A stretch of 64,000 bases of DNA, taken from NCBI RefSeq assembly GCF_004135975.1, contig NZ_CP026538.1, forward strand, positions 372,001 through 436,000, written 5' to 3'. The stretch's first letter is position 1. Each line of letters opens with the position of its first letter. This document shows, piece after piece, positions 1 to 64,000 of this stretch. Position numbers and translations under genes: made by a program. This DNA comes from Solidesulfovibrio carbinolicus. Its GTDB lineage: Bacteria; Desulfobacterota; Desulfovibrionia; Desulfovibrionales; Desulfovibrionaceae. The notes beneath the pieces are model-generated. The model was not told the origin of the DNA, ran no database searches, and saw only the letters and a list, made by a program, of their open reading frames with translations.

Positions 1-2489
1 TAAGCCCCGCCGCGCACCCGCACCCGGTCCCAGAGATAGGCCATGCGCAGGTAGCGGCTGGCCACCAGATCCGCGCCGTCAAAGCTCCAGCCGGTGGTGG
101 TCAGGTCCAGTCCCAGGCCGACGTAGTGGACCTGGGCCGGGATGGCCAGGCCTTCGGCGGCGGGCAGGCCGGGGCGGGACCAGGCCTGGGGCGCGGGGGC
201 GGCCCCGGGCAGGCCGGTGAGGAAATCGGCCAGGGCCGTTTCCTGGGAGGCCATGGCCGCCTCGGACACGGTCAGCCCGGCCAGGGTTCCGGCCTGGGTC
301 AGGACGAGATCGCGCAGGGTTTCCAGGTCGGCCCGCACGCCGTCGTAGTCGGCTTCCAGGCGCGTGGCGAGTTCGCGCAGATACAGCAACTGGGACACGC
401 CGCGCAGGCGTTCGGCCGTGGCCCCGGCCAGGGTGTAGCGGGCGCGCAGGCGCGAGCCGGCCGTGGCATGACCGGCCGGAGCCAGCCGGCGCTCCAGGCG
501 CGAACGAGCCTCGGTGGCCATCTGGACAAACCGTTCGCGGTTGCCGAAATCGGTTTGGGTGAGGATTTCACCCAGGATTTCATAGAGATCGGGCATCTTG
601 TCCAGGGTCGCCTTGGCCCGCAGCACAAGTTTGGCCGCCACGGCGTCCGGGCCGGCGTCCACCACCCCGGCCACCATGGCCTCGCGGGTGATGCCGCCGG
701 TCTTGGCCGCGATGCGCCGGGTCAGGGTCACGGCGTCGAAACGCGGCGTGCCCAGTTCCAAAAGCGCCCGGCCAAACAGCGGAACCAGCGGAACAAGGCG
801 GTCGGGCAGGCCGGCTAAGGGGAAGGCCAGATCGACGTAGGCGATGCCGGCCGTTTCTATGGGATGGAGCAACAGTTCGGCCTGGCCGGCTTGGGCGGCG
901 CGCTCGGGGATGGGCGTTTCGTCGCGGGGCAGATCGGCCAGGGCCAGGGACGGGATGCGGGCCAGATCCTCGGGCGTGTCCGGGGTGTCCTGGAACTGAC
1001 GCAGGATGTCGAGATCCGCGGCGATGGCGGCCTTGGCGGCCTCGTCCAGGGCGGCGGCCACGGCGGCCAGCTCGGCTTTCTCCTCGGCGGCGCGCCGGGC
1101 GTCCAGCTCGGTGTCCGGGGTGAGCGTCAAGGTCACGCGGTGGGGATTATCCAGCAACCACAGGCGCATGGCGTCTTCGAGAACCTGCTCGCCGGCGGCC
1201 AGTCGGGCCTTGAGCCGGCCCAGGGGACCGGAAAAACGCAACGGGGACAAGGGGTCGCCGTCGTGCAGCCAGGTGGTCAGGGAGCGCAGCCACAAGGACA
1301 GTCCGCGCGGGAACGAGCCGGTGTTGTTTTCGCGCAGGGAAAATTCCAGGGCGTTGACCCCGGCTTCCACGGCGTCGGCCGGCAGGCCCTCGGCAGCCAG
1401 CTGGGTCAGGGTTTCGAGGATGAGCGTCTCCACCTGCCCCGTGGCCTCGGGAGCCACGCCCTTTAAGCCCACCGAGAAAAACATCTGGCGCAGTTCGCTC
1501 TCCAGTCCGCCGCCGGTCAAGTCCTCGCCCAGGCCGCTGTCGAGGAGCGCCTTGCGCAGGGGCGAGGTGGGCAGGCCGATGAGCACATGCTCCAGCACGT
1601 CGAAAACCATGACCAGATCCTGGTCGGCCACGTCGGGCAGCAGCCAGTTGCAGGCAACAAAGGCGCGCCCGGCCTGGCCCGGGGCGGCGGCGTAGGGCAT
1701 CTCGATTTTTTTCGGCGCGGCAAAGGGCTGCTGCCGGGCCACGGACGAGGCAGCCGGCCGGGCCTCGAAGCGGTCGAGGTAGGCCCCAAGCAGGCGCAGG
1801 CGCTCATCGGGATCGTCGTTGCCGGCAAAGAAGAAACGGCCGTTGCCGGGATGGTAGTAGGTCTCGTGGAAATTCTTGAAAGCATCAAAGGTCAGCGTCG
1901 GGATCACCTTGGGGTCGCCGCCGGAGTCCACGCCGTAGGTAGTGTCGGGAAACAGGGTGCGCTGGCAGAATTCGCCGAGCACGGAATCGGGCGAGGAGTA
2001 GACGCCCTTCATTTCATTGAAGACCACGCCGCTGCGGATCAGCTCGCCGCCGTCATTCCATTCAAAATGCCAGCCTTCCTGGAGGAAGACGGCCCGGGGG
2101 ATGCGGGGAAAAAACACGGCGTCGAGATAGACGTCAACCAGATTATAGAAGTCGCGCAGGTTGGTGGAGGCCACCGGGTAGCAGGTCTTGTCGGGGTAGG
2201 TGAAGGCGTTGAGAAAGGTGTTGAGCGACCCTTTGAGGAGTTCGACAAAGGGTTCCTTGACGGGGTATTTTTGCGATCCGCACAGGACCGAGTGTTCCAG
2301 GATATGGGGCACGCCGGTGGAGCAGGCGGGCGGGGTGCGGAAAGCCGCGCCGAAAACCTTGTTTTCGTCGTCGGAAATCAGGGAAAGGAGTTCGGCTCCG
2401 GTGCGGTCGTGGCGGTAGAGGATGGCCCTGGCGGCGTATTCTTCAACGATTTCGTCGCGAAGGACGGAAAAACCGTAGTGCTTGGACAT
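1..2489 (-). CDS. M16C presequence-type metalloprotease (PreP-like), C-terminus beyond window
   Basis: Reading the minus strand from the ATG at 2489 gives an uninterrupted frame of 829 codons that runs off the left edge, so the gene is 3'-partial. The inverted zinc motif HILEH (HxxEH) is at residues 62-66, followed by SVLCGS and the YPVKEPF motif. This arrangement is typical of the presequence protease / Cym1 branch of insulinase-like peptidases, which degrade short unstructured peptides inside a closed chamber. Family members are about 970 residues, so roughly 140 residues are missing. It is divergently oriented from the OmpA-like gene. The family call is secure; the substrate is unknown. 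Confidence 0.9.
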   Translation of the reverse strand, partial: MSKHYGFSVLRDEIVEEYAARAILYRHDRTGAELLSLISDDENKVFGAAFRTPPACSTGVPHILEHSVLCGSQKYPVKEPFVELLKGSLNTFLNAFTYPDKTCYPVASTNLRDFYNLVDVYLDAVFFPRIPRAVFLQEGWHFEWNDGGELIRSGVVFNEMKGVYSSPDSVLGEFCQRTLFPDTTYGVDSGGDPKVIPTLTFDAFKNFHETYYHPGNGRFFFAGNDDPDERLRLLGAYLDRFEARPAASSVARQQPFAAPKKIEMPYAAAPGQAGRAFVACNWLLPDVADQDLVMVFDVLEHVLIGLPTSPLRKALLDSGLGEDLTGGGLESELRQMFFSVGLKGVAPEATGQVETLILETLTQLAAEGLPADAVEAGVNALEFSLRENNTGSFPRGLSLWLRSLTTWLHDGDPLSPLRFSGPLGRLKARLAAGEQVLEDAMRLWLLDNPHRVTLTLTPDTELDARRAAEEKAELAAVAAALDEAAKAAIAADLDILRQFQDTPDTPEDLARIPSLALADLPRDETPIPERAAQAGQAELLLHPIETAGIAYVDLAFPLAGLPDRLVPLVPLFGRALLELGTPRFDAVTLTRRIAAKTGGITREAMVAGVVDAGPDAVAAKLVLRAKATLDKMPDLYEILGEILTQTDFGNRERFVQMATEARSRLERRLAPAGHATAGSRLRARYTLAGATAERLRGVSQLLYLRELATRLEADYDGVRADLETLRDLVLTQAGTLAGLTVSEAAMASQETALADFLTGLPGAAPAPQAWSRPGLPAAEGLAIPAQVHYVGLGLDLTTTGWSFDGADLVASRYLRMAYLWDRVRVRGGA

Positions 2490-2626
2490 CAGCGCTCCTG
2501 CGTTGTCGTTTGGCCGGCGGTCATGGCCGGCCAGGTTTTTTGTACACATTCAGAAGAAATATGCTATAGGCAGCCCAAGGGCCTGGCGCAAGGCGGCCCG
2601 AGGCTGAGGAATGGGGGCGCATCCAC

Positions 2627-2655
2627 TTGCGCTGCCTGGCAAAAAGAACTATATG
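2627..2655 (+). promoter_or_regulatory. possible sigma70-type promoter for the VWA-OmpA gene
   Basis: TTGCGC and TATATG are separated by 17 bp in the 340-bp divergent intergenic region (2490-2829). Matches to consensus are 3/6 and 4/6. It would leave a leader of about 170 nt, containing a small GC-rich hairpin near 2750 and a strong ribosome binding site (GGAGGG) just before the ATG at 2830. A second candidate with an extended -10 (TGCTATAG) lies near 2560-2575. Nothing else was recognised in this intergenic stretch. Confidence 0.3.
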
Positions 2656-2829
2656 TTAAACCGGAGAACAGAGGGAAGCACCCTGGAAGGTCGTCATTTC
2701 AAGAGGTTACGACACGACAGGGGGCTTGGGGTTCTTCCGCCCGCGGGCGGGAAAATCCCGTTTCAGGCTAATGAGGGTGGTTTTTTTTAGGCAAGGGTGA
2801 ATCTCATTCACTACTCCGAGGAGGGAGTT

Positions 2830-3867
2830 ATGAACAAGAAACTGCAAGTCGTGTTGGTGGCTCTGGTCGCCCTGCTGCTGGGATTCAGCGGTCCGGCCAT
2901 GGCCAAGAAGCAGGTCCCGAAGGTCGACAACTTCATTTACTTCATCGACCATTCCAGCTCCATGGCGTTTTCCTATAAGGGACAGCGTTATGTGCAGTTT
3001 GGCGGCGTCTCCAAGATCATGATGGCCAAGTCCCTGGCCCGTGAACTGAACAAGATGACCCCCGAACTGGGCTACAAGGCCGGTCTGTACACCTTCGCTC
3101 CGTACAAGGAGTACGCTGCGATGGCCCCGTACAAGCAGGCCACCATGGCTGCCGCTGTTGAAAAGATCAACACCGACTACACCGTTTACGGCCGCATGAC
3201 CCCCATGGGCAAGGGCCTGGAAGATCTGGACAAGCTGCCCGTCTCGACCCTGAGCGGCAAGACCGGCGTGTTCATCTTCTCCGACGGCGACTCCAACTGC
3301 GGCGTCGATCCCGTGGCCGTGGCCCAGTCCCTGAAGGCCAAGTACGGCGACAACCTGTGCTTCTACGTTGTCGACCTGTCCGACAACAAGCACGGCCAGC
3401 AGGTCCTCAAGGCCATCGCCGCCCTGGGCAAGTGCAACTGCATCGAGCTCGGCGAAGAGCTGCTCCGCAACGAGGCCGCCCGCGAGAAGTTCCTCGAGTG
3501 CGCCCTGTACGAGTGGATCGAAGACGAAATCGTCGTCTTCCGCAGCATCTACTTCGACTTCGACAAGTACAACATCAAGCCCGAATTCGTGCCCGTCCTT
3601 GAAGAAGGCACCGCCATCATCAAGTCCAAGACCGGCATGAAGGTCATCCTCGAGGGCCACACCGACTCCATCGGCTCCGAGCAGTACAACATGAAGCTCG
3701 GCCAGCGCCGCGCCGACTCGGTCAAGGCCTTCTTCGTGAAGAAGGGCATCGACGCCTCCCGCATCGAGACCATCAGCTTCGGCGAGTCCGATCCGGTGGC
3801 CACCAACAAGACCGCTCAGGGCCGCGCTCTGAACCGTCGCTGCGTGATCAAGTTCAAGTCCATGTAG
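2830..3867 (+). CDS. VWA domain plus OmpA C-terminal domain, exported envelope protein
   Basis: A 345-residue protein. The ATG at 2830 is chosen over the upstream in-frame start at 2797 because a GAGGAGGGAG ribosome site lies just before it and a signal peptide follows immediately (cleavage probably after AMA at residue 25). A von Willebrand A-like domain begins near residue 34 with a MIDAS motif DHSSS at 40-44. The last about 110 residues form an OmpA peptidoglycan-binding domain (YFDFDKYNIKPE, then GHTDSIGSEQYN and the RALNRR ending). Codon choice is strongly biased (AAG, CTG, GGC, ATC), suggesting high expression. It probably anchors an extracytoplasmic adhesive or scaffold domain to the cell wall. 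The terminator at 3889-3921 follows. Confidence 0.85.
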   Translation: MNKKLQVVLVALVALLLGFSGPAMAKKQVPKVDNFIYFIDHSSSMAFSYKGQRYVQFGGVSKIMMAKSLARELNKMTPELGYKAGLYTFAPYKEYAAMAPYKQATMAAAVEKINTDYTVYGRMTPMGKGLEDLDKLPVSTLSGKTGVFIFSDGDSNCGVDPVAVAQSLKAKYGDNLCFYVVDLSDNKHGQQVLKAIAALGKCNCIELGEELLRNEAAREKFLECALYEWIEDEIVVFRSIYFDFDKYNIKPEFVPVLEEGTAIIKSKTGMKVILEGHTDSIGSEQYNMKLGQRRADSVKAFFVKKGIDASRIETISFGESDPVATNKTAQGRALNRRCVIKFKSM

Positions 3868-3888
3868 TGAGACTTCCACGTCTCGCCG

Positions 3889-3921
3889 GCCAGACGCCCC
3901 GCCAGGGGCGTCTGGCTTTTT
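3889..3921 (+). terminator. intrinsic terminator after the VWA-OmpA gene
   Basis: A perfect 12-bp stem (GCCAGACGCCCC with its complement, 4-nt loop) at 3889-3916 is followed by five T. It lies 21 bp after the stop codon and just before the LysM gene start at 3938, so some read-through is possible. Confidence 0.9.
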
Positions 3922-3937
3922 GATCGGAGAACACCCC

Positions 3938-4858
3938 ATGCCCACCGTTCGAAGCACCCTCGCCGCCCTCGCTCTCCTTCTTTTTGCCGCCTCCGCCGCC
4001 TTTGCCGGCCTGCACGTCTATCCCGCCGACGGCCCGGCTCCGACTGTCGCGGTCGATACGCCAAAGCCCCTGACCTACAAGGTCGAAAAGGGCGACACCG
4101 TGGCCGTCATCGCCAAGAAGTTCGGCGTGGACGGCAAGGCGTTACTCGCCGCCAACAATCTGGCCGACGCCAAAAAGCTCAAGGCCGGACAAACCCTGAC
4201 CATTCCCGGCAAGACCGCCGCGCCGGCCCCTGTGGCCGCCGTGCCGGCCAAGGCCGAGACCAAGCCTGCCGTTGCGGCTCCGGCCCCTGTGGCCGTTGCG
4301 CCGGCTCCGGTGGTGGCGGAAAAGCCCGACGCCACGGCCCGCAAGGCCGGCGGCAAGGAAGCCCTGGACCCGGGCGTGGTCGAGGAAAAGCCCGTCAAGG
4401 GCAAGAAAGGCAAGAAGGGCGCGGAACCGGCCCCTGTCCCGGCCCCGACGGTGGAGCTCACCGACAAGATGCGGGCGTCATTTGGCAAGACCGGCGTGAT
4501 TGGCAACGCCACCGACGTGCCCCAGCCCATCCGTGACGAATTCTGGCGTTATGCCCAGAAGTGGGTGGACGAGCTGGACCGCCTGGGCGTCGGCACCATG
4601 GCCAACAAGAAGATCAAGCAGGTCGGCAGCCAGTGGGAGGCCACCTACCGCATCATCATCCGCGAATCCCTGGGCGCCGAGGTCAAGCGCGTGGAGTACG
4701 ACCACACGCCCTACGTCGGCCACATCACCTACATGCAGCGGGTCTACACCAGCGTCGGACCGACCAAGGAGGCCGCCTTGCGCGGTCCCTGGACCGAGAA
4801 GGACGAAGCCATCCGCGAGATCTTCAGCTACTCCGGCAAGACCAAGGCCTGGCGCTAA
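3938..4858 (+). CDS. exported LysM-domain protein
   Basis: A 306-residue protein with an N-terminal signal peptide (hydrophobic core at residues 8-22, ending AFA). One LysM peptidoglycan-binding module lies at about residues 45-90 (YKVEKGDTVAVIAKKFGV, then AGQTLTIPG). An Ala/Pro/Lys-rich linker follows to about residue 175, and then a C-terminal globular region of about 130 residues that I do not recognise. The ATG at 3938 has GGAGA upstream, which overlaps the tail of the preceding terminator. It sits between two strong terminators and may be translated from its own message. A role in the cell wall, possibly with the OmpA-like neighbour, is inferred from domain type and position only. Confidence 0.8.
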   Translation: MPTVRSTLAALALLLFAASAAFAGLHVYPADGPAPTVAVDTPKPLTYKVEKGDTVAVIAKKFGVDGKALLAANNLADAKKLKAGQTLTIPGKTAAPAPVAAVPAKAETKPAVAAPAPVAVAPAPVVAEKPDATARKAGGKEALDPGVVEEKPVKGKKGKKGAEPAPVPAPTVELTDKMRASFGKTGVIGNATDVPQPIRDEFWRYAQKWVDELDRLGVGTMANKKIKQVGSQWEATYRIIIRESLGAEVKRVEYDHTPYVGHITYMQRVYTSVGPTKEAALRGPWTEKDEAIREIFSYSGKTKAWR

Positions 4859-4881
4859 CAAGACGGCCAGGAAACGATTTC

Positions 4882-4913
4882 GCCCCCCGAAGCAACGCTT
4901 CGGGGGGCTTTTT
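4882..4913 (+). terminator. intrinsic terminator; target of group IIC intron insertion
   Basis: A perfect 12-bp stem (GCCCCCCGAAGC with its complement) and 3-nt loop at 4882-4908, followed by TTTTT. The first group II intron begins four bases after the T-run (GTGTG at 4917). This is the preferred integration context of class C introns. Confidence 0.92.
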
Positions 4914-4916
4914 CAT

Positions 4917-6774
4917 GTGTGCCGAGCATGCGCGTCAGCTTGGAGGTGCAAGTCCTCTATCCAGCCTGATGGAGGCGAAGGATTAGCGAAGGGCAAGGGC
5001 GTCGTCGTGAGGCGGGGTCTGAAGGAAGCCTGGAGCAAAACCGCGACCCGATGAACAAGAACCGGATACGAGGCAGTCATGGGCGGACGAGCGGGCATGA
5101 GATCGCGAAGTCCCTATCCATCAAGGCCCATGGCTGTATATCCGGCGGGTGTGCGGGGAAGGCGGACGTGCTTACCTCGGGAGGTCCGCGCCATGTCCCG
5201 GAATCGAGACTGAGGCGGCAGCAATGCCGCCTGATCGTGGCGCGGAAGTCAGCAGAGGCCATAGTAGGCGCAAGCCGAAGGGCCAAACGGCAAGGAGCGG
5301 TAAGTAGGCCCTATGTCTCATGGCGTTTTGCGGCGGAATACCGGTAGACCGGCCTTGGCGGGTGAAAGCAGGGGTGAAGCCCCGAGGATGCCTGTTGGAG
5401 GGACCGAAACGTCCATGGCGGCACAGGAAACCGAAAGCCCGGCGTCAACCAGGCACTTGATGGAAGCGGTCTGCGAGAGGGCAAACCTCCGGGAGGCGCT
5501 CAAGCGAGTCAAGGGCAACAAGGGCAGTGCGGGGATCGACGGCATGACCGTGGATCAGCTTACGGACTACCTCAAGGAGCACTGGCCGGACATCAGGCAA
5601 CGGCTTCTCACGGGCGCGTACCGGCCCAGCCCGGTGAACCGGGTGGAGATTCCCAAGCCGGATGGCGGCAAACGCAAGCTCGGCATTCCCACCGTACTCG
5701 ACCGATTCGTGCAACAGGCGGTGATGCAGGTTTTGCAGCGCCTGTTGGATCCCTCCTTCTCCGAGCACAGCTACGGCTTCCGGCCCCGGCGCTCGGCCCA
5801 TCAGGCGGTGCGCCAGGCCCAGGAGCACATCGCTCGGGGCTTGCGCTTCGTGGTGGACATCGACCTGGAGAAGTTCTTCGACCGGGTCAACCACGACATC
5901 CTGATGGGGCTTTTGGCCAAGCGGCTGGAAGACAAACGCATGCTCCGGCTCATCCGTGCGTTCCTGAACGCGGGGGTGATGGAGAGAGGGCTCGTAGGCC
6001 CGACGGACGAAGGGACGCCGCAAGGCGGTCCCCTTTCGCCGCTGTTGTCGAACATCGTGCTCGACGTCTTGGACCGGGAACTTGAGAGACGCGGCCACCG
6101 CTTTGTGCGCTACGCGGATGATTGCAATATCTACGTGCGCAGTAGGCGAGCCGGAGAGCGGACAATGCACAGCATCAGCCGTTTTCTGGAAAAGCGCCTC
6201 AAGCTCAAGGTGAACGCAGGGAAAAGTGCGGTGGACAGGCCAGCCCGGCGGAAGTTTCTCGGAGTCAGCTTTACGGCCGGAAGTGAGCCGCGACGGCGGA
6301 TAGCGCCGCAGGCGATCAAGCGGTTCAAAGGCAGAATCCGTGAACTGTCCGGTACGGGACGGAGTATCGAAACGACGGTGGAACGTCTATCGGTCTACCT
6401 GCGCGGCTGGATCGGGTACTTTGGATTCTGCCAGGCGAAATCAGTGCTCAAAGGCCTGGACTCATGGCTCAGGCGTCGCTTGCGATGCGTGTTGTGGCGG
6501 CAGTGGAAACGGGGGCGGAAGCGGTTTGCTGAACTGAGGTCAAGGGGCGTAGGTAAAGACCTTGCCGCTCAAACGGCCGGAAGTCCTCTCGGACCTTGGC
6601 ATATCAGCCGAAGCCCGGCCCTGAGCATCGCTCTGCCCAACAGCTATTTTGCCTCACTCGGACTGCCAACCCTAGGTGCCAGGTGAACGCTTAACCTGCC
6701 GAACCGCCGTGTACGGACCCGTATGCACGGTGGTGTGGGAGGAGGGGAGCCGCAAGGCTCCCCCCTATCCCGAT
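4917..6774 (+). mobile_element. group IIC intron, upstream copy (1858 bp)
   Basis: The 5' end GTGTG (4917) and 3' end CCCGAT (6774) fit the GUGYG...AY boundary rule. About 500 nt of structured 5' RNA (domains I-III) precede the maturase, which occupies domain IV. Domain V is at about 6703-6733 (a CCGCCGTG stem with a TACG/CGTA inner helix). Domain VI is a GGGGAGCC/GGCTCCCC hairpin with a GCAA tetraloop and a CCTA bulge before the 3' end. It sits directly after the terminator hairpin at 4882-4913. It abuts the second copy without a single intervening base; the two copies are 1858 bp each and differ at only three positions that I could find. Confidence 0.93.
5415..6686 (+). CDS. ltrA: group IIC intron reverse transcriptase/maturase (copy A)
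   Basis: A 423-residue intron-encoded protein. The ATG at 5415 is preferred (GGAGGGA about 11 nt upstream); in-frame alternatives are the ATG at 5388 and a further upstream start at 5313. RT blocks are visible: GIDGMTVDQL, GIPTVLDRFVQQA, SYGFRPRRSAHQAV, VVDIDLEKFFDRVNHD, GTPQGGPLSPLLSN and the catalytic YADD at 233-236. The maturase (GIIM) region follows (YLRGWIGYFGFCQ, WLRRRLR). No HNH endonuclease domain is present, as in class C introns. From memory the sequence is close to the Geobacillus GsI-IIC enzyme. It splices its own intron and copies it into new sites. Confidence 0.95.
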   Translation: MAAQETESPASTRHLMEAVCERANLREALKRVKGNKGSAGIDGMTVDQLTDYLKEHWPDIRQRLLTGAYRPSPVNRVEIPKPDGGKRKLGIPTVLDRFVQQAVMQVLQRLLDPSFSEHSYGFRPRRSAHQAVRQAQEHIARGLRFVVDIDLEKFFDRVNHDILMGLLAKRLEDKRMLRLIRAFLNAGVMERGLVGPTDEGTPQGGPLSPLLSNIVLDVLDRELERRGHRFVRYADDCNIYVRSRRAGERTMHSISRFLEKRLKLKVNAGKSAVDRPARRKFLGVSFTAGSEPRRRIAPQAIKRFKGRIRELSGTGRSIETTVERLSVYLRGWIGYFGFCQAKSVLKGLDSWLRRRLRCVLWRQWKRGRKRFAELRSRGVGKDLAAQTAGSPLGPWHISRSPALSIALPNSYFASLGLPTLGAR

Positions 6775-8632
6775 GTGTGCCGAGCATGCGCGTCAGCTTG
6801 GAGGTGCAAGTCCTCTATCCAGCCTGATGGAGGCGAAGGATTAGCGAAGGGCAAGGGCGTCGTCGTGAGGCGGGGTCTGAAGGAAGCCTGGAGCAAAACC
6901 GCGACCCGATGAACAAGAACCGGATACGAGGCAGTCATGGGCGGACGAGCGGGCATGAGATCGCGAAGTCCCTATCCATCAAGGCCCATGGCTGTATATC
7001 CGGCGGGTGTGCGGGGAAGGCGGACGTGCTTACCTCGGGAGGTCCGCGCCATGTCCCGGAATCGAGACTGAGGCGGCAGCAATGCCGCCTGATCGTGGCG
7101 CGGAAGTCAGCAGAGGCCATAGTAGGCGCAAGCCGAAGGGCCAAACGGCAAGGAGCGGTAAGTAGGCCCTATGTCTCATGGCGTTTTGCGGCGGAATACC
7201 GGTAGACCGGCCTTGGCGGGTGAAAGCAGGGGTGAAGCCCCGAGGATGCCTGTTGGAGGGACCGAAACGTCCATGGCGGCACAGGAAACCGAAAGCCCGG
7301 CGTCAACCAGGCACTTGATGGAAGCGGTCTGCGAGAGGGCAAACCTCCGGGAGGCGCTCAAGCGAGTCAAGGGCAACAAGGGCAGTGCGGGGATCGACGG
7401 CATGACCGTGGATCAGCTTACGGACTACCTCAAGGAGCACTGGCCGGACATCAGGCAACGGCTTCTCACGGGCGCGTACCGGCCCAGCCCGGTGAACCGG
7501 GTGGAGATTCCCAAGCCGGATGGCGGCAAACGCAAGCTCGGCATTCCCACCGTACTCGACCGATTCGTGCAACAGGCGGTGATGCAGGTTTTGCAGCGCC
7601 TGTTGGATCCCTCCTTCTCCGAGCACAGCTACGGCTTCCGGCCCCGGCGCTCGGCCCATCAGGCGGTGCGCCAGGCCCAGGAGCACATCGCTCGGGGCTT
7701 GCGCTTCGTGGTGGACATCGACCTGGAGAAGTTCTTCGACCGGGTCAACCACGACATCCTGATGGGGCTTTTGGCCAAGCGGCTGGAAGACAAACGCATG
7801 CTCCGGCTCATCCGTGCGTTCCTGAACGCGGGGGTGATGGAGAGAGGGCTCGTAGGCCCGACGGACGAAGGGACGCCGCAAGGCGGTCCCCTTTCACCGC
7901 TGTTGTCGAACATCGTGCTCGACGTCTTGGACCGGGAACTTGAGAGACGCGGCCACCGCTTTGTGCGCTACGCGGATGATTGCAATATCTATGTGCGCAG
8001 TAGGCGGGCCGGAGAGCGGACAATGCACAGCATCAGCCGTTTTCTGGAAAAGCGCCTCAAGCTCAAGGTGAACGCAGGGAAAAGTGCGGTGGACAGGCCA
8101 GCCCGGCGGAAGTTTCTCGGAGTCAGCTTTACGGCCGGAAGTGAGCCGCGACGGCGGATAGCGCCGCAGGCGATCAAGCGGTTCAAAGGCAGAATCCGTG
8201 AACTGTCCGGTACGGGACGGAGTATCGAAACGACGGTGGAACGTCTATCGGTCTACCTGCGCGGCTGGATCGGGTACTTTGGATTCTGCCAGGCGAAATC
8301 AGTGCTCAAAGGCCTGGACTCATGGCTCAGGCGTCGCTTGCGATGCGTGTTGTGGCGGCAGTGGAAACGGGGGCGGAAGCGGTTTGCTGAACTGAGGTCA
8401 AGGGGCGTAGGTAAAGACCTTGCCGCTCAAACGGCCGGAAGTCCTCTCGGACCTTGGCATATCAGCCGAAGCCCGGCCCTGAGCATCGCTCTGCCCAACA
8501 GCTATTTTGCCTCACTCGGACTGCCAACCCTAGGTGCCAGGTGAACGCTTAACCTGCCGAACCGCCGTGTACGGACCCGTATGCACGGTGGTGTGGGAGG
8601 AGGGGAGCCGCAAGGCTCCCCCCTATCCCGAT
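6775..8632 (+). mobile_element. group IIC intron, downstream tandem copy (1858 bp)
   Basis: It starts with GTGTG at 6775, immediately after the last base of the upstream copy, and ends CCCGAT at 8632. Host sequence (GGCGCTGGGA) resumes at 8633. Sequence and structure match copy A throughout, including domains V and VI at about 8559-8632. Only three differences were found, at 7896, 7992 and 8007, all third-codon-position transitions in the maturase. The original empty site would read ...CTTTTTCAT|GGCGCTGG. The host stretch 8633-8928 holds no gene that I can support. Confidence 0.92.
7273..8544 (+). CDS. ltrA: group IIC intron reverse transcriptase/maturase (copy B)
   Basis: Predicted protein identical, residue for residue, to that of the upstream intron copy (423 aa). 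It has the same RT blocks, YADD at 233-236 and maturase region, and no endonuclease domain. Three silent substitutions distinguish the genes: Ser208, Tyr240 and Arg245. Both copies are intact, so either protein could serve either intron. The start at 7273 is chosen by the same GGAGGGA signal. Confidence 0.95.
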   Translation: MAAQETESPASTRHLMEAVCERANLREALKRVKGNKGSAGIDGMTVDQLTDYLKEHWPDIRQRLLTGAYRPSPVNRVEIPKPDGGKRKLGIPTVLDRFVQQAVMQVLQRLLDPSFSEHSYGFRPRRSAHQAVRQAQEHIARGLRFVVDIDLEKFFDRVNHDILMGLLAKRLEDKRMLRLIRAFLNAGVMERGLVGPTDEGTPQGGPLSPLLSNIVLDVLDRELERRGHRFVRYADDCNIYVRSRRAGERTMHSISRFLEKRLKLKVNAGKSAVDRPARRKFLGVSFTAGSEPRRRIAPQAIKRFKGRIRELSGTGRSIETTVERLSVYLRGWIGYFGFCQAKSVLKGLDSWLRRRLRCVLWRQWKRGRKRFAELRSRGVGKDLAAQTAGSPLGPWHISRSPALSIALPNSYFASLGLPTLGAR

Positions 8633-8928
8633 GGCGCTGGGAAGGCGCGACGGCCGATCCAAGACGCCTTCCACCAGGCTGCTCAAGGGCCAGGGGCCAG
8701 GCGGTTCCCCCACGGAAAACCAGGAAAGACTCCTAACCTTCCTACCGGTCCGTCAATCATCCCCTAGCCTCTCCTTTAAACCTTTCCTCCATTCGGGCGT
8801 CCGGAGGCCCAGGCCCCCGGATGCCTAACGCCCTGTTCTCCTTATCCCTTTTTCTTCCAAACCTCGCGGCTGCGGGCGTTTTTTTTCTGGACGCCGGCCC
8901 AGGTCTTGGTGGCCAGGAACGCTTCGGG

Positions 8929-9306
8929 CTAGCGGGTAAGGAGTTGTTCGTAGAGCGGCATGGGCACGGTGAAGGTCATTTCGTCGGGCTTCAGGAATTT
9001 CCGCGCTGAGGGGTCGCCGCAGCCGAGCACGGCCCGGGGCCGGCCCTTGGTCAGGTAGTGCAGCGGCCAGGTGGTCATGAAGCTGCAGCCAGCGCCGAAG
9101 GGCGCGGCCGTGACCTCGAAATTGTCGGTAACAAAGGCGGCCAGATTGGCCAGGCCGGTCAGCACCTCCCCCCGGGCGAAGAAGGTGACGGTCTCGGGCG
9201 TCTCGCTTGCGGCGAAGCGATTGACGGGTTTGAAGACGCAGTATTTGGCCGGAGCCGGGCGCGGGGCGATCTCGGTGAAAAAACGGCGGGCCGAGGCCGG
9301 GGCCGC
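8929..9306 (-). pseudogene. DUF169 family remnant, N-terminal half missing
   Basis: The minus-strand frame ending at 8929 encodes about 125 codons that look like the C-terminal half of a DUF169 protein (AKYCVFKPVNRF, then GAGCSFMTTWP, GRPRAVLGCGDPSAR, LTFTVPMPLYEQLL-like ending). Family members are usually about twice as long and begin with a PVAVKF-type region that is absent here. The frame is closed upstream by a TGA at 9307-9309, which is also the stop of the next ORF, and there is no ATG; the only alternative start is a GTG near 9165. I read it as a decayed fragment. The family has no firm function. Confidence 0.6.
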
Positions 9307-9777
9307 TCAGGGATGCGGCCGGCGCAGGCGGCGAAAGGCCAGGAAGCTTCCCTTGAGAAACCGGGGGGCGAGCAGCCGCCAGGGGGCGTTGGTGGTCCCC
9401 TGGGGCAGCAGATGGTACCAGGCAAAGCCACGGGAGCGGTAGTGGGCTTTGGCCTTGTCGATGCAGCCGGCCTGGCGTGCGGCGTGCAGGGCGGCGTCGC
9501 GCTGGCAGCGCGAGCGAGCCATGGCGTCGAAAACCCGGGGATCAAATCCACGCCGGGCCAGGATGTGGCGCACCCGACGGGCCTCGGCCAGGCGGGACAG
9601 GGCGTCGCAGACCGAAAGCACGGCTCCGCCGGCTGAAGCGCCGGCCATGGCCAGGGCGGCCCTGATGGAGGCCGTGCAGAAAAGCCCCAGCCACAAGGCG
9701 GAAAAAAGCCCCAGGGCGACGGCCACGGTCATGGGCAGGGGCGCGGCGGCGAGCAGGCGTACGACTTGGATGGTCAC
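9307..9777 (-). CDS. small membrane protein of unknown function
   Basis: A 156-residue ORF with a GTG start at 9777 (ATG alternative at 9732; neither has a strong ribosome site). Residues 1-45 are strongly hydrophobic, enough for one or two membrane spans. The rest is basic and soluble (FDPRVFDAMARSRCQRD, then HLLPQGTTNAPWRLLAPRFL). I do not recognise the family. It lies in the same frame as, and directly upstream of, the DUF169 remnant, separated only by the TGA. The reading frame is plausible for composition, but the gene could itself be part of a decaying region. Confidence 0.45.
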   Translation of the reverse strand: MTIQVVRLLAAAPLPMTVAVALGLFSALWLGLFCTASIRAALAMAGASAGGAVLSVCDALSRLAEARRVRHILARRGFDPRVFDAMARSRCQRDAALHAARQAGCIDKAKAHYRSRGFAWYHLLPQGTTNAPWRLLAPRFLKGSFLAFRRLRRPHP

Positions 9778-9881
9778 GGCTGTTTATTTGGTGGCCGAGG
9801 AAGCCCGGGGCTGTCAAGACCCCCTTGACAGGCGATGAGAATTTCGGTGCAAGCAAATCATGACCCCCCGGAGGTGAGGCC

Positions 9882-10364
9882 ATGAATCGTTGGGGAATGG
9901 GAACCATGCTCTACCGCGCCACTATCTGCTACGGTTTGCTTGCCATCGTTTACGACGCCATCCTGATCGAATCTTTTTGCGACCGCCTGATCCCCGAACG
10001 CCTGGCTCTGGCCGTGGGCGGGGTGCTTCTCGCCCTGGGCTTTGTGGTGTACGCTCTGGGCACGTTTTCGGTGTACAAGGCCATCGACGCCGGACAACTC
10101 GCCACGCGCGGCATTTTCGCCGTGGTGCGCCATCCGCTTTACGCCGCCTGGATCTGGTGCATCGTGCCCGGGCTGGCGCTCATGCAGGGCACGCTTTTGG
10201 CCCTTTTGACGCCGGTGGTGGCGGGGGTGTTCTACTGGTTGTGCATTCCCCATGAAGAAGTCTGGTTGTTGTCGCGTTTCGGCGAGCAGTACCGGCAGTA
10301 TTGCCGCCGCGTGGGCGGCATTGTGCCGAAGTTGAGGCGTTGGGGACTACCCCAGGCGGGGTGA
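9882..10364 (+). CDS. isoprenylcysteine carboxyl methyltransferase / PEMT-like membrane methyltransferase
   Basis: A 160-residue polytopic membrane protein with three or four hydrophobic segments. The conserved core of this family is visible: TRGIFAVVRHPLYAAW, then a hydrophobic hairpin and EEVWLLSRFGEQYRQYCRRVG near the C-terminus. Members bind SAM between membrane helices and methylate small hydrophobic substrates; bacterial substrates are mostly unknown. The ATG at 9882 follows a GGAGGTGAGG ribosome site. No obvious operon partner; flanking genes are on the minus strand. Confidence 0.82.
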   Translation: MNRWGMGTMLYRATICYGLLAIVYDAILIESFCDRLIPERLALAVGGVLLALGFVVYALGTFSVYKAIDAGQLATRGIFAVVRHPLYAAWIWCIVPGLALMQGTLLALLTPVVAGVFYWLCIPHEEVWLLSRFGEQYRQYCRRVGGIVPKLRRWGLPQAG

Positions 10365-10456
10365 CGACCACGCCCTGCTCCGGCGCGCCCGAGGCGGCAG
10401 CGTGGACGCAGGGCAGGCCGGGAATTCTCGTGACGGGGCGTGTCGGCAGGGTGATG

Positions 10457-10831
10457 TCAGACCCGCAGCGACAGCATGGTCGGGCCGGAGGCGGTCTGGG
10501 GCGTGACGGCGGCGGCTGTGGCGTAACCGGCCAGGGCTTGACGGCGGGTGTAGGCGTTGGGCGGGGGCGTTTGGCCCAGGGCCGGCGTTTCGGCCAAAAG
10601 CGCGCTGGCCGCGGCGGCGTCCAGGGCGTCGGCGAAGCTGCTGGCCTGGGGAGAGGCGCCCGAGAGGTCGAATTCGTAGTCCGTGGCCGAGTAGCGCAGG
10701 GAAAAGGGGCCAAACGACAGTCCGGCCTCGCGGCTGATGACCTTGCCGGGCACGCGCGGCGCGGCCGGCGTCAAACGAGACGCCTCGCGCTGGTAGGCCC
10801 CTATGGGCGATGCGGCGGCAATGGCGGCCAT
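10457..10831 (-). CDS. hypothetical 124-residue protein
   Basis: The ATG at 10831 with GGAG seven bases upstream opens a 124-codon frame. The N-terminus is Ala-rich (IGAYQREASRL), followed by LSFGPFSLRYSATDYEFDL and a C-terminal half rich in Ala/Thr ending MLSLRV. There is no signal peptide, membrane span or recognised domain. It is preferred over the overlapping frames on either strand because of the ribosome site and its balanced composition. Function unknown. Confidence 0.5.
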   Translation of the reverse strand: MAAIAAASPIGAYQREASRLTPAAPRVPGKVISREAGLSFGPFSLRYSATDYEFDLSGASPQASSFADALDAAAASALLAETPALGQTPPPNAYTRRQALAGYATAAAVTPQTASGPTMLSLRV

Positions 10832-11030
10832 GGGCGGACTCCGGGCGCAAAAACGCCACGCGACGGGGACACGAGCGTGCCTGCCCTCGCGGCCCCGTGC
10901 TTCGGGGACCGGCTCCGTCCATGGAGAAAGGTGACGTAACTGTAAGGCGCTTTACTCGTCGTGGCAAGGGGCGCGGGCAAGACAGGGGCGGGGGATGCCA
11001 GTTTGGCCGCCGGCCCCGCTTCACGCCCGG

Positions 11031-12044
11031 CTATAGGCCGTGGCTCCCGGCGGGCAGGCGGCCCTTGGCCGCTTCCAGATAGAGCGCGGCGCGCGGGTCG
11101 CCGGGCAGGGCTTCGGCCCAGTGGAGATAGAGCAGCCGCAGGGAGGCGGGGAGTTCCCGGGATGCCTCCAGCCGTCGGCGGACCAGGGCCTCGGCCGGCT
11201 GGGCCGTGACAAAGCCGGCGAACCGCTCGGCCCGGGCCGCCGGGCCGTGGCGGGCGCGCAGGGCTTCCAGGCCTTGCCGGGCCACGCGCTCGCGCCTGGC
11301 CGGGTCGGGCAGCAGTTCCCGGACCAGGGCGGCCAGCCTGTCCAGGTCGCCCGGGGGATAGGTGAAAAGGTGCTCGCCCGGGTTAAACAGCTCGGTCAGG
11401 CCGTGCCCGACCTCGGGCGTAAGCAGGCAGGAGCCGACCGAGAGCGCCTCGAAGACCCGGAAATTGAGGTCGCCGTGTTCGGCGATATTGAGCACGAGGC
11501 GCGCCCGGGGGAACAGTTCCCGCCAGTTTCCCCGGGTGACGACGAGGCCCGGGAACAGGGCGGCGAGCTGCCCAAGCAGGGCCGCCCGGCCAGGGGTCAG
11601 ATCGGCATCGACTTTGCCCACGAACAACAGGTCGATGTCCTTGTCTTCCTCCCGGGGCATGGCCTCGGCGACCATGGCCTCGGCCGCGGGCGGCAGCCAG
11701 ATGGCCCGGTCCGGGGACAGATTTTCCTGAAAGGCCGGCAGATGGTCGCGCAGGCTCACCGTGCACAGGTCAAAAGCCTGGGCATAGGTCGGATACCAAT
11801 GGTGGATGTGGCTGTCCACGCAGCCAAAGACGGTGAGGCAGGGGAAATGCTCCACTCCGGGCAGGGGAGGCGGCGCGCTGTAGTCGAAGTAGGCCACGAT
11901 GTCGGGCGACCGGCCGCATACGGCCCGGATGCCTTCCCAGGTGCGGCACTTGAGGGCATTTTGCGCGACAGCCACGACGGCAAAGGCGTCCTTGGGCAGA
12001 CAGCCGAGGAAATTGGTCGATCCGACGCAGGCCATGGTCAGCAT
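11031..12044 (-). CDS. glycosyltransferase family 1-like protein
   Basis: A 337-residue soluble protein. The start is placed at the ATG at 12044 because GGAGAAG lies five bases upstream; the frame stays open further 5'. The C-terminal half fits the Glyco_trans_1_2 type of GT-B glycosyltransferase: DIDLLFVGKVDADL, then RLVLNIAEHGDLNFRVFEALSVGSCLLTPEVGHGLTELF and EHLFTYPPGDLDRLAALVRELL. The HGDLNFRVFEAL stretch is the usual donor-binding signature. The N-terminal half (residues 1-150) is a divergent acceptor domain. It is divergently oriented from the ROK kinase. The 16 nt before the start are identical to those before the SulP gene on the other strand. Sugar and acceptor unknown. Confidence 0.75.
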   Translation of the reverse strand: MLTMACVGSTNFLGCLPKDAFAVVAVAQNALKCRTWEGIRAVCGRSPDIVAYFDYSAPPPLPGVEHFPCLTVFGCVDSHIHHWYPTYAQAFDLCTVSLRDHLPAFQENLSPDRAIWLPPAAEAMVAEAMPREEDKDIDLLFVGKVDADLTPGRAALLGQLAALFPGLVVTRGNWRELFPRARLVLNIAEHGDLNFRVFEALSVGSCLLTPEVGHGLTELFNPGEHLFTYPPGDLDRLAALVRELLPDPARRERVARQGLEALRARHGPAARAERFAGFVTAQPAEALVRRRLEASRELPASLRLLYLHWAEALPGDPRAALYLEAAKGRLPAGSHGL

Positions 12045-12173
12045 AGGGCTTCTCCGGGAGGTCGCGGCGCTTTGCCGCTTGGCGGCCATGGGGCCGGGAC
12101 GTCACGATAGCCAAGGCAAGGGGAAAAACCAATGGCTTCGGGCCTCGGGCTTGCAGGCCTTGTAGTGCCGCCC

Positions 12174-12200
12174 TTGTCGGTCGATGTGCCCTGGTATAAG
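12174..12200 (+). promoter_or_regulatory. possible promoter for the ROK kinase / SulP pair
   Basis: TTGTCG at 12174 and TATAAG at 12195, spacing 15 bp (16 bp if the -35 is read as CTTGTC). They are 38 bp upstream of the ROK gene ATG in the divergent intergenic region 12045-12238. The -10 is a good match; the spacing is slightly short. Confidence 0.4.
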
Positions 12201-12238
12201 GAAATTGAATTCGACAGAGGGCAAGGGATTTTCGAGTC

Positions 12239-13201
12239 ATGCGCGAGAAGGCTTTTTGGGGAGCCGTCGAGGCCGGGGGGACGAAGTTTGTCTGCGCCGT
12301 CGGGACTGGCCTTGACGATATCCGGCGGCCGGAGAACCGGGCCGTTTTTCCCACGGGCGACGATCCCGTCGCGACCCTGGCCGCCGTGGCTGGCTGGCTC
12401 AAGGCCCGCGAGGCCCAGGGCGGCGCGCCGCTTGCCGCCCTGGGCGTGGCCTCCTTCGGCCCGGTCTGCCTGGACAAGGCCCTGCCCGATTACGGCCGGG
12501 TCATGACCACGCCCAAACCGGGCTGGAGCGGCTTTGATCTTGTGGGCGCGCTCGGCCGGGCTTTCCCGGGCCGGCCCGTCGGGTTCGACACCGACGTCAA
12601 CGGCGCGGCCCTGGGCGAGCGGGAATGGGGCGCGGCCAGGGGGCTGGACGATTTCCTCTACGTCACCATCGGCACGGGTATCGGCGTGGGCGGCATGGCC
12701 GGCGGCCGGTTGCTCCATGGGCTGACCCACCCGGAAATGGGCCACATGGGCTTGCGGCGGCTGGCCGGGGACGCGTTTCCCGGGGTCTGTCCGTTCCACG
12801 GCGACTGCTGGGAGGGGCTTTGCAGCGGTCCGGCCATGGCGGCCCGGACAGGGACGGCGGCCGAGGACCTGCCCGCCGACCATCCGGCCTGGGAGCATGA
12901 GGCGGCCTACGTGGCCGAGGCCTTGGCGACCGTCACCTACGCCTTGTCGCCGCGCCGCGTCATCCTCGGCGGCAGCGTGCCCAAGGGCGGCCGGCTCGGC
13001 GAGGAAGGCTTTTTCGCCAAGGTCCGGGAGCGGTTCGTGGCGACCTTGGGCGGCTATCTGCCCGACGAGCGGCTGACGGCCCGGATGGCCGAGTACATCG
13101 TGCCGCCGGACTTGGGGGCGCTTGCCGGGGTGGCCGGGGCGTGGTGTTTGGCCGTTATCGCGTCCGACGGCAGGGAGGGCAAAACGCGCTCCAAGCCTTG
13201 A
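12239..13201 (+). CDS. ROK-family sugar kinase, fructokinase type
   Basis: A 320-residue cytoplasmic kinase. The N-terminal phosphate-binding motif is GAVEAGGTKFVCAVG (residues 8-22). FDTDVNGAALGE carries the catalytic Asp, and YVTIGTGIGVGG follows. The zinc site typical of ROK fructokinases is present: HPEMGHM, then CPFHGDCWEGLCSGPA. These features match the ScrK/GmuE-type fructokinases that phosphorylate fructose to fructose-6-phosphate. Length is normal for the family. The last codon is about 55 bp before the SulP start on the same strand, so the two may be cotranscribed. Confidence 0.87.
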   Translation: MREKAFWGAVEAGGTKFVCAVGTGLDDIRRPENRAVFPTGDDPVATLAAVAGWLKAREAQGGAPLAALGVASFGPVCLDKALPDYGRVMTTPKPGWSGFDLVGALGRAFPGRPVGFDTDVNGAALGEREWGAARGLDDFLYVTIGTGIGVGGMAGGRLLHGLTHPEMGHMGLRRLAGDAFPGVCPFHGDCWEGLCSGPAMAARTGTAAEDLPADHPAWEHEAAYVAEALATVTYALSPRRVILGGSVPKGGRLGEEGFFAKVRERFVATLGGYLPDERLTARMAEYIVPPDLGALAGVAGAWCLAVIASDGREGKTRSKP

Positions 13202-13256
13202 CCCCTACCGCTTCCCGGGTATGGTCGCTACCATACGCCTCTCCCGGAGAAGCCCT

Positions 13257-15155
13257 GTGGAACACTGCGAACTGCCCCGCCGACCGTCGCGCTTCGAGCC
13301 GCTGCTGCGGCTTATGCCGCGCCTTTTTCCCTTTCTTTCCTGGTGGCCCCGGGTGGGCCGGCGCACGCTTTCGGCCGATCTGTGGGCCGGGCTGACCGGC
13401 GCGGTCATCGTGTTGCCCCAGGGCGTGGCCTTTGCCGCCATCGCCGGGCTGCCGCCCCAGTACGGCCTCTACGCCGCCATGGTCCCGGTCATCGTGGCCG
13501 CGCTTTTCGGCTCGTCCTGGCACCTCATCTCCGGCCCCACCACGGCCATTTCCCTGGTCGTTTTCGCCAACGTCAGCCAGCTCGCTCCGCCCGGCTCGCC
13601 GGACTACATCCGGCTCGTGCTGGCGCTGACCGTCCTGGCCGGCCTGGTCCAGTTCGGCCTGGGTCTGGCCCGCCTGGGCGGGGTGGTCAATTTTGTGTCC
13701 CATTCGGTGGTCACGGGCTTTACCGCCGGCGCGGCCATCCTCATCGCCACCAGCCAGCTGGGGCATTTTTTCGGCGTCACCCTGCCGCGCGGCGGCTCCT
13801 TTCTCGAAACCTGGCTGGCCTTTTTCCGCCAACTGCCGGCCGTCAACGGCCACGTGGCCCTGATTGCCGGAACCACGCTGCTCGTTGCCCTGGTGCTGCG
13901 GCGGCTGTGGCCGCGCTGCCCGGCCCTGCTCCTGTCACTTATCGCCGGCAGCCTCCTGTGCCATGTTTTGGACGGGGCCGGGCATGGAGCCAAGCTGGTG
14001 GGCGCGCTGCCGGCCAGCCTGCCGCCGCTGTCCCTGCCGGAAATCGACCTCGACACCTTCCGGGTGCTGTTCCCGGGCGCTTTGGCCGTGGCCATGCTCG
14101 GGCTGGCCGAGGCCGTGTCCATCGCCCGGGCCGTGGCCGTGCGTTCGCAGCAGCATATCGACAACAGCCAGGAGTTCATCGGTCAGGGGCTGGCCAATAT
14201 CGCCGGTGGTTTTTTTTCGGGCTACGCCTCGTCGGGGTCGTTCACCCGCACGGGCGTCAACTACGACGCCGGGGGGAAAACGCCGCTGGCCGCCGTGTTT
14301 TCGGCCGTGCTCCTGGCCCTGGTCGTGCTCCTGGTCGCGCCGGCCACGGCGTATCTGCCCATCGCGGCCATGGCCGGGGTCATCGTGCTGGTGGCGGCCG
14401 GGCTGGTCAACGTCAAGGCCATCCGCCACATCCTGCACACCGACCGGTCCGAGGCCGGGGTGCTGGCGGCCACGTTTTTGTCCACGCTGTTCGTCGGATT
14501 GGAATTCGCCATTTACGCCGGGGTCATGCTGTCGCTTCTGCTCTATCTGCGCCGCACCAGCCATCCCCACTTCATCACCCTGGCCCCGGACCCTGCCTCG
14601 CCCCGCCGGGCCCTGGTCAATGTGCGCCGCAAGAAGCTGGCCGAATGCCCGCAGCTCAAGATCCTGCGCCTGGACGGCTCCATCTTTTTCGGGGCCGTCA
14701 ACCACATCGCCGAGGAACTGCATCGCATTGTGGAGAAAAGCCCCGAGCAGTGCCACATCCTCATCATCGGCTCGGGCATCAACTTCATCGACGCCGGCGG
14801 CTGCCACATGCTGTTCCACGAGGCCGGGGCCATGAAGCTCTCGGGCCGGGAGATCTTTTTTTGTTCGCTCAAGGGCGAGGTCATGGAACTCTTGACGCGC
14901 GGGGGCTGCCTGGCCCGCATCGGGGCGGAAAATGTCTTTCGCGACAAGGAATCGGCCATCGGCGGCATCGTGGCCCGGCTTGACCCCGAACGCTGCGCCT
15001 GCTGCCCCAGCCGGGTTTTTGCCGAATGCGCCGGCCGTCCCGGGGGCTGGGCCGAGGGGTTGACTGCGGCCGGGCTGGCCGAGCTTGGCGACGGTCCGGC
15101 CCTGGCCGGGGACGACGACGCGGACGAGAACGACGACGCGCCGGAAGAGGTCTGA
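13257..15155 (+). CDS. SulP-family anion permease with STAS domain
   Basis: A 632-residue membrane protein starting at the GTG at 13257 (GGAGAAG five bases upstream); an in-frame ATG at 13221 is the alternative. The SulP core begins with LWAGLTGAVIVLPQGVAFAAIAGLPPQYGLYAAMVP, followed by about a dozen hydrophobic segments and the conserved NIAGGFFSGYASSGSFTRTGVN stretch. A cytoplasmic STAS domain occupies about residues 475-590 (LKILRLDGSIFFGAVN, FIDAGGCHML). The C-terminal tail has a Cys cluster (CACCPSRVFAEC) and an acidic end. SulP proteins carry sulfate, bicarbonate or other anions. Sulfate uptake would suit a sulfate reducer, but the substrate cannot be read from sequence. Confidence 0.9.
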   Translation: MEHCELPRRPSRFEPLLRLMPRLFPFLSWWPRVGRRTLSADLWAGLTGAVIVLPQGVAFAAIAGLPPQYGLYAAMVPVIVAALFGSSWHLISGPTTAISLVVFANVSQLAPPGSPDYIRLVLALTVLAGLVQFGLGLARLGGVVNFVSHSVVTGFTAGAAILIATSQLGHFFGVTLPRGGSFLETWLAFFRQLPAVNGHVALIAGTTLLVALVLRRLWPRCPALLLSLIAGSLLCHVLDGAGHGAKLVGALPASLPPLSLPEIDLDTFRVLFPGALAVAMLGLAEAVSIARAVAVRSQQHIDNSQEFIGQGLANIAGGFFSGYASSGSFTRTGVNYDAGGKTPLAAVFSAVLLALVVLLVAPATAYLPIAAMAGVIVLVAAGLVNVKAIRHILHTDRSEAGVLAATFLSTLFVGLEFAIYAGVMLSLLLYLRRTSHPHFITLAPDPASPRRALVNVRRKKLAECPQLKILRLDGSIFFGAVNHIAEELHRIVEKSPEQCHILIIGSGINFIDAGGCHMLFHEAGAMKLSGREIFFCSLKGEVMELLTRGGCLARIGAENVFRDKESAIGGIVARLDPERCACCPSRVFAECAGRPGGWAEGLTAAGLAELGDGPALAGDDDADENDDAPEEV

Positions 15156-15176
15156 GCGGCCGCGCCTTGGCGACGC

Positions 15177-15221
15177 AAAAAAACGGCGGCCCCAGGCAGG
15201 GCCGCCGCGCTGTTTTCGTTT
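15177..15221. terminator. bidirectional terminator between sulP and fur
   Basis: A 9-bp perfect stem (CGGCGGCCC/GGGCCGCCG, 15184-15192 and 15199-15207). On the minus strand it is followed by seven T, ending fur transcription; on the plus strand by GCTGTTTTCGTTT, a weaker tail ending sulP. Confidence 0.85.
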
Positions 15222-15235
15222 GGCGAGAATCCGGG

Positions 15236-15676
15236 CTAGGCCCGTTTTTTGCGGCACTCCGGGCACAGGCCGTAGAGGTAGAGCTTGTGGGCGGTCAGGG
15301 TGAAGCCGTGGCGGCGGGCCACTTCTTCCTGAAGCTGTTCAATGGCCGGGTCCACCACTTCGACGTTGACGCCGCAGGCCTCGCAGATGAGGTGGTCGTG
15401 GTGGGTCTGGCCGTAGAGGATCTCGTAGCGCATGGCCCCGTCGCCGAACTCCACGCCCTTGGCCAAGCCGGAGTCGGCCAGGAGCTTGAGCGTGCGGTAG
15501 ACCGTGGCCTGGCCGATGCCGGGATAGTCGGCCTTGACCTTCTGGTAGAGTTCCTCGGAGGTGAGGTGCCCTTCCTCGGCCAGAAAAACGTCGAGAATCT
15601 GCCGCCGTTGGGGCGTCATCTTGAGTTTTTTGCGGGCCACGAAGTCGGCGAAGAGGGCATACGGATCTTGTTGCAT
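15236..15676 (-). CDS. fur: Fur-family metalloregulator
   Basis: A 146-residue protein of normal Fur length. The winged-helix DNA-binding domain contains MTPQRRQILDVFL and the recognition region GIGQATVYRTLKLL (residues about 53-66). The dimerisation domain holds the metal-binding HHDHLICEACG and the CPEC structural zinc pair near the C-terminus. It would repress iron-uptake or peroxide genes in response to metal; Fur, PerR and Zur cannot be separated securely here. The first CxxC pair is CEAC. The gene lies 178 bp downstream of cheA on the same strand and ends at the bidirectional terminator. Confidence 0.88.
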   Translation of the reverse strand: MQQDPYALFADFVARKKLKMTPQRRQILDVFLAEEGHLTSEELYQKVKADYPGIGQATVYRTLKLLADSGLAKGVEFGDGAMRYEILYGQTHHDHLICEACGVNVEVVDPAIEQLQEEVARRHGFTLTAHKLYLYGLCPECRKKRA

Positions 15677-15854
15677 GTGGCGTTGGTCCTCATCCTGTCA
15701 ATTTGGCCGAGTGTAGCGGCCCGGGGGCGCGTGGTCAATGCGGCGCGCGCCTTTGGCGTCCTCCTCGCGCCCTTGGGGGACGTCGGGAGCGATGGTTCCC
15801 GGTCCGGCGGCGCAGCGCGCCGCAACGTGCCGGCGGCCCGGCTGCGAAACGGCC

Positions 15855-18008
15855 TCAGGCTGGCGCCCGCTTCACGGAAGCCACAAGCGACGGCACGTCG
15901 AGAATCAGCGACATGGTGCCGTCGCCGTTGATCGTCGCGCCGGAGATGCCGGACACCGAGCCGATGTAGTTGCCAAGGCTCTTGATGACCGTTTGCTGCT
16001 GGCCAAGTACTTGGTCCACGGCTATGCCGGCCCGCTCGCCCTCGAAGCGCGTCACCACCACCTGCTCGATGGCCGGGGGCAGGCCTTCCATTTCAAAAGC
16101 CTCGCGCAGCCGGATATAGGGCACGATTTCGCCGCGCAGCTGGATGGTGCGGCCGCGCCCGGTCCCGTCGCCGCCGTCGCGCGAGAGTTCCACGCATTCT
16201 TCCACCAGGGACAGCGGAATGATGTACTGGTCCTGGCCGGCCTTGATCTGCAGCCCGTCGATGATGGCCAGGGTCAGCGGCAACCGGATGGTGATGCGCG
16301 TGCCCTTGCCCGGTTCGCTTTGCACGTCGATCTTGCCGCGCAGCGCGTCCATGGAGCGTTTGACCACGTCCATGCCCACGCCCCGGCCCGAGATGCTGGT
16401 GACCTTGTCCGCCGTGGAAAAGCCCGGCAGGAAAATCAGGTTGAAGCATTCGCCGTCGGTTAGGCGCGCGTCCGGGGGAATAAGCCCCTTTTCCACGGCC
16501 TTGGCCCGGATGCGTTCGGCCTGCATCCCCTTGCCGTCGTCGATGATGGTCAGCACCACTTCGCCGCCGGCGTGTTCGGCCGACAGGATGATGGTTCCGG
16601 CCTCGGGCTTGCCGGCGGCCAGCCGGTCCTCGGGGGATTCGATGCCGTGGTCGATGCTGTTGCGCAGCAGATGCACCAGCGGATCGTTGAGCTGCTCGAT
16701 GACGGTCTTGTCCAACTCCGTCTCGCCGCCCTCGGTGACCAGTTCGATGGATTTGCGCATCTCCGAGGACAGGTCGCGCACCAGCCGCCGGAACCGGCTA
16801 AACGTCGTGCCGATGGGCAACATGCGGATGCCCAGCGTATTGTCGCGCAGCTCGTTGGACAGCCGTTCGATCTCCTCGGCCACGCTGGTCAGCGCCGGCT
16901 GGCCCAGGCTCCCGGCCAGCTGGGTGAGCCGGGCCTGGGCGATGACCAGTTCGCCGACGAGATTGACCAGATCGTCGAGCTTGCCGGCGTCCACCCGCAG
17001 GCTCTGCATGGCTTCTTTCTTGGCCGTCTGGGGCGTGGCCTTGGCCTCGGCGCTGGGCGCGGTTTGCGGCGCGGCAGCGGTCTCGGATTTCGGGGCCGAA
17101 GCCGCCTGGGGCGCGGCCGGGGCCGGCGGCGCGGCAGCCACGGCCGCGGCGGGCTGGGGCGATGCGGCCGGCTGCGGGGCCTGGGCCGAGGGGCGAGGCG
17201 CGGCCGGAACCGGCAAATCCATGGGGGCGTCGCCCTCGGCCGGGGTGATGGTCACGTCGCCGGGGTTGTCCAGGAACAGGAATACGTCGCGCAGGGCGTT
17301 GGCGTTGGCGTTGGCGTCAGGCCCGGTGGTCAGGCGCAGGAAGAACCGCATCCGGCAGTCGGCCGGGTCGAGGGCTTCCAGGTCCGGGACGGCGCAGACA
17401 TCGCAGCGTGCCTCCGCCTGCCCAAGGCTTCGCAGCTCGTCGAGCAGGGCCAGGGGGTCGCTGCGGGAAAGATGGCCGGGGTCGGAGGGGGCGAAGACGA
17501 TGTCCCAGACATGGGGGGCCTGGGGGGCTTCCGGCAGAATGCCGGCCAGGACAGCGGCCAGTTCGGCGTCGTCCTGGCCGTTGTCGGCAGCTGCCGTGGC
17601 CGGCCCGGCCGGTTCCTCGTCGGGCATGTCCGTGGTGCGAAGAAGCTCCTTGAGGCGTTCGGCCAGGTCCGGGTCGGCTTCGGCCTCGGGGTCGGCCCCT
17701 TCGGCCAGCATGGCGGCGAAGCGGTCCTTGGCGGCAAAGGCGGCGTCGAGGAGTTCCTTGCTCACCCGCCGCCAGCCGCCCCGGACATGGTCGAAAAGCG
17801 ATTCCAGGTCATGGGCCAGGGCCACCACCTGGACCAGGCCGAACATGTCGCAGGCCCCTTTGAGGGTATGCACGGCCCGAAATATCCGGTCGACCAGATC
17901 GTGGTCGCGGGGATTTTTTTCCAGTTCCAGCAGCGCCCCGTCGAGTTCGGCGAGGTTTTCGGCCACTTCTTCTTGAAACAGGGCGCGGGTCTCGGCGTCG
18001 AAAGCCAT
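15855..18008 (-). CDS. cheA: CheA-type histidine kinase
   Basis: A 717-residue kinase. The HPt domain (about 1-105) has the phosphorylated His47 in RAVHTLKGACDMFG. A P2-like region and a long Ala/Pro-rich linker follow to about 330. Then come the dimerisation helices (LDDLVNLVGELVIAQARL) and the ATPase domain (N box HLLRNSIDHGIE, then GKGMQAERIRAKA and GRGVGMDVVKRSMDALRG). The C-terminal CheW-like domain covers about 590-717 (EECVELSRD, VDQVLGQQQTVIKSLG). It is the last gene of the signalling operon starting at 21237. No cheW, cheY, receptor or methylation genes are in the window, so its output may be the partner-switch proteins rather than flagella. Confidence 0.92.
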   Translation of the reverse strand: MAFDAETRALFQEEVAENLAELDGALLELEKNPRDHDLVDRIFRAVHTLKGACDMFGLVQVVALAHDLESLFDHVRGGWRRVSKELLDAAFAAKDRFAAMLAEGADPEAEADPDLAERLKELLRTTDMPDEEPAGPATAAADNGQDDAELAAVLAGILPEAPQAPHVWDIVFAPSDPGHLSRSDPLALLDELRSLGQAEARCDVCAVPDLEALDPADCRMRFFLRLTTGPDANANANALRDVFLFLDNPGDVTITPAEGDAPMDLPVPAAPRPSAQAPQPAASPQPAAAVAAAPPAPAAPQAASAPKSETAAAPQTAPSAEAKATPQTAKKEAMQSLRVDAGKLDDLVNLVGELVIAQARLTQLAGSLGQPALTSVAEEIERLSNELRDNTLGIRMLPIGTTFSRFRRLVRDLSSEMRKSIELVTEGGETELDKTVIEQLNDPLVHLLRNSIDHGIESPEDRLAAGKPEAGTIILSAEHAGGEVVLTIIDDGKGMQAERIRAKAVEKGLIPPDARLTDGECFNLIFLPGFSTADKVTSISGRGVGMDVVKRSMDALRGKIDVQSEPGKGTRITIRLPLTLAIIDGLQIKAGQDQYIIPLSLVEECVELSRDGGDGTGRGRTIQLRGEIVPYIRLREAFEMEGLPPAIEQVVVTRFEGERAGIAVDQVLGQQQTVIKSLGNYIGSVSGISGATINGDGTMSLILDVPSLVASVKRAPA

Positions 18009-18123
18009 CCGTTCCTCCGTTGGGCCTGCCTTGTTTCCTGCGCGCCCGGGGCGGCGAAGGCAGTCAAGCGCGTGTTATACGGCCATGCCGGCGTCATGGG
18101 CGAACATGCCGGGCGTGTAGTCG

Positions 18124-19287
18124 TTACTGAAACGACGCGGCGAACAGCTCGCCGGGCAGTCCGGCGTCGGCCAGATCCTTGGGGCCAAGGCCGGCCCGGC
18201 GGACGGCTTCGGCCAGGGCCGGAGGCGGGGCGTCGCCATGGGCCAGGGCCTGGCCCCGGGCGGCGAAACCGCGCACGGCGGCGATGAGGACTTGCAGCAG
18301 GGCCAGATCGCAGGCCGGGGCCTGGGGCCACACGAGCAGCGTGTCGCGCCCGGTGGCCAGGGCGGCAAGCAAGGCCTCCCGGGCGGCGGCGGCCTCCGGG
18401 AGCTGGCCCGGGGCCAGTCGCACCTCGGCGGCCTGCTGGGCGTCGGTCAGCAGCCAGGGGCCAAATTCCCGGGGCTGGGTCAGGGCGGGGGCGTCCGGGG
18501 CGGCGGCGGCCGGCGGCAGCAGGGCGTCGAGGTCCACGGGGTGGATGCGGCTGACGTCCAGGGCGAACAGGTAGCCCACGATGTCGGGTTCGACGATGCT
18601 GGCGTAGAGCACGTAAAAGGGGATGCGGTTGACCGGCGGCGCGTCGAGGTCGCCCACGGCGGAAAGTTCCATGCGGCAATCGACGATAAGCCCGCTCGAC
18701 TCCATGGTGGTGATGACGTCAAGCGGCGTTTTGCCCCGGGCCTGGACATCGTGGATGAGGTCGTACTCCACGAGATAGAGGTTTTTGCCGCCGCTGACCG
18801 CCTGGCGCAGGCTCAGTTCGTCGGCCGTGAAGGCGCCCGCGCCGCCGGGCAGGGCGATGACGGCCTTGGCCGCCGCCTGGGCGCGTTGCTCGGTGGTGAA
18901 GTGCTCCTCGGCCACCCCGGACAGGGCGGCCAGCAGTTCGCCGATGTCCTCGGCGTCGCTTTGGGGGCCGCGCTCCACCAGGGCCAGCAGACGGTCGAAG
19001 CCGGTCAGGAGCTGGTTGATGATCCGGGTGTCCGGGGTCAGTTCGCGGCCGCGGATCATGTGCAGGAGGTTTTCCAGGCGGTGGGCCAGCTCCCGGATGT
19101 TGGCCAGGTTTAAAAACCCGGCCCCGCCCTTGATGGAATGGGCGGCCCGGAACACCGTGTTGACCAGCTCCTCGTCGATGTCGGCCCCGTGGCGCTCCAT
19201 GTCCATGAGCGCCGTCTCGATGTTCCCGAGATGCTCCCGGGAGTCCTCAATGAACATGACCAGGATCTCGTCGTCCAGCTGGTCCAT
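18124..19287 (-). CDS. HPt-domain signalling protein with unique C-terminal region
   Basis: A 387-residue protein; the start is the ATG at 19287 because the HPt domain begins at once (MDQLDDEILVMFIEDSREHL). The phosphoacceptor His50 is in FRAAHSIKGGAGFLN. The remaining about 270 residues are not kinase domains; a stretch beginning GGKNLYLVEYDLIHDVQARGKTP resembles the CheA P2-like region seen in the neighbouring cheA. The C-terminus (AALATGRDTLLVWPQAPACDLALLQVLIAAVRGF) looks like a STAS-like fold without a clear signature. It lies 16 bp after the HATPase-STAS gene and 115 bp before cheA. It probably relays phosphate between CheA and the response regulator at 20089-21237. Confidence 0.75.
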   Translation of the reverse strand: MDQLDDEILVMFIEDSREHLGNIETALMDMERHGADIDEELVNTVFRAAHSIKGGAGFLNLANIRELAHRLENLLHMIRGRELTPDTRIINQLLTGFDRLLALVERGPQSDAEDIGELLAALSGVAEEHFTTEQRAQAAAKAVIALPGGAGAFTADELSLRQAVSGGKNLYLVEYDLIHDVQARGKTPLDVITTMESSGLIVDCRMELSAVGDLDAPPVNRIPFYVLYASIVEPDIVGYLFALDVSRIHPVDLDALLPPAAAAPDAPALTQPREFGPWLLTDAQQAAEVRLAPGQLPEAAAAREALLAALATGRDTLLVWPQAPACDLALLQVLIAAVRGFAARGQALAHGDAPPPALAEAVRRAGLGPKDLADAGLPGELFAASFQ

Positions 19288-19303
19288 GGCGGTTCCTTGG
19301 CGA

Positions 19304-20083
19304 TCAGGCCGGTTGGATGGAGAAATGCTTGTCCAGGCGCATGGTGCGAAGTAGCGCCGCCAGATCCGGGCTGACGTGGTCCAGGGCCAGCCGGCCGCCC
19401 TTCTTGGACAGGGAGTTGTGGACGGCGATGAGTAGGCCGATGCCCACGGAATCGATGAGCTCCACCTTGGAGAGATCCATGGCAAAGGGGCCGTCGAGGG
19501 TCGGCATCAGGTCCTTGACGGCGTTTCGCAGCCCGTCGGCGGCCGAGGCCACGATGTCGCCGGCCGGGGTGAGGATGGTGCGGCCGTCTATGGTGCGGAT
19601 GTCATACATGGCAGGGCTCCGGTCGGTGTCGTCCCCGGGACGTTCCGGGGCGGATGCGGGACCCGTCAGGCCCGGCACGGCCTTGACGAGGGTCACCTGG
19701 TTGCCGGCGGCGTTATAGCGCACGTCGTCGGCGTAAAGGGTCATGATGGTCAGTCCCCGGCCGCTTTCGGCGTCGGGCGGGGGCGGAGCCTCGGCTGCGG
19801 CGCGCCAGTCAAAGCCCGGCCCCTGATCAGCGACCACGGCGGTGAGCCGGCCTTCGGCGCAGCCCAGGGTCAGGGTCACCTGGCGCAGGGGGTCGCCCCG
19901 GCTGCCGTGGAGCACGGCGTTTAAAAGGGCCTCGCGCAACAGCAGCTTGACGTCGAAAAGGCTGCCCTGGGCCTGCCGGGAGGCCAGGAAGGCCACGGCT
20001 TCGTCCACGGCCCGGTCGAGCATGGCCAGGGTGGCGGAAAAGCGCAGGCAGCGGCTGTCAGGGGAAGAATGCGCCTCGAACAT
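19304..20083 (-). CDS. fused RsbW-like ATPase and STAS anti-sigma antagonist
   Basis: One open frame of 259 codons. Residues about 10-140 are an HATPase_c domain of the RsbW/SpoIIAB type (REALLNAVLHGSRGD as N box, then VADQGPGFDW and SGRGLTIMTLYAD). Residues 159-259 are a STAS domain (DLSKVELIDSVGIGLLIAVHNSL), with the phosphorylatable serine in DSVG. In classical partner switches these are separate proteins that act against each other. An internal ATG at 19609 has GGAG eight bases upstream and would yield a free 101-residue STAS protein from the same frame. The gene begins 5 bp after the phosphatase gene, so it is in the same operon. Confidence 0.8.
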   Translation of the reverse strand: MFEAHSSPDSRCLRFSATLAMLDRAVDEAVAFLASRQAQGSLFDVKLLLREALLNAVLHGSRGDPLRQVTLTLGCAEGRLTAVVADQGPGFDWRAAAEAPPPPDAESGRGLTIMTLYADDVRYNAAGNQVTLVKAVPGLTGPASAPERPGDDTDRSPAMYDIRTIDGRTILTPAGDIVASAADGLRNAVKDLMPTLDGPFAMDLSKVELIDSVGIGLLIAVHNSLSKKGGRLALDHVSPDLAALLRTMRLDKHFSIQPA

Positions 20084-20088
20084 GGCCG

Positions 20089-21237
20089 TCAGACCTCGAT
20101 GCCCATGAGGACCACGTCGTCCTGGACCGGGCCGGCTTGGGGCTGCAACGCGGCGCTGATGGCTTCCACGGCTTCGGCCAGGGGCGTGGCGGCCTGGGCC
20201 TGGCAGGCGTCCAGCAGGGCGGCAAAGCCCTGCTCCCGGCCCCGGGCGGTTGGGCCAAAGCGTTCGATGAGGCCGTCGGTGTAGAGGTAGAGCCGGTCGC
20301 CGGGGGAGACCGCGCACTCGATCTGGCCGCACTGGATGGATTCAAAAACGCCCAGCACGTCGCCTTCGCAGGCCAGGGTTTCGACCGTGCCGTCCGCGCC
20401 GACCTTGATGGCGGCGGGATGGCCGGCGCTGACCAGGGTCAGGCGGGAGCGGGCGCGGTTTAAAAAGATCAGGCTGGCGGTCAGGTGCATCCCGTCGCGC
20501 AAAAACGTCGTCAGCACGCTGTTCATGTTTTTAAGCGTTTCGACGGGCGTGTAGAGCGGGTTGGCGTTTTGGCGCACCAGGGCCTTGAGCGAAGAGGTGA
20601 CAAAGGACGCGCCCAGGTCGTGGCCCGAGATGTCGGCCACGAAATAGACCATGACCGTCTCGCTCCAGGGGAAGACGTCGTAGAAGTCGCCGCCGGCTTC
20701 CAGGGCCGGCAGGTAGCGCACGGCGAAGCGGGCTTCGGGGATGTCGTCCGGGCACACGAGGATGGCCTGCTGGGCGTCGCGGATCTGGGCCAGTTTGGCC
20801 GCCTGTTCGGCCAGAAGCGCGCGCAGGCCCTGGCGCAGGCGGATGTGGATCTTGACCCGGGCCAGGACTTCCTCCCGGGCAAACGGCTTGGTGATGTAGT
20901 CCACGGCCCCGAGCTTGAGCCCTCGGACCTTGTTTTCCACGTCGTCGAGGCCGGAGATGAAGATGATGGGGATGTCGGTGGTGGCCGGGTCGGCGGTGAG
21001 CTTGGCGCAGGTTTCAAAACCGGATTCGCCGGGCATCATGATGTCGAGGATGATGAGTTCGGGCTGCTCGTCGGCGGCGATGCGCCGTCCGGCCGGCCCG
21101 GACGAGGCGCGTAGCGGCGTGAACCCGGCTTCCCGCAGCATCCAGGCCAGGGTTTCGACGTTGATCGTCTCGTCGTCGACGATGAGGATGCGCGGCGGCC
21201 GGGCGTCGGCCCGTACGCCTTTGGGAGCGTTTTCCAT
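20089..21237 (-). CDS. response regulator with PP2C (SpoIIE/RsbU-type) phosphatase output
   Basis: A 382-residue protein starting at the ATG at 21237. The receiver domain begins RILIVDDETINVETL, with the phosphoacceptor Asp65 in LIILDIMMPGESGFE and the conserved Lys in DYITKPF. After a helical linker comes a PP2C domain of the SpoIIE class: EAGGDFYDVF, ADISGHDLGASFVTS, SAGHPAAIKVG, LYLYTDGLIERF and DDVVLMGIE. It should dephosphorylate the STAS partner encoded immediately downstream in response to phosphorylation by CheA or another kinase. First gene of the operon 21237-15855; upstream are 181 bp of divergent intergenic DNA with no clear promoter. Confidence 0.9.
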   Translation of the reverse strand: MENAPKGVRADARPPRILIVDDETINVETLAWMLREAGFTPLRASSGPAGRRIAADEQPELIILDIMMPGESGFETCAKLTADPATTDIPIIFISGLDDVENKVRGLKLGAVDYITKPFAREEVLARVKIHIRLRQGLRALLAEQAAKLAQIRDAQQAILVCPDDIPEARFAVRYLPALEAGGDFYDVFPWSETVMVYFVADISGHDLGASFVTSSLKALVRQNANPLYTPVETLKNMNSVLTTFLRDGMHLTASLIFLNRARSRLTLVSAGHPAAIKVGADGTVETLACEGDVLGVFESIQCGQIECAVSPGDRLYLYTDGLIERFGPTARGREQGFAALLDACQAQAATPLAEAVEAISAALQPQAGPVQDDVVLMGIEV

Positions 21238-21418
21238 GGTTGTCCAGGTGCGGGGGAGGGCGGACCGGTTTGCGCAAAACGCATTGCTTCCCACGCTTGC
21301 AGCCAGTATGACGTTTTCCACGCCGCTTGACAACGCGGCCGGCGTGCTTTTTGTTTGTCCCCCGCCCGATCCGGCGGGGCAGGCCGGCCCGAGCGGCCGT
21401 TTTTACACGAGGCGGACC

Positions 21419-21883
21419 ATGCGAGAGCGTTTGGATGCGATCTGGAAAAAGGCCTTGCGACACCATCAGGGGCTTGGCATCATCGGCTTGTGGCTGCTTG
21501 GCCTCATGCCCGGGATCATCGTCTCCCTGCGCAAGGGCGACCCCTGGCACGCCACCATGGTGGCCATGGCCATCCAGCTTCTGGCCTCGTTCGGGTCCAT
21601 CACCCTGTTTGGCGTGGTGGCCCAGATCATCTGCTACAAGTACATCGAGTCCGTCGAGGTCCACGACCGGATGATGGACGGGCTGTTTTTCGGCTTCCAC
21701 GCCGGCATGATCATCTGGATCTGTTACGGTTTTTTCCACATCCTTTTTGGCCGCAAGATCATCGGCGACGTCAATGATCTGGTGGCCATCTTCGGCGTCA
21801 GCTGCATTGGCAGCTGCATCCTCGGCATTGCCATCGGCTTTTTGGTCGGTAAGCTGCGCGATGGCAAATCCACCATCGTCTAA
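21419..21883 (+). CDS. conserved membrane protein of unknown function
   Basis: A 154-residue protein from the ATG at 21419 (GAGGCGGACC upstream). About four hydrophobic helices are visible (GIIGLWLLGLMPGIIVSL, MVAMAIQLLASFGSITLFGVVAQ, GLFFGFHAGMIIWICYGFF, VAIFGVSCIGSCILGIAIGFLVG) with short basic ends. I do not recognise the family. It is a single-gene unit, divergent from the signalling operon and convergent with the HDOD gene. Confidence 0.65.
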   Translation: MRERLDAIWKKALRHHQGLGIIGLWLLGLMPGIIVSLRKGDPWHATMVAMAIQLLASFGSITLFGVVAQIICYKYIESVEVHDRMMDGLFFGFHAGMIIWICYGFFHILFGRKIIGDVNDLVAIFGVSCIGSCILGIAIGFLVGKLRDGKSTIV

Positions 21884-21908
21884 GCGGTCACCAGTCTAGC
21901 ATTTATGG

Positions 21909-21946
21909 AAAAAGTCCGGCCGGCTTCCGTTTCCGTGGAGCCGGCC
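21909..21946 (-). terminator. intrinsic terminator of the HDOD gene
   Basis: Inverted repeat GGCCGGCT (21918-21925) and AGCCGGCC (21939-21946) with a T-run on the minus strand (A at 21909-21913 on the plus strand), about 65 bp beyond the stop at 22009. Confidence 0.65.
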
Positions 21947-22008
21947 TTGTCGTGCGTGCGGGGGCTGCCCCATGCCGGGAGGCGGCGAATTCTCGGAAAG
22001 CTCCGGCC

Positions 22009-23328
22009 CTAGGCTTCTTCGGCCAGAAACAGCGAGATGATCTCGGCCGCCTGCCCCTCGGCCACGGTCAGGGCTTGCCCCAGGGCCTCGGGCGTCAGCC
22101 CGACGGTGGTCCAGGCCGCCGGGGACAGCGGCGGCGCGTAAACCTCGCCGCTGGAGCCGATGCACAGGGAACCGACCGCCGCGTCGGCCAGATGGATCAT
22201 GGCCGGCAGCGTCCGGCCCATGGGAACCTGGCCGCCGTGATGGCCGCGCACGGCCTGTTCCAGGTTTTCCGGGAAACGCCAGCGACGCAGCAACATGCCG
22301 CCCAGGGTGGCGTGGTCAAAGCCCAGCATGGCCCGCTCGGCCTGGCGCAGCAGGATGCCTTCGTCGCGGGCCATGGCCAGCACGTGGGCGGTGTGCCGGG
22401 GCAGGTTGCGGTAAAGCACCAGCCGGCCCACGTCGTGGAGCAGGCCGGCCACGAACAGCCGTTCCACCTCCACCGTTTCGCCTGTGCCGTTGGTCCCGGC
22501 CTGGGCCAGGTTGGAGGCGATGACGCCGCAGCCGATGCTGTGCTTCCAGAAATCGCGCATGTTGACCAGCCCTTCGGGCAGGTCCTTGAACAGGCCGATG
22601 ACCGAGATGCCCAGGGCCAGGGTAGTGAGCTGGCGGCTGCCCACGATGGTGACGGCCCGGGACAGGGTGTCGACTTTTACCGGAAAGCCGTAAAAAGCGC
22701 TGTTGACAAGTTGCAGCAGCTTGGCCGACAGGCTGGTGTCCTTGCCGATGGCCTCGGCCGCTTCCTTGGCCGTGCTGTTGGGATCGTTTAGGGCCTCGCT
22801 GATGCGCACGAAGACGTCGGGCAGCGAGGTGAGCTTGGGATCGGCCTCGATGATGGCCATGGGTCCCGGCGGCGGGGACGTGGGGGCCGGCGGCAGGGCT
22901 TCGGGGGCCACGGGGCCGGGCAGGTCCAGGCCATGCGGTCCCCTGGCCCGCAGCAGCCGGGCCGCCCGGGGCAGGGACTGGGTAAAAAGCGCCGCCTGGC
23001 CCGGTTCTTCCAGATCGCAGTGGACGAAGCGCGGCTCCAGGGCGGCGGCTGCCGCCGTTAGGTCCAGGGACTCGGCCTGGGGCTGGCAGGGCGGCTGTGG
23101 GCCTGTGCCCTGGCCGTCGGCCAGGACGCAGGTCGTCTGGTGGCGCACCGGCCAGGCGTGGAGCAGACTGATGAGGCGCTCGGTCAGCACCGTGCCGCGC
23201 GGCACGAGCAGAACCCCGTCGTCGCGCGCCACGTCCTCTTCCAGGACCATGCCCGGTTCAAGGGCGGCCAGGGAGATGCGGCGGGCGGGAGACGGGCCGG
23301 AGTCGGGCGGAGAAGTTTGTAAGGCCAT
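22009..23328 (-). CDS. HDOD-domain signalling protein
   Basis: A 439-residue cytoplasmic protein. The N-terminal 150 residues are a variable region beginning ISLAALEPGMVLEEDVARDDG, a motif often seen ahead of HD-type signalling domains. The HDOD domain runs from about 160 to 400: LTSLPDVFVRISEALNDPNST, AKLLQLVNSAFYGF, LSRAVTIVGSRQLTTLALGISV, LFVAGLLHDVGRLVLYR and HHGG. HDOD proteins lack phosphodiesterase activity and act as scaffolds in motility and c-di-GMP-linked control. The terminator at 21909-21946 follows. Probably monocistronic. Confidence 0.85.
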   Translation of the reverse strand: MALQTSPPDSGPSPARRISLAALEPGMVLEEDVARDDGVLLVPRGTVLTERLISLLHAWPVRHQTTCVLADGQGTGPQPPCQPQAESLDLTAAAAALEPRFVHCDLEEPGQAALFTQSLPRAARLLRARGPHGLDLPGPVAPEALPPAPTSPPPGPMAIIEADPKLTSLPDVFVRISEALNDPNSTAKEAAEAIGKDTSLSAKLLQLVNSAFYGFPVKVDTLSRAVTIVGSRQLTTLALGISVIGLFKDLPEGLVNMRDFWKHSIGCGVIASNLAQAGTNGTGETVEVERLFVAGLLHDVGRLVLYRNLPRHTAHVLAMARDEGILLRQAERAMLGFDHATLGGMLLRRWRFPENLEQAVRGHHGGQVPMGRTLPAMIHLADAAVGSLCIGSSGEVYAPPLSPAAWTTVGLTPEALGQALTVAEGQAAEIISLFLAEEA

Positions 23329-23448
23329 AGGGATAAAAATAGTCCTGGGCGAGGCATGTCAAGCCATGTGTCGGCCTCGTAGCGACATTGAACGTAAGCA
23401 AAAGCCGTGCCTGGGCATCGCCTGGCCGGCGCGCCCCGGAGGGACGTC

Positions 23449-24453
23449 GTGGGGAAAAAACCGCTGGCCGTGGTGGTGAGCCTGGATGTGGAGGAAGAGG
23501 GCCTGTTTTCCGGGAGCTATCCCCGGGAAGGGGCCGGACTGTCCAACATCCCGCAGCTTCGCCGCCTGGAATTTTTGCCGGCCGAGTTCGGGCTGCCGCT
23601 GACGCTTCTGTGCGACTACCCGGTGCTGCGTCACGGCCCGAGCCTTGAGGTGCTGGCCGGGGTCCTGTCCCGGGTCGGCGGGGAGCTCGGCGCCCACCTG
23701 CACCCCTGGAACACGCCGCCTTTCCCGGACATGCCCTGGCCGGAACCTGTGAGCACTTCGGTCATGCCTGTGGCGGTCTTTAGGGACAAACTCCACAATC
23801 TTCAGGCCGCCGTGGCCGATTTTGCCGGCCGCCCGGCCCGATCTTTCCGCATGGGGCGCTGGAACCTCTTTCGTCGGGCCATGGCCGTGCTGCCCGAGGT
23901 CGGCTTCACGGTGGACTCCAGCGTGGCCCCCTTGCGCCACGTGCCGGGCGGGCCGGACCATTTCCTGGCTCCGGCCGATCCCTACTGGCTGTCCCTTCAG
24001 GGGCCGCAAGGGCCGCGTCTGCTCGAAGCGCCCACCACCCAGCTGCCGCTGGTTCCGGGCACGCCGCGACTGGCCAAGATGCTGGCCGAGGCCTGCCCGT
24101 CCCGGCGCGACGCCGTGCTTGGCGGTTTCATGAAAACCCTGACGCTCGGGGTCAACCCGGTATGGATGCCCGAGGCCACCATGCGGCTGGCCGCCCTGGC
24201 CCACGCCTGGCGGGGCGGGCGGGCGCTGACGCTTTTCTGGCATTCCTCGGAGCTGTTGCCGGGGGCGAGTCCGCATTTCCCGGACAAAGGGGCGGTGGAC
24301 GGGTTTATCGCCAAGGTCCGCCGCTTTGCCGGCTGGCTGCGGCGGACCTTTGACGTGCGGGGGACAACCCTGGAAGGGCTGGCCGGGCCGGAATTTAGCT
24401 GGCCGGCGTGTCGCCCGGCGTCTCGTCCGAATAGTACTGCGGATTGGCGTTAG
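23449..24453 (+). CDS. polysaccharide deacetylase-like protein
   Basis: A 334-residue protein. The GTG at 23449 is preferred because GGAGGG lies just upstream and the conserved strand begins at once ([20 protein letters not shown]); another GTG is at 23407. Features of the NodB/WalW-like deacetylase fold are visible: an Asp-containing first strand (SLDVEEE), [12 protein letters not shown] with a His pair, [28 protein letters not shown], and late TLFWHSSEL. No signal peptide. It is convergent with the glycosyltransferase at 24395-25207, and their 3' ends overlap by 59 bp. It likely trims an N- or O-acetyl group from an envelope glycan; substrate unknown. Confidence 0.7.
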
Positions 24454-25207
24454 ACAACCCACGGCCGTTCTTGTCGAAGATCGAATACTGCTTGTAGCCG
24501 AGCTTTTGCAGCCGGAACTGCATGGACGTCTGCAGGACGCCGATGCCGTAGGTGCAGCTGCGGCGGAAATTGATGGACGAGGCTTCGTCGAAGTACTTGG
24601 TGGGGCAGGACACTTCGCCGATGCGGAAGCCGAAGTACACGGACTGGGCCAGCATCTGGTTGTCGAAGACGAAGTCGTCGGAATTTTCCCACAGCGGCAG
24701 GGCTTCCAGCACCTCGCGGGTGAAGGCCCGGTAGCCGGTGTGGTACTCCGACAGCTTGGCCGACATGAGCAGGTTCTGGGACAGGGTCAGGAAGCGGTTG
24801 GCCACGTACTTGTAGACCGGCATGCCGCCGCGCAGGGCCGTGCCGCCGAGAATGCGCGAGGCGATGGCCACGTCGTATTCGCCGCAGGTGCACAGGTTGG
24901 CCATGGCCGGGATGATTTTGGGCGTATACTGGTAGTCGGGGTGCACCATGATGACCACGTCCGCGCCGGTCTTTAAGGCCTCGGCGTAGCAGGTCTTCTG
25001 GTTGCGGCCGTAGCCCCAGTTGCGCTCATGGCGGAAGCAGCGCAGTCCCAGGCGCTGGGCCTGCTTGATGGTGTCGTCCCGGCTGCAGTCGTCGACGAGG
25101 ATGACCTCGTCCACGATGTCCTTGGGGACTTCGGCATAGGTGCGTTCCAGGGTGGAGGCCGCGTTGTAGGCGGGCATGACCACCACCACTTTTTTTCCGT
25201 TCATCAT
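24395..25207 (-). CDS. family 2 glycosyltransferase, DPM1-like
   Basis: A 270-residue protein starting [20 protein letters not shown] at 25207 (GGAGCG upstream). The GT-A signature is complete: [22 protein letters not shown], and [10 protein letters not shown] in place of the DxD strand, then [16 protein letters not shown]. The C-terminus has no obvious membrane spans. The gene overlaps the 3' end of the convergent deacetylase-like gene. It probably transfers a sugar to a polyprenyl-phosphate or nascent glycan of the surrounding envelope locus. Confidence 0.87.
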
Positions 25208-25421
25208 GGGCGTTCGCTCCAGGGGGTCGCCGGATCGCGGGCGGGCCGGCGGAATGCGCCGCGCAAGGGAGAGTTCGCGGCCAAACGCGGAACTAATCCT
25301 GAAAACGGGGGTGCTGTCAACCATTGCGGCCCGTATCGCCGCCGCCGGGCCGACGGACAGGCCGGCGCGTCCCTGGTCGAGGCTTTACATCCAACCTCGC
25401 CTTCAGTACCGAGAGCGGGCC

Positions 25422-27080
25422 ATGACGCATACCTCGACGTCCGCCGGGCCGGTCCCGGCCGCGCCGCCCGCCGCTTCCGGGGCGGCCGGCTTCCGTTTGG
25501 ATTGGGGACTGGCCGCCGTGCTGGTCCTGGCCGCCTTTCTCCTTTTTTACAATCTGGGCCAGCGCCCCTTTTGGCAGGACGAGGCCGAGACCGCCTGTCT
25601 GGCCAAAAATGTCCTGGTCAACGGCCTGCCTTATTCCTTTGACGGCCTCAACGTCGTCTCCCAGGAGGAAGAGCGGGAGTTCGACAAGGTCGGGGGCTAT
25701 CTCTGGCGCTGGTCGCCCTGGATGCAGATTTATCTGCAAGCCGCCGGCTTTGCCGTGGGCGGCCTTGACGCCGCCGCCGGCCGCGTGCCCTTCGCCTTGG
25801 CCGCCCTGGTCGCCGTCTACTGGCTGTACCGCCTCACGCGCCGCCACTTCGGCGACCGCGACCTGGCCCTTTTGGCCGCCATCCTCCTGACCACCTGCGT
25901 GCCCTTTCTGCTCATCGGCCGGCAGGCCCGCTACTACGCTCCGGGCACGCTGTTCGTCCTGTGGACCCTGGATGCCTTCCTGTCCGACTGGCAGCGCAAA
26001 ACCCTGCCGCTTCTGGCCATGTTCGCCGGCATGGCCCTTTTGTTCCATGCCAACTACCTGCTTTTTTTGAGCTTCGCCCCAACGGCCCTGGCCGCCGCCT
26101 TCCTGGTCTATCCCGAGAAGTTCCACTGGAAGCGCCTGGGCTGGCTCATGGCCGCCACCATCGCCCTGGTCATGGTTCCGGGCATCCTGCTCTACCGCAT
26201 CGGCAGCCAAAGCGGCCTGTTCGACGTGCTGCTCGTGCCCGAAAACCTCATGCTCTATTTCGCCGACCTATGCATGTTCTGCCTGCCCTTGCCGGTGTCG
26301 GTCTATCTGGTCTGGCGCTGGCGGCGGTTCGCGACCCGGGGGGAGCGTCCGGCCGATCCGGCCGAGCGGTTCGCGCTGTTTTCGGCCGTGCTCATCGTGT
26401 TCAGCCTGCTGTTTCTAGGCCTGGTTCCCCAGCGGTTTTTCCGCTACATCGCCCACCTGCTGCCGCTGTGCGCCTTTTTGCTGGCCTTTTGCGTGCGCCG
26501 GCTGTGGGGTTTCTCCAGGCTCTCGGCGGTGCTGCTCTTTTTCCTGCTGGCCGCCACCAACTGGCTGGCCGTCTATCCCATGGAGCGGCTCAAGATCGTC
26601 AACCGGCCCTGGCAAAACGATTTCCGGATGCTCACCTCCAACAATTTTCCGCTGAAGCTGTTCGTCACCGAACTGGTCTGCGGCTATCCCGACGTCAACG
26701 CCGCCATCGTGGGATTTTTTACGGCCAACGCCAAACCCGGCCAGACCATCGTGGCCGAATACGGCGACCTGCCCCTGCAATTCGCCCTGTCCGGGGTGCG
26801 GGTGCTGGGCGGCCTGCAAGGCCCCGTCCCCGAGGGGGTCAAACCCGACTGGGTGCTGCGCCGGCGGGTGGTGCGTGTCAACCGCGACCGATTCCTGTTC
26901 GGGACCCGGGAATTCACCGACAGCCTCGACTACGAACGCGACTACGAGCGCGTCCCCGTGCCTTTCCCGGACGAGACCTTCGGCAACCGCACCGACGACC
27001 CCAACCATCATTACTTCATCGCCGTGGAACCGCCCCAAAAGGACCTCGAAATCTGGCGGCGGCGGGAGGGGGCGTCATGA
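25422..27080 (+). CDS. GT39/ArnT-like membrane glycosyltransferase
   Basis: A 552-residue polytopic membrane protein (ATG 25422). The first periplasmic loop carries the acidic motif typical of GT-C enzymes, LGQRPFWQDEAETACLAKN, and about ten further hydrophobic helices follow (RQARYYAPGTLFVLWTLDA is a conserved family stretch). A C-terminal soluble tail of about 150 residues is present. GT39/ArnT enzymes take a sugar from a polyprenyl-phosphate donor and attach it to lipid A or proteins on the outer side of the membrane. The stop overlaps the start of the next gene (ATGA), so the three genes 25422-28008 are translationally coupled. Confidence 0.85.
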   Translation: MTHTSTSAGPVPAAPPAASGAAGFRLDWGLAAVLVLAAFLLFYNLGQRPFWQDEAETACLAKNVLVNGLPYSFDGLNVVSQEEEREFDKVGGYLWRWSPWMQIYLQAAGFAVGGLDAAAGRVPFALAALVAVYWLYRLTRRHFGDRDLALLAAILLTTCVPFLLIGRQARYYAPGTLFVLWTLDAFLSDWQRKTLPLLAMFAGMALLFHANYLLFLSFAPTALAAAFLVYPEKFHWKRLGWLMAATIALVMVPGILLYRIGSQSGLFDVLLVPENLMLYFADLCMFCLPLPVSVYLVWRWRRFATRGERPADPAERFALFSAVLIVFSLLFLGLVPQRFFRYIAHLLPLCAFLLAFCVRRLWGFSRLSAVLLFFLLAATNWLAVYPMERLKIVNRPWQNDFRMLTSNNFPLKLFVTELVCGYPDVNAAIVGFFTANAKPGQTIVAEYGDLPLQFALSGVRVLGGLQGPVPEGVKPDWVLRRRVVRVNRDRFLFGTREFTDSLDYERDYERVPVPFPDETFGNRTDDPNHHYFIAVEPPQKDLEIWRRREGAS

Positions 27081-27517
27081 ACGTACGCCTTTCCCGCGAC
27101 AATTTGATTCGCCTCCTGCTCCTGGTCGCCCTGGGCGGCACCCTCTACAAGGGCTTTCTCAAGACTCCCGAGGGCGCCACGCTTTTTGCCCGCCAGTCCT
27201 TCTACAACGGCCTGGTCAACGACGGCGAGAACACGGCCATCATGAAGGAACGCCACCGCGACGTGCTGGAAGCCACGGACAAGGCGGTCAAGGTCCGCCT
27301 GGACGAGCTGCGCTCCGGGGTCTACAAGCCGGCCCCCGGGTCCCTGGTGTCCGAAGACTCCCTGGTGCGGGCCATTCGCAAGAATGTGGCCACCCGGGCC
27401 AGGGCCGTGGACGACGAGCTGCGTGCCGCTGAAAAACTGGAGCGGGCCAGACGTCTGGAAGCCGCCGGCTGGCGCATGGGCTGGTCCTGCCCGCCGGCCG
27501 GGGAGGTCCAGCCGTGA
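27077..27517 (+). CDS. small membrane-anchored protein of unknown function
   Basis: A 146-residue protein whose ATG overlaps the stop of the GT39 gene (ATGA at 27077). One N-terminal membrane segment (NLIRLLLLVALGGTLY) is followed by a charged, probably helical region (MKERHRDVLEATDKAVK, ARAVDDELRAAEKLERARRLEA) that may form a coiled coil. Function unknown. Its coupling to the GT39 and to the following gene suggests an accessory subunit. Confidence 0.65.
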   Translation: MNVRLSRDNLIRLLLLVALGGTLYKGFLKTPEGATLFARQSFYNGLVNDGENTAIMKERHRDVLEATDKAVKVRLDELRSGVYKPAPGSLVSEDSLVRAIRKNVATRARAVDDELRAAEKLERARRLEAAGWRMGWSCPPAGEVQP

Positions 27518-28008
27518 GCGCCAGACGCGTTTTGCGCTTCGGGTTGTGGGGCATTGCCGGCGCGGTCCTGGCCGGAGTGGGGCTGCTTGTCTGGTTCGGG
27601 GCCTGGCACTATCCGGCCCTGGGCCTGTCCGGCATCCCCAAGGACGGCTACCGCCAGGCCATGGCAATCGCCGCCCAGGGCATGACCGCCGCTGACGGCC
27701 TGGGTTTCGAGGATTTCGATTTCCTCAAGTACCGGGAAGTGCAGCGCGGCGGCGAGGCCTACGCCTGGGGCGCGGCCCGTTGCCGCGCCGCCGACGGGTC
27801 CACGGCCTTTTACTGGGTCTATCTGGAGTGGAGCAAGAAACGCGGCCAGTGGCTGCGCAACTATTCCCTCGAACTGGCCGCCCCGGACGACGAAATCTAC
27901 TTCACCCGCGTAAACCCGGGCCAGCTCGGCCGGGCCAAACTGGCCGCCGGCAAGCTCTTGGGCCAACTCGCCTCCCGGGTCCGCGAGGCCCTGGCCGCGG
28001 CCAAGTGA
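27514..28008 (+). CDS. membrane-anchored protein of unknown function
   Basis: A 164-residue protein starting at a GTG that overlaps the previous stop (GTGA at 27514). A single N-terminal membrane segment (GIAGAVLAGVGLLVWFGAW) is followed by a periplasmic domain of about 130 residues with a Trp/Tyr-rich core (STAFYWVYLEWSKKRGQWLRNYSL). The domain faintly resembles exosortase-associated EpsI-type proteins, but I cannot support that. Last gene of the three-gene coupled unit 25422-28008. The 188 bp before the next gene contain no recognised signal. Confidence 0.6.
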   Translation: MSARRVLRFGLWGIAGAVLAGVGLLVWFGAWHYPALGLSGIPKDGYRQAMAIAAQGMTAADGLGFEDFDFLKYREVQRGGEAYAWGAARCRAADGSTAFYWVYLEWSKKRGQWLRNYSLELAAPDDEIYFTRVNPGQLGRAKLAAGKLLGQLASRVREALAAAK

Positions 28009-28196
28009 ACACGTGTTAATTTTCCGGGGCAACCCAAGGTCGGCCAGGCTTGCAAAGGCCTCGCCTTTGGCGTATTGGCCGTTGTTCCCGACTATTCTTC
28101 GGGACCGGCGAGGCCCTTCGGCCGCCCCGGCGGCCGGCGAATCCAGCCGTATCCGACGCCGCCGTTTCCTAACCACGCGAGGAATCAACGAACGCC

Positions 28197-29477
28197 ATGA
28201 GACTGCGCCAACGCTGCGAGCACTTCAATGCCCTGCATTCCCAGATTTCAGCCCAGGGCATCAATCCGTATTTCCGCCCCATCGCCCAGACCTGGGGCAC
28301 CGAGGTCGAGGTTGGCGGCAAGCGCCTCATCATGATCGGCTCCAACGACTACCTGGGCCTGAGCCACGACCCCCGGGTCATGGATGCCTCGGCCCAGGCC
28401 GTCTATCACTGGGGCACCGGCCCCGGCGGCTCGCGCTTTTTAAGCGGCAACATGGTGCTCCACCACCACCTCGAAGAGCGTCTGGCCGATTTCGTGGGCA
28501 AGCGCCATGTGGTGGTCCACGTCACCGGCTTTAGCGCCAACCTGGGCGCTTTGGGCGTACTCATCACCCCGGCCGACACCGTGCTGTGCGACCGGGAAAA
28601 CCACGCCAGCATCTTCGAGGGCGTCAAAAACACCAAGGCCCGCCTGGCCACCTTTGCCCACAACGACGCCGCCCACGCCTTAAAGCGCGTGGAGGACGCC
28701 AAGGCCGCCCGCCCCGACGGCGACGTGTTCCTCGTTACCGAGGGCGTGTTCAGCATGTCCGGCGAACTGGCTCCCTTGGACGAGATCGCCGCCATCAAGG
28801 ACGCCCACCCCGACGTGGTCTTCTATCTCGACGACGCCCATGGCCTGGGCGTGTTCGGCCGCGGCGGCCGCGGCAGCGCCGACCATTTCCGCATCACGGA
28901 CAAGGTCGATTTCATCATGGGCACGTTCAGCAAGTCCATGGCCTCCATCGGCGGGTTTATCGCCTCCGACGACGAAGACATGCTGCGCTACCTGCGCTAC
29001 CAATCGCGCACCCAGATATTCTCCGCCGCCCTGCCGGCCGCCAACACCGTGGCCGTGCTCACCTGTCTGGACATCCTGGCCAAGGAGCCTGAACGCGTGG
29101 ACCGGCTCCACGAGGTCACGGTGCGGATGCGCCATGCTTACCGCGACATCGGGCTTCGCATCGGCAACTCGTCCTCGCCCATCATTCCCATCATCATCGG
29201 CTCGGACGAAAAGGCCTTTTTCTTCTCGCGCGCCCTGTTCGAGGCCGGGATCTTCGCCCTGCCGGCCGTGTATCCGGCCGTGCCCCGGGGCCAGGCGCTC
29301 ATTCGCACCGCCTACATGAGCACCCACCAGGACCGTCAGCTCGATGTCGTGCTGTCCGTGCTGGAAAAACTGGCCAAGGAATTCCGCATCCGGGAGTGCG
29401 ACTTGGAAGAAGACCCGCAGTCGGCCGCCGGCGAGGAAGAGGGCGACGCGCCCCGGGGCAAGCTGTCCTACCTGTAG
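28197..29477 (+). CDS. alpha-oxoamine synthase, serine palmitoyltransferase-like
   Basis: A 426-residue PLP enzyme. Motifs in order: QGINPYFRPI (14-29 region), IMIGSNDYLGLSHDP (46-59), GTGPGGSRFLSGN (73-85), NHASIFEG (135-142), YLDDAHGLGVFGRGGRG (210-226) and the PLP lysine K246 in GTFSKSMASIGGF. PIIPIIIG and RTAYMSTH complete the pattern. This family condenses an amino acid with an acyl-CoA or acyl-ACP. The GINPYFRPI and RTxYMxTH motifs point to the serine palmitoyltransferase subgroup rather than BioF or KBL. The C-terminal tail of about 25 acidic residues is unusual. It opens a run of closely spaced genes (permease, ATPase, channel, adaptor, GNAT-like), so the product is likely a lipid that is exported. 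Confidence 0.85.
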   Translation: MRLRQRCEHFNALHSQISAQGINPYFRPIAQTWGTEVEVGGKRLIMIGSNDYLGLSHDPRVMDASAQAVYHWGTGPGGSRFLSGNMVLHHHLEERLADFVGKRHVVVHVTGFSANLGALGVLITPADTVLCDRENHASIFEGVKNTKARLATFAHNDAAHALKRVEDAKAARPDGDVFLVTEGVFSMSGELAPLDEIAAIKDAHPDVVFYLDDAHGLGVFGRGGRGSADHFRITDKVDFIMGTFSKSMASIGGFIASDDEDMLRYLRYQSRTQIFSAALPAANTVAVLTCLDILAKEPERVDRLHEVTVRMRHAYRDIGLRIGNSSSPIIPIIIGSDEKAFFFSRALFEAGIFALPAVYPAVPRGQALIRTAYMSTHQDRQLDVVLSVLEKLAKEFRIRECDLEEDPQSAAGEEEGDAPRGKLSYL

Positions 29478-29522
29478 GGCGGCCAGGCGAAACTCCTCGG
29501 GTCCGCAGCGGAACTATTCGGT

Positions 29523-30776
29523 ATGGCCATAGGCAAACGCAAAAAAATCACCGTCGCCGAGCTCGACCGCATCCGTCGGCGCGGCGCCGGTCCCATGCGC
29601 TACTTCGACCTCGTGCGCGTCAGCGTGCGCGAGGTCCTGCGCAAGCGCCGCCGGTACATCGGCGTCCTGGCCTCCATCGCCCTGGGCATGGCGGGTTTCA
29701 TCGTCATCATCACCATGGGCAATGACCTCAAAAAGAACTTCAACAACGACCTCGACCTGCTTGGCGGCGCGACCATCATCAACGTCATGTTCGAGCCCCA
29801 AAACCTCGAACGCCAGGAATGGTTTCGCGACCGCACCCTTGAGGCCATCGCCCGCATTCCGGGGGTGCTCGACATCACCACCGTGGCGCTCAAGACCAGC
29901 GCGGTAACGACTTGGCACGACCGGCTTTTCGGCTTCAATCTGGTCGGCTGCGAAGCCAACTACTGGAAGGTCTTCTCGTTTAACGCCAAGGCCGGCCGGC
30001 TGTTCGACCAGCGCGACATCGAGGAAGGGGCGCGGGTGTGCGTGGTCGGCGCCGACCTGGCCCGGCAGATTTTCGGCAGCGAGGACGCGGGTATCGGCCA
30101 GACGTTGTCCATCGACGACAATCTCTACACCGTTGTCGGCATCCTCGGCGGCGTGCGGGCCGGCGACCGGGCGCTTTTCGTCTTTTTGCCCATCACCACG
30201 GCCAAGGCCCGGGTGGTCGGCATCTCCCAGCCCTACAGCGCCTACGTGCGCTGCGCCACCTGGGACGACGTCAGTTCGGTGTCCAAGGCCGTGCCCGGCG
30301 TGGTCAAGGCCAACCAGATCGACCGAGGGCTTCGGGTCAACGTGGCCTGGGAGCCGCTCAAACAGGTGCAGCGCATTTTCTGGTGGGTGGAGCTTTTCAT
30401 CTACAGCTCCATCGTCGCCACCATGATCCTGGGCGGATTTGGCATCTGGAACATCATGATGGCCACGGTCACCAGCCGGACCCGGGAAATCGGGCTGAAA
30501 AAGGCCATGGGCGCGCTGGATTCCGACATCCTCTACCAGTTCCTGTTCGAGGCCCTGTGCGTCACCTTGTCCTCGTCGGTGTTCGGCGTGATTCTTGGCC
30601 GCGTGGGCATCGAATACATGAGCCGGATGCTGGGTTCGCGTCCGCCCGAGGGGCTTTTTGTTTTCTGTCTGCTCATGGGCCTGGGATTCGCCGCGATTCT
30701 CGGCGTCGGCGCGGGCCTTTATCCCTCCATCCGGGCCAGCCGGATGCAGGTCGTGGACGCCATGCGCTATGAGTAA
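29523..30776 (+). CDS. ABC transporter permease, MacB/LolC type
   Basis: A 417-residue permease with the MacB topology: one N-terminal membrane helix (YIGVLASIALGMAGFIVIITMG), a large periplasmic domain (about 75-285), then three helices around GFGIWNIMMATVTSRTREIGLKKAMGAL, LFEALCVTLSSSVFGVILG and LLMGLGFAAILGVGAGLYPSIRASRMQVVDAMRYE. This is the mechanotransmission type of ABC protein, which drives substrates from the periplasm or outer leaflet into a TolC channel. Its stop overlaps the start of the ATPase by 8 nt. A basic cytoplasmic N-terminal extension of about 35 residues precedes helix 1. Confidence 0.9.
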   Translation: MAIGKRKKITVAELDRIRRRGAGPMRYFDLVRVSVREVLRKRRRYIGVLASIALGMAGFIVIITMGNDLKKNFNNDLDLLGGATIINVMFEPQNLERQEWFRDRTLEAIARIPGVLDITTVALKTSAVTTWHDRLFGFNLVGCEANYWKVFSFNAKAGRLFDQRDIEEGARVCVVGADLARQIFGSEDAGIGQTLSIDDNLYTVVGILGGVRAGDRALFVFLPITTAKARVVGISQPYSAYVRCATWDDVSSVSKAVPGVVKANQIDRGLRVNVAWEPLKQVQRIFWWVELFIYSSIVATMILGGFGIWNIMMATVTSRTREIGLKKAMGALDSDILYQFLFEALCVTLSSSVFGVILGRVGIEYMSRMLGSRPPEGLFVFCLLMGLGFAAILGVGAGLYPSIRASRMQVVDAMRYE

Positions 30777-31473
30777 CCGCTACGACATCAACGACGACAA
30801 CGCCCTTGTCATCGACATCAACCACCTGACGAAAAACTACGTCACGGCGGCCGGGCAGATCACTGTCTTAAAAGACGTCAATCTCCATGTGCGCCGGGGC
30901 GAGATGGTGGCGGTCATGGGGCCTTCGGGCTCGGGCAAGTCCACGCTGCTGTTTGTGCTGGGACTGTTCCAGCCGCCAAGCACCGGCGACTATCAGGTGG
31001 CCGGCGTGGACGTCCTGTCCCTTAGCCGCGACCAGCAGGCCATTTTTCGCCGGGAGATGCTCGGGTTCGTTTTTCAGACTTGTGACCTGCTTGAAAACTC
31101 CACGGTGTACGAAAACCTGGAGTTGCCGCTGATCTATGCCGGCGTGCCCCGCCGGGAGCGGCCCGACCGGATTCGCGAGGCCCTTGGCATGGTCAACCTC
31201 GACCACCGGGTCCACCAGCCGTCCAACCGACTGTCCGGCGGCGAGCGCCAGCGCGTGTCCATCGCCCGGGCCCTGGTCAACGAGCCGGAATTTATTTTGG
31301 CCGACGAGCCCACCGGACAGCTTGACCGGGAAAACAGCCTCCGTGTACTGGAGTATTTTACAAAGATCACGGAAGAAGCGAGAACGGCCATGGTCGTGGT
31401 CACCCACGATGCCATGACCGCGGAACATTGCACGAGAAAATGCGTCCTGACGGACGGCTATCTAAACGGGTAA
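30769..31473 (+). CDS. ABC transporter ATP-binding protein, MacB/LolD type
   Basis: A 234-residue ATPase starting at the ATG at 30769, which overlaps the permease stop. Walker A is GPSGSGKST, followed by the Q-loop region (VFQTCDLLENSTVYENLELPL), signature LSGGERQRVSIARAL, Walker B FILADEPTGQLD and the H-loop VVTHD. The VYENLELPL motif and the small size are characteristic of LolD/MacB-class ATPases, which pair with a four-helix permease such as the gene just upstream. Confidence 0.93.
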   Translation: MSNRYDINDDNALVIDINHLTKNYVTAAGQITVLKDVNLHVRRGEMVAVMGPSGSGKSTLLFVLGLFQPPSTGDYQVAGVDVLSLSRDQQAIFRREMLGFVFQTCDLLENSTVYENLELPLIYAGVPRRERPDRIREALGMVNLDHRVHQPSNRLSGGERQRVSIARALVNEPEFILADEPTGQLDRENSLRVLEYFTKITEEARTAMVVVTHDAMTAEHCTRKCVLTDGYLNG

Positions 31474-31493
31474 CGCTCGACGGGGAGGAGCGC

Positions 31494-33158
31494 ATGGCCA
31501 GGAAACTGACCTGTTGGCTGGGGATGGCGGCGTCCGGGGGGAACGCGCCTTTTGGGGGGAAACGGCTTGTGACCGTGGCCCTTGCCTGTCTTTTGGGGCT
31601 GTGTCTGGCCATGCCGGCCATGGCCGCTCCCGGGGACCGCTACACCAAGGACAAGGCCAAGGGGGCGACGACCCAGCCCGCGCCGACGCCGGCTCCGGTC
31701 GCCAAGGCGGCGTCTCAGCCCGCCGATCCCGCCTCCGATGATCCCGCGCCGAGTTTTTCCAAGGCCGCCGGGGCCTTGGCCCTGGGGTCCACGACCTTGC
31801 GTTCGCCCGCCGATTTTGACGAGTGCGTGCGCGTGGCCCTGGCCCAGTCGCCGCTTTTGACCAAAAGCGCCATCGAGATCGAATCCAAGCGCCTTGACGT
31901 GGGGGACGCCTACTCGCAGTACATCCCCACCATCGTCATGAGCACGACGTTTTACATGCGTCTGCCGGAGTACAAGAACACCGTCGCCAACACGGCGTAT
32001 GCCTCGGTGTTCGAGAACGCCTCCTCGAACCCCACACAGAACCTGTCCAACGCCATCACCGCCTCCAACGCCGTCTATGCCGGCAACTCCTCCAACCGCA
32101 ACCGCAAGAAATACGACCTGAGCTTTTCCACCGGAGCCTGGAACCCGCTGTTGACCGCCTTTGACGTCCAGGCCAAGAAGGAAATGGCCAACATCGCCGT
32201 GCTCTCCCACCTCAAGGTCATCGACGGCGGGCTTAAGCGCTTGGGCGTCACCTACCTCCAGCTCGGCATGGTCGAGACCATGATCGGCATGGCCAAGGAA
32301 AAGGAAGAGCTGGCCCAGAAGAACCTGGAATACGTCAAGACCCGGGCCGGCCTGGGCCAGGGCGCCCAGCTCGACGTGCGCATCGCCGAGACCAAGATCA
32401 ACATGGCCCGCACCGAAGCCGAGAAGATGCGCACCACCAAGTCGGTGCTCCTTGACGAAATGAAGTTCATCATGGGCATTCCCTTTGTCCAGAAGATCGA
32501 ACTGTCCCTCAAGGACGCTCCCCGCCAGGTGCTGGAAGACTTCAACCCGGCCGGCGTCACCGACGAGAAGCTCAAGAAGCACTCCTTCGCCCTGCGCATC
32601 CACGAGTACGAGAAGGCGCTTCAGAAAAAGAACATCGCCCTGTCTTACATCCATTTCCTGCCGACCTTCTCGTTTGGCTTCACTTCGGTGTCCACCCTCA
32701 ACAACACGAGCTACAAGGACGACACATCGACCTTGCCGTTCATGTATCCCAACCTGACGCTCAATTTCCCCTTCGACTGGTGGACCAAGGGACGTGACGT
32801 CAGCCGCCAGTACAAGAAGATGACCCAGCTGAGCGTGGAAGGCCGCAATCAGGAGTTTACCCTCATGAGCACCTTCCAGCAGGCCCTGGCCAAGCTGCGC
32901 GCCGCCACCTCGGAAGTGAAGTTCGCCGAATCGTCCCTGGAGCTGCAAAAGCTCACCGTGCAGCAGGCCCAGTTCCGGTTCGATTCCGGCCAGGCCGAAT
33001 ACGACGCCATCGTCAAGGCCATGGGCGATTATCTCGACAGCAAGCAGAACATGCTGGTCAAACAGTACGACCGTGATTCCGCCATGCTGGAGGTCCGTTC
33101 CATCTCCGGCGACTTCCAGGATCGCTACATCAACGCGACCATGATCGACAGCCTCTAG
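31494..33158 (+). CDS. TolC-family outer-membrane channel protein
   Basis: A 554-residue exported protein; the ATG at 31494 follows GGGAGGAGCGC. A signal peptide with a long n-region ends near PAMAAPG (about residue 43). An Ala/Pro linker is followed by the outer-membrane efflux repeats: FDECVRVALAQSPLLTKSAIEIESKRLDVGDA, paired long helices (KEELAQKNLEYVKTRAGLGQGAQLDVRIAETKINMARTEAEK), and a second repeat ending RFDSGQAEYDAIVKAMGDYLDSKQNML. It would form the trimeric outer-membrane exit duct for the ABC transporter encoded just upstream. Confidence 0.85.
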   Translation: MARKLTCWLGMAASGGNAPFGGKRLVTVALACLLGLCLAMPAMAAPGDRYTKDKAKGATTQPAPTPAPVAKAASQPADPASDDPAPSFSKAAGALALGSTTLRSPADFDECVRVALAQSPLLTKSAIEIESKRLDVGDAYSQYIPTIVMSTTFYMRLPEYKNTVANTAYASVFENASSNPTQNLSNAITASNAVYAGNSSNRNRKKYDLSFSTGAWNPLLTAFDVQAKKEMANIAVLSHLKVIDGGLKRLGVTYLQLGMVETMIGMAKEKEELAQKNLEYVKTRAGLGQGAQLDVRIAETKINMARTEAEKMRTTKSVLLDEMKFIMGIPFVQKIELSLKDAPRQVLEDFNPAGVTDEKLKKHSFALRIHEYEKALQKKNIALSYIHFLPTFSFGFTSVSTLNNTSYKDDTSTLPFMYPNLTLNFPFDWWTKGRDVSRQYKKMTQLSVEGRNQEFTLMSTFQQALAKLRAATSEVKFAESSLELQKLTVQQAQFRFDSGQAEYDAIVKAMGDYLDSKQNMLVKQYDRDSAMLEVRSISGDFQDRYINATMIDSL

Positions 33159-33252
33159 GCGTTGAGGATAGGCATTCCCCTCAAGGATTGCATGACACAC
33201 TGCCGGCGGACTCTGTGCAAAGGGTCCGCCTGAACCTTACTGCAAGGAATAC

Positions 33253-34197
33253 ATGCGCATGATACGTCGCGCCGTGCTGCTGGCGGCTGGGATATCGATC
33301 TTTTCCGCCACGGTCGCTTTTGCCCAGACTCCGGCCGCGCCGGCCGAAAGCCCGGAGCGCTCCTCCTTCCGCCCTGCCGACATCTCCTTTTCCGGCAAGC
33401 TCTACAGTCCGGTCAAACTCTCGGTCTTCTTGCCGTTTAACGCCAAGATCCTGTCCCTTTCCGGACAGATCGGGCAGCATGTCAAACGCGGCGACGTGCT
33501 GGCTTCCTACGAGATCCCCTTGGAAACGCGCATGGACGAGAAAACCAAGCTCTCGCCGGCCAACATCAAGGAACTCGAACACAAGTTGGCCGTGGCCGAC
33601 AAAGAGATCGACCGCCTTTCGGCCAAGGGGCGCGAACTGGAGGCCATGAGCCAGCGCAACATGACCTCCCAACAGGCCATCTCCATGAACGCCAAGGAAG
33701 TTGAGGTGGTTCGCAAGGAGAAATCGGCCGTTTTGGAGCAGCTTTCCCTGGCCCGGGATCTCCTCACCGACCGAGTCGAGCTGGCCGAAGACCGCTTCGG
33801 CAAGGGCGTGGGCATCGGCAAGGTGCCCAAGGACGGCATCATCAAGGCTCCGGTCGATGGCTACGTCATGTGGATGAACCCCGAGCTGCGCGCCGGGGTC
33901 AAGCTGGCCAAGGAAGCGGAACTGTTTCAGGTGGGTCTGCTCAATCCCATGATCATCCGGGCCCAGGTCCACGAGATCGAAGCCCAGAAGCTCAAGGAAG
34001 GCGTGCCTGCCGTGGTCACCTTCGATTCCATTCCGGGCAAGAAGTTCACTGCCTCGGTGTCGCGCATCCCCTGGGCGCCCATGCCGGCCGCCTTGCAGCA
34101 GCCTTCCTACTACGAGATCGAACTGACCATCCCCAACCCGGATGCCGAGCTCAAGGAAGGCCTCAAGGCCCAGATCACCATCCAGCCCGGCAAGTAG
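33253..34197 (+). CDS. periplasmic adaptor (membrane fusion) protein
   Basis: A 314-residue exported protein with a signal peptide ending AFAQ near residue 25. The split lipoyl/barrel-sandwich motif is visible in two halves: LSLSGQIGQHVKRGDVLASYE and IIKAPVDGYVMWMNPELRAGVKL. Between them lies an alpha-helical hairpin (about residues 100-190: ANIKELEHKLAVADKEIDRLSAK). A beta-barrel domain follows (QVHEIEAQKLKEGVPAVVTFDSIPGKKF). It belongs to the HlyD/MacA/RND adaptor group and would join the MacB-like permease to the TolC-like channel. A 94-bp gap separates it from the channel gene; the next gene starts 6 bp downstream. Confidence 0.87.
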   Translation: MRMIRRAVLLAAGISIFSATVAFAQTPAAPAESPERSSFRPADISFSGKLYSPVKLSVFLPFNAKILSLSGQIGQHVKRGDVLASYEIPLETRMDEKTKLSPANIKELEHKLAVADKEIDRLSAKGRELEAMSQRNMTSQQAISMNAKEVEVVRKEKSAVLEQLSLARDLLTDRVELAEDRFGKGVGIGKVPKDGIIKAPVDGYVMWMNPELRAGVKLAKEAELFQVGLLNPMIIRAQVHEIEAQKLKEGVPAVVTFDSIPGKKFTASVSRIPWAPMPAALQQPSYYEIELTIPNPDAELKEGLKAQITIQPGK

Positions 34198-34203
34198 ACG
34201 CCC

Positions 34204-35343
34204 ATGACTAGCCCCTCCCTTGTGGTCGAGCCGGTGGCCGGGCCGGCCGAGCTTGACGCGTTCATCCGCTATCCCTGGGAAATCTACCGCGACGATCCCT
34301 TGTGGGTGCCGCCGCTTATCCCCATGCAGCGTGATTTCCTGAACCGTGACAAAGGACCGTTTTTTGAATTCGGCCAGGCCGAATACTTCCTGGCCCGCCG
34401 CGACGGCAAGATCGTGGGCCGCATTTCGGCCCATCTAAACGGTCTCTACGAACAGCACCACGACAAGGACACCGGGTTTTTCGGCTTTTTTGAATGCGAA
34501 AACCGCCAGGAAACCGCCGACGCCCTGTTTGAGGCCGCTGCGGCCTGGGTGCGAGGCCACGGCAAGACCCGCATCCACGGGCCGCTGTCCTTTGGCATCT
34601 ACGACGAGGTCGGGCTTTTGGTGGACGGCTTTGATTCGCCGCCGTCCATGATGCAGACCCACAATCCGCCGTACTACGAAGAATTGGTCAAGGGTTGGGG
34701 CTTTGAAAAGACCTACGATTGGTATGCCTACCGTATTTCCGAGAAGCCGGGCATGGACGTCGAGAAGCTCAAACGGCTGCGCGATTCCATCCTCACCAGA
34801 CAAAAGTGCGAGATAAAGCCCATCGAACGCAAGGAATTCGCCAAACGCGGCCCCCAGATCAAAGAGCTTTTCAACGACATCTGGAGCAAGAACTGGGGCC
34901 ATGTGCCGCTGACCGACAAGCAGTACGAGGACATCTTCGTCACGCTGCAGCCCCTGGTGCGGCCGGACCTGGAGACCATGATCCTCGACGGCGACGACAT
35001 CGCCGCCTTTGCCGTGGTGTCGCCGGACATGAACCGGTCGGTCAAAAAATTTAACGGCAAGTTCGGCTGGTGGCAAAAGCTCCAGCTGCTTTGGGATTGC
35101 CGGGTCAAACCGCTGACCCACTGCCGGGCCATCATCATGGGCGTGTCCCGCGCTCACCAGTGGAAGCGCCTGCACCACGCCATCATCCTCAACATCATCA
35201 TCAATTTTCTGGTCAACCACCCCAAGATGGAATACTGCGACTGCTCGCTCATTCCCGAATCCCTGGAACAATGGAACAAGACGCTTCAGGATTTCGGCGG
35301 CGAACGCTACAAGGTGTTCCGCCTCTATGACCGTGCCCTCTAG
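34204..35343 (+). CDS. GNAT-like acyltransferase, candidate bacterial ceramide synthase
   Basis: A 379-residue soluble protein starting 6 bp after the adaptor gene. The N-terminus has the motif FIRYPWEIYRDDPLWVPPL, then GPFFEFGQAEYFLARRDGKIVGRISA, HGPLSFGIYDEVGLLVDGFDSPP, MMQTHNPPYYEELVKGWGFEK and, after a spacer, a second GNAT-like half (DIAAFAVVSPDMN, GVSRAHQWKRLHHAIILNIIINF). From memory this family includes the Caulobacter N-acyltransferase identified as a bacterial ceramide synthase, and related proteins of unknown role. Together with a serine palmitoyltransferase-like gene in the same run, N-acylation of a long-chain base is a reasonable hypothesis but unproven. Confidence 0.6.
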   Translation: MTSPSLVVEPVAGPAELDAFIRYPWEIYRDDPLWVPPLIPMQRDFLNRDKGPFFEFGQAEYFLARRDGKIVGRISAHLNGLYEQHHDKDTGFFGFFECENRQETADALFEAAAAWVRGHGKTRIHGPLSFGIYDEVGLLVDGFDSPPSMMQTHNPPYYEELVKGWGFEKTYDWYAYRISEKPGMDVEKLKRLRDSILTRQKCEIKPIERKEFAKRGPQIKELFNDIWSKNWGHVPLTDKQYEDIFVTLQPLVRPDLETMILDGDDIAAFAVVSPDMNRSVKKFNGKFGWWQKLQLLWDCRVKPLTHCRAIIMGVSRAHQWKRLHHAIILNIIINFLVNHPKMEYCDCSLIPESLEQWNKTLQDFGGERYKVFRLYDRAL

Positions 35344-35388
35344 TATGGCCTTTCTTGAAAAATACCCTGGTGTTTTTTAAGAACCCTA

Positions 35389-37101
35389 GTGCGTTTCGTG
35401 TGTTGCTCGCAGCTTCATAATAACGATTTCCTGGGCGGAAGCTCGCACCGGCCGGTGCGTCCCTTGGACTGGATGGCCGTGTGCCTGCTGTCGGCCCTGG
35501 TGTTCGCCGTGGCCCACCGGCTGGGGCTGGCCTCGCCCTACGTCGTTAACGACGATGTGCGCCAGCAGCTTTTCTGGATGGCCCGGTGGCTTGATCCAGG
35601 ATTGTACCCATCGGATTTTCTGTCCGATTACGCCGCCGCCTACGTCCCGGCCGGGGTCAAGGCCCTGTATTTCGCCGCTGCCAAGGGCTTTGGCTGCGAT
35701 CCGATCCTCTTCTCCAAGCTGCTGACCGGCGGGCTTTTCGTTCTTTTGGCCGCAAGCCTTTTCGGCATCGGCGCGACCCTGGAAGGGCCGATGCTCGGCT
35801 GGTTTTGCGCCGCCATGGCCTGGGCGATGCCGTATTTTCTCAAAAACATCTCCGGCGGGCTGTCCCGGGCCTTTGCCGGGCCGCTTTTGGCCCTTTTTTT
35901 CTGGGCCTGGCTGCGCCGCTCGGGCCGGGGCATGGCCTGGGTTCTGCTGCTGCAGGCCGCGACCATCCCCTACATCGCCATGCTGTGCGCCGGTTGCGCC
36001 TGCCTGGACGCCGTCATGGCCCGGCTCACGGACCGCCCGGCCGCGCCGTTTCCGGCCCGGCCCGTCCATGGGCTGGTGCTGGCCGCCGCCGCCGCCGCCG
36101 TTTTGGGCATGAACCAGGCCCTGGCCGCCAAGGGTTACGGCCCGTTGGTCGGCCGGGCCGCCCTGGCCGGAGACCCGGTATTCGGCCCAAACGGCAGATT
36201 GGACCTGTTCCCGCTGCCCAACCCCTTTCTCGATCTGGTTTACTGGCCCTTTGAAAGCATCGGGCTGTTCCTGGAGTGGGGGCTTTTCCCGGGCATCGCC
36301 ACCCTGGCCGTGCTGGCCCCCATGCTCTGGATCGGGGCGCGCCGGGCCCCCTGGCGCGACTACATACCCCTTTATCGCCCGGCGGCCATGCTCCTGGCTG
36401 GATCGCTGGGGCTGTATGCCCTGGCCCGGGCCATTGCCCTGGTGCTGTTCGTGCCCGACCGCTACATCTCCTACTCCATCAATCTGCTCTACGCCCTGGG
36501 GCTGGCGCTTTGCCTGCGCTGGTTTTTCGGCGGCCTGCTGGCGCGACGTTTTGGCGGCCCGGCGCTCTTGGCGTTGGCCGTCTGTTTCGGCTGTTGGCGG
36601 CTATCCGGCGTGGGCCTGTACGACTACCGGGCCGACGCGCCGCTTTGCAGCGCCGTGGCCGCCTTGCCCAAGGACGCGCTTGTGGCCGGCAACCCCAAGG
36701 ACCTGGACAATGTCCTGACCTTTGGCCGGCGCAACGTCGTGGCCAGCTTCGAGCTGGCCCATCCCTGGAGCGTGGGGGCCTGGAAGATCATGACCCCGCG
36801 CCTGGGGCATCAGCTGGAAGCCTACTACGCCAAGGACTCCGACACCGTGCGCGAGTTCGCCCGGGTCTACGGCGTCACGCACATGGTCGTTCGCGAAGGG
36901 GACTACGCGCCCAAGGCCATGGAAAAAGGGCCGCTTTTTGCGCCCTTTGACGACCGCATCCGGGAACTGGCCGCCGCCTCCGGTAAATTCGCCCTTCTCG
37001 ACGGGGCTGAATTTCCCTATACCAGCCCCGAGCCCGGCGTACGGCTGATCGATCTGCGTCGCCAGCCCGATGCGCCCCGGGGCCAAGCTTCGCCCGAATA
37101 A
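35389..37101 (+). CDS. polytopic membrane protein, possible GT-C glycosyltransferase
   Basis: A 570-residue protein with a GTG start at 35389 and about eleven hydrophobic helices. A periplasmic loop near residue 55 (VVNDDVRQQLFWMARWLDPGLYPSDFLSDYA) carries an acidic pair after helix 1, in the position where GT-C enzymes hold the catalytic residue. The C-terminal about 130 residues are soluble (LPKDALVAGNPKDLDNVLTF, FARVYGVTHMVVREGDYAPK). I cannot assign a family. It is 45 bp after the GNAT-like gene and 27 bp before a polyprenyl-phosphate-type GT2, a natural pairing for sugar transfer at the membrane surface. Confidence 0.6.
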   Translation: MRFVCCSQLHNNDFLGGSSHRPVRPLDWMAVCLLSALVFAVAHRLGLASPYVVNDDVRQQLFWMARWLDPGLYPSDFLSDYAAAYVPAGVKALYFAAAKGFGCDPILFSKLLTGGLFVLLAASLFGIGATLEGPMLGWFCAAMAWAMPYFLKNISGGLSRAFAGPLLALFFWAWLRRSGRGMAWVLLLQAATIPYIAMLCAGCACLDAVMARLTDRPAAPFPARPVHGLVLAAAAAAVLGMNQALAAKGYGPLVGRAALAGDPVFGPNGRLDLFPLPNPFLDLVYWPFESIGLFLEWGLFPGIATLAVLAPMLWIGARRAPWRDYIPLYRPAAMLLAGSLGLYALARAIALVLFVPDRYISYSINLLYALGLALCLRWFFGGLLARRFGGPALLALAVCFGCWRLSGVGLYDYRADAPLCSAVAALPKDALVAGNPKDLDNVLTFGRRNVVASFELAHPWSVGAWKIMTPRLGHQLEAYYAKDSDTVREFARVYGVTHMVVREGDYAPKAMEKGPLFAPFDDRIRELAAASGKFALLDGAEFPYTSPEPGVRLIDLRRQPDAPRGQASPE

Positions 37102-37128
37102 GCCTGTAACGACCAAACGGCGGACCCC

Positions 37129-38082
37129 ATGCCGGACATGCTTTCCATCATCATCCCGCTCTACAATGAAGAGGACAACATCGAGCCGCTCTACGCCAAG
37201 CTCGACGCCGTCCTTGGTTCTCTGGGCCACCCCTACGAAGTCATCCTGGTCAACGACGGCTCCACCGACGACACGCGCGCCCGGATCGACGCCGTGGCCG
37301 TGCGGGACGAGGTCGTGCGCGTGGTGCATCTGCGCCGTAACTTCGGCCAGACTCCGGCCATGATGGCCGGCATCGACGCCGCCCGGGGCGACATCCTCAT
37401 TCCCATGGACGGTGATCTGCAAAACGATCCGGCCGATATCCCGAAGCTTTTGGCCAAGCTCGACGAGGGCTTTGACGTCGTCTCGGGCTGGCGCAAGGAC
37501 CGCAAGGACAATCCCATCAAGCGCAACCTGCCAAGCCGCATGGCCAACGCGCTCATTTCGTTTATTTCCGGCGTCCGTCTCCACGATTACGGCTGTTCGC
37601 TCAAGGCCTATCGCCGCGACATCATCAAGGGCGTGAAACTCTACGGCGAGATGCACCGCTTCATCCCCATCCACGCCGCCTGGCAGGGCGCTCGGGTGAC
37701 GGAAGTGAGCGTCACCCACCATCCCCGCATCCACGGCGCGTCCAAGTACGGCATCGAACGCACGCTCAAGGTCATTTTGGATCTCATGACCGTGAAGTTC
37801 CTGGACAAGTATGCCCAAAAGCCCATGTATCTCTTCGGCGGTTTCGGGCTGGCCAGCATCGCCCTGTCCATGCTCTTTTTCGTGTTCATGCTCTACTGCA
37901 AGATCTTTTTGAACAAGAGCTTCATCGAAACGCCGCTGCCTCTGGCCGTGGTCATGTTCATGCTCATCGGCATCGTCGCCGTCTTCATGGGCCTTATTGC
38001 CGAGATTCTCATGCGCACCTACCACGAGTCCCAGGACAAGCCGACCTACATCGTGGACTGCACCCGAAACTGCAAGGACTAG
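37129..38082 (+). CDS. GtrB/ArnC-like polyprenyl-phosphate glycosyltransferase
   Basis: A 317-residue family 2 glycosyltransferase: LSIIIPLYNEEDNIEPLY, EVILVNDGSTDDT, RNFGQTPAMMAGIDAARGD, MDGDLQNDPADIPKLL and the GCSLKAYRRDII motif. RIHGASKYGIERTLKVILDL precedes two C-terminal membrane helices (LFGGFGLASIALSMLFFVFML and PLAVVMFMLIGIVAVFMGLIAEIL). This layout is that of ArnC/GtrB enzymes, which make undecaprenyl-phosphate-sugar for GT-C transferases. It would supply a donor to the membrane proteins at 25422 or 35389. Confidence 0.9.
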   Translation: MPDMLSIIIPLYNEEDNIEPLYAKLDAVLGSLGHPYEVILVNDGSTDDTRARIDAVAVRDEVVRVVHLRRNFGQTPAMMAGIDAARGDILIPMDGDLQNDPADIPKLLAKLDEGFDVVSGWRKDRKDNPIKRNLPSRMANALISFISGVRLHDYGCSLKAYRRDIIKGVKLYGEMHRFIPIHAAWQGARVTEVSVTHHPRIHGASKYGIERTLKVILDLMTVKFLDKYAQKPMYLFGGFGLASIALSMLFFVFMLYCKIFLNKSFIETPLPLAVVMFMLIGIVAVFMGLIAEILMRTYHESQDKPTYIVDCTRNCKD

Positions 38083-38090
38083 GCTCAAGC

Positions 38091-39965
38091 GTGTGCGGCA
38101 TTTGCGGATTTGCCGGCCCGGGCGGCGCGCCGGCCCTGGCCGCCATGAACGCCGCCCTGGCCCGGCGCGGGCCGGACGGCGAAGGCCGCTTTATTGACGA
38201 GGCCCGGGCCGTCCACCTGGCCCACCGCCGTCTGGCCATCATTGACCTCGAAGGCGGAGCCCAGCCCATGGCCACCGCCGACGGGCGGCTGGTGGTCACC
38301 TACAACGGCGAGATCTATAATCACCTGGAACTGCGCCGGGAACTGGCCGGCCGGGGCTACCGCTTTGTCTCCGACCACAGCGACACGGAAATTCTGCTCC
38401 ACGGCTGGCGCGAGTGGGGGGAAGGGCTGCCCCAGCGCTTAAACGGCATGTGGGCCTTTGTCCTCTACGACCAGGACCGGGGAACGCTTTTCTGCTCCCG
38501 GGACCGGTTCGGCAAGAAACCTTTTTTCTATGCCGCCAAGCCGGGCTTTTTCGCCTTTTCCTCGGAGCTGGGGAGCCTTGCGGCCCATCCGGCCCTGGCT
38601 GATCGGTCCATTTCCCGGCGAAGCTTGCAGAAATATTTCGCCTACGGCTTCATCCCCGGGCCAAACGCCTTGTACGCCGGTACGCACAAGCTCCCCGGCG
38701 GCTGCAACCTGCTCCTGGACGTCGCCGATCCGCGCCCGGAGCCGAAGCGTTGGTGGACCTTCCAAGTCGAGCCCGACCCGGCACTGTCCGCCGTGCCCGA
38801 GGCCAAGGTGGCCGGGCGCGTCCTTGAACTCCTGGACGCCGCCGTGGCCCGCCGGCTCATGGCCGACGTGCCCCTGGGCATTTTTCTCTCCGGCGGGGTG
38901 GATTCCTCGGCCATCACCGCCCTGGCCGCCCGTCATGCCCCGGATGTGCGCGCCTTTTCCATCGGCTTCGACGATCCGGCCTTCGACGAATCGGCCAAAA
39001 GCCGCCAGGCGGCCGAGGCCATCGGCGTGGCCCGCCACGAGGCGAGATTTACCCTGGACGCCGCCCTGGCGCTTATGCCCGAAATCGTCGGCCGTCTGGA
39101 TGAACCCATGGGCGACGTGTCGCTGATTCCCACGGCCCTGTTGTGCCGCGAGACCCGCCGGCACGTCACCGTGGCCCTGGGCGGCGACGGGGCCGACGAA
39201 CTGTTCGCCGGCTACGATCCGTTTCGCGCCCTGGCCGCCGCCAAGGCTTTCAGCGCCGTGGTCCCGCGCCCGGTCCACGCCGCCCTGGCGCTTCTCGCCG
39301 CGCGCCTGCCCGTGGCCCACGGTTACATGGCCCTGACCTTTAAGCTCAACCGGTTTCTGGGCGGCCTGGCCCAGCCGCCCAGACTCTGGAACCCGGTCTG
39401 GCTCGGCCCCCTTGGCCCGGACGGATTGGCCGACCTCTTTGGCGGCCCTATCGACGTTGAGGACGTCTACAGCGAGGCCATCGAGGTTTACGACGGCTGC
39501 GCCTCGACCAACCTCGTGGACCGGACTCTGGAATTCTACACGCGCCTCTATCTCCAGGACGACATCTTGGTCAAAACCGACCGGGCCGGCATGATGTTCT
39601 CCCTGGAAGCCCGGGCCCCGTTCCTCGACATCGAACTGGTGGACTACGTGCGCGCCCTGCCGGCCGGCCTGAAGTTTCGCCGGGGGATCACCAAGTACAT
39701 CCTGAAAAAAGCCCTGGAGACGGTCCTGCCCCGGGACATCATCTACCGGAAGAAACAGGGCTTTGGCGTGCCCATCGGCCGCTGGCTGGCCCAGGGGCGG
39801 CTGCCCTTGGGCGAACCCGCGCCCGTGGAAGCGTCGCTGGCCGCCGCCGCCATCGAGCAGCATATCGCCGCCCACCGGGCCGGCCGGGCCGACCATAGGC
39901 TTTTTCTCTGGAATCTCTGGGTGCTGCGCCACATGGACCTGGGAGGAGGCCGCCTTGCGTTTTGA
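38091..39965 (+). CDS. asnB: asparagine synthetase-like glutamine amidotransferase (copy 1)
   Basis: A 624-residue class II amidotransferase. The GTG at 38091 is fixed by the need for Cys2 (MCGICGF). The glutaminase domain has RRGPDGEG, LAHRRLAIIDLEGG, YNGEIYNHLELR and SDTEILLHGWREWG. The synthetase domain has the PP-loop FLSGGVDSSAITAL and SIGFDDPAFDES, with GGDGADELFAGYD. Such enzymes in surface-polysaccharide loci usually amidate a sugar carboxylate or an amino-acid decoration rather than make free asparagine. The 3' end overlaps the methyltransferase start. A second paralogue lies at 42179. Confidence 0.9.
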   Translation: MCGICGFAGPGGAPALAAMNAALARRGPDGEGRFIDEARAVHLAHRRLAIIDLEGGAQPMATADGRLVVTYNGEIYNHLELRRELAGRGYRFVSDHSDTEILLHGWREWGEGLPQRLNGMWAFVLYDQDRGTLFCSRDRFGKKPFFYAAKPGFFAFSSELGSLAAHPALADRSISRRSLQKYFAYGFIPGPNALYAGTHKLPGGCNLLLDVADPRPEPKRWWTFQVEPDPALSAVPEAKVAGRVLELLDAAVARRLMADVPLGIFLSGGVDSSAITALAARHAPDVRAFSIGFDDPAFDESAKSRQAAEAIGVARHEARFTLDAALALMPEIVGRLDEPMGDVSLIPTALLCRETRRHVTVALGGDGADELFAGYDPFRALAAAKAFSAVVPRPVHAALALLAARLPVAHGYMALTFKLNRFLGGLAQPPRLWNPVWLGPLGPDGLADLFGGPIDVEDVYSEAIEVYDGCASTNLVDRTLEFYTRLYLQDDILVKTDRAGMMFSLEARAPFLDIELVDYVRALPAGLKFRRGITKYILKKALETVLPRDIIYRKKQGFGVPIGRWLAQGRLPLGEPAPVEASLAAAAIEQHIAAHRAGRADHRLFLWNLWVLRHMDLGGGRLAF

Positions 39966-40833
39966 CAGCCTCGAATACGTGACCCTGCGCGTTTTGCGCC
40001 GGTTTTTCTTCACGGAAAAGCGTCTGGCCACCTGGGGGCCGCGTCTGCCGTACTACCGCGTAAACCAGGGCGTCATCGACCCGATGGCCGTGGCCCGGGC
40101 CTACGCCGAGGACCTGGCCCGGCTGGGCGTGGCCATCCCGGGCAAGCGCCTGGTCGAGATCGGCTGCGGCGCGACCAACGGCGTGGGCTACGCCCTGGCC
40201 GGCCTGGGCGCGGCCTCGGTGGTCTGCCAGGAGCCCTACGCCCGCCACGACGTGGGGCTGGACGCCAAACACCTGCAACACCAAGTCCTGGCCCATCCCC
40301 AGGTGAAATTCCACACCGTGCGCCGCAGCGACACCCTGACCGACATCCCCGACGGCTCCGTGGACGTGGTCCTGTCCAACTCGGTCCTGGAACATGTCCG
40401 GAACTTGCCGGCCCTTTGCGCCGAACTGGCCCGCATCCTGGCCCCGGGCGGCGTCATGCTCCACCGGGTCGATTACCGCGATCACTTTTTCAAATATCCT
40501 TTCCATTTCCTCCTTTTCTCCCAAAAGGTCTGGAACCGGTTTCTTGATCCCGGCGATCTGCCGCGCTGGCGCTACGACGACCATGCCGCCGCCCTGACCC
40601 GGGCCGGCTTCGACGTCTCGGTGCTCGACTACGCCCGCGACGAAGACGCCTTCGCCGCCGTGGCCGACCGCCTGCACCCCGATTTCGCCGACCGCGACCC
40701 GGCCGTGCTCAGTATTGTTACAGCGACGCTGTGCTGCCTCCGGCGGCCAGGGGAGGCGCTGCCTCCCCTGGACCCCTCCGCCGGGGGGCCTGAGGCCCCC
40801 CGGACCCCCCCATACGGGGCGGTCGCCCGATGA
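39955..40833 (+). CDS. class I SAM-dependent methyltransferase
   Basis: A 292-residue protein with a TTG start at 39955, chosen because GGAGGAGG lies a few bases upstream and the frame overlaps the asnB stop by 11 nt. The SAM-binding Rossmann motif is RLVEIGCGATNGVGYALAGLG, followed by VDVVLSNSVLEHVRNLPALCAELARILAPGGVMLHRVDYRDH. That pattern fits a Methyltransf_11-type enzyme. The last about 35 residues are encoded by a GC-rich palindromic repeat (40736-40811) and are unlikely to be functional. Substrate unknown; a glycan or lipid intermediate of this locus is likely. Confidence 0.8.
   Translation: MRFDSLEYVTLRVLRRFFFTEKRLATWGPRLPYYRVNQGVIDPMAVARAYAEDLARLGVAIPGKRLVEIGCGATNGVGYALAGLGAASVVCQEPYARHDVGLDAKHLQHQVLAHPQVKFHTVRRSDTLTDIPDGSVDVVLSNSVLEHVRNLPALCAELARILAPGGVMLHRVDYRDHFFKYPFHFLLFSQKVWNRFLDPGDLPRWRYDDHAAALTRAGFDVSVLDYARDEDAFAAVADRLHPDFADRDPAVLSIVTATLCCLRRPGEALPPLDPSAGGPEAPRTPPYGAVAR
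40736..40811 (+). repeat. GC-rich palindromic repeat (family A, long variant)
   Basis: Begins GCCTCCGGCGGCC and contains two adjacent hairpins (CCAGGGGAGGC/GCCTCCCCTGG and GGGGGGCC/GGCCCCCC), ending GGACCCCCCC. Shorter members with the same start and end are at 44105, 60535, 60814 (inverted) and 62181 (inverted). This copy is translated as the C-terminal tail of the methyltransferase. Confidence 0.85.
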
Positions 40834-42077
40834 CATCGCCTGTGAACGATCTCCCCCCCGTTGAAAGTTTTGGGGAAGGGAGAGCGCGAGAGGGAAACCC
40901 TTTTTTCCAAAAAGGGTTTTCCTCTCGCATCCTCCATCTCCTTCTCCTCAACTACGAATATCCGCCCATAGGCGGCGGGGCGGGCAACGCCACGGCCAAC
41001 ATGGCCCGGGAGCTGGCCGGGCTGGGGCATCGGGTGCGGGTGGTCACGGCCGTTTATGGCGGCCTGTCCCGGCGGCAGATGGTGGACGGCTACGAGCTGG
41101 TGCGGCTGCCGGCCGTGCGGCGTCATGCCGACCATTGTTCGCCCTTGGAGATGTTGACTTTTCTGGCAAGCGCCGGCCTGGCCTTGCCGCTCGGGCAGTG
41201 GGATTTTCAGGCTGACGCCTGCATCGCCTTTTTCGGCATCCCTTGCGGCCCGGCCGCCTGGCTTTTGAAGCAGCTTTGCGGCGTGCCGTACATCGTGTCC
41301 CTTCGCGGCGGCGACGTGCCGGGCTTTCAGCCCTACGATCTGGCCGGCTACCACAAGGCCACCGGGCCGCTGATCCGCTTTCTGTGGCGCGGGGCCGCCC
41401 ATGTGGTGGCCAACAGCCAGGGTTTGGCCGCCCTGGCCCGGCAAAGCGCCGGGCAAACGCCCATCCGCATGATCCCCAACGGCGTGGACACGGCGCGCTT
41501 CACGCCGGCCGAGAGCCTGGAGGAGAGCGGCCCGGTCCGGCTGGTGTTCGTTGGCCGGGTGGTCCACCAAAAGGGTCTGGACGTGCTGCTTACGGCTCTG
41601 GCCCGGCTTCCGGCCGGGGTCGACTACGAATTAACCATTGTCGGCGACGGGCCGCTTCGCGGCGCGCTGACCGAGCAGGCCGCGGCCCTGGGCGTGTTAT
41701 CGCGCCTGCGTTTTGCCGGCTGGGCCGGGCGCGAGGCCATGCCGGAACTGCTGCGCCGGGCCGATCTGTTCGTTTTTCCCTCGCGCGATGAAGGCATGCC
41801 CAACGCTGTGCTGGAAGCCATGGCCGCCGGCCTGCCTGTTATCGCCACGCGCATTTCGGGCAACGAGGAAGTGGTGGCCGACGGCGAGACGGGGTTGCTC
41901 GTGCCGCCGGACGATCCGGACGCCCTGGCCGGGGCCTTGGCCGGCTTGCTGGCCGACGCGGCTCTACGCCGGCGGCTGGGCGCGGCCGGCCGGGAGCGCG
42001 TGTGCCGGGAATATTCCTGGCGCTCGGTGGCCGAGCGCTACGCCGCGCTGTGCGGGTCGGATGCCGCCGAGACATAA
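40830..42077 (+). CDS. family 1 (GT4-type) glycosyltransferase
   Basis: A 415-residue GT-B enzyme. The ATG at 40830 overlaps the methyltransferase stop. The first about 33 residues are encoded by a palindromic repeat (40853-40928); the conserved domain begins at RILHLLLLNYEYPPIGGGAGN. Donor-side motifs are clear: MIPNGVDTARFTP, LVFVGRVVHQKGLDVLLTALARL, GDGPLRGALTEQA, and FVFPSRDEGMPNAVLEAMAAGLPVIAT with the EGMPNAVLEAMA signature. No start codon lies in frame between the repeat and the domain, so the repeat must be translated unless an unusual start is used. Confidence 0.87.
   Translation: MTSPVNDLPPVESFGEGRAREGNPFFQKGFSSRILHLLLLNYEYPPIGGGAGNATANMARELAGLGHRVRVVTAVYGGLSRRQMVDGYELVRLPAVRRHADHCSPLEMLTFLASAGLALPLGQWDFQADACIAFFGIPCGPAAWLLKQLCGVPYIVSLRGGDVPGFQPYDLAGYHKATGPLIRFLWRGAAHVVANSQGLAALARQSAGQTPIRMIPNGVDTARFTPAESLEESGPVRLVFVGRVVHQKGLDVLLTALARLPAGVDYELTIVGDGPLRGALTEQAAALGVLSRLRFAGWAGREAMPELLRRADLFVFPSRDEGMPNAVLEAMAAGLPVIATRISGNEEVVADGETGLLVPPDDPDALAGALAGLLADAALRRRLGAAGRERVCREYSWRSVAERYAALCGSDAAET
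40853..40928 (-). repeat. AACCCTTTTT palindromic repeat (family B), inverted copy
   Basis: A near-perfect palindrome at 40886-40928 (GCGAGAGGGAAACCC and its complement, one mismatch) preceded by CCCCCCCGTTGAAAGTTTTGGGG. The other two copies, at 46120 and 48263, have the same parts in the opposite order. This copy lies inside the 5' coding region of the GT4 gene. Confidence 0.8.
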
Positions 42078-42178
42078 CGTGGGTCATGTTCCCATAATAT
42101 TCACTCTATCCGTGTAGAGTATTCCGCTCGGCCTCGTTTGAGGCACGGCGTCGCAACAAGGTCGGGGAGGGGGAGCGT

Positions 42179-44083
42179 ATGTGCGGCATTTGCGGTTTTC
42201 TCACCGACCAGGGCGGCCCGGAAAACCTCGGACAGGTGCTTGGGGCCATGAACGGCGTCCTGGCCCATCGCGGCCCGGACGGCCAGGGCGACTACCTCGA
42301 CGCCTTTCCCCAGGGCGGCGGCGCGGGACTGGCCCATCGCCGGCTGGCCATCATCGACCTCGTCACCGGCGACCAGCCGCTTTTCAACGAAGACCGCACG
42401 CTTGCCATCGTCTTTAACGGCGAGATCTACAATTTTCAGGAGCTGCGCCGGGAACTCGAAGCCAAGGGCCACGTGTTTGCCAGCCGCAGCGACACCGAAG
42501 TCATCGTCCACCTGTACGAAGAACTCGGCCCGGCCTGCGCCGCGAAGCTTCGCGGCATGTTCGCCCTGGCCATCTGGGACGCGCCGCGCCGGGAACTGTT
42601 CCTGGCCCGCGATCCCTTCGGCAAAAAACCGCTGTATTACGCCGCCGTGCCCGGCGGCCTGGCTTTTGGCTCCGAGCCCAAGGCCGTGCTGGCCCATCCG
42701 GCCGTGGCCCGACGCCTTGACCCCGAGGCCGTGGCCCACTACCTGACCCTGCAGCATGTGCCCGAGCCGTCCAGCGGTTTTGTGGGCGTGGCCAGCCTGC
42801 CTGCCGGCCATACCCTGCTGTGGCGTGGCGGTCGACCTCATATCGAGCGGTTTTTCCACCTGGACTACCAGCCCAAGCTTGCCGGCTCCGTGGACGATCT
42901 GGCCGCCGAGCTTCGTAGCCGCGTCACCGAGGCCGTGCGGCTGCGTCTGGTCGCCGACGTGCCGCTGGGGGCGCATCTGTCCGGCGGCGTGGACTCGGCC
43001 ATCGTCACCGCCGTCATGGCCGGCTTGGTTGATCAGCCCGTGCGCACCTTTTCCATCGGTTTCGCCGAGGAAGCCTTCAGCGAAACGCCCAAAGCCCGGG
43101 CCGTGGCCGAACGCTTCGCCACTCGCCACACCGAATTCGTGGTCGGCTTCGACGAGGCGCGAGGGGCCATGGAAGCCGTGGTCGCGGCCACGGACATGCC
43201 CTTTGCCGATCCCTCGGCCCTGGCCTCCTGGCACCTGTGCAGGCTCACGCGCCAACACGTCACCGTGGCCCTAAACGGCGACGGCGGCGACGAAATGTTC
43301 GCCGGCTACCAGCGCTACTGGCTCGATCCCCTGGCCGACGCCTACGCCCGACTGCCGCATATCGTCACGCGCCGGCTGGTCCCCTGGCTGGCCGGGCTGC
43401 TGCCGGCCAAGGGCGACGTGCCCGTGGAGGCCGACTGGCGCGCCGGCATCAAACGTCTGGCCCAGGCCACGGCTATCCCGCGCGCCGCCAGCCTCGTGCG
43501 CTGGGGATCCTATTTCTCCCCGGCCGACCGGCTGGCCCTTGTGCGCCCGGAATTCGCCAAGGCCGCCGGCCCGGCCGATTCCGTGGCCCTTTACATCTAT
43601 ACCGCCGCCGCGTCCAAGGCCGATGCGCCGCTGGACGCCTCGCTTTTCGCCGACGCCAACATCTACCTGCCCGGCGATCTGCTGGTCAAAGCCGACCGCA
43701 TGGCCATGGCGAGCGGCCTGGAAGGCCGCTCGCCGCTGCTCGACAGCGAACTGGCCGCCTTCGCCGCCCATCTGCCCACACGCCTCAAGCTGCGGGGGCT
43801 GACCGGCAAATACCTGCTGCGCCGAGCCTTCGCCGACCTGTTGCCGCCCGGCATCGCCAACCAGTCCAAGCGCGGCTTCGGCCTGCCCGTGGCCGGCTGG
43901 TTCCGGGGGCCGCTAAAGGCCTTTGCCCACGACCTGCTCATCGGCGGCAAGGTTTGCCGGGAAATTGCCCGGCCCGAAGCCGTGGAAGCGCTGCTGGCCG
44001 CCCACGCCGCCGGCCAGGCCGACCACGGCAAACGCCTCTTCGCCCTGGTCATGCTGGAACTGTGGCTGCGACGGTTTTTTTAG
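42179..44083 (+). CDS. asnB: asparagine synthetase-like glutamine amidotransferase (copy 2)
   Basis: A 634-residue class II amidotransferase beginning MCGICGF (Cys2) at the ATG at 42179, with GGGGAGGGGGAG upstream. The glutaminase domain shows HRGPDGQG, LAHRRLAIIDLVTGDQPLF and FNGEIYNFQELRREL. The synthetase domain shows LSGGVDSAIVTAVMAG, SIGFAEEAFSETPKA and NGDGGDEMFAGYQRYW. It differs clearly from copy 1 in the N-terminal third and the C-terminus, so this is not a recent duplication. A 101-bp intergenic gap before it may contain a separate promoter. Probable role: amidation in envelope glycan synthesis. Confidence 0.9.
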   Translation: MCGICGFLTDQGGPENLGQVLGAMNGVLAHRGPDGQGDYLDAFPQGGGAGLAHRRLAIIDLVTGDQPLFNEDRTLAIVFNGEIYNFQELRRELEAKGHVFASRSDTEVIVHLYEELGPACAAKLRGMFALAIWDAPRRELFLARDPFGKKPLYYAAVPGGLAFGSEPKAVLAHPAVARRLDPEAVAHYLTLQHVPEPSSGFVGVASLPAGHTLLWRGGRPHIERFFHLDYQPKLAGSVDDLAAELRSRVTEAVRLRLVADVPLGAHLSGGVDSAIVTAVMAGLVDQPVRTFSIGFAEEAFSETPKARAVAERFATRHTEFVVGFDEARGAMEAVVAATDMPFADPSALASWHLCRLTRQHVTVALNGDGGDEMFAGYQRYWLDPLADAYARLPHIVTRRLVPWLAGLLPAKGDVPVEADWRAGIKRLAQATAIPRAASLVRWGSYFSPADRLALVRPEFAKAAGPADSVALYIYTAAASKADAPLDASLFADANIYLPGDLLVKADRMAMASGLEGRSPLLDSELAAFAAHLPTRLKLRGLTGKYLLRRAFADLLPPGIANQSKRGFGLPVAGWFRGPLKAFAHDLLIGGKVCREIARPEAVEALLAAHAAGQADHGKRLFALVMLELWLRRFF

Positions 44084-44104
44084 GAAGAGACAGAAGAGGA
44101 AGAG

Positions 44105-44144
44105 GCCTCCGGCGGCCGGGGGCCTGAGGCCCCCGGACCCCCCC
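44105..44144 (+). repeat. GC-rich palindromic repeat (family A)
   Basis: GCCTCCGGCGGCC followed by the perfect palindrome CCGGGGGCC-TGA-GGCCCCCGG and CCCCC. It lies 21 bp after the asnB copy 2 stop, where the hairpin could act as a transcription block, though no T-run follows. Confidence 0.85.
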
Positions 44145-44201
44145 AAATAGGAAAAGGGGTAAAGGGGCAAGTTGGAAGCGGAAGGCCGGCAGGCCTGGGC
44201 A

Positions 44202-44236
44202 TAAAAACGCCGGAAGCGGTCTCCCGCTCCCGGCGT
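44202..44236 (-). terminator. intrinsic terminator of the etf operon
   Basis: On the minus strand a 13-bp stem with one G-T wobble (44224-44236 pairing with 44207-44219, loop of four) is followed by five T and an A. It lies 24 bp beyond the etfA stop at 44260. Confidence 0.88.
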
Positions 44237-44259
44237 TGTCATTTGGGGGCAGAGCCAGC

Positions 44260-45279
44260 TTAGCCGAGCAACTCGTTGACTTTCTTCATGACGGCAAAGG
44301 CGTCGGCCACATAGAGCACGTCGGCCTTGCCCTGGGCCCAGCCGCAGGCGGCGTCGAGGTTGACGGCCCGCCGTTCGGTGATGAAGCGCCAGCCGACGAC
44401 ATGGGGCTCTTCGCCGTGGCAGCAGGTGGCCAATCCCTTTTGGTGGCGCGGGGTGGAGCCGGTCTGGCCGACCTGATGCAGATGCGTCAGGAACGGCAGC
44501 ACGGCCTCGCCTTCGCCGCCCATGTCCACCAGCGACTTGCTGCTGCCAAGGGACGCCTTGGACGCGCCCAGGAACCCGAGAATCAGCTGGCCGGCCTCGG
44601 CCGTGTGGGGCGCGCCGTCGGCCTGCTTCTTGGTCCAGCCGGCGCCGGCAACGAACAGCGTCGTGGCGTCGGGGCGGATGGTCTGCTCGTCGGCCGAGGG
44701 GGCGACGATGGCTTTGACCGTGGTGCGGGTCATGGCCGGGATGACGGCGACGTCCACGGCGGTGACGGCGGCCTGGCCGGGCGCGCCGTCGTAGGCGGCG
44801 TAGCAGCCGGCCGAGACGGTGAGGCACCACGGGCGGGCTGTGCGGGTCAGCTCGGCGGTCATGCGCTGGCGGTAGAAGCCGCGCGTGGCCACGGCCTTGC
44901 CGTCCTTGGCGGCCACGGCCGTGACATGGGCGTCGATGCGTCCGCCCAGGCGCGCGGCCACGCCCGGCAGGGCGCGGGAGACCCGGGAGTCGTCGGCGGC
45001 CACGATGATGGTCGCGCCGGCGGCCTTGGCCAGGGCTTCCATGGCGGCGGCGTCGGTGGCGTAGCGGGCCGGGGCAAAGGCTTCGCCGGTCACGGCATAG
45101 ACCTGTCCGCAGGCGGCCGCGGCCGCTGCGGCCGGGGCGACGTCGGCCCCGAAAAGGCCCACGGCCAGGGGCGCGCCCAGGCCTTCGGCCAGGGTCTTGG
45201 CGGCGGTCAGGGCTTCCAGGGAGGCTTTGGGCAGGGAGCCGTCAGCAGCCACGGGAGAGATGAAGAGAATGGTTTCCAT
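44260..45279 (-). CDS. etfA: electron transfer flavoprotein alpha subunit
   Basis: A 339-residue protein with an AAGGAGG ribosome site seven bases before the ATG at 45279. The N-terminal adenine-nucleotide-like domain (METILFISPVAADGSLP, LEALTAAKTLAE) is followed by the C-terminal FAD-binding domain: LFVAGAGWTKKQADG, SKSLVDMGG, HQVGQTGSTPRHQKGLATCCHG and DVLYVADAFAVMKKVNELL. The QVGQTG motif corresponds to the FAD-binding signature of EtfA. With etfB upstream it carries electrons from the acyl-CoA dehydrogenase of this operon to ETF-QO. Last gene before the terminator at 44202. Confidence 0.9.
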   Translation of the reverse strand: METILFISPVAADGSLPKASLEALTAAKTLAEGLGAPLAVGLFGADVAPAAAAAAACGQVYAVTGEAFAPARYATDAAAMEALAKAAGATIIVAADDSRVSRALPGVAARLGGRIDAHVTAVAAKDGKAVATRGFYRQRMTAELTRTARPWCLTVSAGCYAAYDGAPGQAAVTAVDVAVIPAMTRTTVKAIVAPSADEQTIRPDATTLFVAGAGWTKKQADGAPHTAEAGQLILGFLGASKASLGSSKSLVDMGGEGEAVLPFLTHLHQVGQTGSTPRHQKGLATCCHGEEPHVVGWRFITERRAVNLDAACGWAQGKADVLYVADAFAVMKKVNELLG

Positions 45280-45289
45280 GGCGGCCTCC

Positions 45290-46090
45290 TTAGTTTTTCA
45301 GCCAGTCGACGATTTCCTGGGCAATGACGTCGACGGGCGTGTCCTTGACCACGCGGGTTTCGCGCTTCTGGGCCGGCAGGGTCACGGACTGGTAGTCGAT
45401 GGCGTCGGCCTTGACAGCGGCCGGCTTGGCCTTTTGCAGGGCCGGCATGACAAGGCGCATGTTGGCCATGCCCACCTGCGGATTGTTGGGCGGCTCGGGC
45501 AGTTCGCCCGTGGCCCAGCCGAGCACGGCCGGCGCGCCGGAGCAGGTGGAAATCTGGTACGCGCCGCCTTCGACGCGCTCCATGATCTCCAGGCTGCCGT
45601 CGGCGCCCACGGTGAGCTTGTCCACGCCCTGGAAATGGTCGGCGATGCCGAGCTTTTCGCCCAGGATCTGCAGGGTCGAGCCCGAGCCGCGGGAGGCCGA
45701 CTGCCAGCCGCCGAACACCAGCAGCTTGGAGGCGTCCAGGCCGGCAATGCCGGCAATGACGGCGTGCAGGGCCTCGGCCACCTCAAAGGAGTCGGTGAAT
45801 CCGCTGGCCGGGCCGTCGGCCACCACCAGCTCGAAGGGGGCCTTTTGGGCCACGGTCATCATGAGCTGCTGCAGCTTGGCCTTGGGACCCAGCGACACCA
45901 GCCAGACCTTGCTGCCGGCGACGGTCTTGGCCAGATGGGCCGCCTCGTACAGGGCGTGGGAGGCCCAGGGGTCCAGCACCGAAGGCAGCATGAGTTCGTT
46001 TTTGAGTCCCCAGCCGGCCGGTCCCTTGACCGGCTCCAGCGTCTGCAGCGGATCAGGCACGATGCCGCCGCATACGACGATATGAAACAT
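45290..46090 (-). CDS. etfB: electron transfer flavoprotein beta subunit
   Basis: A 266-residue protein (ATG 46090 with GGAG upstream): FHIVVCGGIVPDPLQTLEP at the start, DPWASHALYEAAHLAK, KVWLVSLGPKAKLQQLMMTVAQKAPFELVVADG and LVFGGWQSASRGSGSTLQILGEKLGI. The CGGIVPDPLQTLEP start corresponds to the usual KQVPD-type motif of EtfB in diverged form. It pairs with EtfA, which follows 10 bp downstream. Together they form the soluble flavoprotein that moves electrons between dehydrogenase and membrane oxidoreductase. Confidence 0.88.
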   Translation of the reverse strand: MFHIVVCGGIVPDPLQTLEPVKGPAGWGLKNELMLPSVLDPWASHALYEAAHLAKTVAGSKVWLVSLGPKAKLQQLMMTVAQKAPFELVVADGPASGFTDSFEVAEALHAVIAGIAGLDASKLLVFGGWQSASRGSGSTLQILGEKLGIADHFQGVDKLTVGADGSLEIMERVEGGAYQISTCSGAPAVLGWATGELPEPPNNPQVGMANMRLVMPALQKAKPAAVKADAIDYQSVTLPAQKRETRVVKDTPVDVIAQEIVDWLKN

Positions 46091-46119
46091 AAGCGCTCCT
46101 TGTCGGGGGGCCGGAGGAA

Positions 46120-46194
46120 CCGGGGTAGGGAACCCTTTTTTGCAAAAAAGGGTTCCCTACCCCGGACCCCCTCCCTCCCAAAAAACTCTCAATA
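46120..46194 (+). repeat. AACCCTTTTTT palindromic repeat (family B)
   Basis: A 46-bp perfect palindrome with no loop (46120-46165) centred on TTTTTTG/CAAAAAA. It is followed by GACCCCCTCCCTCCCAAAAAAC. It lies between etfB and the ETF-QO gene and would be transcribed as a very stable hairpin. Confidence 0.88.
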
Positions 46195-46225
46195 GTCTAA
46201 ATTAGTTGCCGCTAATTCCCTTATC

Positions 46226-46300
46226 GGGGGCAGCGCAGGGACGCCATCCCGTCCCTGGGCTGCCCCCGCCAAGGGGGGCCGGGGGGGATTATCCCCCCCG
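46226..46300 (+). repeat. GC-rich inverted repeat pair (family C)
   Basis: An imperfect stem (GGGGGCAGC...GCTGCCCCC, 46226-46267) is followed by a CCGGGGGGGAT/ATCCCCCCCGG palindrome (46279-46301). A related arrangement is at 48375-48443 between the ETF-QO and acyl-CoA dehydrogenase genes. Confidence 0.75.
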
Positions 46301-46366
46301 GCGGGTCCAGGGCAGAGCCCTGGCGGGTCGCGGGCAGCGCCCGCGCGGGTGCAGGGCAGCGCCCTG
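46301..46366 (+). repeat. three tandem 22-bp repeats, each a hairpin
   Basis: Units at 46301-46322, 46323-46344 and 46345-46366, with no spacer, one base before the ETF-QO stop codon. Each starts GCGGGT and holds a 7-bp hairpin with a 3-nt loop: CCAGGGC/GCCCTGG, CGCGGGC/GCCCGCG and GCAGGGC/GCCCTGC. Differences between units are compensated in the paired arm. Confidence 0.9.
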
Positions 46367-46367
46367 C

Positions 46368-48224
46368 TTAATTCTCGGCCGAGTGCAGGCCGCCGGCGCC
46401 GGCGGCGAAGCGGACGTTGGTGCGCTCGGGGTCGGTCTTGGACGGTTTGGAGCAGTTCCACAGGCAGGCGCCGCAGTGCAGGCATTTTTCGCGGTCAAAA
46501 AGCGGCACGCCGTCGTCGGGGTTGGTGGTGATGGCCTGGCCGGAGCAGGCTTCGATGCAGGTCTTTTCGCGGCAGGCCCGGCAGGTGTCGTGGTCCTCGA
46601 AGGTGACGTGGTCGGCGTAGCCCGGGGCGGCCTGCACCTTGCCGCCGATAAGCAGCGCGTCCTGGTGGGAGATGAGCAGCTTGCCGTCGTATTCGATGGC
46701 CGGCCAGCCCACGCGGTCCATGAGCGCGTCGTGCAGGGCCAGGCCCTTGGCGGTGCAGTCCTTGCGGATGCGCGCGATCTCCTCGCAGGAGACGCGGCCC
46801 CGGTAGTATTCCTCGATGGACGGGATGCGCTTGTGGACCGGCTCGGAGTCGGCCGGCCAGCACAGCGCGCCCTTGGTCAGGCCGGAAATCGCCATGCCGA
46901 CGACGCCCGGAATGAAGCCCGAGGCAAAGGCCTCGCGGGAGCGGCGGGCCTGCTTGGCTTCGGCCTCCAACCAGGAGGCGCGGCGGCGGGCCACGTAGGT
47001 CTTTTCGAGGTTCTCGTTCGTGAACGGCAGACCCTGCTCCAGGAGCTGCACCACGGCTTCGCCGAGCATGACGCCCGAGGCCCAGGCCTCGTCCACGCCG
47101 GATCCGGTGAGCACGTTGGTGGTGCCGGAGCCTTCGCCGATGCGGGCGTAGCCGTCGCCGACGAGGTAGGGTTCGCCGTTCTGGCCGCACTCTTGGAGCG
47201 TCTTGGCCCCGAAGGAAGTGAGCGTGCCGCCTTTGAGGTATTTCCAGAGATAGGGATGCTGCATCCAGTGCTGGAGGTAGCGGTAGGCGGTGCGCACGGG
47301 GTTGTCGAACCAGCTGGGCACGAAGATGCCCAGCGAGGCCTTGCGGTCGGGCAGGACGTAGAGGAAGCCGAAAATCTCGGGTTCGGGGTAACCGATGGTG
47401 TGGATGACCGTGCCGGGCCTCAGGGGGCAATGGCCGGGCAGGTCCACCACGACCTTCATGCCCACGGCGTAGTCGCGCTGGTGGTGGCCGATGGGCAGTC
47501 CCCGGGCGTCGTCGATGGCGCGGCCCACGGGACCCACCGGGCCGTCGCCGACCACGGTCAGCTTGGCCCGCACATCCATGCCGGGCATGTAGGCGGCGTC
47601 GGGCTTGCCGGCCTTGTCCACGCCCTGGTCGGCCAGGCGCACGCCCACGACCTTGCGGTGTTCGATGATGGGCGCGGCCCCGGGCGAGGACGGCCATATC
47701 TGGGCCGCGCCGGTCGCCATGACGTTGTTGCCGACCCACTGGTTGAACTGGCCGATGGAGAAGGTCAGGCCGCCGTGTTTGTTGAGAAACGGCGGGATGT
47801 ACGGCAGTTCCCAGGAGAAATCCTTGTAGGTGCAGCCCGGGAAGCGGCCGCCCAGAAGCTTAAACGCAGCGTCGGCGGCTTTCATGGGCAGCGGCCGGCG
47901 GCTGGCTCCGTGGGGATCGAGGAGGTAGACGACCTTTTCCTCGGTGATGGGCGCGCACATGGGCAGGCAGGCCGGATCGAGGTCGGGCAGGGTTTCGCGG
48001 ATGGCCCGGGCCTTGGAGACCACGCCCGAGACGCCCACGCCGATGTCGTCGGCGCGCTCGTAGCAGATGACCTGGGGCGGCATGCCGGGCATGAGGTCGC
48101 TTTCCATGACCGGGGAGCCGTCCTCGTTGACGATGCCCCGGGCGAGCGTGGTCAGAAACCCGCCCATGGCCGGCCCGAAGCCGACGCAGACAATGTCCGT
48201 TTCCATGACCTGCCGCTCATCCAT
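46368..48224 (-). CDS. ETF:quinone oxidoreductase-like flavoprotein with C-terminal ferredoxin domain
   Basis: A 618-residue protein (ATG 48224, GGAGG upstream). The N-terminus has a dinucleotide-binding motif in diverged form (DIVCVGFGPAMGGFLTTLA), a GYPEPEIFGFLYVLPDRKASLGIFVP region and a FAD-site EGSGTTNVLTGSGVDEAWASGVMLGEAV motif. The C-terminal 80 residues carry two Cys clusters (CRACREKTCIEAC and CLHCGACLWNC), enough for one or two Fe-S clusters as in ETF-QO. It should pass electrons from the EtfAB pair to menaquinone at the membrane. No membrane helix is obvious, so attachment is probably monotopic. In operon order: acyl-CoA dehydrogenase, this gene, etfB, etfA. Confidence 0.87.
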   Translation of the reverse strand: MDERQVMETDIVCVGFGPAMGGFLTTLARGIVNEDGSPVMESDLMPGMPPQVICYERADDIGVGVSGVVSKARAIRETLPDLDPACLPMCAPITEEKVVYLLDPHGASRRPLPMKAADAAFKLLGGRFPGCTYKDFSWELPYIPPFLNKHGGLTFSIGQFNQWVGNNVMATGAAQIWPSSPGAAPIIEHRKVVGVRLADQGVDKAGKPDAAYMPGMDVRAKLTVVGDGPVGPVGRAIDDARGLPIGHHQRDYAVGMKVVVDLPGHCPLRPGTVIHTIGYPEPEIFGFLYVLPDRKASLGIFVPSWFDNPVRTAYRYLQHWMQHPYLWKYLKGGTLTSFGAKTLQECGQNGEPYLVGDGYARIGEGSGTTNVLTGSGVDEAWASGVMLGEAVVQLLEQGLPFTNENLEKTYVARRRASWLEAEAKQARRSREAFASGFIPGVVGMAISGLTKGALCWPADSEPVHKRIPSIEEYYRGRVSCEEIARIRKDCTAKGLALHDALMDRVGWPAIEYDGKLLISHQDALLIGGKVQAAPGYADHVTFEDHDTCRACREKTCIEACSGQAITTNPDDGVPLFDREKCLHCGACLWNCSKPSKTDPERTNVRFAAGAGGLHSAEN

Positions 48225-48262
48225 ACGCGCCTCCGTGCTGGGTGGGAGGAGGAGGCGAAGAG

Positions 48263-48341
48263 CTGGGGGAGGAAACCCCTTTTTGAAAAAAGGGGTTTCC
48301 TCCCCCAGACCCCCACCTTCCCCAAAAACTTTTCAAGGGGG
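48263..48341 (+). repeat. AACCCCTTTTT palindromic repeat (family B)
   Basis: 22-bp perfect arms with a 2-nt loop (48263-48308), followed by ACCCCCACCTTCCCC and AAAAACTTTTCAAGGGGG. Same layout as the copy at 46120; the copy at 40853 is inverted. It lies just upstream of the ETF-QO start. Confidence 0.88.
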
Positions 48342-48374
48342 TTTTATGGCGTCATGCCGTGTTGCCGCAACGTT

Positions 48375-48443
48375 CCCCCGTCAAGGGGGACCGGGGGGAT
48401 TGCCTCCCCCCGGCGGGGGAGCGGGGGCAAGCCCCCGCGTTTT
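48375..48443 (+). repeat. GC-rich inverted repeat cluster (family C)
   Basis: CCCCC-GTCAA-GGGGG, then a CCGGGGGG.../CCCCCCGG hairpin and a third GCGGGGGC-AA-GCCCCCGC hairpin followed by GTTTTG. It ends one base before the stop of the acyl-CoA dehydrogenase gene, just as the similar set at 46226-46366 ends against the ETF-QO stop. Confidence 0.8.
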
Positions 48444-48444
48444 G

Positions 48445-50493
48445 TTACATCGGATAATCAAGCGCTTCCGGGATCATGACCTGGGTGAGCGCTTGTCCGG
48501 CCCGTTCGCGGGCCGCGCCGCAGCCGGCCAGGGACGCGTCCGCGGCGGCGCGCAGGCCGGCGAAGGCGGTCAGATCGGCTCCGGCCGGGGCATAGCCGTA
48601 GATCAGGGACGCGCAGACCTTGGCGGCCTCGCCGGCGGCCTTGGCCGCCTGGATGCGGGCCAGATCGCTAAAGAAGGCGACGTAGCCTTCCAGGCCCTCG
48701 GCCACCACCGGATTTTCCGGCCCCTTGGCGGCCAGCTCCAGCACGTCGAGGATCTGCAGGCGCGTGGCGATCAGCGGACACAGGGCGTCGGCCAGGGGGA
48801 AAGTCACGGCTTGCCGGTTGCTGTGGTAGAGCTTTTTGCCGTCGGCGTCCTTGTTGGCGGACAGGAAGTCGAGGGTGTGCTTCCACAGCGTCAGGCCGGC
48901 GGCCACCGAGGCCGCGCCGGTCTCGGGATGGGAAGCGGCCACGCGGTTCATCTCGGCGATGTAGTTGTCCACGTAGGCCAGGAAGATGTCGCTGGCCATG
49001 GTGATGCCCATCTGACGGCGCTGGACGCATTCGGGGCCTTCGTAGGTGGCTTCGAGCTGGCTGTCGTTCCATTTGTGGAACAAGAACCCGGGGCAGTCCT
49101 CGGTGATGCCGTAGCCGCCCATCATGGCCACGGCCTCGCGCATGACCGTGGCGCCGTGGCCGGTGTTCCACAGCTTGCAGGCCGGGCAGAGCACGCCGGC
49201 TTCGGCTTCCAGCGCCTGGTACTTGACCACCGGATCGGCGTCCAGGGCCTCGAAACGGGCGGCGTCGCGCCCGGCTTCGGGGGCAAACAGCAGATTGACG
49301 TATTCGATGGCCTCGGGCTGGACCTTTTTGAGCGCCGTCATCTGGCCGCGCGCCCCGGACACGCCCTTGGCGGCCAGGGCCGCGTCCTTGGCCTTTTCCG
49401 TGGGATCGAGCTGGTCGAAAAGCCGCGCCGTGGCGAACCCCAGGGAAGCCCCGGCCTCGCCGGCGGCCCAGACTTCGGCCAGACGGATGACGGCGTCCTG
49501 CTTCTGCTGCAGGCCGAGTTCGAATTTCGCCGAACCGGCCTCGCAGGCGTCGCCGCCCCGGAATCGGCCCCGCTGGTAGCGGATGACCGGCTCCACGGCC
49601 GAGAGCAGCTTGGCCGTGGTCATGAGCGCCACCGGCACGCGGGTGCGGTGGAACACGGCGGCGATGACCTCGGAGTGGGAATAGTTGGGGACGATGCAGC
49701 CGTCTTTCACGGTGTAGCCGCCGACGATGCGGCTGGCCGGCACCTTGAGGTTGAAGACCGGGTCGCGGGTGGAGGACAGCTGGTGCACCATCTTCAGCGT
49801 AGGCGCGCCGCGGTCGAACAGGCCCGGGTCGGTCTCTTCCAGGATGATGATGCAGGAGGATTTGATGCGCGCATCAGCGGTGTCCACGGCGGCGGTGGCG
49901 TAGTTGGCGAAGTCCATGCCGGTGATGAAGCGGCCGCGCTTTTCCACGTGCAGGATGGGCTCCTGGCCGTCTTCCCAGGAATCGACGCGCACCTTGCCGG
50001 TGAGGACTCCGGTGTCCACGCCGACGTAGGGGATGGGTTCGGTCAGCGCGAACGCGCCGCGCCAGGGGGCGCGATCCGGGGCCGGGGCGCACAGGGTCAT
50101 GTAGTGGTCGCGCTGTTCGGTGGTGCCGCGCTCGTGGATGGGCGACAGGGCCAGGTTGTTGGCCAGGGAGCAGGTGGCCGCGCCGGCGTCGACCCAGGAA
50201 AGTTCGAAGGCGACCAGGGACAGGGCCATGTTTTTCGGCCCTTCGATGAAGCCGCCCTGGTGGGGATCAAGGAAAACGGCGGTGATGCCGGCTTCGTCAA
50301 AAGTCTTGAGCAACGAGTCCTTCTGCTCGGTCCATTCATGGGAATGGCGCACGCCGTCGGCCACCATGCGGGCCACGACGCCCCGGGCCACGGAACGGGC
50401 CGACTGCACGGCCATCTGGAGATCGAAGCGGTCGGCGTAGCGCCACATGATTTGCCGGACATCGTCGCCCGGGAGAGTGCGTAGGGTTTCCAT
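48445..50493 (-). CDS. large acyl-CoA dehydrogenase
   Basis: A 682-residue flavoprotein, much longer than the usual 380-residue acyl-CoA dehydrogenase. Family features: GAFALTEPIPYVGVDTG (FAD/substrate loop, near residue 145), KSSCIIILEETDPGLFDRG, SSTRDPVFNLKVPASRIVGG, then AVAMMGGYGITEDCPGFLFHKWNDSQLEATYEG, the helix bearing the C-terminal Glu region. A further about 180 residues of helical sequence follow. It resembles long ACADs tied to dedicated ETF/ETF-QO operons. First gene of the operon 50493-44260. The acyl-CoA substrate is unknown; benzoyl-, short- or branched-chain esters are possible. Confidence 0.87.
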   Translation of the reverse strand: METLRTLPGDDVRQIMWRYADRFDLQMAVQSARSVARGVVARMVADGVRHSHEWTEQKDSLLKTFDEAGITAVFLDPHQGGFIEGPKNMALSLVAFELSWVDAGAATCSLANNLALSPIHERGTTEQRDHYMTLCAPAPDRAPWRGAFALTEPIPYVGVDTGVLTGKVRVDSWEDGQEPILHVEKRGRFITGMDFANYATAAVDTADARIKSSCIIILEETDPGLFDRGAPTLKMVHQLSSTRDPVFNLKVPASRIVGGYTVKDGCIVPNYSHSEVIAAVFHRTRVPVALMTTAKLLSAVEPVIRYQRGRFRGGDACEAGSAKFELGLQQKQDAVIRLAEVWAAGEAGASLGFATARLFDQLDPTEKAKDAALAAKGVSGARGQMTALKKVQPEAIEYVNLLFAPEAGRDAARFEALDADPVVKYQALEAEAGVLCPACKLWNTGHGATVMREAVAMMGGYGITEDCPGFLFHKWNDSQLEATYEGPECVQRRQMGITMASDIFLAYVDNYIAEMNRVAASHPETGAASVAAGLTLWKHTLDFLSANKDADGKKLYHSNRQAVTFPLADALCPLIATRLQILDVLELAAKGPENPVVAEGLEGYVAFFSDLARIQAAKAAGEAAKVCASLIYGYAPAGADLTAFAGLRAAADASLAGCGAARERAGQALTQVMIPEALDYPM

Positions 50494-50742
50494 AGGTCTC
50501 GCCTGGTTCGTGGTTGCTGGCGCGGGAGCGCAAGTGTGCGCTGATTATAAAGTAGGGGAAGCTAAAATATTCGGCTCCACGCGTCAATCCGGGGCGCGCG
50601 GCGAAGCCGGCTGCCCTGGGGCGTCGAACAGGCCGGCATCGCGGCGGTTTCCTGTCCGGCCGGACTTGTGCAAATGGTCGCGGTCCGGTACGAATCCAGG
50701 CAGGGGGCGTGTCCCCGCAACCTCCGACTCCGACGGGCGGCC

Positions 50743-51855
50743 ATGCGGTATGTGCTGACGCACCATTTCGACCCGGACTTCGAACAGCGCCGGCTGCGCC
50801 CGAAGAACCGGGAGGACGGCAGCGTGGACCAGTTCGACCTGGGCTACGTGCAAAACGTCGCCGCCGGCCAGCTCCTGGCCGAATGGACGCCCCTGGCTCC
50901 GGGCGAGGACGCGCCGGACGGGGGAATAGTTTCGGAAAACACGGCCTTTCCCCACGGCGAGGGCTGCAAGGTCGACCCGGACAACCCGCTGCGACTGCTG
51001 GCCGCCGTCAACGGCCATGTGGCCCGCATCGACGGCCGCATCACCGTGCGCGAGACCCTGGCCATCGGCCGCGACATTGATTTCCACACCGGCAACATCG
51101 TGGCCCTGGGCGACGTCATCATCGGCGGCGACATTCGTTCCGGATTCACGGTCATGGGCCGCCACATCACGGTGACCGGGCTGGTGCTGGCCGCCCGGGT
51201 GCGGGCCATGGGCAACGTCACCTGCAACGGCGGCATCCAGGGCGGCGGCAAGGCCACCCTGCGGGCCGGGCGCAGCCTGCGGGCCAGGTTTTGCGAAAAC
51301 GCCGTGCTCCACGCCGCCCAAAACATCCTCATCGACGGTTCGGCCATGCATTGCCGGCTTTTCGCCGGGGAAAAGCTGGCGGTCAAGGGCCGGCTGGCCG
51401 GGGGCGAAGCCTACTGCGGCGAGGCGGTCTACGTGGGCGAGCAGCTCGGCGGCGGCGGCCAGAGCCAGACGCGCATCCTGCTCGGCTACGACCCCGAGCG
51501 CATCCACAAGGACCAGCACATCAAGGCCGGCCTGCGCCAGGCCCTGCTCGACGTCGAGGCCTGCCGCGTGGATCTGGGGCGAGGCGGGGAAGCCGCCAAG
51601 GACTGCGCCGATGCGCTGGCCCAGGGCGAGCAACGCATCGAGGCCTTCCGCCGCCAGCTCAAGCGTTTGTGGGAGAGTCCGGCGGCCACGAGGCGTTTTT
51701 CCAGCTGCCGGGTCATCGTGCCGGGCCGTATCGGGGCCAATGTGGAAGTCTCCATCGGCGAGGCCCATGCCGTCATCCCCGAGGACACCCGCGACGCCGT
51801 GGTCCGCTACCAGGACGGCGAGATCGTGGTGGAGCATCCGGCGCTGCGCAAATAG
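50743..51855 (+). CDS. DUF342 / FapA-like protein
   Basis: A 370-residue protein starting MRYVLTHHFDPDFEQ at 50743; the open frame extends to 50668 without a better start. The central region is a DUF342 beta-helix-like repeat: HVARIDGRITVRETLAIGRDIDF, GNIVALGDVIIGGDIRSGFTVMG, ITVTGLVLAARVRAMGNVTCNGGIQGGGKATLRA. A charged helical region follows, then a short beta-rich end (RIGANVEVSIGEAHAVIPED). FapA-type proteins affect flagellar assembly or cell polarity in other bacteria. It is convergent with the GAF-domain gene, 8 bp apart. Confidence 0.8.
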   Translation: MRYVLTHHFDPDFEQRRLRPKNREDGSVDQFDLGYVQNVAAGQLLAEWTPLAPGEDAPDGGIVSENTAFPHGEGCKVDPDNPLRLLAAVNGHVARIDGRITVRETLAIGRDIDFHTGNIVALGDVIIGGDIRSGFTVMGRHITVTGLVLAARVRAMGNVTCNGGIQGGGKATLRAGRSLRARFCENAVLHAAQNILIDGSAMHCRLFAGEKLAVKGRLAGGEAYCGEAVYVGEQLGGGGQSQTRILLGYDPERIHKDQHIKAGLRQALLDVEACRVDLGRGGEAAKDCADALAQGEQRIEAFRRQLKRLWESPAATRRFSSCRVIVPGRIGANVEVSIGEAHAVIPEDTRDAVVRYQDGEIVVEHPALRK

Positions 51856-51863
51856 GCGCGCCC

Positions 51864-53147
51864 CTACGACGTCTGGTCGTAGTCCGGGTTGTCCTCGGGT
51901 TCGAGGTCGAGCACTTCCTCGCCGCCGATGTAGGGCATGAGGATGGGGTTTTCCACGGCCTTGAGCAGATTGGCGATGGCCCCCTTGAGACGGTTGACGT
52001 TCTCCACGATCAAATTCACGTACTGCATCTTTTTTTCGACTTCCATGCGCTCAATGGTCAGTCCGATGAGATGCCGCATGGCGGCCTCGGCGTGCAGCGG
52101 CCAGGGGCCGGGCACCAGCTGCATGGCCTCGCTGATAAGGGTCGTGCCGATCTCGTCTTCGTGGTCGAGAAAGTCTTCGTAATCTTCCAAGATCAGCTCG
52201 GCCCCGTTTTTCATGATGGCCAGCACGTTGTTGCCCACGTGGGCCATGCCGCCGGCCGCCTTGGCCAGGGCGTCGCGGCCCACTTCCAGCTGGCGGCCCA
52301 CCGTCAGGGACACGATGCGGGCGCAGTCGGCCAAAAAGTCGGTCTCGTAGCGGTCGAAATAGTTGGCCTTCTTGGAATAGAGCATGATCAGGCCAAAGGC
52401 CTTTTCATCCGGGCCGCGCAGGAAAAACGACAGCCGGCAGCGGTAACCTTCGAGATAGGGCACGCAGTCGATGGACTCGCCGCCGCGCTCCGGGCCAAGC
52501 AGGTTGTTGGAGCGCACAAAAAGCATTCGCGGATTGGCCACCGAGCGCATGACCGGATGGTGGGGCAGGGCCTCTTCCATGAACTTGACGAAGATAGGCG
52601 TGGCCCGGCCGGTGTGGGTGTTGGCCGCGATGTTGACCCAGTGGCCGGACTCGTCGCGCAGGCGGCAAACGTAGAGGTCGGCCTTGAGTTCCTTGAGCAG
52701 CACCTCGGCGCTTTGCTCCAGGATTTCATCGGCGGTCTGAAAGTCCTGGCCGGCGTTAATCAGCTCGTAGAAGATCTCGAGCATGAGCTTGGCTTTTTCA
52801 TGGGCCTTCTTGGCCAGGCCGAAGCGGTGCTCCAGCTGGACCAGGCCGGGGTTGGCCTTGCGCAGGCCCTCGATCTTGGTGACCTTGAGCCGGTCAAGCT
52901 CCAGGCGGATGGCGGTCAGCACGCCAAGCAGGGATTCCCAGTCCGTCACCGGCCGGTCCGTATCGTCGAGCTGCGGCGTGAGCGGCAGCACGTCCAGGGA
53001 CGTCTTGATGGACAACAGCAGATCGCATACGGCCCGGCGCACGGCTTCCGGGGCGGAGCCGATGATGTTGAGCAGATGTTCGCGAGGGTCGCTTGCCGTC
53101 AGCAGAAGCGGCGTGGCAATGGGGCAGCAGTCGGCTTTGAGGGTCAT
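51864..53147 (-). CDS. GAF-domain protein with orphan HisKA-like helix
   Basis: A 427-residue soluble protein. Residues about 130-290 form a GAF domain (LMLEIFYELINAGQDFQTADEILEQSAEVLLKELKADLYVCRL, then RCRLSFFLRGPDEKAFGLIMLYSKKANYFDRYETDFL). It is followed by a helix resembling a histidine-kinase phosphoacceptor site, AKAAGGMAHVGNNVLAIMKNG. However, no ATPase domain follows: the remaining about 100 residues are acidic and helical (IERMEVEKKMQYVNLIVENVNRLKG). It looks like a sensor that has lost, or never had, catalytic kinase modules. Partner unknown. Confidence 0.65.
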   Translation of the reverse strand: MTLKADCCPIATPLLLTASDPREHLLNIIGSAPEAVRRAVCDLLLSIKTSLDVLPLTPQLDDTDRPVTDWESLLGVLTAIRLELDRLKVTKIEGLRKANPGLVQLEHRFGLAKKAHEKAKLMLEIFYELINAGQDFQTADEILEQSAEVLLKELKADLYVCRLRDESGHWVNIAANTHTGRATPIFVKFMEEALPHHPVMRSVANPRMLFVRSNNLLGPERGGESIDCVPYLEGYRCRLSFFLRGPDEKAFGLIMLYSKKANYFDRYETDFLADCARIVSLTVGRQLEVGRDALAKAAGGMAHVGNNVLAIMKNGAELILEDYEDFLDHEDEIGTTLISEAMQLVPGPWPLHAEAAMRHLIGLTIERMEVEKKMQYVNLIVENVNRLKGAIANLLKAVENPILMPYIGGEEVLDLEPEDNPDYDQTS

Positions 53148-53222
53148 GTCGCTTCCTTGGGCGCGGGCACGGGGTCGGATGGCTACAGCATAGCGCGGGC
53201 CGCGCCGTCTGTCATCCGGCCG

Positions 53223-54116
53223 TCACAAGGAGACGACGTCGAAGCGCATGGTCTCAAGATCGGCGATAAGCACCTTGCCGCACAGCGCCCCTGGCCGGCC
53301 GGCCAGCAGGCGTATGGCCTCGGCCGATTGCAGGGCGGCCACGGCCATGACCGCCGGCGACGGACAGCCCAGCACGTCTTCGGCCGCCGTGCCCGAGCCG
53401 CCGCCGCCGAAAAGATCGGCCGGCGACGGGCCGCCGGGCAGCACCGTGGCCACCAGGCCGGTGTAGCCGGCCACGGCCCCGGTCACCAGCGGAATGCCGC
53501 GCGCGGCGGCGGCGGCGGTCAGCGCCGGCCGGTCCTTAAGGCCGCCCAGGGCGTCCACGGCCACCGCCGCGCCGCTAAGCAGCGCGTCCATGCCGGCCCG
53601 GTCCAGAAAGGTGGCCTGGGCGCGAAATTCCACCGAGGCATTGACGGCCGCCGCCCGCTCGGCGGCGAGGGCCGCCTTGGGCCGGCCCACGGCGTCCAGG
53701 CGCGAGAGCAGCTGGCGATTGAGGTTGCTTTCCTCGAACACGTCGCCGTCGGCCGCTTCGATGATGCCCACCCCGGCCCGCACGAGATTTTCCACGATGC
53801 CGCCGCCAAGCCCTCCCAGGCCCACCAGGGCGGCCTTGGAGGCCAACAGCCGGGCCTGTTCGGCCAGGGAAAAAGCATGGAGGTTGCGGGCGTAGCGCAG
53901 GGGGGTCAAGCCGGCTTCCAGGGCGGCGATCTCCACCAGCCTGGGAGCCAGGGCGAAGCGCGCGGCCAGTTCGGCCACGGCCGGGACATCGAGGAAACGG
54001 CCGGGCCGGCCATCGGGATAGGTTCCGTCCCGTGCGGCGGCCTCCAGGGCCGCGGCCAGGGCCGGGTCGGCGGGGGCAGCGGCGGTCATCGGGCGGGAAG
54101 GCATGTCGTGGGCCAT
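53223..54116 (-). CDS. ThiF/MoeB/HesA-family adenylyltransferase
   Basis: A 297-residue E1-like protein. After a 70-residue N-terminal helical region come HAFSLAEQARLLASKAALVGLGGLGGGIVENLVRAGVG (ATP-binding loop GxGGLG), the Asp-containing second strand (IIEAADGDVFEESNLNRQLL, with the conserved Asn-Arg-Gln) and VDALGGLKDRPALTAAAAARGIPLVTGAVAGYTGLVATVLPG. The usual pair of zinc-binding CxxC motifs is absent; only LGCPSP and ALCGK cysteines remain. It probably adenylates the C-terminal glycine of the MoaD-like protein encoded 151 bp upstream on the same strand. Confidence 0.82.
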   Translation of the reverse strand: MAHDMPSRPMTAAAPADPALAAALEAAARDGTYPDGRPGRFLDVPAVAELAARFALAPRLVEIAALEAGLTPLRYARNLHAFSLAEQARLLASKAALVGLGGLGGGIVENLVRAGVGIIEAADGDVFEESNLNRQLLSRLDAVGRPKAALAAERAAAVNASVEFRAQATFLDRAGMDALLSGAAVAVDALGGLKDRPALTAAAAARGIPLVTGAVAGYTGLVATVLPGGPSPADLFGGGGSGTAAEDVLGCPSPAVMAVAALQSAEAIRLLAGRPGALCGKVLIADLETMRFDVVSL

Positions 54117-54167
54117 AACGACCTCCGGCGGGCGGGGCGGCTACGGACGAACCGGCCCGGGGATGCT

Positions 54168-54199
54168 CAGGGGGGCCGGGCGTTCTCGCGGCCCCCCTG
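54168..54199. repeat. perfect 11-bp inverted repeat
   Basis: CAGGGGGGCCG at 54168-54178 and its exact complement at 54189-54199, with a 10-nt loop, in the gap between the ThiF-like and MoaD-like genes. No T-run, so probably not a strong terminator; it may attenuate or stabilise the message. Confidence 0.7.
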
Positions 54200-54267
54200 C
54201 CAAACTTCACAAACGCAAAATGGCGTCATCCCCGGCGTGGCGTTGCCGCGATTCCAAGGGGTGCGAT

Positions 54268-54498
54268 TCAGCCGCCGGTGATGGGCGGCACAAAGGACAC
54301 GACGCTGCCCGGGGCCAGCACGGTGTCGAGGCTCGCCGGGGCTTCGTTGACCAGCACCGACCCCAGGGCTTCGGGTTCGATGCCGAGCCGGTCGGCCAGT
54401 TCACCAACGGTTTCGCCGGGGCCGATGGAGGCCACGCCGCCGGGAGGGGCATAGGGGGCCAACGTCGCCAAGGCGCGGACGGTGACGGTGTCGCTCAC
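54268..54498 (-). CDS. MoaD/ThiS-like sulfur-carrier protein
   Basis: A 76-residue ubiquitin-fold protein with a GTG start at 54498 that overlaps the stop of the preceding gene (GTGA). VRALATLAPYAPPGG, a helix with TVGELADRLGI, then VLVNEAPASLDTVLAPGSVVSFVPPITGG with the terminal GlyGly needed for adenylation and thiocarboxylation. It should be activated by the ThiF-like enzyme downstream and donate sulfur, most likely for molybdenum/tungsten cofactor synthesis or a thiamine-like pathway. Neither a MoaE nor an aldehyde oxidoreductase gene is in the window. Confidence 0.8.
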   Translation of the reverse strand: MSDTVTVRALATLAPYAPPGGVASIGPGETVGELADRLGIEPEALGSVLVNEAPASLDTVLAPGSVVSFVPPITGG

Positions 54499-54794
54499 GC
54501 TTCGCCCTCCGGAGCTTCGATCCATTTATTGAGGGCCTGGACGATCTTGGTGGCTTGATCGCGGCTGGAGATGGCGAACTTGGACTGCACGCGGTAGGTG
54601 TCGCCGGATTTCTTGTAGCGGCGGATGGCGTAGCGGTCCGGGCTGTAGGCGTCTTTCTTGGGGTCCCACTGGACGAAGCGGAAAATGATGGTGGTCCAGG
54701 CCCCTCGGGTCAGGATCACCTTGTCCAGCTCCTTGGTGAGCATAACGCCGTCTTCTTCGTAGTTGACGGTCAAGTCGTCAATGGTCTCGGCCAC
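54495..54794 (-). CDS. conserved hypothetical protein, first gene of the MoaD/ThiF operon
   Basis: A 99-residue protein (ATG 54794) with no membrane span. MLTKELDKVILTRGAWTTIIFRFVQWDPKKDAYSPDRYAIRRYKKSG forms a basic, beta-rich centre, then IVQALNKWIEAPEG. I do not recognise the family. Its stop overlaps the MoaD-like GTG start by four bases, so the two are translationally coupled and probably work together. Confidence 0.65.
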   Translation of the reverse strand: MAETIDDLTVNYEEDGVMLTKELDKVILTRGAWTTIIFRFVQWDPKKDAYSPDRYAIRRYKKSGDTYRVQSKFAISSRDQATKIVQALNKWIEAPEGEA

Positions 54795-54807
54795 GCGGGC
54801 ACCTCGC

Positions 54808-55338
54808 TTAGGAATTTTCGGACTGGTGTTGCAGTTGGGAATCGCGTTCCCGGCGGCGTTCCTGAAGCCTGGCCTCGCGGCGGGCGGCGGCTTCGCGGTT
54901 GCGGCGGCGGTCGGCGTCGGATTCTAAAATAAGCGGCGGCACGGCCTGGGGGCGGCGTTCGGCGTCCAGGGCCACATAGGTCAGATAGGCCGAGCCGGCG
55001 TGGCGGGTCTCGCCGGTGATGGGGTTTTCGCACTCCACCCGCACGCCCACTTCCATGGAGGTCGCGCCCACGAGGTTGACGCTGGCCAGGAAGGTGACGA
55101 CCTCGCCGATATAGGCGGGTTTTAAGAAATCCATGCGGTCGATGGAGGCGGTGACCACGGCCGAGCGGGCGTGGCGTATGGCGCAGATGCCGCCGGCGGT
55201 GTCGATGTATTTGAGGATGACGCCGCCGTGGACGTTGCCGGCCGGGTTGGCGTCGGAAGGAAGCATCCGCTGGGGCATGACCACATGGCTGGCCGAGACG
55301 GGCTTGGGGTCCAGGGAACGTTTTTCAGGCGCGCTCAT
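54808..55338 (-). CDS. acyl-CoA thioesterase, YciA-like hotdog fold
   Basis: A 176-residue protein. The ATG at 55338 overlaps the lipoprotein stop (ATGA). Hotdog thioesterase motifs: MPQRMLPSDANPAGNVHGGVILKYIDTAGGICA (residues about 21-53, with the His-Gly-Gly), TASIDRMDFLKPAYIGEVVTF and MEVGVRVECENPITGE. The C-terminal about 35 residues are Arg/Glu-rich and helical, an extension beyond the core fold. It hydrolyses acyl-CoA esters; the substrate range cannot be inferred. It ends 13 bp before the hypothetical gene at 54794. Confidence 0.87.
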   Translation of the reverse strand: MSAPEKRSLDPKPVSASHVVMPQRMLPSDANPAGNVHGGVILKYIDTAGGICAIRHARSAVVTASIDRMDFLKPAYIGEVVTFLASVNLVGATSMEVGVRVECENPITGETRHAGSAYLTYVALDAERRPQAVPPLILESDADRRRNREAAARREARLQERRRERDSQLQHQSENS

Positions 55339-55574
55339 TTGGCGGTGTACCCCTTTTCCTTCATGCATTCGTCGATGATGGCCTGCTGTTTGGCCTCGGC
55401 GTCGTCGCCGGCCTTGACGAAGGCGGTGGAGACGTAGGCTTTGTTTTCACACTCGGAATAGTCCCGGTCCACGGCCTCCTGGGGCACATTGTCGGCGTGG
55501 GGCACGATGGAACCGCAGCCCAGGGCTGTGGTTGCCAGGGCCAGGGCGGCGGCAAGGGTGAATCGGCGAAACAT
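55335..55574 (-). CDS. small putative lipoprotein
   Basis: A 79-residue protein with a lipoprotein signal: basic start MFRRF, hydrophobic stretch, then the lipobox ATTALGC (Cys20). The mature part has two further cysteines (DYSECENKAY and IIDECMKEKGY), which could form a disulfide. Coupled to the thioesterase gene by an ATGA overlap. Function unknown. Confidence 0.75.
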   Translation of the reverse strand: MFRRFTLAAALALATTALGCGSIVPHADNVPQEAVDRDYSECENKAYVSTAFVKAGDDAEAKQQAIIDECMKEKGYTAK

Positions 55575-55759
55575 GGGGGGCCTCCTTGGGGCCGTGTGGG
55601 CGTCGGATGGGAAAGCCTTAGCGTTCCCGGGGGGGCGGGGTCAATGGAGAGGGGGCGACCAGATCTATGAGATAAGTGAAGACAAGTAGATGCAAGTATC
55701 GTTTTGAGTCTGAGTATTTAGATATTTACAAAGGGTGGTGCCATAGTTATTTTTGTCTG

Positions 55760-56056
55760 CTATTTCCAAATTCTCTGGCTATTAGCCTTTATTTTTTTTT
55801 GAATTATGCTGGAAATGTCCATTTTTAAAACATTTGAAAGTTGAACGCAGTAAATTATTACGTCAGCGATTTCGTCGCCAACGCATTCGTTGTTAGCAGT
55901 TTCTGACCATTGAAAGCATTCTAATAATTCTGATGCTTCCAAAGAAATTGATATAGCAAGGTTTCGAGGGGTTTGTGGTCTGCTGGAATCTTTTTCGTAC
56001 CATTTGTTTTTAATGGCCAAGCTGTTGACTTGTGCCAAAATTTCTTCAAGATCCAT
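55760..56056 (-). CDS. MazG-like nucleotide pyrophosphohydrolase
   Basis: A 98-residue protein. The ATG at 56056 is preferred because GGGGAGAT lies five bases upstream; the open frame extends to 56119. All-alpha MazG/RS21-C6-type signature: NLAISISLEASELLECFQWSE, with acidic residues on two helices, then CVGDEIADVIIYCVQLSNVL (ExxD pair) and a basic tail. Members hydrolyse NTPs or dNTPs to monophosphates; small phage- and island-borne versions are common. It is the last gene of the AT-rich operon; the start overlaps the methyltransferase 3' end by 11 nt. Confidence 0.8.
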   Translation of the reverse strand: MDLEEILAQVNSLAIKNKWYEKDSSRPQTPRNLAISISLEASELLECFQWSETANNECVGDEIADVIIYCVQLSNVLKMDISSIIQKKIKANSQRIWK

Positions 56057-56774
56057 TGAATATCTCCCCGGTAGTGGCATGAATGGCCATATATCTTGGA
56101 GTTTTCCAAGGAACTCCATATTTTTTTTGCACAGAATTGTTTGGAATGACCTCGTCTATGTGTTTCACTGAAAAGCCGGACAGAGTTAATTGATTGATGT
56201 ACGTGCTTATCGGTCTATGGAAATATGGTATATTTTTAATTACGTTTAAATTGTCTAGTGATATTGTTAAATCAAAAACTGTATCAAGTTCTTTTGCGTA
56301 TTCATATTCTTGAGGCATGAATATAGATTTGTATTCGTTGTAAAAACAAGGGTGCGGAATAGAGAAGACAAATAAGCCAGATTTATTGATTGTTTTACGT
56401 ATGGAGTCAAACCAGTGTTTGATGTTTCCTACGCACTGCGCACATAGGTGGGAGATGATTAAATCAAATTTCCTTGGATAATTGTAATTTTCTATGGTGC
56501 AATTGACAAGGTCTATGTTTATTTCTTCTAGGGTTGCTTTTGCAACTTCAAACATGCCTTGCGAAGGCTCGATCCCAAAAGCGTGATCGGCGTGGTGTGC
56601 GATTCGTTTCAGTAGATGCCCTGTTCCACACCCAATTTCCAGTAATGAAACGGGTGAAAGTCTTTCGGTTAAGTTTTCATAATATGGTAAAAATATATCA
56701 CAGAAGGTTATGTCGCAACCGTTTTCAATTTGGCTCTTCCTAATTGCAGCGGCTTTATTCCACGCATGCGTCAT
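56046..56774 (-). CDS. class I SAM-dependent methyltransferase (AT-rich island)
   Basis: A 242-residue protein from the ATG at 56774. Motif I is VSLLEIGCGTGHLLKRIAHHADHAFGIEPS, followed by FDLIISHLCAQCVGNIKHWFDSIRKTINKSGLFVFSIPHP. It is a Methyltransf_11/25-type enzyme acting on a small molecule or other soluble substrate; no nucleic-acid-methyltransferase catalytic motif (such as NPPY or ENV) is seen. Codon and base use are far more AT-rich than the surrounding genome. It overlaps both neighbours in the same operon. Confidence 0.8.
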   Translation of the reverse strand: MTHAWNKAAAIRKSQIENGCDITFCDIFLPYYENLTERLSPVSLLEIGCGTGHLLKRIAHHADHAFGIEPSQGMFEVAKATLEEINIDLVNCTIENYNYPRKFDLIISHLCAQCVGNIKHWFDSIRKTINKSGLFVFSIPHPCFYNEYKSIFMPQEYEYAKELDTVFDLTISLDNLNVIKNIPYFHRPISTYINQLTLSGFSVKHIDEVIPNNSVQKKYGVPWKTPRYMAIHATTGEIFNGS

Positions 56775-57417
56775 GAGATTTTTCCTTTGTAATCCTTAAA
56801 ATATCTTTTGCAAGAGCAATGATTTGCGGGCCAGAGTTGTTGTCGAATATTGTAATTTCATGATTGGGATGCGTGCCTCGTGCAATCGCTAGTTCTTCTG
56901 CGCCGCGTCGATTTCCGTTTATCAAAGTAAATCTCGCCTCAGGCGGAATTCCGTCGTCTGCAACGTAGACATTGACTCCAGCATTCTTTAGTTTTGCTAG
57001 GGTAACTATGTCTTCATTTGTTGTGATGAATATTTCTATCTGGACATTTGTGCTTGATAATTGTGTTATTGATTTTAATAATTTATCTGACCGAGTAATC
57101 CACGAAATGCGATTGCTGACGATAGATACGCTGCTTCCTCGGGAAATAAAATTGTGTAGAAAAACTAAGGTGTCGGCTTCAGATTTTTGTATTTCAACTC
57201 TGGGTAAATACTGTATTCCTTTTTTCGCGTATGCAATGACAATTGCTACTATTTCGACGACAGTTATAGAAACTAATGATGATAGATATGGAAGGTCTTG
57301 ACTGTAATTGCTGCGAAAAAACCAAATATAGACTATTCCGCAAATAGATAGAGCTGTAGTTGTGACAATTGTCGCAAAAAAGAAATTTAAGACACGATGA
57401 ATATATGTTTGCATCAA
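56755..57417 (-). CDS. membrane protein with cytoplasmic domain of uncertain (possibly PLD-like) fold
   Basis: A 220-residue protein, first gene of the AT-rich operon. Two membrane helices (VLNFFFATIVTTTALSICGIVYIWF and LSSLVSITVVEIVAIVIAYA) precede a soluble domain from about residue 75: VSIVSNRISWITRSDKLLKSI, VQIEIFITTNEDIVTLAKLKNAGVNVYVADDG, then EITIFDNNSGPQII. The order of strands faintly recalls half of a phospholipase-D-like domain, but the HKD motif is absent, so that is only a guess. Two membrane helices plus a small soluble domain is a layout common in effector proteins of defence systems. Confidence 0.6.
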   Translation of the reverse strand: MMQTYIHRVLNFFFATIVTTTALSICGIVYIWFFRSNYSQDLPYLSSLVSITVVEIVAIVIAYAKKGIQYLPRVEIQKSEADTLVFLHNFISRGSSVSIVSNRISWITRSDKLLKSITQLSSTNVQIEIFITTNEDIVTLAKLKNAGVNVYVADDGIPPEARFTLINGNRRGAEELAIARGTHPNHEITIFDNNSGPQIIALAKDILRITKEKSHDACVE

Positions 57418-57513
57418 TTCACCTGGGCGTATGCTTCTAACATTGGAGGTAACTATCGATGTCTGTGTTTATATGTCATATCTGAGTATAAATAAAGGGC
57501 CATGTTATCCCTT

Positions 57514-59208
57514 TGCGGCCCCACTGGGGCTATCTTGCCAATATTCCGAAAAAAATAGTTTTTAAGTTATTTCCTCGATCCGTAAACAGCTTCAGTTCAA
57601 CTTACTTTGCCGGTACAGTTTGTTGTTGAAAAAGATGTAATATTTTAGCATGTTGACTTCGCAGGTCTAGGCAGACGTCTTTCACCCGCGAGGTGCGCCA
57701 CATGGGAAAGCTGACCCTTGAGATCACCGAAGAACCGATCGCCGGCAATGCCGGGCTTGTAGCCATGGGCGAACTCATGCGCATCAGCGACATCGACTCC
57801 ACCTGCGCCAAACGGGAGTCCCCGAACTATCAGGTTGCTGAGAAGGACATCCTGCGGAGCCTTGGCGGTCTCATTGGAATAGGCAAGGTGGGTTTCGACC
57901 ACGTGCGGCAATTCAAGAATAGCGAGTTCTTCGTGACAGCCCTGGGGGTTGGTCGTGTGCCGTCGGAAGCCACTCTGCGTCAGCGTTTCGAGGCCATGAG
58001 CCTTGATCGGAACGTCCACGAAGCCATGCCCATGTGCTCTGTGCGCATGCTGCGCAAGCTGGATTTCAAGCCCCGGATCGTCACCGTACCTCACTTTGTT
58101 GGCGTGCGGATCGACACCGACTCCACCATCCTTGACAACAGCGACACCAAGAAGGAGGGCGTCGCCAAGGGCTACACCGGGATTCTCGGCTACGCCCCGG
58201 TCTGCTCGTTCCTTGAAGGCGGCCTGATTGTTGGAGCCAAGCTTTGTCCAGGGAGCCATCACCCCCTGCATGAAGGGGCCTTGGACTTCCATGCCGGGGT
58301 CCGCTCGCGGGTGCGCAAGCTGACCAATGCCCGCCTGCTCTGGGTGGACGACGCAGCCTTCGATGATGGGGCACTCATGGCGGCGCGGCTCAAGGCCGGG
58401 GACAGTTTCATCACTCGCCACAATCTGCGCCGAGAAAAACCAGAGATTTTGATCAACCTGGCCATGCACGAAGGACAAGTTCATTCTCCCAGGCCCGGCA
58501 AGACTGTTTACACGGGAAGCACCCGCCGGGAACGTGAAGAAATCGGAGAGGTCCGGCTGGTGTATGAGATGACCGAGAGGACCAGCAAGAAAGGGCAGAC
58601 CCTGCTCTTGCCAGAGTACAAAGTCTTCAGTGTCTGGACGAACCTCGAGAAGGTGTCCGATGCCGACATCCTGCGGTTGTACCGAGACCGGGGTACGTGC
58701 GAGCAGTATTTCGCGGAGCTGAAAAGCGAACTCGACCTGGAGCGCCTTCCGTCCGGAAAATTCAGCGTCAACGAGTTGTTCTTCCAGCTCGGGGTCCTGG
58801 TAAACAACATGCTGCGCGTGCTGGGCGAGTCGCTTCTCGACTCCGGGGTCATTGGGCTGAAGAGGGCAACGCGCCGCCGTTTGCGCACCATTATGCAGGG
58901 GATGATGTACTTGGGCGGACGGTTCGTCCGGCATGCGCGGCGAGTTGTCGTGAAGGTGGTGTCCAACGGCGGCTTCGGCGAAGCGCTTGTCGGCATGCAG
59001 AGACGGTTGGCGCAAGCCTAAAAATACGCGGAGTAACTTCCGTACCCGGGAGAGGTGTGCCCGAAAGTCGCTCAAATCCACCCTGACCTCTGCTCCAAAG
59101 CTGAAATCAGGAAAAAAGCATCCCATACTCGGCTGGGGCTGAGCAGAAAGGGCTGAAAGGAGCATCAAAAAGCACCTCGTCGGTGGCATAGAGAGATTTG
59201 GGGCTGCA
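57514..59208 (+). mobile_element. IS1380-family insertion sequence (ends approximate)
   Basis: Defined by the transposase at 57702-59021. Candidate imperfect terminal sequences TGCGGCCCCA (57514) and the inverse of TGCAGCCCCA (ending 59208) bracket about 1.7 kb, the usual size for IS1380 elements. No target-site duplication was found, so the ends are uncertain. The left flank is the AT-rich operon. From 59022 to 59371 the only other content is this right end and the leader of the hydrolase gene. Confidence 0.6.
57702..59021 (+). CDS. IS1380-family transposase
   Basis: A 439-residue DDE transposase from the ATG at 57702 (an in-frame GTG lies 9 bp upstream). RIDTDSTILDN holds the first catalytic Asp, LLWVDDAAFDDG the second region, and YRDRGTCEQYFAELKSELDLERL the last conserved block with the catalytic Glu. 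The C-terminal part (LFFQLGVLVNNMLRVLGESL) is also typical. The gene looks intact. Its GC content is nearer the host average than that of the AT-rich operon to its left. Confidence 0.88.
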   Translation: MGKLTLEITEEPIAGNAGLVAMGELMRISDIDSTCAKRESPNYQVAEKDILRSLGGLIGIGKVGFDHVRQFKNSEFFVTALGVGRVPSEATLRQRFEAMSLDRNVHEAMPMCSVRMLRKLDFKPRIVTVPHFVGVRIDTDSTILDNSDTKKEGVAKGYTGILGYAPVCSFLEGGLIVGAKLCPGSHHPLHEGALDFHAGVRSRVRKLTNARLLWVDDAAFDDGALMAARLKAGDSFITRHNLRREKPEILINLAMHEGQVHSPRPGKTVYTGSTRREREEIGEVRLVYEMTERTSKKGQTLLLPEYKVFSVWTNLEKVSDADILRLYRDRGTCEQYFAELKSELDLERLPSGKFSVNELFFQLGVLVNNMLRVLGESLLDSGVIGLKRATRRRLRTIMQGMMYLGGRFVRHARRVVVKVVSNGGFGEALVGMQRRLAQA

Positions 59209-59371
59209 TGCCTACGGATTCAGGTTATTTTAATGAACTTTCCAGCTTTAGAAGCGGAAGACATAAACTTCTTGTCAACTGCCCTTTCCCTTCCCCAAAC
59301 CCCCATTTGGCGCTAACCATGGCGGCAGACCCTTCAACCCGTCACCGCCCCCGGGCAAAAGGAATCCCGCC

Positions 59372-60496
59372 ATGCCGCGATTTCCACGTCTCGCCCGTCT
59401 CGCCGGCTTCGCCCTGTCTCTGGCCATTTTCGCCCCCGCGCCCCAGGCCGACGCCTGCACCAGTTTCCGCCTCAAGGCGGCCGACGGCTCCGTCGTCTAC
59501 GCCCGCACCATGGAATACGGCCAGGACCTCGCCTCCAAGGTCGCCATCTTCCCCGCCGGCTCGGCCTTTGTCGGGCTGACCCCGGACGGCGCGGCCAAGG
59601 GGCTGCGCTTTCGCGCCAAATACGGCTTCGTCGGCATGAACGCCTTTGGCACCAACATCGTCTGCGACGGCCTCAACGAAAAAGGCCTCATGATCGGCAT
59701 GCTGCTCTTCCCGGGCTACGCCGGCTACCAGCCCTATTCATCGGCCAAGGCCGGCAGCACCATCGCCCAGTTCCAGGTCGGCGACTGGCTGCTCTCCCAA
59801 TGCGCCACCGTGGCTGAAGCCAAACGCGAAATCGCCAAGATCCGCGTCTGCCAAGGCCCGGCCAGCCTCGACGGCGCGGCCATCGGCGCTTTGCCGCTGC
59901 ACTACACCATCCACGATGCCACCGGCGCGTCCGCCGTCGTCGAATATGTGGGCGGCGAGCTGCGCATCCACGACAACCCCTTGAGCGTCCTCACCAACTC
60001 CCCGGATTTCGACTGGATGCTCACGTACTTAAGCAACACCGTCAATCTCTCGGCCACCAACGTGCCGGCGCTGGACCTCAAGGGCTACGTGGTGCGCCAG
60101 ACCGGCCAAGGCTCGGGCATGCTCGGCCTGCCCGGCGACTTCACCCCGCCCAGCCGCTTCGTGCGCATGACCGCGCTCACCCAGTCGGCCCTGCCCGCCC
60201 CCAACGCCGAAGCCGCCGTGTCCCTGGCCATGACCATCATCGGCAACGTGGACATCCCCAAGGGCGCGGTGCGCGGCGTCGAAGACGGCAAGCCCATCTA
60301 CGACGTCACCGAATGGACCGCCGTGGCCGACGCCGCCCGGGGCCGCTACTACTGGCAGACCTACGCCGACAAGAACTGGCGCTACGTCGACCTCAAAGCC
60401 GCCCTAGCCGCCGCCGCCGGCAAGCCGACCTCCATCGCCATTAGCGGGCCGCCGACCTACATCGACGCCACCAGCGCCGCCAAGCCGGGACTGTAG
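59372..60496 (+). CDS. exported choloylglycine hydrolase / penicillin V acylase-family Ntn hydrolase
   Basis: A 374-residue protein. The signal peptide ends ADA, exposing Cys29 (CTSFRLKAADGSVVYARTMEYG), the N-terminal nucleophile of this family. Other conserved positions: FVGMNAFGTNIVCDGLNEKGLMIGML, LLSQCATVAEAKREI and LTNSPDFDWMLTYLSN (the Asn-Ser-Pro loop). Members cleave linear amide bonds such as bile salts, penicillin V or acyl-homoserine lactones. In an environmental bacterium an acyl-homoserine lactone or N-acyl amide target is more likely than bile salts. No ribosome site stronger than AAAGGAA is present. Confidence 0.9.
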   Translation: MPRFPRLARLAGFALSLAIFAPAPQADACTSFRLKAADGSVVYARTMEYGQDLASKVAIFPAGSAFVGLTPDGAAKGLRFRAKYGFVGMNAFGTNIVCDGLNEKGLMIGMLLFPGYAGYQPYSSAKAGSTIAQFQVGDWLLSQCATVAEAKREIAKIRVCQGPASLDGAAIGALPLHYTIHDATGASAVVEYVGGELRIHDNPLSVLTNSPDFDWMLTYLSNTVNLSATNVPALDLKGYVVRQTGQGSGMLGLPGDFTPPSRFVRMTALTQSALPAPNAEAAVSLAMTIIGNVDIPKGAVRGVEDGKPIYDVTEWTAVADAARGRYYWQTYADKNWRYVDLKAALAAAAGKPTSIAISGPPTYIDATSAAKPGL

Positions 60497-60534
60497 GGGT
60501 GGAGTTTGGTAACATGCTGGAATGATGAGAAGAT

Positions 60535-60570
60535 GCCTCCGGCGGCCGGGGGCTCAGCCCCCCGGACCCC
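60535..60570 (+). repeat. GC-rich palindromic repeat (family A)
   Basis: GCCTCCGGCGGCC followed by the CCGGGGGCTCAGCCCCCCGG hairpin and ACCCC. It lies 39 bp after the hydrolase stop. Confidence 0.85.
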
Positions 60571-60633
60571 TGGATTGGGGCGCGGTCGGTCGGGTGGGGG
60601 GATGGTCGGTGGGCGGCAGGCCCGAGAGAAGAG

Positions 60634-60702
60634 GGGTGCTGGAATTTCCGGGATTTCCCCGGGCGGAAGCCACCCGGGGAAATCCCGGAAATTCCAGCAC
60701 CC
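60634..60702. repeat. long perfect hairpin: 30-bp arms, 9-nt loop
   Basis: The arm at 60634-60663 (starting GGGTGCTGGAATTTCCGG) is exactly complementary to 60673-60702. Perfect pairing over 30 bp with no mismatch is far beyond a normal terminator, and no T-run follows. It is followed within 10 bp by a second perfect hairpin. Confidence 0.93.
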
Positions 60703-60711
60703 ACCTCGCCA

Positions 60712-60775
60712 GCGAAACGGGCCGATTTTCACGCGATCAAAACCTCGCGTGAAAATCGGCCCGTTTCGCATTTTT
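60712..60775 (+). terminator. long perfect hairpin with T-run (24-bp arms)
   Basis: The arm at 60712-60735 (starting GCGAAACGGGCCGATTTTCA) is exactly complementary to 60746-60769, with a 10-nt loop, followed by A and TTTTT. It fits an intrinsic terminator for the hydrolase gene, with an unusually long stem. Confidence 0.75.
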
Positions 60776-60813
60776 GGAGAAGGTCGCGTACACCCTTACA
60801 ATTGTTGTTATGT

Positions 60814-60850
60814 GGGGTCTGGGGGCCTCAGGCCCCCAGCCGCCGGAGGC
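60814..60850 (-). repeat. GC-rich palindromic repeat (family A), inverted
   Basis: Reverse orientation: GGGGTCTGGGGGCCTCAGGC, then CCCCCAGCCGCCGGAGGC. Together with the copy at 60535-60570 it flanks the two long hairpins in the 447-bp gap (60497-60943). Confidence 0.8.
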
Positions 60851-60943
60851 CTCCGTTCCACCTTCCCTTGACGCCACCCTAGCCGGGCGGGTATCGGGCG
60901 GATTCGTTTCTTTTTGCAACTTTTTTCCGGTCTGGTTCCTCGT

Positions 60944-62131
60944 ATGTCCGTCTCTGACAAGCCGCGTCTGTATTCCTTCGAGTTCGCCAGCCTGTGCGTG
61001 CTCATTTTTCTGGCGTATTGCAATATTTCGGTTTTTTACAGTCTGTATGTCTATTTTGAGACCCTTGGGGTGCCGCAGGCCTGGCGCGGGTTGCTTATTG
61101 GCGCGTCGTCGCTGGCCACCATGGCCGCTTATCTGACGGTCAGCCCGTTTCTGACCACGCAAAACGCGGCCAAGGCGGCGGCGGCGGGCGTTGTCGTGCT
61201 GCTGGGCTGCGGCGTGGCCTATTTGTACGCCGTGTCGCCCGGGGCGCTTTTGGCCGTGCGTTTGGCCAACGGCCTGGGCGTGGCCTTGGTGTCGGCCGGG
61301 GCCATGACGCTGCTTGTGGCGACCATTCCGCCAAGCCGCAGCGGCCAGGCCTTTGGCGTGTATTCTATCGCCATGCTGCTGCCGTATTCCGTGGTGCCGC
61401 CGATTTTCGATTGGCTGTCGCCGGCGCATATGGATTACCCGCATGGCTACGCCCTGGTGGCCATGGCCCTGGCTCCGGCGCTTATCGTGCTGGCGGTTTT
61501 GGGGCGACAGGTGAAAAAGCGCCGGCTGCCCCCGGCCGAGCGGCCGACGCTTTCGGCCATGGCCCGCAATGCGACCAAGGGGCCTGTGGCTCAGCTGTTG
61601 GCCGTCAACGCCATGTATTATTTGAGCTTCGCGTCGATCTTTTTTTTGGCCAAGAGTCTTTTCGCGGCCCGGGGGCTGGTTGGGGCGGGCGTCTTTTTTT
61701 CCATACAGACGGGCTGCATGTTGCTGCTGCGGCTTTTTGCCAACCGCGTGTTCGACGTGGCCCCGAAGCTGTGGCTCATCCGGTTTTGCTATGCGGTGAC
61801 GGGCGGCACGTTTTTGCTGCTTTACGCGGCCCATTCCCAACCCATGACCTATCTGGCGGCGGTGCTGCTGGGTTGCGGCATGGGGGTGGGGTCGCCGTCG
61901 CTCAATGCCTACATGTACGAGTTGTCCGAGCCGGAATTTCGGGGGCTTAACGCCAATCTCATGATGCTGTCGCTGCAGGGCGGGAGTTTCGTGGGGCCGA
62001 TCCTTGGCGGCGCGGCCGTGGCGGTCTGGGGCTACGACGGATTTCTCTTGGTCGGGGCCGGGGCCTGTCTGATCGGCCTGGTCATGAGCGCCGGCCTGGG
62101 CCGTTCCGCTTCTGGCACATCCGCTTCCTGA
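60944..62131 (+). CDS. major facilitator superfamily transporter
   Basis: A 395-residue membrane protein; the ATG at 60944 is preferred because the hydrophobic core starts about 15 residues later. Twelve hydrophobic helices are visible. Cytoplasmic-loop sequence between helices 2 and 3 (GASSLATMAAYLTVSPFL) and RLANGLGVALVSAGAMTLLVATIPPSRSGQAFGVYS after helix 4 fit a drug/metabolite MFS fold. LGCGMGVGSPSLNAYMYELSEPEFRGLNANLMMLSLQGGSFVGPILGG is the conserved second-half motif. Substrate unknown. It is not obviously linked to its neighbours. Confidence 0.83.
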   Translation: MSVSDKPRLYSFEFASLCVLIFLAYCNISVFYSLYVYFETLGVPQAWRGLLIGASSLATMAAYLTVSPFLTTQNAAKAAAAGVVVLLGCGVAYLYAVSPGALLAVRLANGLGVALVSAGAMTLLVATIPPSRSGQAFGVYSIAMLLPYSVVPPIFDWLSPAHMDYPHGYALVAMALAPALIVLAVLGRQVKKRRLPPAERPTLSAMARNATKGPVAQLLAVNAMYYLSFASIFFLAKSLFAARGLVGAGVFFSIQTGCMLLLRLFANRVFDVAPKLWLIRFCYAVTGGTFLLLYAAHSQPMTYLAAVLLGCGMGVGSPSLNAYMYELSEPEFRGLNANLMMLSLQGGSFVGPILGGAAVAVWGYDGFLLVGAGACLIGLVMSAGLGRSASGTSAS

Positions 62132-62180
62132 CCACTCCCCCAATCCATTTCCCAAAAAAAGCCCCTTTTTTCCCCATATG

Positions 62181-62218
62181 GGGGGTCCGGGGGCCTCAGG
62201 CCCCCGGCCGCCGGAGGC
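62181..62218 (-). repeat. GC-rich palindromic repeat (family A), inverted
   Basis: GGGGGTCCGGGGGCCTCAGG, then CCCCCGGCCGCCGGAGGC, between the convergent MFS and NRAMP-like genes. Its perfect hairpin may stop transcription from either side. Confidence 0.85.
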
Positions 62219-62239
62219 ATCTTTTGTCTTTTATCTAAA

Positions 62240-63517
62240 CTAGTTCGCCACCAGCTTCACCAGCGCGTCCACCGCGCCGGGGCGTACGGTGTCCATGGTC
62301 ATGACCAGGGTCAGGCCGATGACGGCGACCACGGTGACCCAGGCCACGGCGTTGAATATCGGGCCGTTGACGTAGTCGCCCATGAGCCGGCGGTTGTTGA
62401 CCAGAAGCAGCATGAGGATGAGCACGAAGGGCAGCATGACGCCGTTTATGACCTGGGAGACGTACATGACGTCTAAAAGCGGCATACCCGGGATGAGGAT
62501 GGTGGCCGCGCCGATGACGATGCTAATGGTAAAGAGCCAAAAGAATTCCGGGGCCTTGCGGAAGTCCTTATCGATGCCGAGTTCCCAGCCCATGGCTTCG
62601 CAGATGTAGTAGGCGGTGGACAGCGGCAGGATGCCGGCGGCGAAAAGCGAGGCGTTAATGAGGCCCACGGCGAAGAGCCACGAGGCGTATTCGCCGACGA
62701 GGGGCTTTAAGGCCATGGCCGCGTCGGCGGCGGTTTCGACGGTAAGGCCTTGCTTGTGGATGGAGGCGGCGCAGGCGACCACGATGAACAGGGCCACGAT
62801 GACGGCCAGCAGGCAGCCGACGACGACGTCGACGCGGGTGTAGCCGTATTTGTCGGCGGTGATGCCTTTTTCCACCACGGCGGCTTGCTGGTAGAACTGC
62901 ATCCAGGGCGCGATGGTGGTGCCGATGAGCGCGATCATCATGGCCACGTAGCTGCCGCTTGCCTGAAACGACGGGGTGACGCAGGCCTTGGCCACCTCGC
63001 CCCAGGCCACGTCGGCCGAGAAGGCGGCCAGGGGATAGACCAGATAGATGACGCAGACCACGAGAAACACCCGTTCGACGATGCGGTAGGAGCCTTTGAC
63101 GATGAGCAGCCACACGAGCAGGGCGGCCAGGGGCACGGACACGAACCGGCTGACGCCGAAGAGTTCCATGCCGGCGGCGATGCCGGCGAATTCCGAGATG
63201 GTGTTGCCGAGGTTGGTGAGAAACAGCGCCACCATGATGTAAAAGGTGGTGCGCAGCCCAAACGACTCGCGGATGAGGTCGGACAGGCCCTTGCCGGTCA
63301 CCGCGCCCATGCGGGCGCACATTTCCTGGACCACCACCAGGGAGACGGCCGTGGGGATGAGCATCCACAAGAGCGAATAGCCGAACTGCGCCCCGGCCAG
63401 GGTGTAGGTGGTGATGCCGCCGGCGTCGTTGTCCACGTTGGCGGTGATGATGCCCGGGCCGAGCAGGGCGAAAAAGAGCAGGATATTTTTGCGCGAAAGC
63501 TTGGAGAAAAACGGCAT
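62240..63517 (-). CDS. NRAMP-related divalent cation transporter, possibly magnesium
   Basis: A 425-residue protein with about eleven membrane helices. The helix 1 region reads LGPGIITANVDNDAGGITTYT, so the canonical DPGN of NRAMP metal transporters is replaced. In helix 6, where iron/manganese NRAMPs have MPH, the sequence is IGTTIAPWMQF. Such changes are described for the NRAMP-related magnesium transporter branch. The gene lies 15 bp after an MgtE-type regulatory protein, which agrees with magnesium. A substrate other than Mg2+ is not excluded. Confidence 0.8.
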   Translation of the reverse strand: MPFFSKLSRKNILLFFALLGPGIITANVDNDAGGITTYTLAGAQFGYSLLWMLIPTAVSLVVVQEMCARMGAVTGKGLSDLIRESFGLRTTFYIMVALFLTNLGNTISEFAGIAAGMELFGVSRFVSVPLAALLVWLLIVKGSYRIVERVFLVVCVIYLVYPLAAFSADVAWGEVAKACVTPSFQASGSYVAMMIALIGTTIAPWMQFYQQAAVVEKGITADKYGYTRVDVVVGCLLAVIVALFIVVACAASIHKQGLTVETAADAAMALKPLVGEYASWLFAVGLINASLFAAGILPLSTAYYICEAMGWELGIDKDFRKAPEFFWLFTISIVIGAATILIPGMPLLDVMYVSQVINGVMLPFVLILMLLLVNNRRLMGDYVNGPIFNAVAWVTVVAVIGLTLVMTMDTVRPGAVDALVKLVAN

Positions 63518-63532
63518 TGGCGACCTCTGGGA

Positions 63533-64000
63533 CTAGTGGGCGGCGAAGCGCGGCTTTTTGGTGATGGAGTCGGGCAGGAACAATTCGATGACGGCGTCGG
63601 CCGGCACGATGCCGACCATGTGGCCGTCTTCCAGCACCGGCACGGCCAGCAGATTGTACTTGGAGATGACTTCCATCACCTTTTCCGGCGTATCGGCCAC
63701 GCCCACGGCCTTGAGCCCCACGGTCATGATCTCGGCCACGGCCATTTTCGGCGGCGACAGCAGCAGGCGCTTGAGCGTTACCACGCCAAGCGGCGTGTCG
63801 TCGCCCCGGATCACGTAGACGTAATAGATATTTTCGATTTCCGCGCCGACCAGCCGCAGGTAGGCCAACGCTTCCTCGGCGGTCATGGCCGGGGGCACGG
63901 CGGCGAACATGTTGTTCATCAGCCCGCCCGCCGTGTCTTCCTCGTGCTCCAGGAGTTCCTGGACCATCTCGGCGTCTTCGGCGTCCATGAGGCCAAGCAG
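63533..64000 (-). CDS. MgtE N-domain/CBS protein, 5' end outside window
   Basis: The last 155 codons of a minus-strand gene that enters at the right edge. It shows the MgtE-type helical N-domain end (EEDTAGGLMNNMF), then two CBS motifs (YVYVIRGDDTPLGVVTLKRLL and LLAVPVLEDGHMVGIVPADAVIELF). It ends at a stop after PRFAAH with no membrane domain, unlike full-length MgtE. It is thus a separate regulatory subunit, probably sensing Mg2+ and gating the NRAMP-like transporter encoded 15 bp downstream. The N-terminal extent is unknown. Confidence 0.85.
   Translation of the reverse strand: MLGLMDAEDAEMVQELLEHEEDTAGGLMNNMFAAVPPAMTAEEALAYLRLVGAEIENIYYVYVIRGDDTPLGVVTLKRLLLSPPKMAVAEIMTVGLKAVGVADTPEKVMEVISKYNLLAVPVLEDGHMVGIVPADAVIELFLPDSITKKPRFAAH

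Follow-up and report, generated by a model that had tools for sequence, protein, structure and literature searches.

A candidate module for the synthesis and export of a ceramide-type lipid in Solidesulfovibrio carbinolicus and related bacteria

Results and Discussion

A gene cluster and its proposed role

From the families of its genes, we think it somewhat probable that a cluster in Solidesulfovibrio carbinolicus is a module for ceramide-type lipid synthesis and export, made up of a serine palmitoyltransferase (SPT), a YghO-type GNAT protein, a GT-C glycosyltransferase and a MacB/TolC-type pump. On our best reading, the product would be an N-acylated, perhaps still keto and possibly glycosylated, long-chain base. 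The cluster lies in a stretch of 64,000 nucleotides that was analysed as a whole (the window). Six genes occupy positions 28197–35343, as an earlier sequence-only reading had placed them; all are on the + strand, with intergenic gaps of 45, − 8, 20, 94 and 6 bases. Their spacing resembles that of an operon and bears out the close, one-strand arrangement that was claimed. The end claimed at 35343 does not hold, as the module extends further and usually includes the GT-C gene that follows (35389–37101). A promoter scan gave fewer matches than in shuffled sequence and a terminator scan gave 14 matches against 10.4 (SD 2.7) in shuffles, which is not clearly above chance.

The synthase

The first gene (28197–29477, + strand) encodes an alpha-oxoamine synthase that we assign to the SPT type from NCBIfam scores, a PDB match, a tree and an AU test. 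Two SPT models score it highest (401 and 339 bits), followed by BioF (323), KBL-type (313) and CqsA-type (203) models. It misses the curated SPT equivalog cut-offs (640 and 500 bits, respectively), and the other listed oxoamine-synthase models also score it below cut-off, indicating that it belongs to a lineage of SPT-like enzymes that the curated sets do not cover. The best PDB match is to Sphingobacterium-type SPT (3a2b/8guh, 309 bits), with the cysteate acyltransferase 28eh well behind at 207 bits, and the motifs GTFSKS (with the PLP lysine), DDAHxLGV and LIR align with 3a2b.

In a tree of 65 rows, with SPT, BioF, KBL and HemA (and no CqsA) as references, a branch with support of 98/91 sets the synthase and the SPTs apart from BioF/KBL/HemA. 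Forcing the window clade to join BioF/KBL/HemA was rejected by the AU test (p-AU 0.0012, 63 rows). The Bacteroidota-type SPT, which provides the best HMM and PDB match, shares this side of the tree, but the window enzyme differs from it in falling within a separate clade of 19 rows with full support (100/100), where linkage to the permease is the rule. The second oxoamine synthase of the genome (L002) falls on the BioF/KBL/HemA side.

The sequence-only reading had named placement with BioF, KBL or CqsA as one result that would count against it. No such placement was found: BioF, KBL and HemA are ruled out by HMM scores, tree and AU test, and CqsA by HMM score only. On sequence grounds, the amino acid used is most likely serine, with alanine or glycine also possible.

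The N-acyltransferase

The sixth gene (34204–35343, + strand) gave no match to Pfam or to NCBIfam at E ≤ 0.01. We place its product with the tandem-GNAT N-acyltransferases of the YghO/bacterial ceramide synthase family from its homology and predicted fold. It is 32.6–33.6% identical over 98% to YghO-type proteins of Escherichia coli and Rahnella (E. coli YghO records: 32.6–32.9%, E about 1e-50), and the matched genes stand in SPT–ACP–SDR–FAAL loci. In all five of the named loci inspected that carry a homologue of the protein, an SPT-type gene is present. The predicted model (pLDDT 90) has a tandem GNAT fold, compatible with N-acylation of a long-chain base. In the excerpted source, E. coli yghO is listed as the counterpart of Caulobacter CC_1154, a ceramide N-acyltransferase required for dihydroceramide. 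The nearness to ceramide synthases expected earlier thus appears as full-length homology to YghO, through which the likeness to CC_1154 is drawn.

The exporter genes and the GT-C gene

The four genes between these two encode a complete set of MacB/DevBCA-type parts. The permease (29523–30776, + strand) is MacB-like (type VII ABC), with Pfam MacB_PCD and FtsX domains, four TM segments predicted from hydropathy and, in the PDB, MacB and 5xu1 as relatives; its match to LolC/E lipoprotein-release models is weak (37.7 bits). The start codon of the ABC ATPase (30769–31473, + strand) lies 8 bases inside the permease gene. This protein is of LolD/MacB/DevA type, scoring 213 bits with LolD, 212 with DarD, 202 with MacB and 163 with DevA models, all below their cut-offs. 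The TolC-type outer-membrane channel (31494–33158, + strand) has a hydrophobic N-terminal segment and matches Pfam OEP in two stretches and TIGR01844 at 46.8 bits, below cut-off. The periplasmic adaptor, or membrane-fusion protein (33253–34197, + strand), has a signal-like N terminus, Pfam HlyD_D23 and HlyD_3 matches and a weak PDB match to MacA.

The gene that follows the six, also on the + strand, is the last widely conserved one of the module and is predicted to encode a GT-C-type membrane glycosyltransferase, from its synteny, its NDD motif and Foldseek. It is found downstream of the module in 12 of 16 loci belonging to other genera and the motif is invariant in 13 of 13 rows. The predicted model (pLDDT 83) matches STT3, PglB and ArnT, with a best E of 1.5e-8.

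Co-inheritance of synthesis and export genes

We surveyed 296 genomes of the phylum, taking as close SPTs those at least 56% identical to the window synthase. The permease lies within 1 kb downstream and on the same strand for all 14 close SPTs, whereas it is within 10 kb of none of the 42 distant SPT homologues; as the genomes are related, these are not counts of independent events, and on the SPT tree of chosen rows the linkage is a single change. The idea of a dedicated exporter therefore has strong comparative support, the substrate being a prediction from the genes beside it. Of the N-acylated long-chain base and dedicated tripartite exporter proposed from the sequence alone, it is the linkage that is upheld; cargo and transport keep the standing of predictions.

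The GNAT gene is carried by all 14 close-SPT genomes, in nine of them within 10 kb of the SPT and in five not, and it lies within 3 kb of 24 of the 42 distant SPT places. Eleven of the 25 permease-bearing genomes are without a close SPT. An SPT is missing from 31 of 75 GNAT genomes, and a GNAT from 8 of 52 SPT genomes, counts that, like the others of the survey, hinge on the E-value limits used and on the scoring of only the best candidates in each genome. One genome (G040) has all four pump genes (permease, ATPase, channel and adaptor) with no SPT next to them, and the GNAT is unlinked to the module in two others (G023 and G028). In G027, pieces of the SPT lie at contig edges with the permease on a different contig, so that this genome speaks neither for nor against linkage.

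Within the genus, SPT, permease and GNAT are present in 13 of 13 congeners. Among the best 80 of 553 matches, permease and ATPase stand directly downstream in 20 of 21 named close-SPT loci, the one exception being at a contig edge, and among the 59 distant loci a weak permease match (31%) is seen in one, L195, some 3 kb away from the synthase and on the opposite strand. The genes for SPT, permease, ATPase, channel and adaptor occur together in all 16 loci from outside the genus, a set from which L146 and L155 were left out as their contigs end inside the module; this arrangement is not due to chance. Some rows labelled Myxococcota come from records named only Deltaproteobacteria bacterium.

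A GNAT-linked synthase (L213) and those of three genomes with a GNAT and a CerR-like SDR (L110–L112) are placed by the tree on the BioF/KBL/HemA side, so that the presence of a GNAT is not in itself enough to assign a synthase to the SPT side. In favour of the proposed module, three genomes of the same family (G038, G042 and G052) carry the GNAT beside a CerR-like SDR and have a diverged permease (34–36%) adjoining a glycosyltransferase; that of G052 matches Glyco_transf_21, which we take to be the ceramide glucosyltransferase family.

Genes of the canonical pathway

The earlier remark that the window holds no reductase or acyl carrier protein gene agrees with a search of the whole genome, which gave no clear CerR ortholog when all 81 candidates were scored: ten matched the profile at 58–105 bits, the best of them over positions 2–242 of 323. 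When the best 21 candidates were scored in each of the genus's 14 genomes, none reached 1e-40. For comparison, GNAT-adjacent SDRs reach 429 bits in G033, which is itself a profile row, and 308 bits in G052, which is not. A reductase is possible in G043, a sister-genus genome with the module and SDRs of up to 191 bits, and in two close loci among the best 80 of 553 matches (L141 and L148), which match CerR queries weakly (28% and 32%). Without a clear CerR, the canonical pathway is, at the level of sequence, truly incomplete here and the product is left unfixed, possibly still keto, although C3 reduction may use a reductase of another family such as the Bacteroides BT_0972 type.

A search of the genome for AasR gave only a 50.8-bit match over 99 residues (372–470 of an AasR-type protein of an E. 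coli plasmid), and on this match an AasR-type acyl supply as in Rhodobacteria is rejected. The module holds no acpR, and a search for it at E ≤ 1e-6 found nothing in the 21 loci with a close SPT among the best 80 of 553 matches.

Known systems and a proposed mechanism

The Caulobacter/Rhodobacterial cluster (aasR, cerR, acpR, spt, cerS and LptC2/F2/G2) resembles the module in pairing an SPT with a YghO-type N-acyltransferase and in having a transport system, there a proposed one, beside the synthesis genes. It differs in its cerR, aasR and acpR genes and in its Lpt-type paralogues, the place of which is taken here by the MacB/adaptor/TolC set. LptF/G had no match at E ≤ 1e-6 beside the close SPTs (21 loci among the best 80 of 553 matches) and was matched in two of the 59 other loci (L186 and L192). 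MacAB–TolC has a permease, an adaptor and a channel built from the same domains and is among the best solved relatives of the first two, but here ATPase and permease are separate genes in different company, and the MacB equivalog scores 112 against a cut-off of 966.

DevBCA–HgdD (TolC) of Anabaena, which pumps an amphiphilic heterocyst glycolipid according to the excerpted text of PMC6161253, has the same parts: a MacB-like permease, a separate ATPase, an adaptor and a TolC channel. DevA and DevB models match genes of the module, below cut-off. The pump studied here differs in sharing an operon with an SPT and a GNAT, and by analogy our best reading is that export would run much as that of the heterocyst glycolipid.

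Gene content, gene families, phylogenetic placement and co-inheritance are direct results of the analysis; from them we infer the substrates, the glycosylation, the direction of transport and the destination as follows. In the cytoplasm, the SPT-type enzyme would condense an acyl thioester and an amino acid, forming a 3-keto long-chain base, which the YghO-type tandem GNAT would N-acylate to a keto-ceramide. A flippase would carry this to the periplasmic leaflet, where the GT-C enzyme would probably glycosylate it. The MacB-like permease and ATPase would then pick up the lipid, either in the periplasm or in the outer leaflet of the inner membrane, and drive it through adaptor and TolC-type channel as far as the outer membrane or out to the cell surface. 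More tentatively, we suggest as a possibility that a MacB-type TolC-coupled sphingolipid exporter arose a single time together with an SPT lineage of its own, in Thermodesulfobacteriota and certain other phyla, and delivers periplasmically glycosylated 3-keto ceramide to the surface in the role proposed for LptC2/F2/G2.

Alternative explanations

Small amphiphiles are often moved by MacB/TolC-type pumps, and the product could be a diffusible amino-ketone or N-acyl amino-ketone, a signal or secondary metabolite secreted to the medium rather than a membrane ceramide. The lack of a CerR and the good, though below cut-off, scores of the ATPase with darobactin-export (DarD) and bacteriocin-export models are in keeping with this. 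We consider it improbable, as the best SPT model gives the synthase about twice the score of the CqsA-type model, the GNAT has the length and context of the YghO family, and a gene set found throughout the genus and in other families resembles core envelope biology more than a sporadic cluster. An unlikely explanation, too, is that synthesis proceeds as proposed while the pump, encoded in the same operon, has a different cargo: a lipoprotein, a glycan or some other glycolipid. The contiguity of permease and close SPT, the single change that accounts for it on the tree and the variation between families of most flanking sugar genes, GT-C aside, argue against such a cargo, against which must be set the weak LolC/E match, the glycosyltransferase and asparagine-synthase-like genes around the locus and the genome (G040) in which the pump stands apart from an SPT.

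The remaining alternative changes the product and leaves the pump as it is: the synthase could take alanine, glycine or cysteate to give a 1-deoxy- or sulfono-ceramide-like lipid. In the excerpt of a study of the upper euxinic zone of the Black Sea, Desulfobacterota and/or Bacteroidota are put forward as the groups that may produce most of the 1-deoxyceramides and sulfono-1-deoxyceramides there (PMC11334938). We regard this as rather unlikely for the window enzyme, the closest solved relative of which is the Sphingobacterium-type SPT and not the cysteate acyltransferase.

Sphingolipid transport

The families involved are known, and it is the pairing of SPT and GNAT with a MacB/TolC-type pump that appears new. 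Given the precedent of DevBCA–HgdD for TolC-type glycolipid export, the novelty claimed for coupling synthesis to such export narrows to the sphingolipid link. No SPT-linked MacB/TolC sphingolipid exporter is described in the titles and abstracts of the papers that searches of an open-licence PMC library brought up. In the excerpt of a 2024 study, no flippases or lipid transporters had yet been identified for sphingolipid movement from the site of synthesis in the inner membrane to the outer membrane (PMC11087976), and in that of another, Lpt paralogues are proposed, without test, for bacterial sphingolipid transport (PMC11324152). A pump tied to a single SPT lineage puts the question within reach of a direct test, the removal of one gene. 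From the module one would also expect ceramide-type lipids in a set of sulfate reducers and their relatives, and perhaps a route to keto-ceramide that does without CerR.

Flanking genes

Glycosyltransferase and asparagine-synthase-like genes surround the locus. Beyond the GT-C gene lies a GT2 gene (37129–38082, + strand) of ArnC/polyprenyl-phosphate-sugar synthase type, found next to it both in the genus and in several of its sister genera, which scores 210 bits, below cut-off, with the NCBIfam model for undecaprenyl-phosphate formamido-arabinose transferase. Another GT2 gene (24395–25324, − strand; Pfam Glycos_transf_2) is 63–78% identical in other genera and families and is near the module in 8 of the 16 loci from outside the genus. 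Upstream, a PMT_2/ArnT-like membrane glycosyltransferase gene (25266–27080, + strand; Pfam PMT_2) recurs across the genus and in sister genera. A small protein with one N-terminal hydrophobic segment and no match in a Pfam search (27514–28008, + strand) is kept just upstream of the SPT in the genus as well as in some of its sister genera. In 6 of 16 loci compared, the upstream region includes zinc dehydrogenase genes.

Gene module and identity of the synthase

The sequence-only reading proposed a sphingolipid-like synthesis and export cassette at 28197–35343 (+ strand), and gene calls with family and domain searches confirm its six genes as described: a serine palmitoyltransferase (SPT)-type oxoamine synthase (28197–29477), a permease (29523–30776), an ATPase (30769–31473), a TolC-type channel (31494–33158), an adaptor (33253–34197) and a tandem-GNAT protein (34204–35343). 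The intergenic gaps are 45, −8, 20, 94 and 6 bases in order, and a GT-C gene (35389–37101) starts 45 bases further on. The genome measures 4.69 Mb in 6 contigs, with the window at 372001–436000 of contig C1. By domain search the permease carries FtsX and MacB periplasmic core domains, and hydropathy shows four hydrophobic segments in it; the channel and the adaptor each begin with a hydrophobic, signal-like segment.

The top NCBIfam model for the synthase is SPT CFB type (401 bits), followed by SPT beta (339), BioF (323), the KBL-type PRK06939 (313) and the CqsA type (203), although all five scores lie below the curated cut-offs. The nearest solved protein (309 bits) is an SPT of Sphingobacterium type, with which two motifs align: GTFSKS, holding the PLP lysine, and LIR, holding an arginine. 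Among the matches listed for the synthase, the top named one is from Solidesulfovibrio magneticus UBA7700 (99% identity), which makes a Solidesulfovibrio (Desulfovibrionaceae, Thermodesulfobacteriota) the most likely source. A 65-row oxoamine synthase tree, which contains no labelled CqsA reference, has a branch (98/91) that places BioF, KBL, HemA and the genome's second synthase (L002) on one side and the SPT-type synthases, the window's included, on the other. Constraining the window clade to join BioF/KBL/HemA (63 rows) is 50 log units worse (p-AU 0.0012). Together these rule out a BioF, KBL or HemA. The SPT-type synthases taken from E. coli, Rahnella, Sphingomonas, Diaphorobacter, Streptomyces and Parabacteroides records fall on the SPT side. 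So do all but one of the 16 rows labelled GNAT-linked; the remaining one, a Gemmatimonadetes sequence (L213), lies on the BioF side.

The GNAT protein and its relatives

No Pfam or NCBIfam family matches the GNAT-like protein at E ≤ 0.01. Its AlphaFold model (pLDDT 90) has a tandem GNAT fold, with N-myristoyltransferases among the more distant matches. A tblastn search against plasmids finds YghO-type relatives in E. coli and Rahnella, 32.6–33.6% identical over 98% of its length. Caulobacter needs five genes for dihydroceramide, among them CC_1154, and a 2022 paper (PMC9386255) lists yghO (ECD_02850) as the equivalent of CC_1154 in E. coli; this favours the proposed kinship with ceramide synthases. 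The gene orders are lptF-lptG-SPT-ACP-SDR-FAAL-yghO in E. coli, SPT-ACP-SDR-FAAL-GNAT in Rahnella (no LptF/G listed), SDR-ACP-SPT-LptF-LptG-GNAT in Sphingomonas, SPT-GNAT-SDR in Streptomyces, and LptF/G-GNAT and FAAL-ACP-SPT in Diaphorobacter, where "SPT" is annotated merely as class I/II aminotransferase and falls on the SPT side of the tree in all five. Of the four proteobacterial loci examined, three thus carry LptF/LptG-type genes.

Conservation of the synthase with the pump

Among 99 genomes of relatives, SPT was found in 23, permease in 30 and GNAT in 25 (E ≤ 1e-70, 1e-30 and 1e-5, respectively), and all three are present in 13/13 congeners. Sister genera keep the order SPT, permease, ATPase, channel, adaptor, GNAT, GT-C, one locus (L084) having no GT-C gene. 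In G033, G023 and G028 the genes from SPT to adaptor stand together with the GT-C gene and GNAT lies apart (in G033, ~4 kb upstream). The synthase of G025 is 38% identical and comes with no permease; the G027 assembly is too fragmented for linkage to be judged.

The best 80 of 553 named loci comprise 21 with a close SPT (identity ≥ 51%) and 59 more distant. Permease and ATPase lie directly downstream on the same strand in 20 of the 21, the other (L155) stopping at a contig edge; channel and adaptor come next in 19 (L146 stops short of them), GNAT is found in 13 loci, the GT-C gene in 15. These 21 span Desulfovibrionaceae, Desulfobacca, Syntrophobacterales, Syntrophales and one Kiritimatiellae MAG. 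No permease is downstream of SPT in the 59 distant loci, many of which are short; in L195 a weak match (31%) lies on the opposite strand. A GNAT homologue occurs in 19 of the 59, and LptF/LptG in two (L186 and L192).

The same linkage appears in a survey of 296 evenly drawn genomes of the phylum, at least 90% complete (SPT E ≤ 1e-75, permease E ≤ 1e-50, GNAT E ≤ 1e-35). SPT homologues occupy 56 places in 52 genomes, 14 close (≥ 56% identity) and 42 distant (≤ 49%). All 14 close places have a same-strand permease no more than 1 kb away, whereas 0/42 distant ones have a permease within 10 kb. GNAT is present in all 14 close-SPT genomes (within 10 kb of SPT in 9) and within 3 kb of distant SPT at 24/42 places. 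Because the genomes are related these counts are not independent events, and permease linkage is one change on the SPT tree of the selected rows. Close SPT is absent from 11 of 25 permease genomes (8 of genus g40, 3 of family f58; permeases diverged, 30–38%), and at these limits SPT is missing from 31 of the 75 genomes with GNAT, and GNAT from 8 of the 52 with SPT, which speaks against a strict one-to-one rule.

Module variants

In three genomes of the same family without close SPT (G038, G042 and G052), the diverged permease adjoins glycosyltransferase and GT4-like genes; the G052 glycosyltransferase, the one of the three that was scanned, matches Glyco_transf_21, the ceramide-glucosyltransferase family. 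In these three and in G016 a CerR-like SDR gene comes immediately after GNAT (loci L091, L098, L093 and L099), though no close SPT was found. Synthases from three of these four genomes (L110–L112) fall on the BioF/KBL/HemA side, as a separate lineage beside the GNAT-linked Gemmatimonadetes sequence. The G033 module neighbours polyketide-synthase-like and phosphopantetheinyl-transferase-like genes (named by reading the sequence), GNAT and a CerR-like SDR, which suggests a PKS-fed sphingolipid; its locus (L085, 28–10566) also carries a radical SAM and a glycosyltransferase-like gene. In G040 the same type of permease, ATPase, channel and adaptor (L094, 4717–9287) has no adjacent SPT, and the one synthase at E ≤ 1e-15 places with BioF/KBL/HemA.

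Predicted product and export

The canonical reductase CerR gave no match at 1e-40 in 14/14 genus genomes (21 candidates scored per genome). With a wider CerR profile, all 81 candidates scored in the own genome yielded ten matches of 58–105 bits, against 429 and 308 for the GNAT-adjacent SDRs of G033 (a profile row) and G052 (not one). SDRs of a sister genome (G043) reach 191 bits, and therefore the reductase gap may not extend to all module carriers. A search for the acyl-ACP ligase AasR returned a 99-residue match only. The keto group may persist in the product or be reduced by another enzyme. In Caulobacter, acylation precedes reduction because SPT and CerS work in the cytoplasm and CerR in the periplasm (PMC11087976); keto-ceramide as a stable intermediate here would fit that order.

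No Pfam family matches the gene at 35389; an NDD motif near its N terminus is kept in 13 aligned homologues. Its model (pLDDT 83) matches STT3/PglB, DPY19, ArnT and AftA (E-values from 1.5e-8 to 6e-4; TM-scores normalised by query length, 0.42–0.53; large rmsd). Such GT-C enzymes use polyprenyl-linked sugars at the periplasmic face of the membrane, so glycosylation ahead of export is plausible. MacB and LolCDE likewise act on the periplasmic side. SPT and GNAT would form keto-ceramide inside the cell, a putative flippase would carry it outward, the GT-C enzyme may attach a sugar, and the MacB-like pump would pass the lipid through the adaptor and then the channel. The nearest working model for the pump is DevBCA-HgdD, whose activity is reported to be highest with heterocyst glycolipids (PMC6161253).

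Of the original interpretation, synthesis is well supported and export is predicted on strong comparative evidence only. The parts are known by family; the coupling of one SPT lineage to a dedicated TolC-type pump appears to be new, no description being found in the open-licence literature searched by title and abstract. The module makes the open question of sphingolipid transport testable.

Neighbouring genes

At 38091–44083, 3′ of the module, two asparagine-synthase-like genes (38091–39965 and 42179–44083), a methyltransferase-like and a GT4-like gene (named by eye) resemble a surface-glycan cluster; the first again adjoins the module across the genus and in some sister genera. The stretch 56001–58000 has 41% GC against ~65% in the surrounding region and contains a methyltransferase-like gene; with a transposase-like gene just past it (57693–59021, by eye), 56001–59021 is probably a recent insertion. 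A secreted protein at 59372–60496 looks, by eye, like an amide hydrolase of the choloylglycine-hydrolase/penicillin-acylase type.
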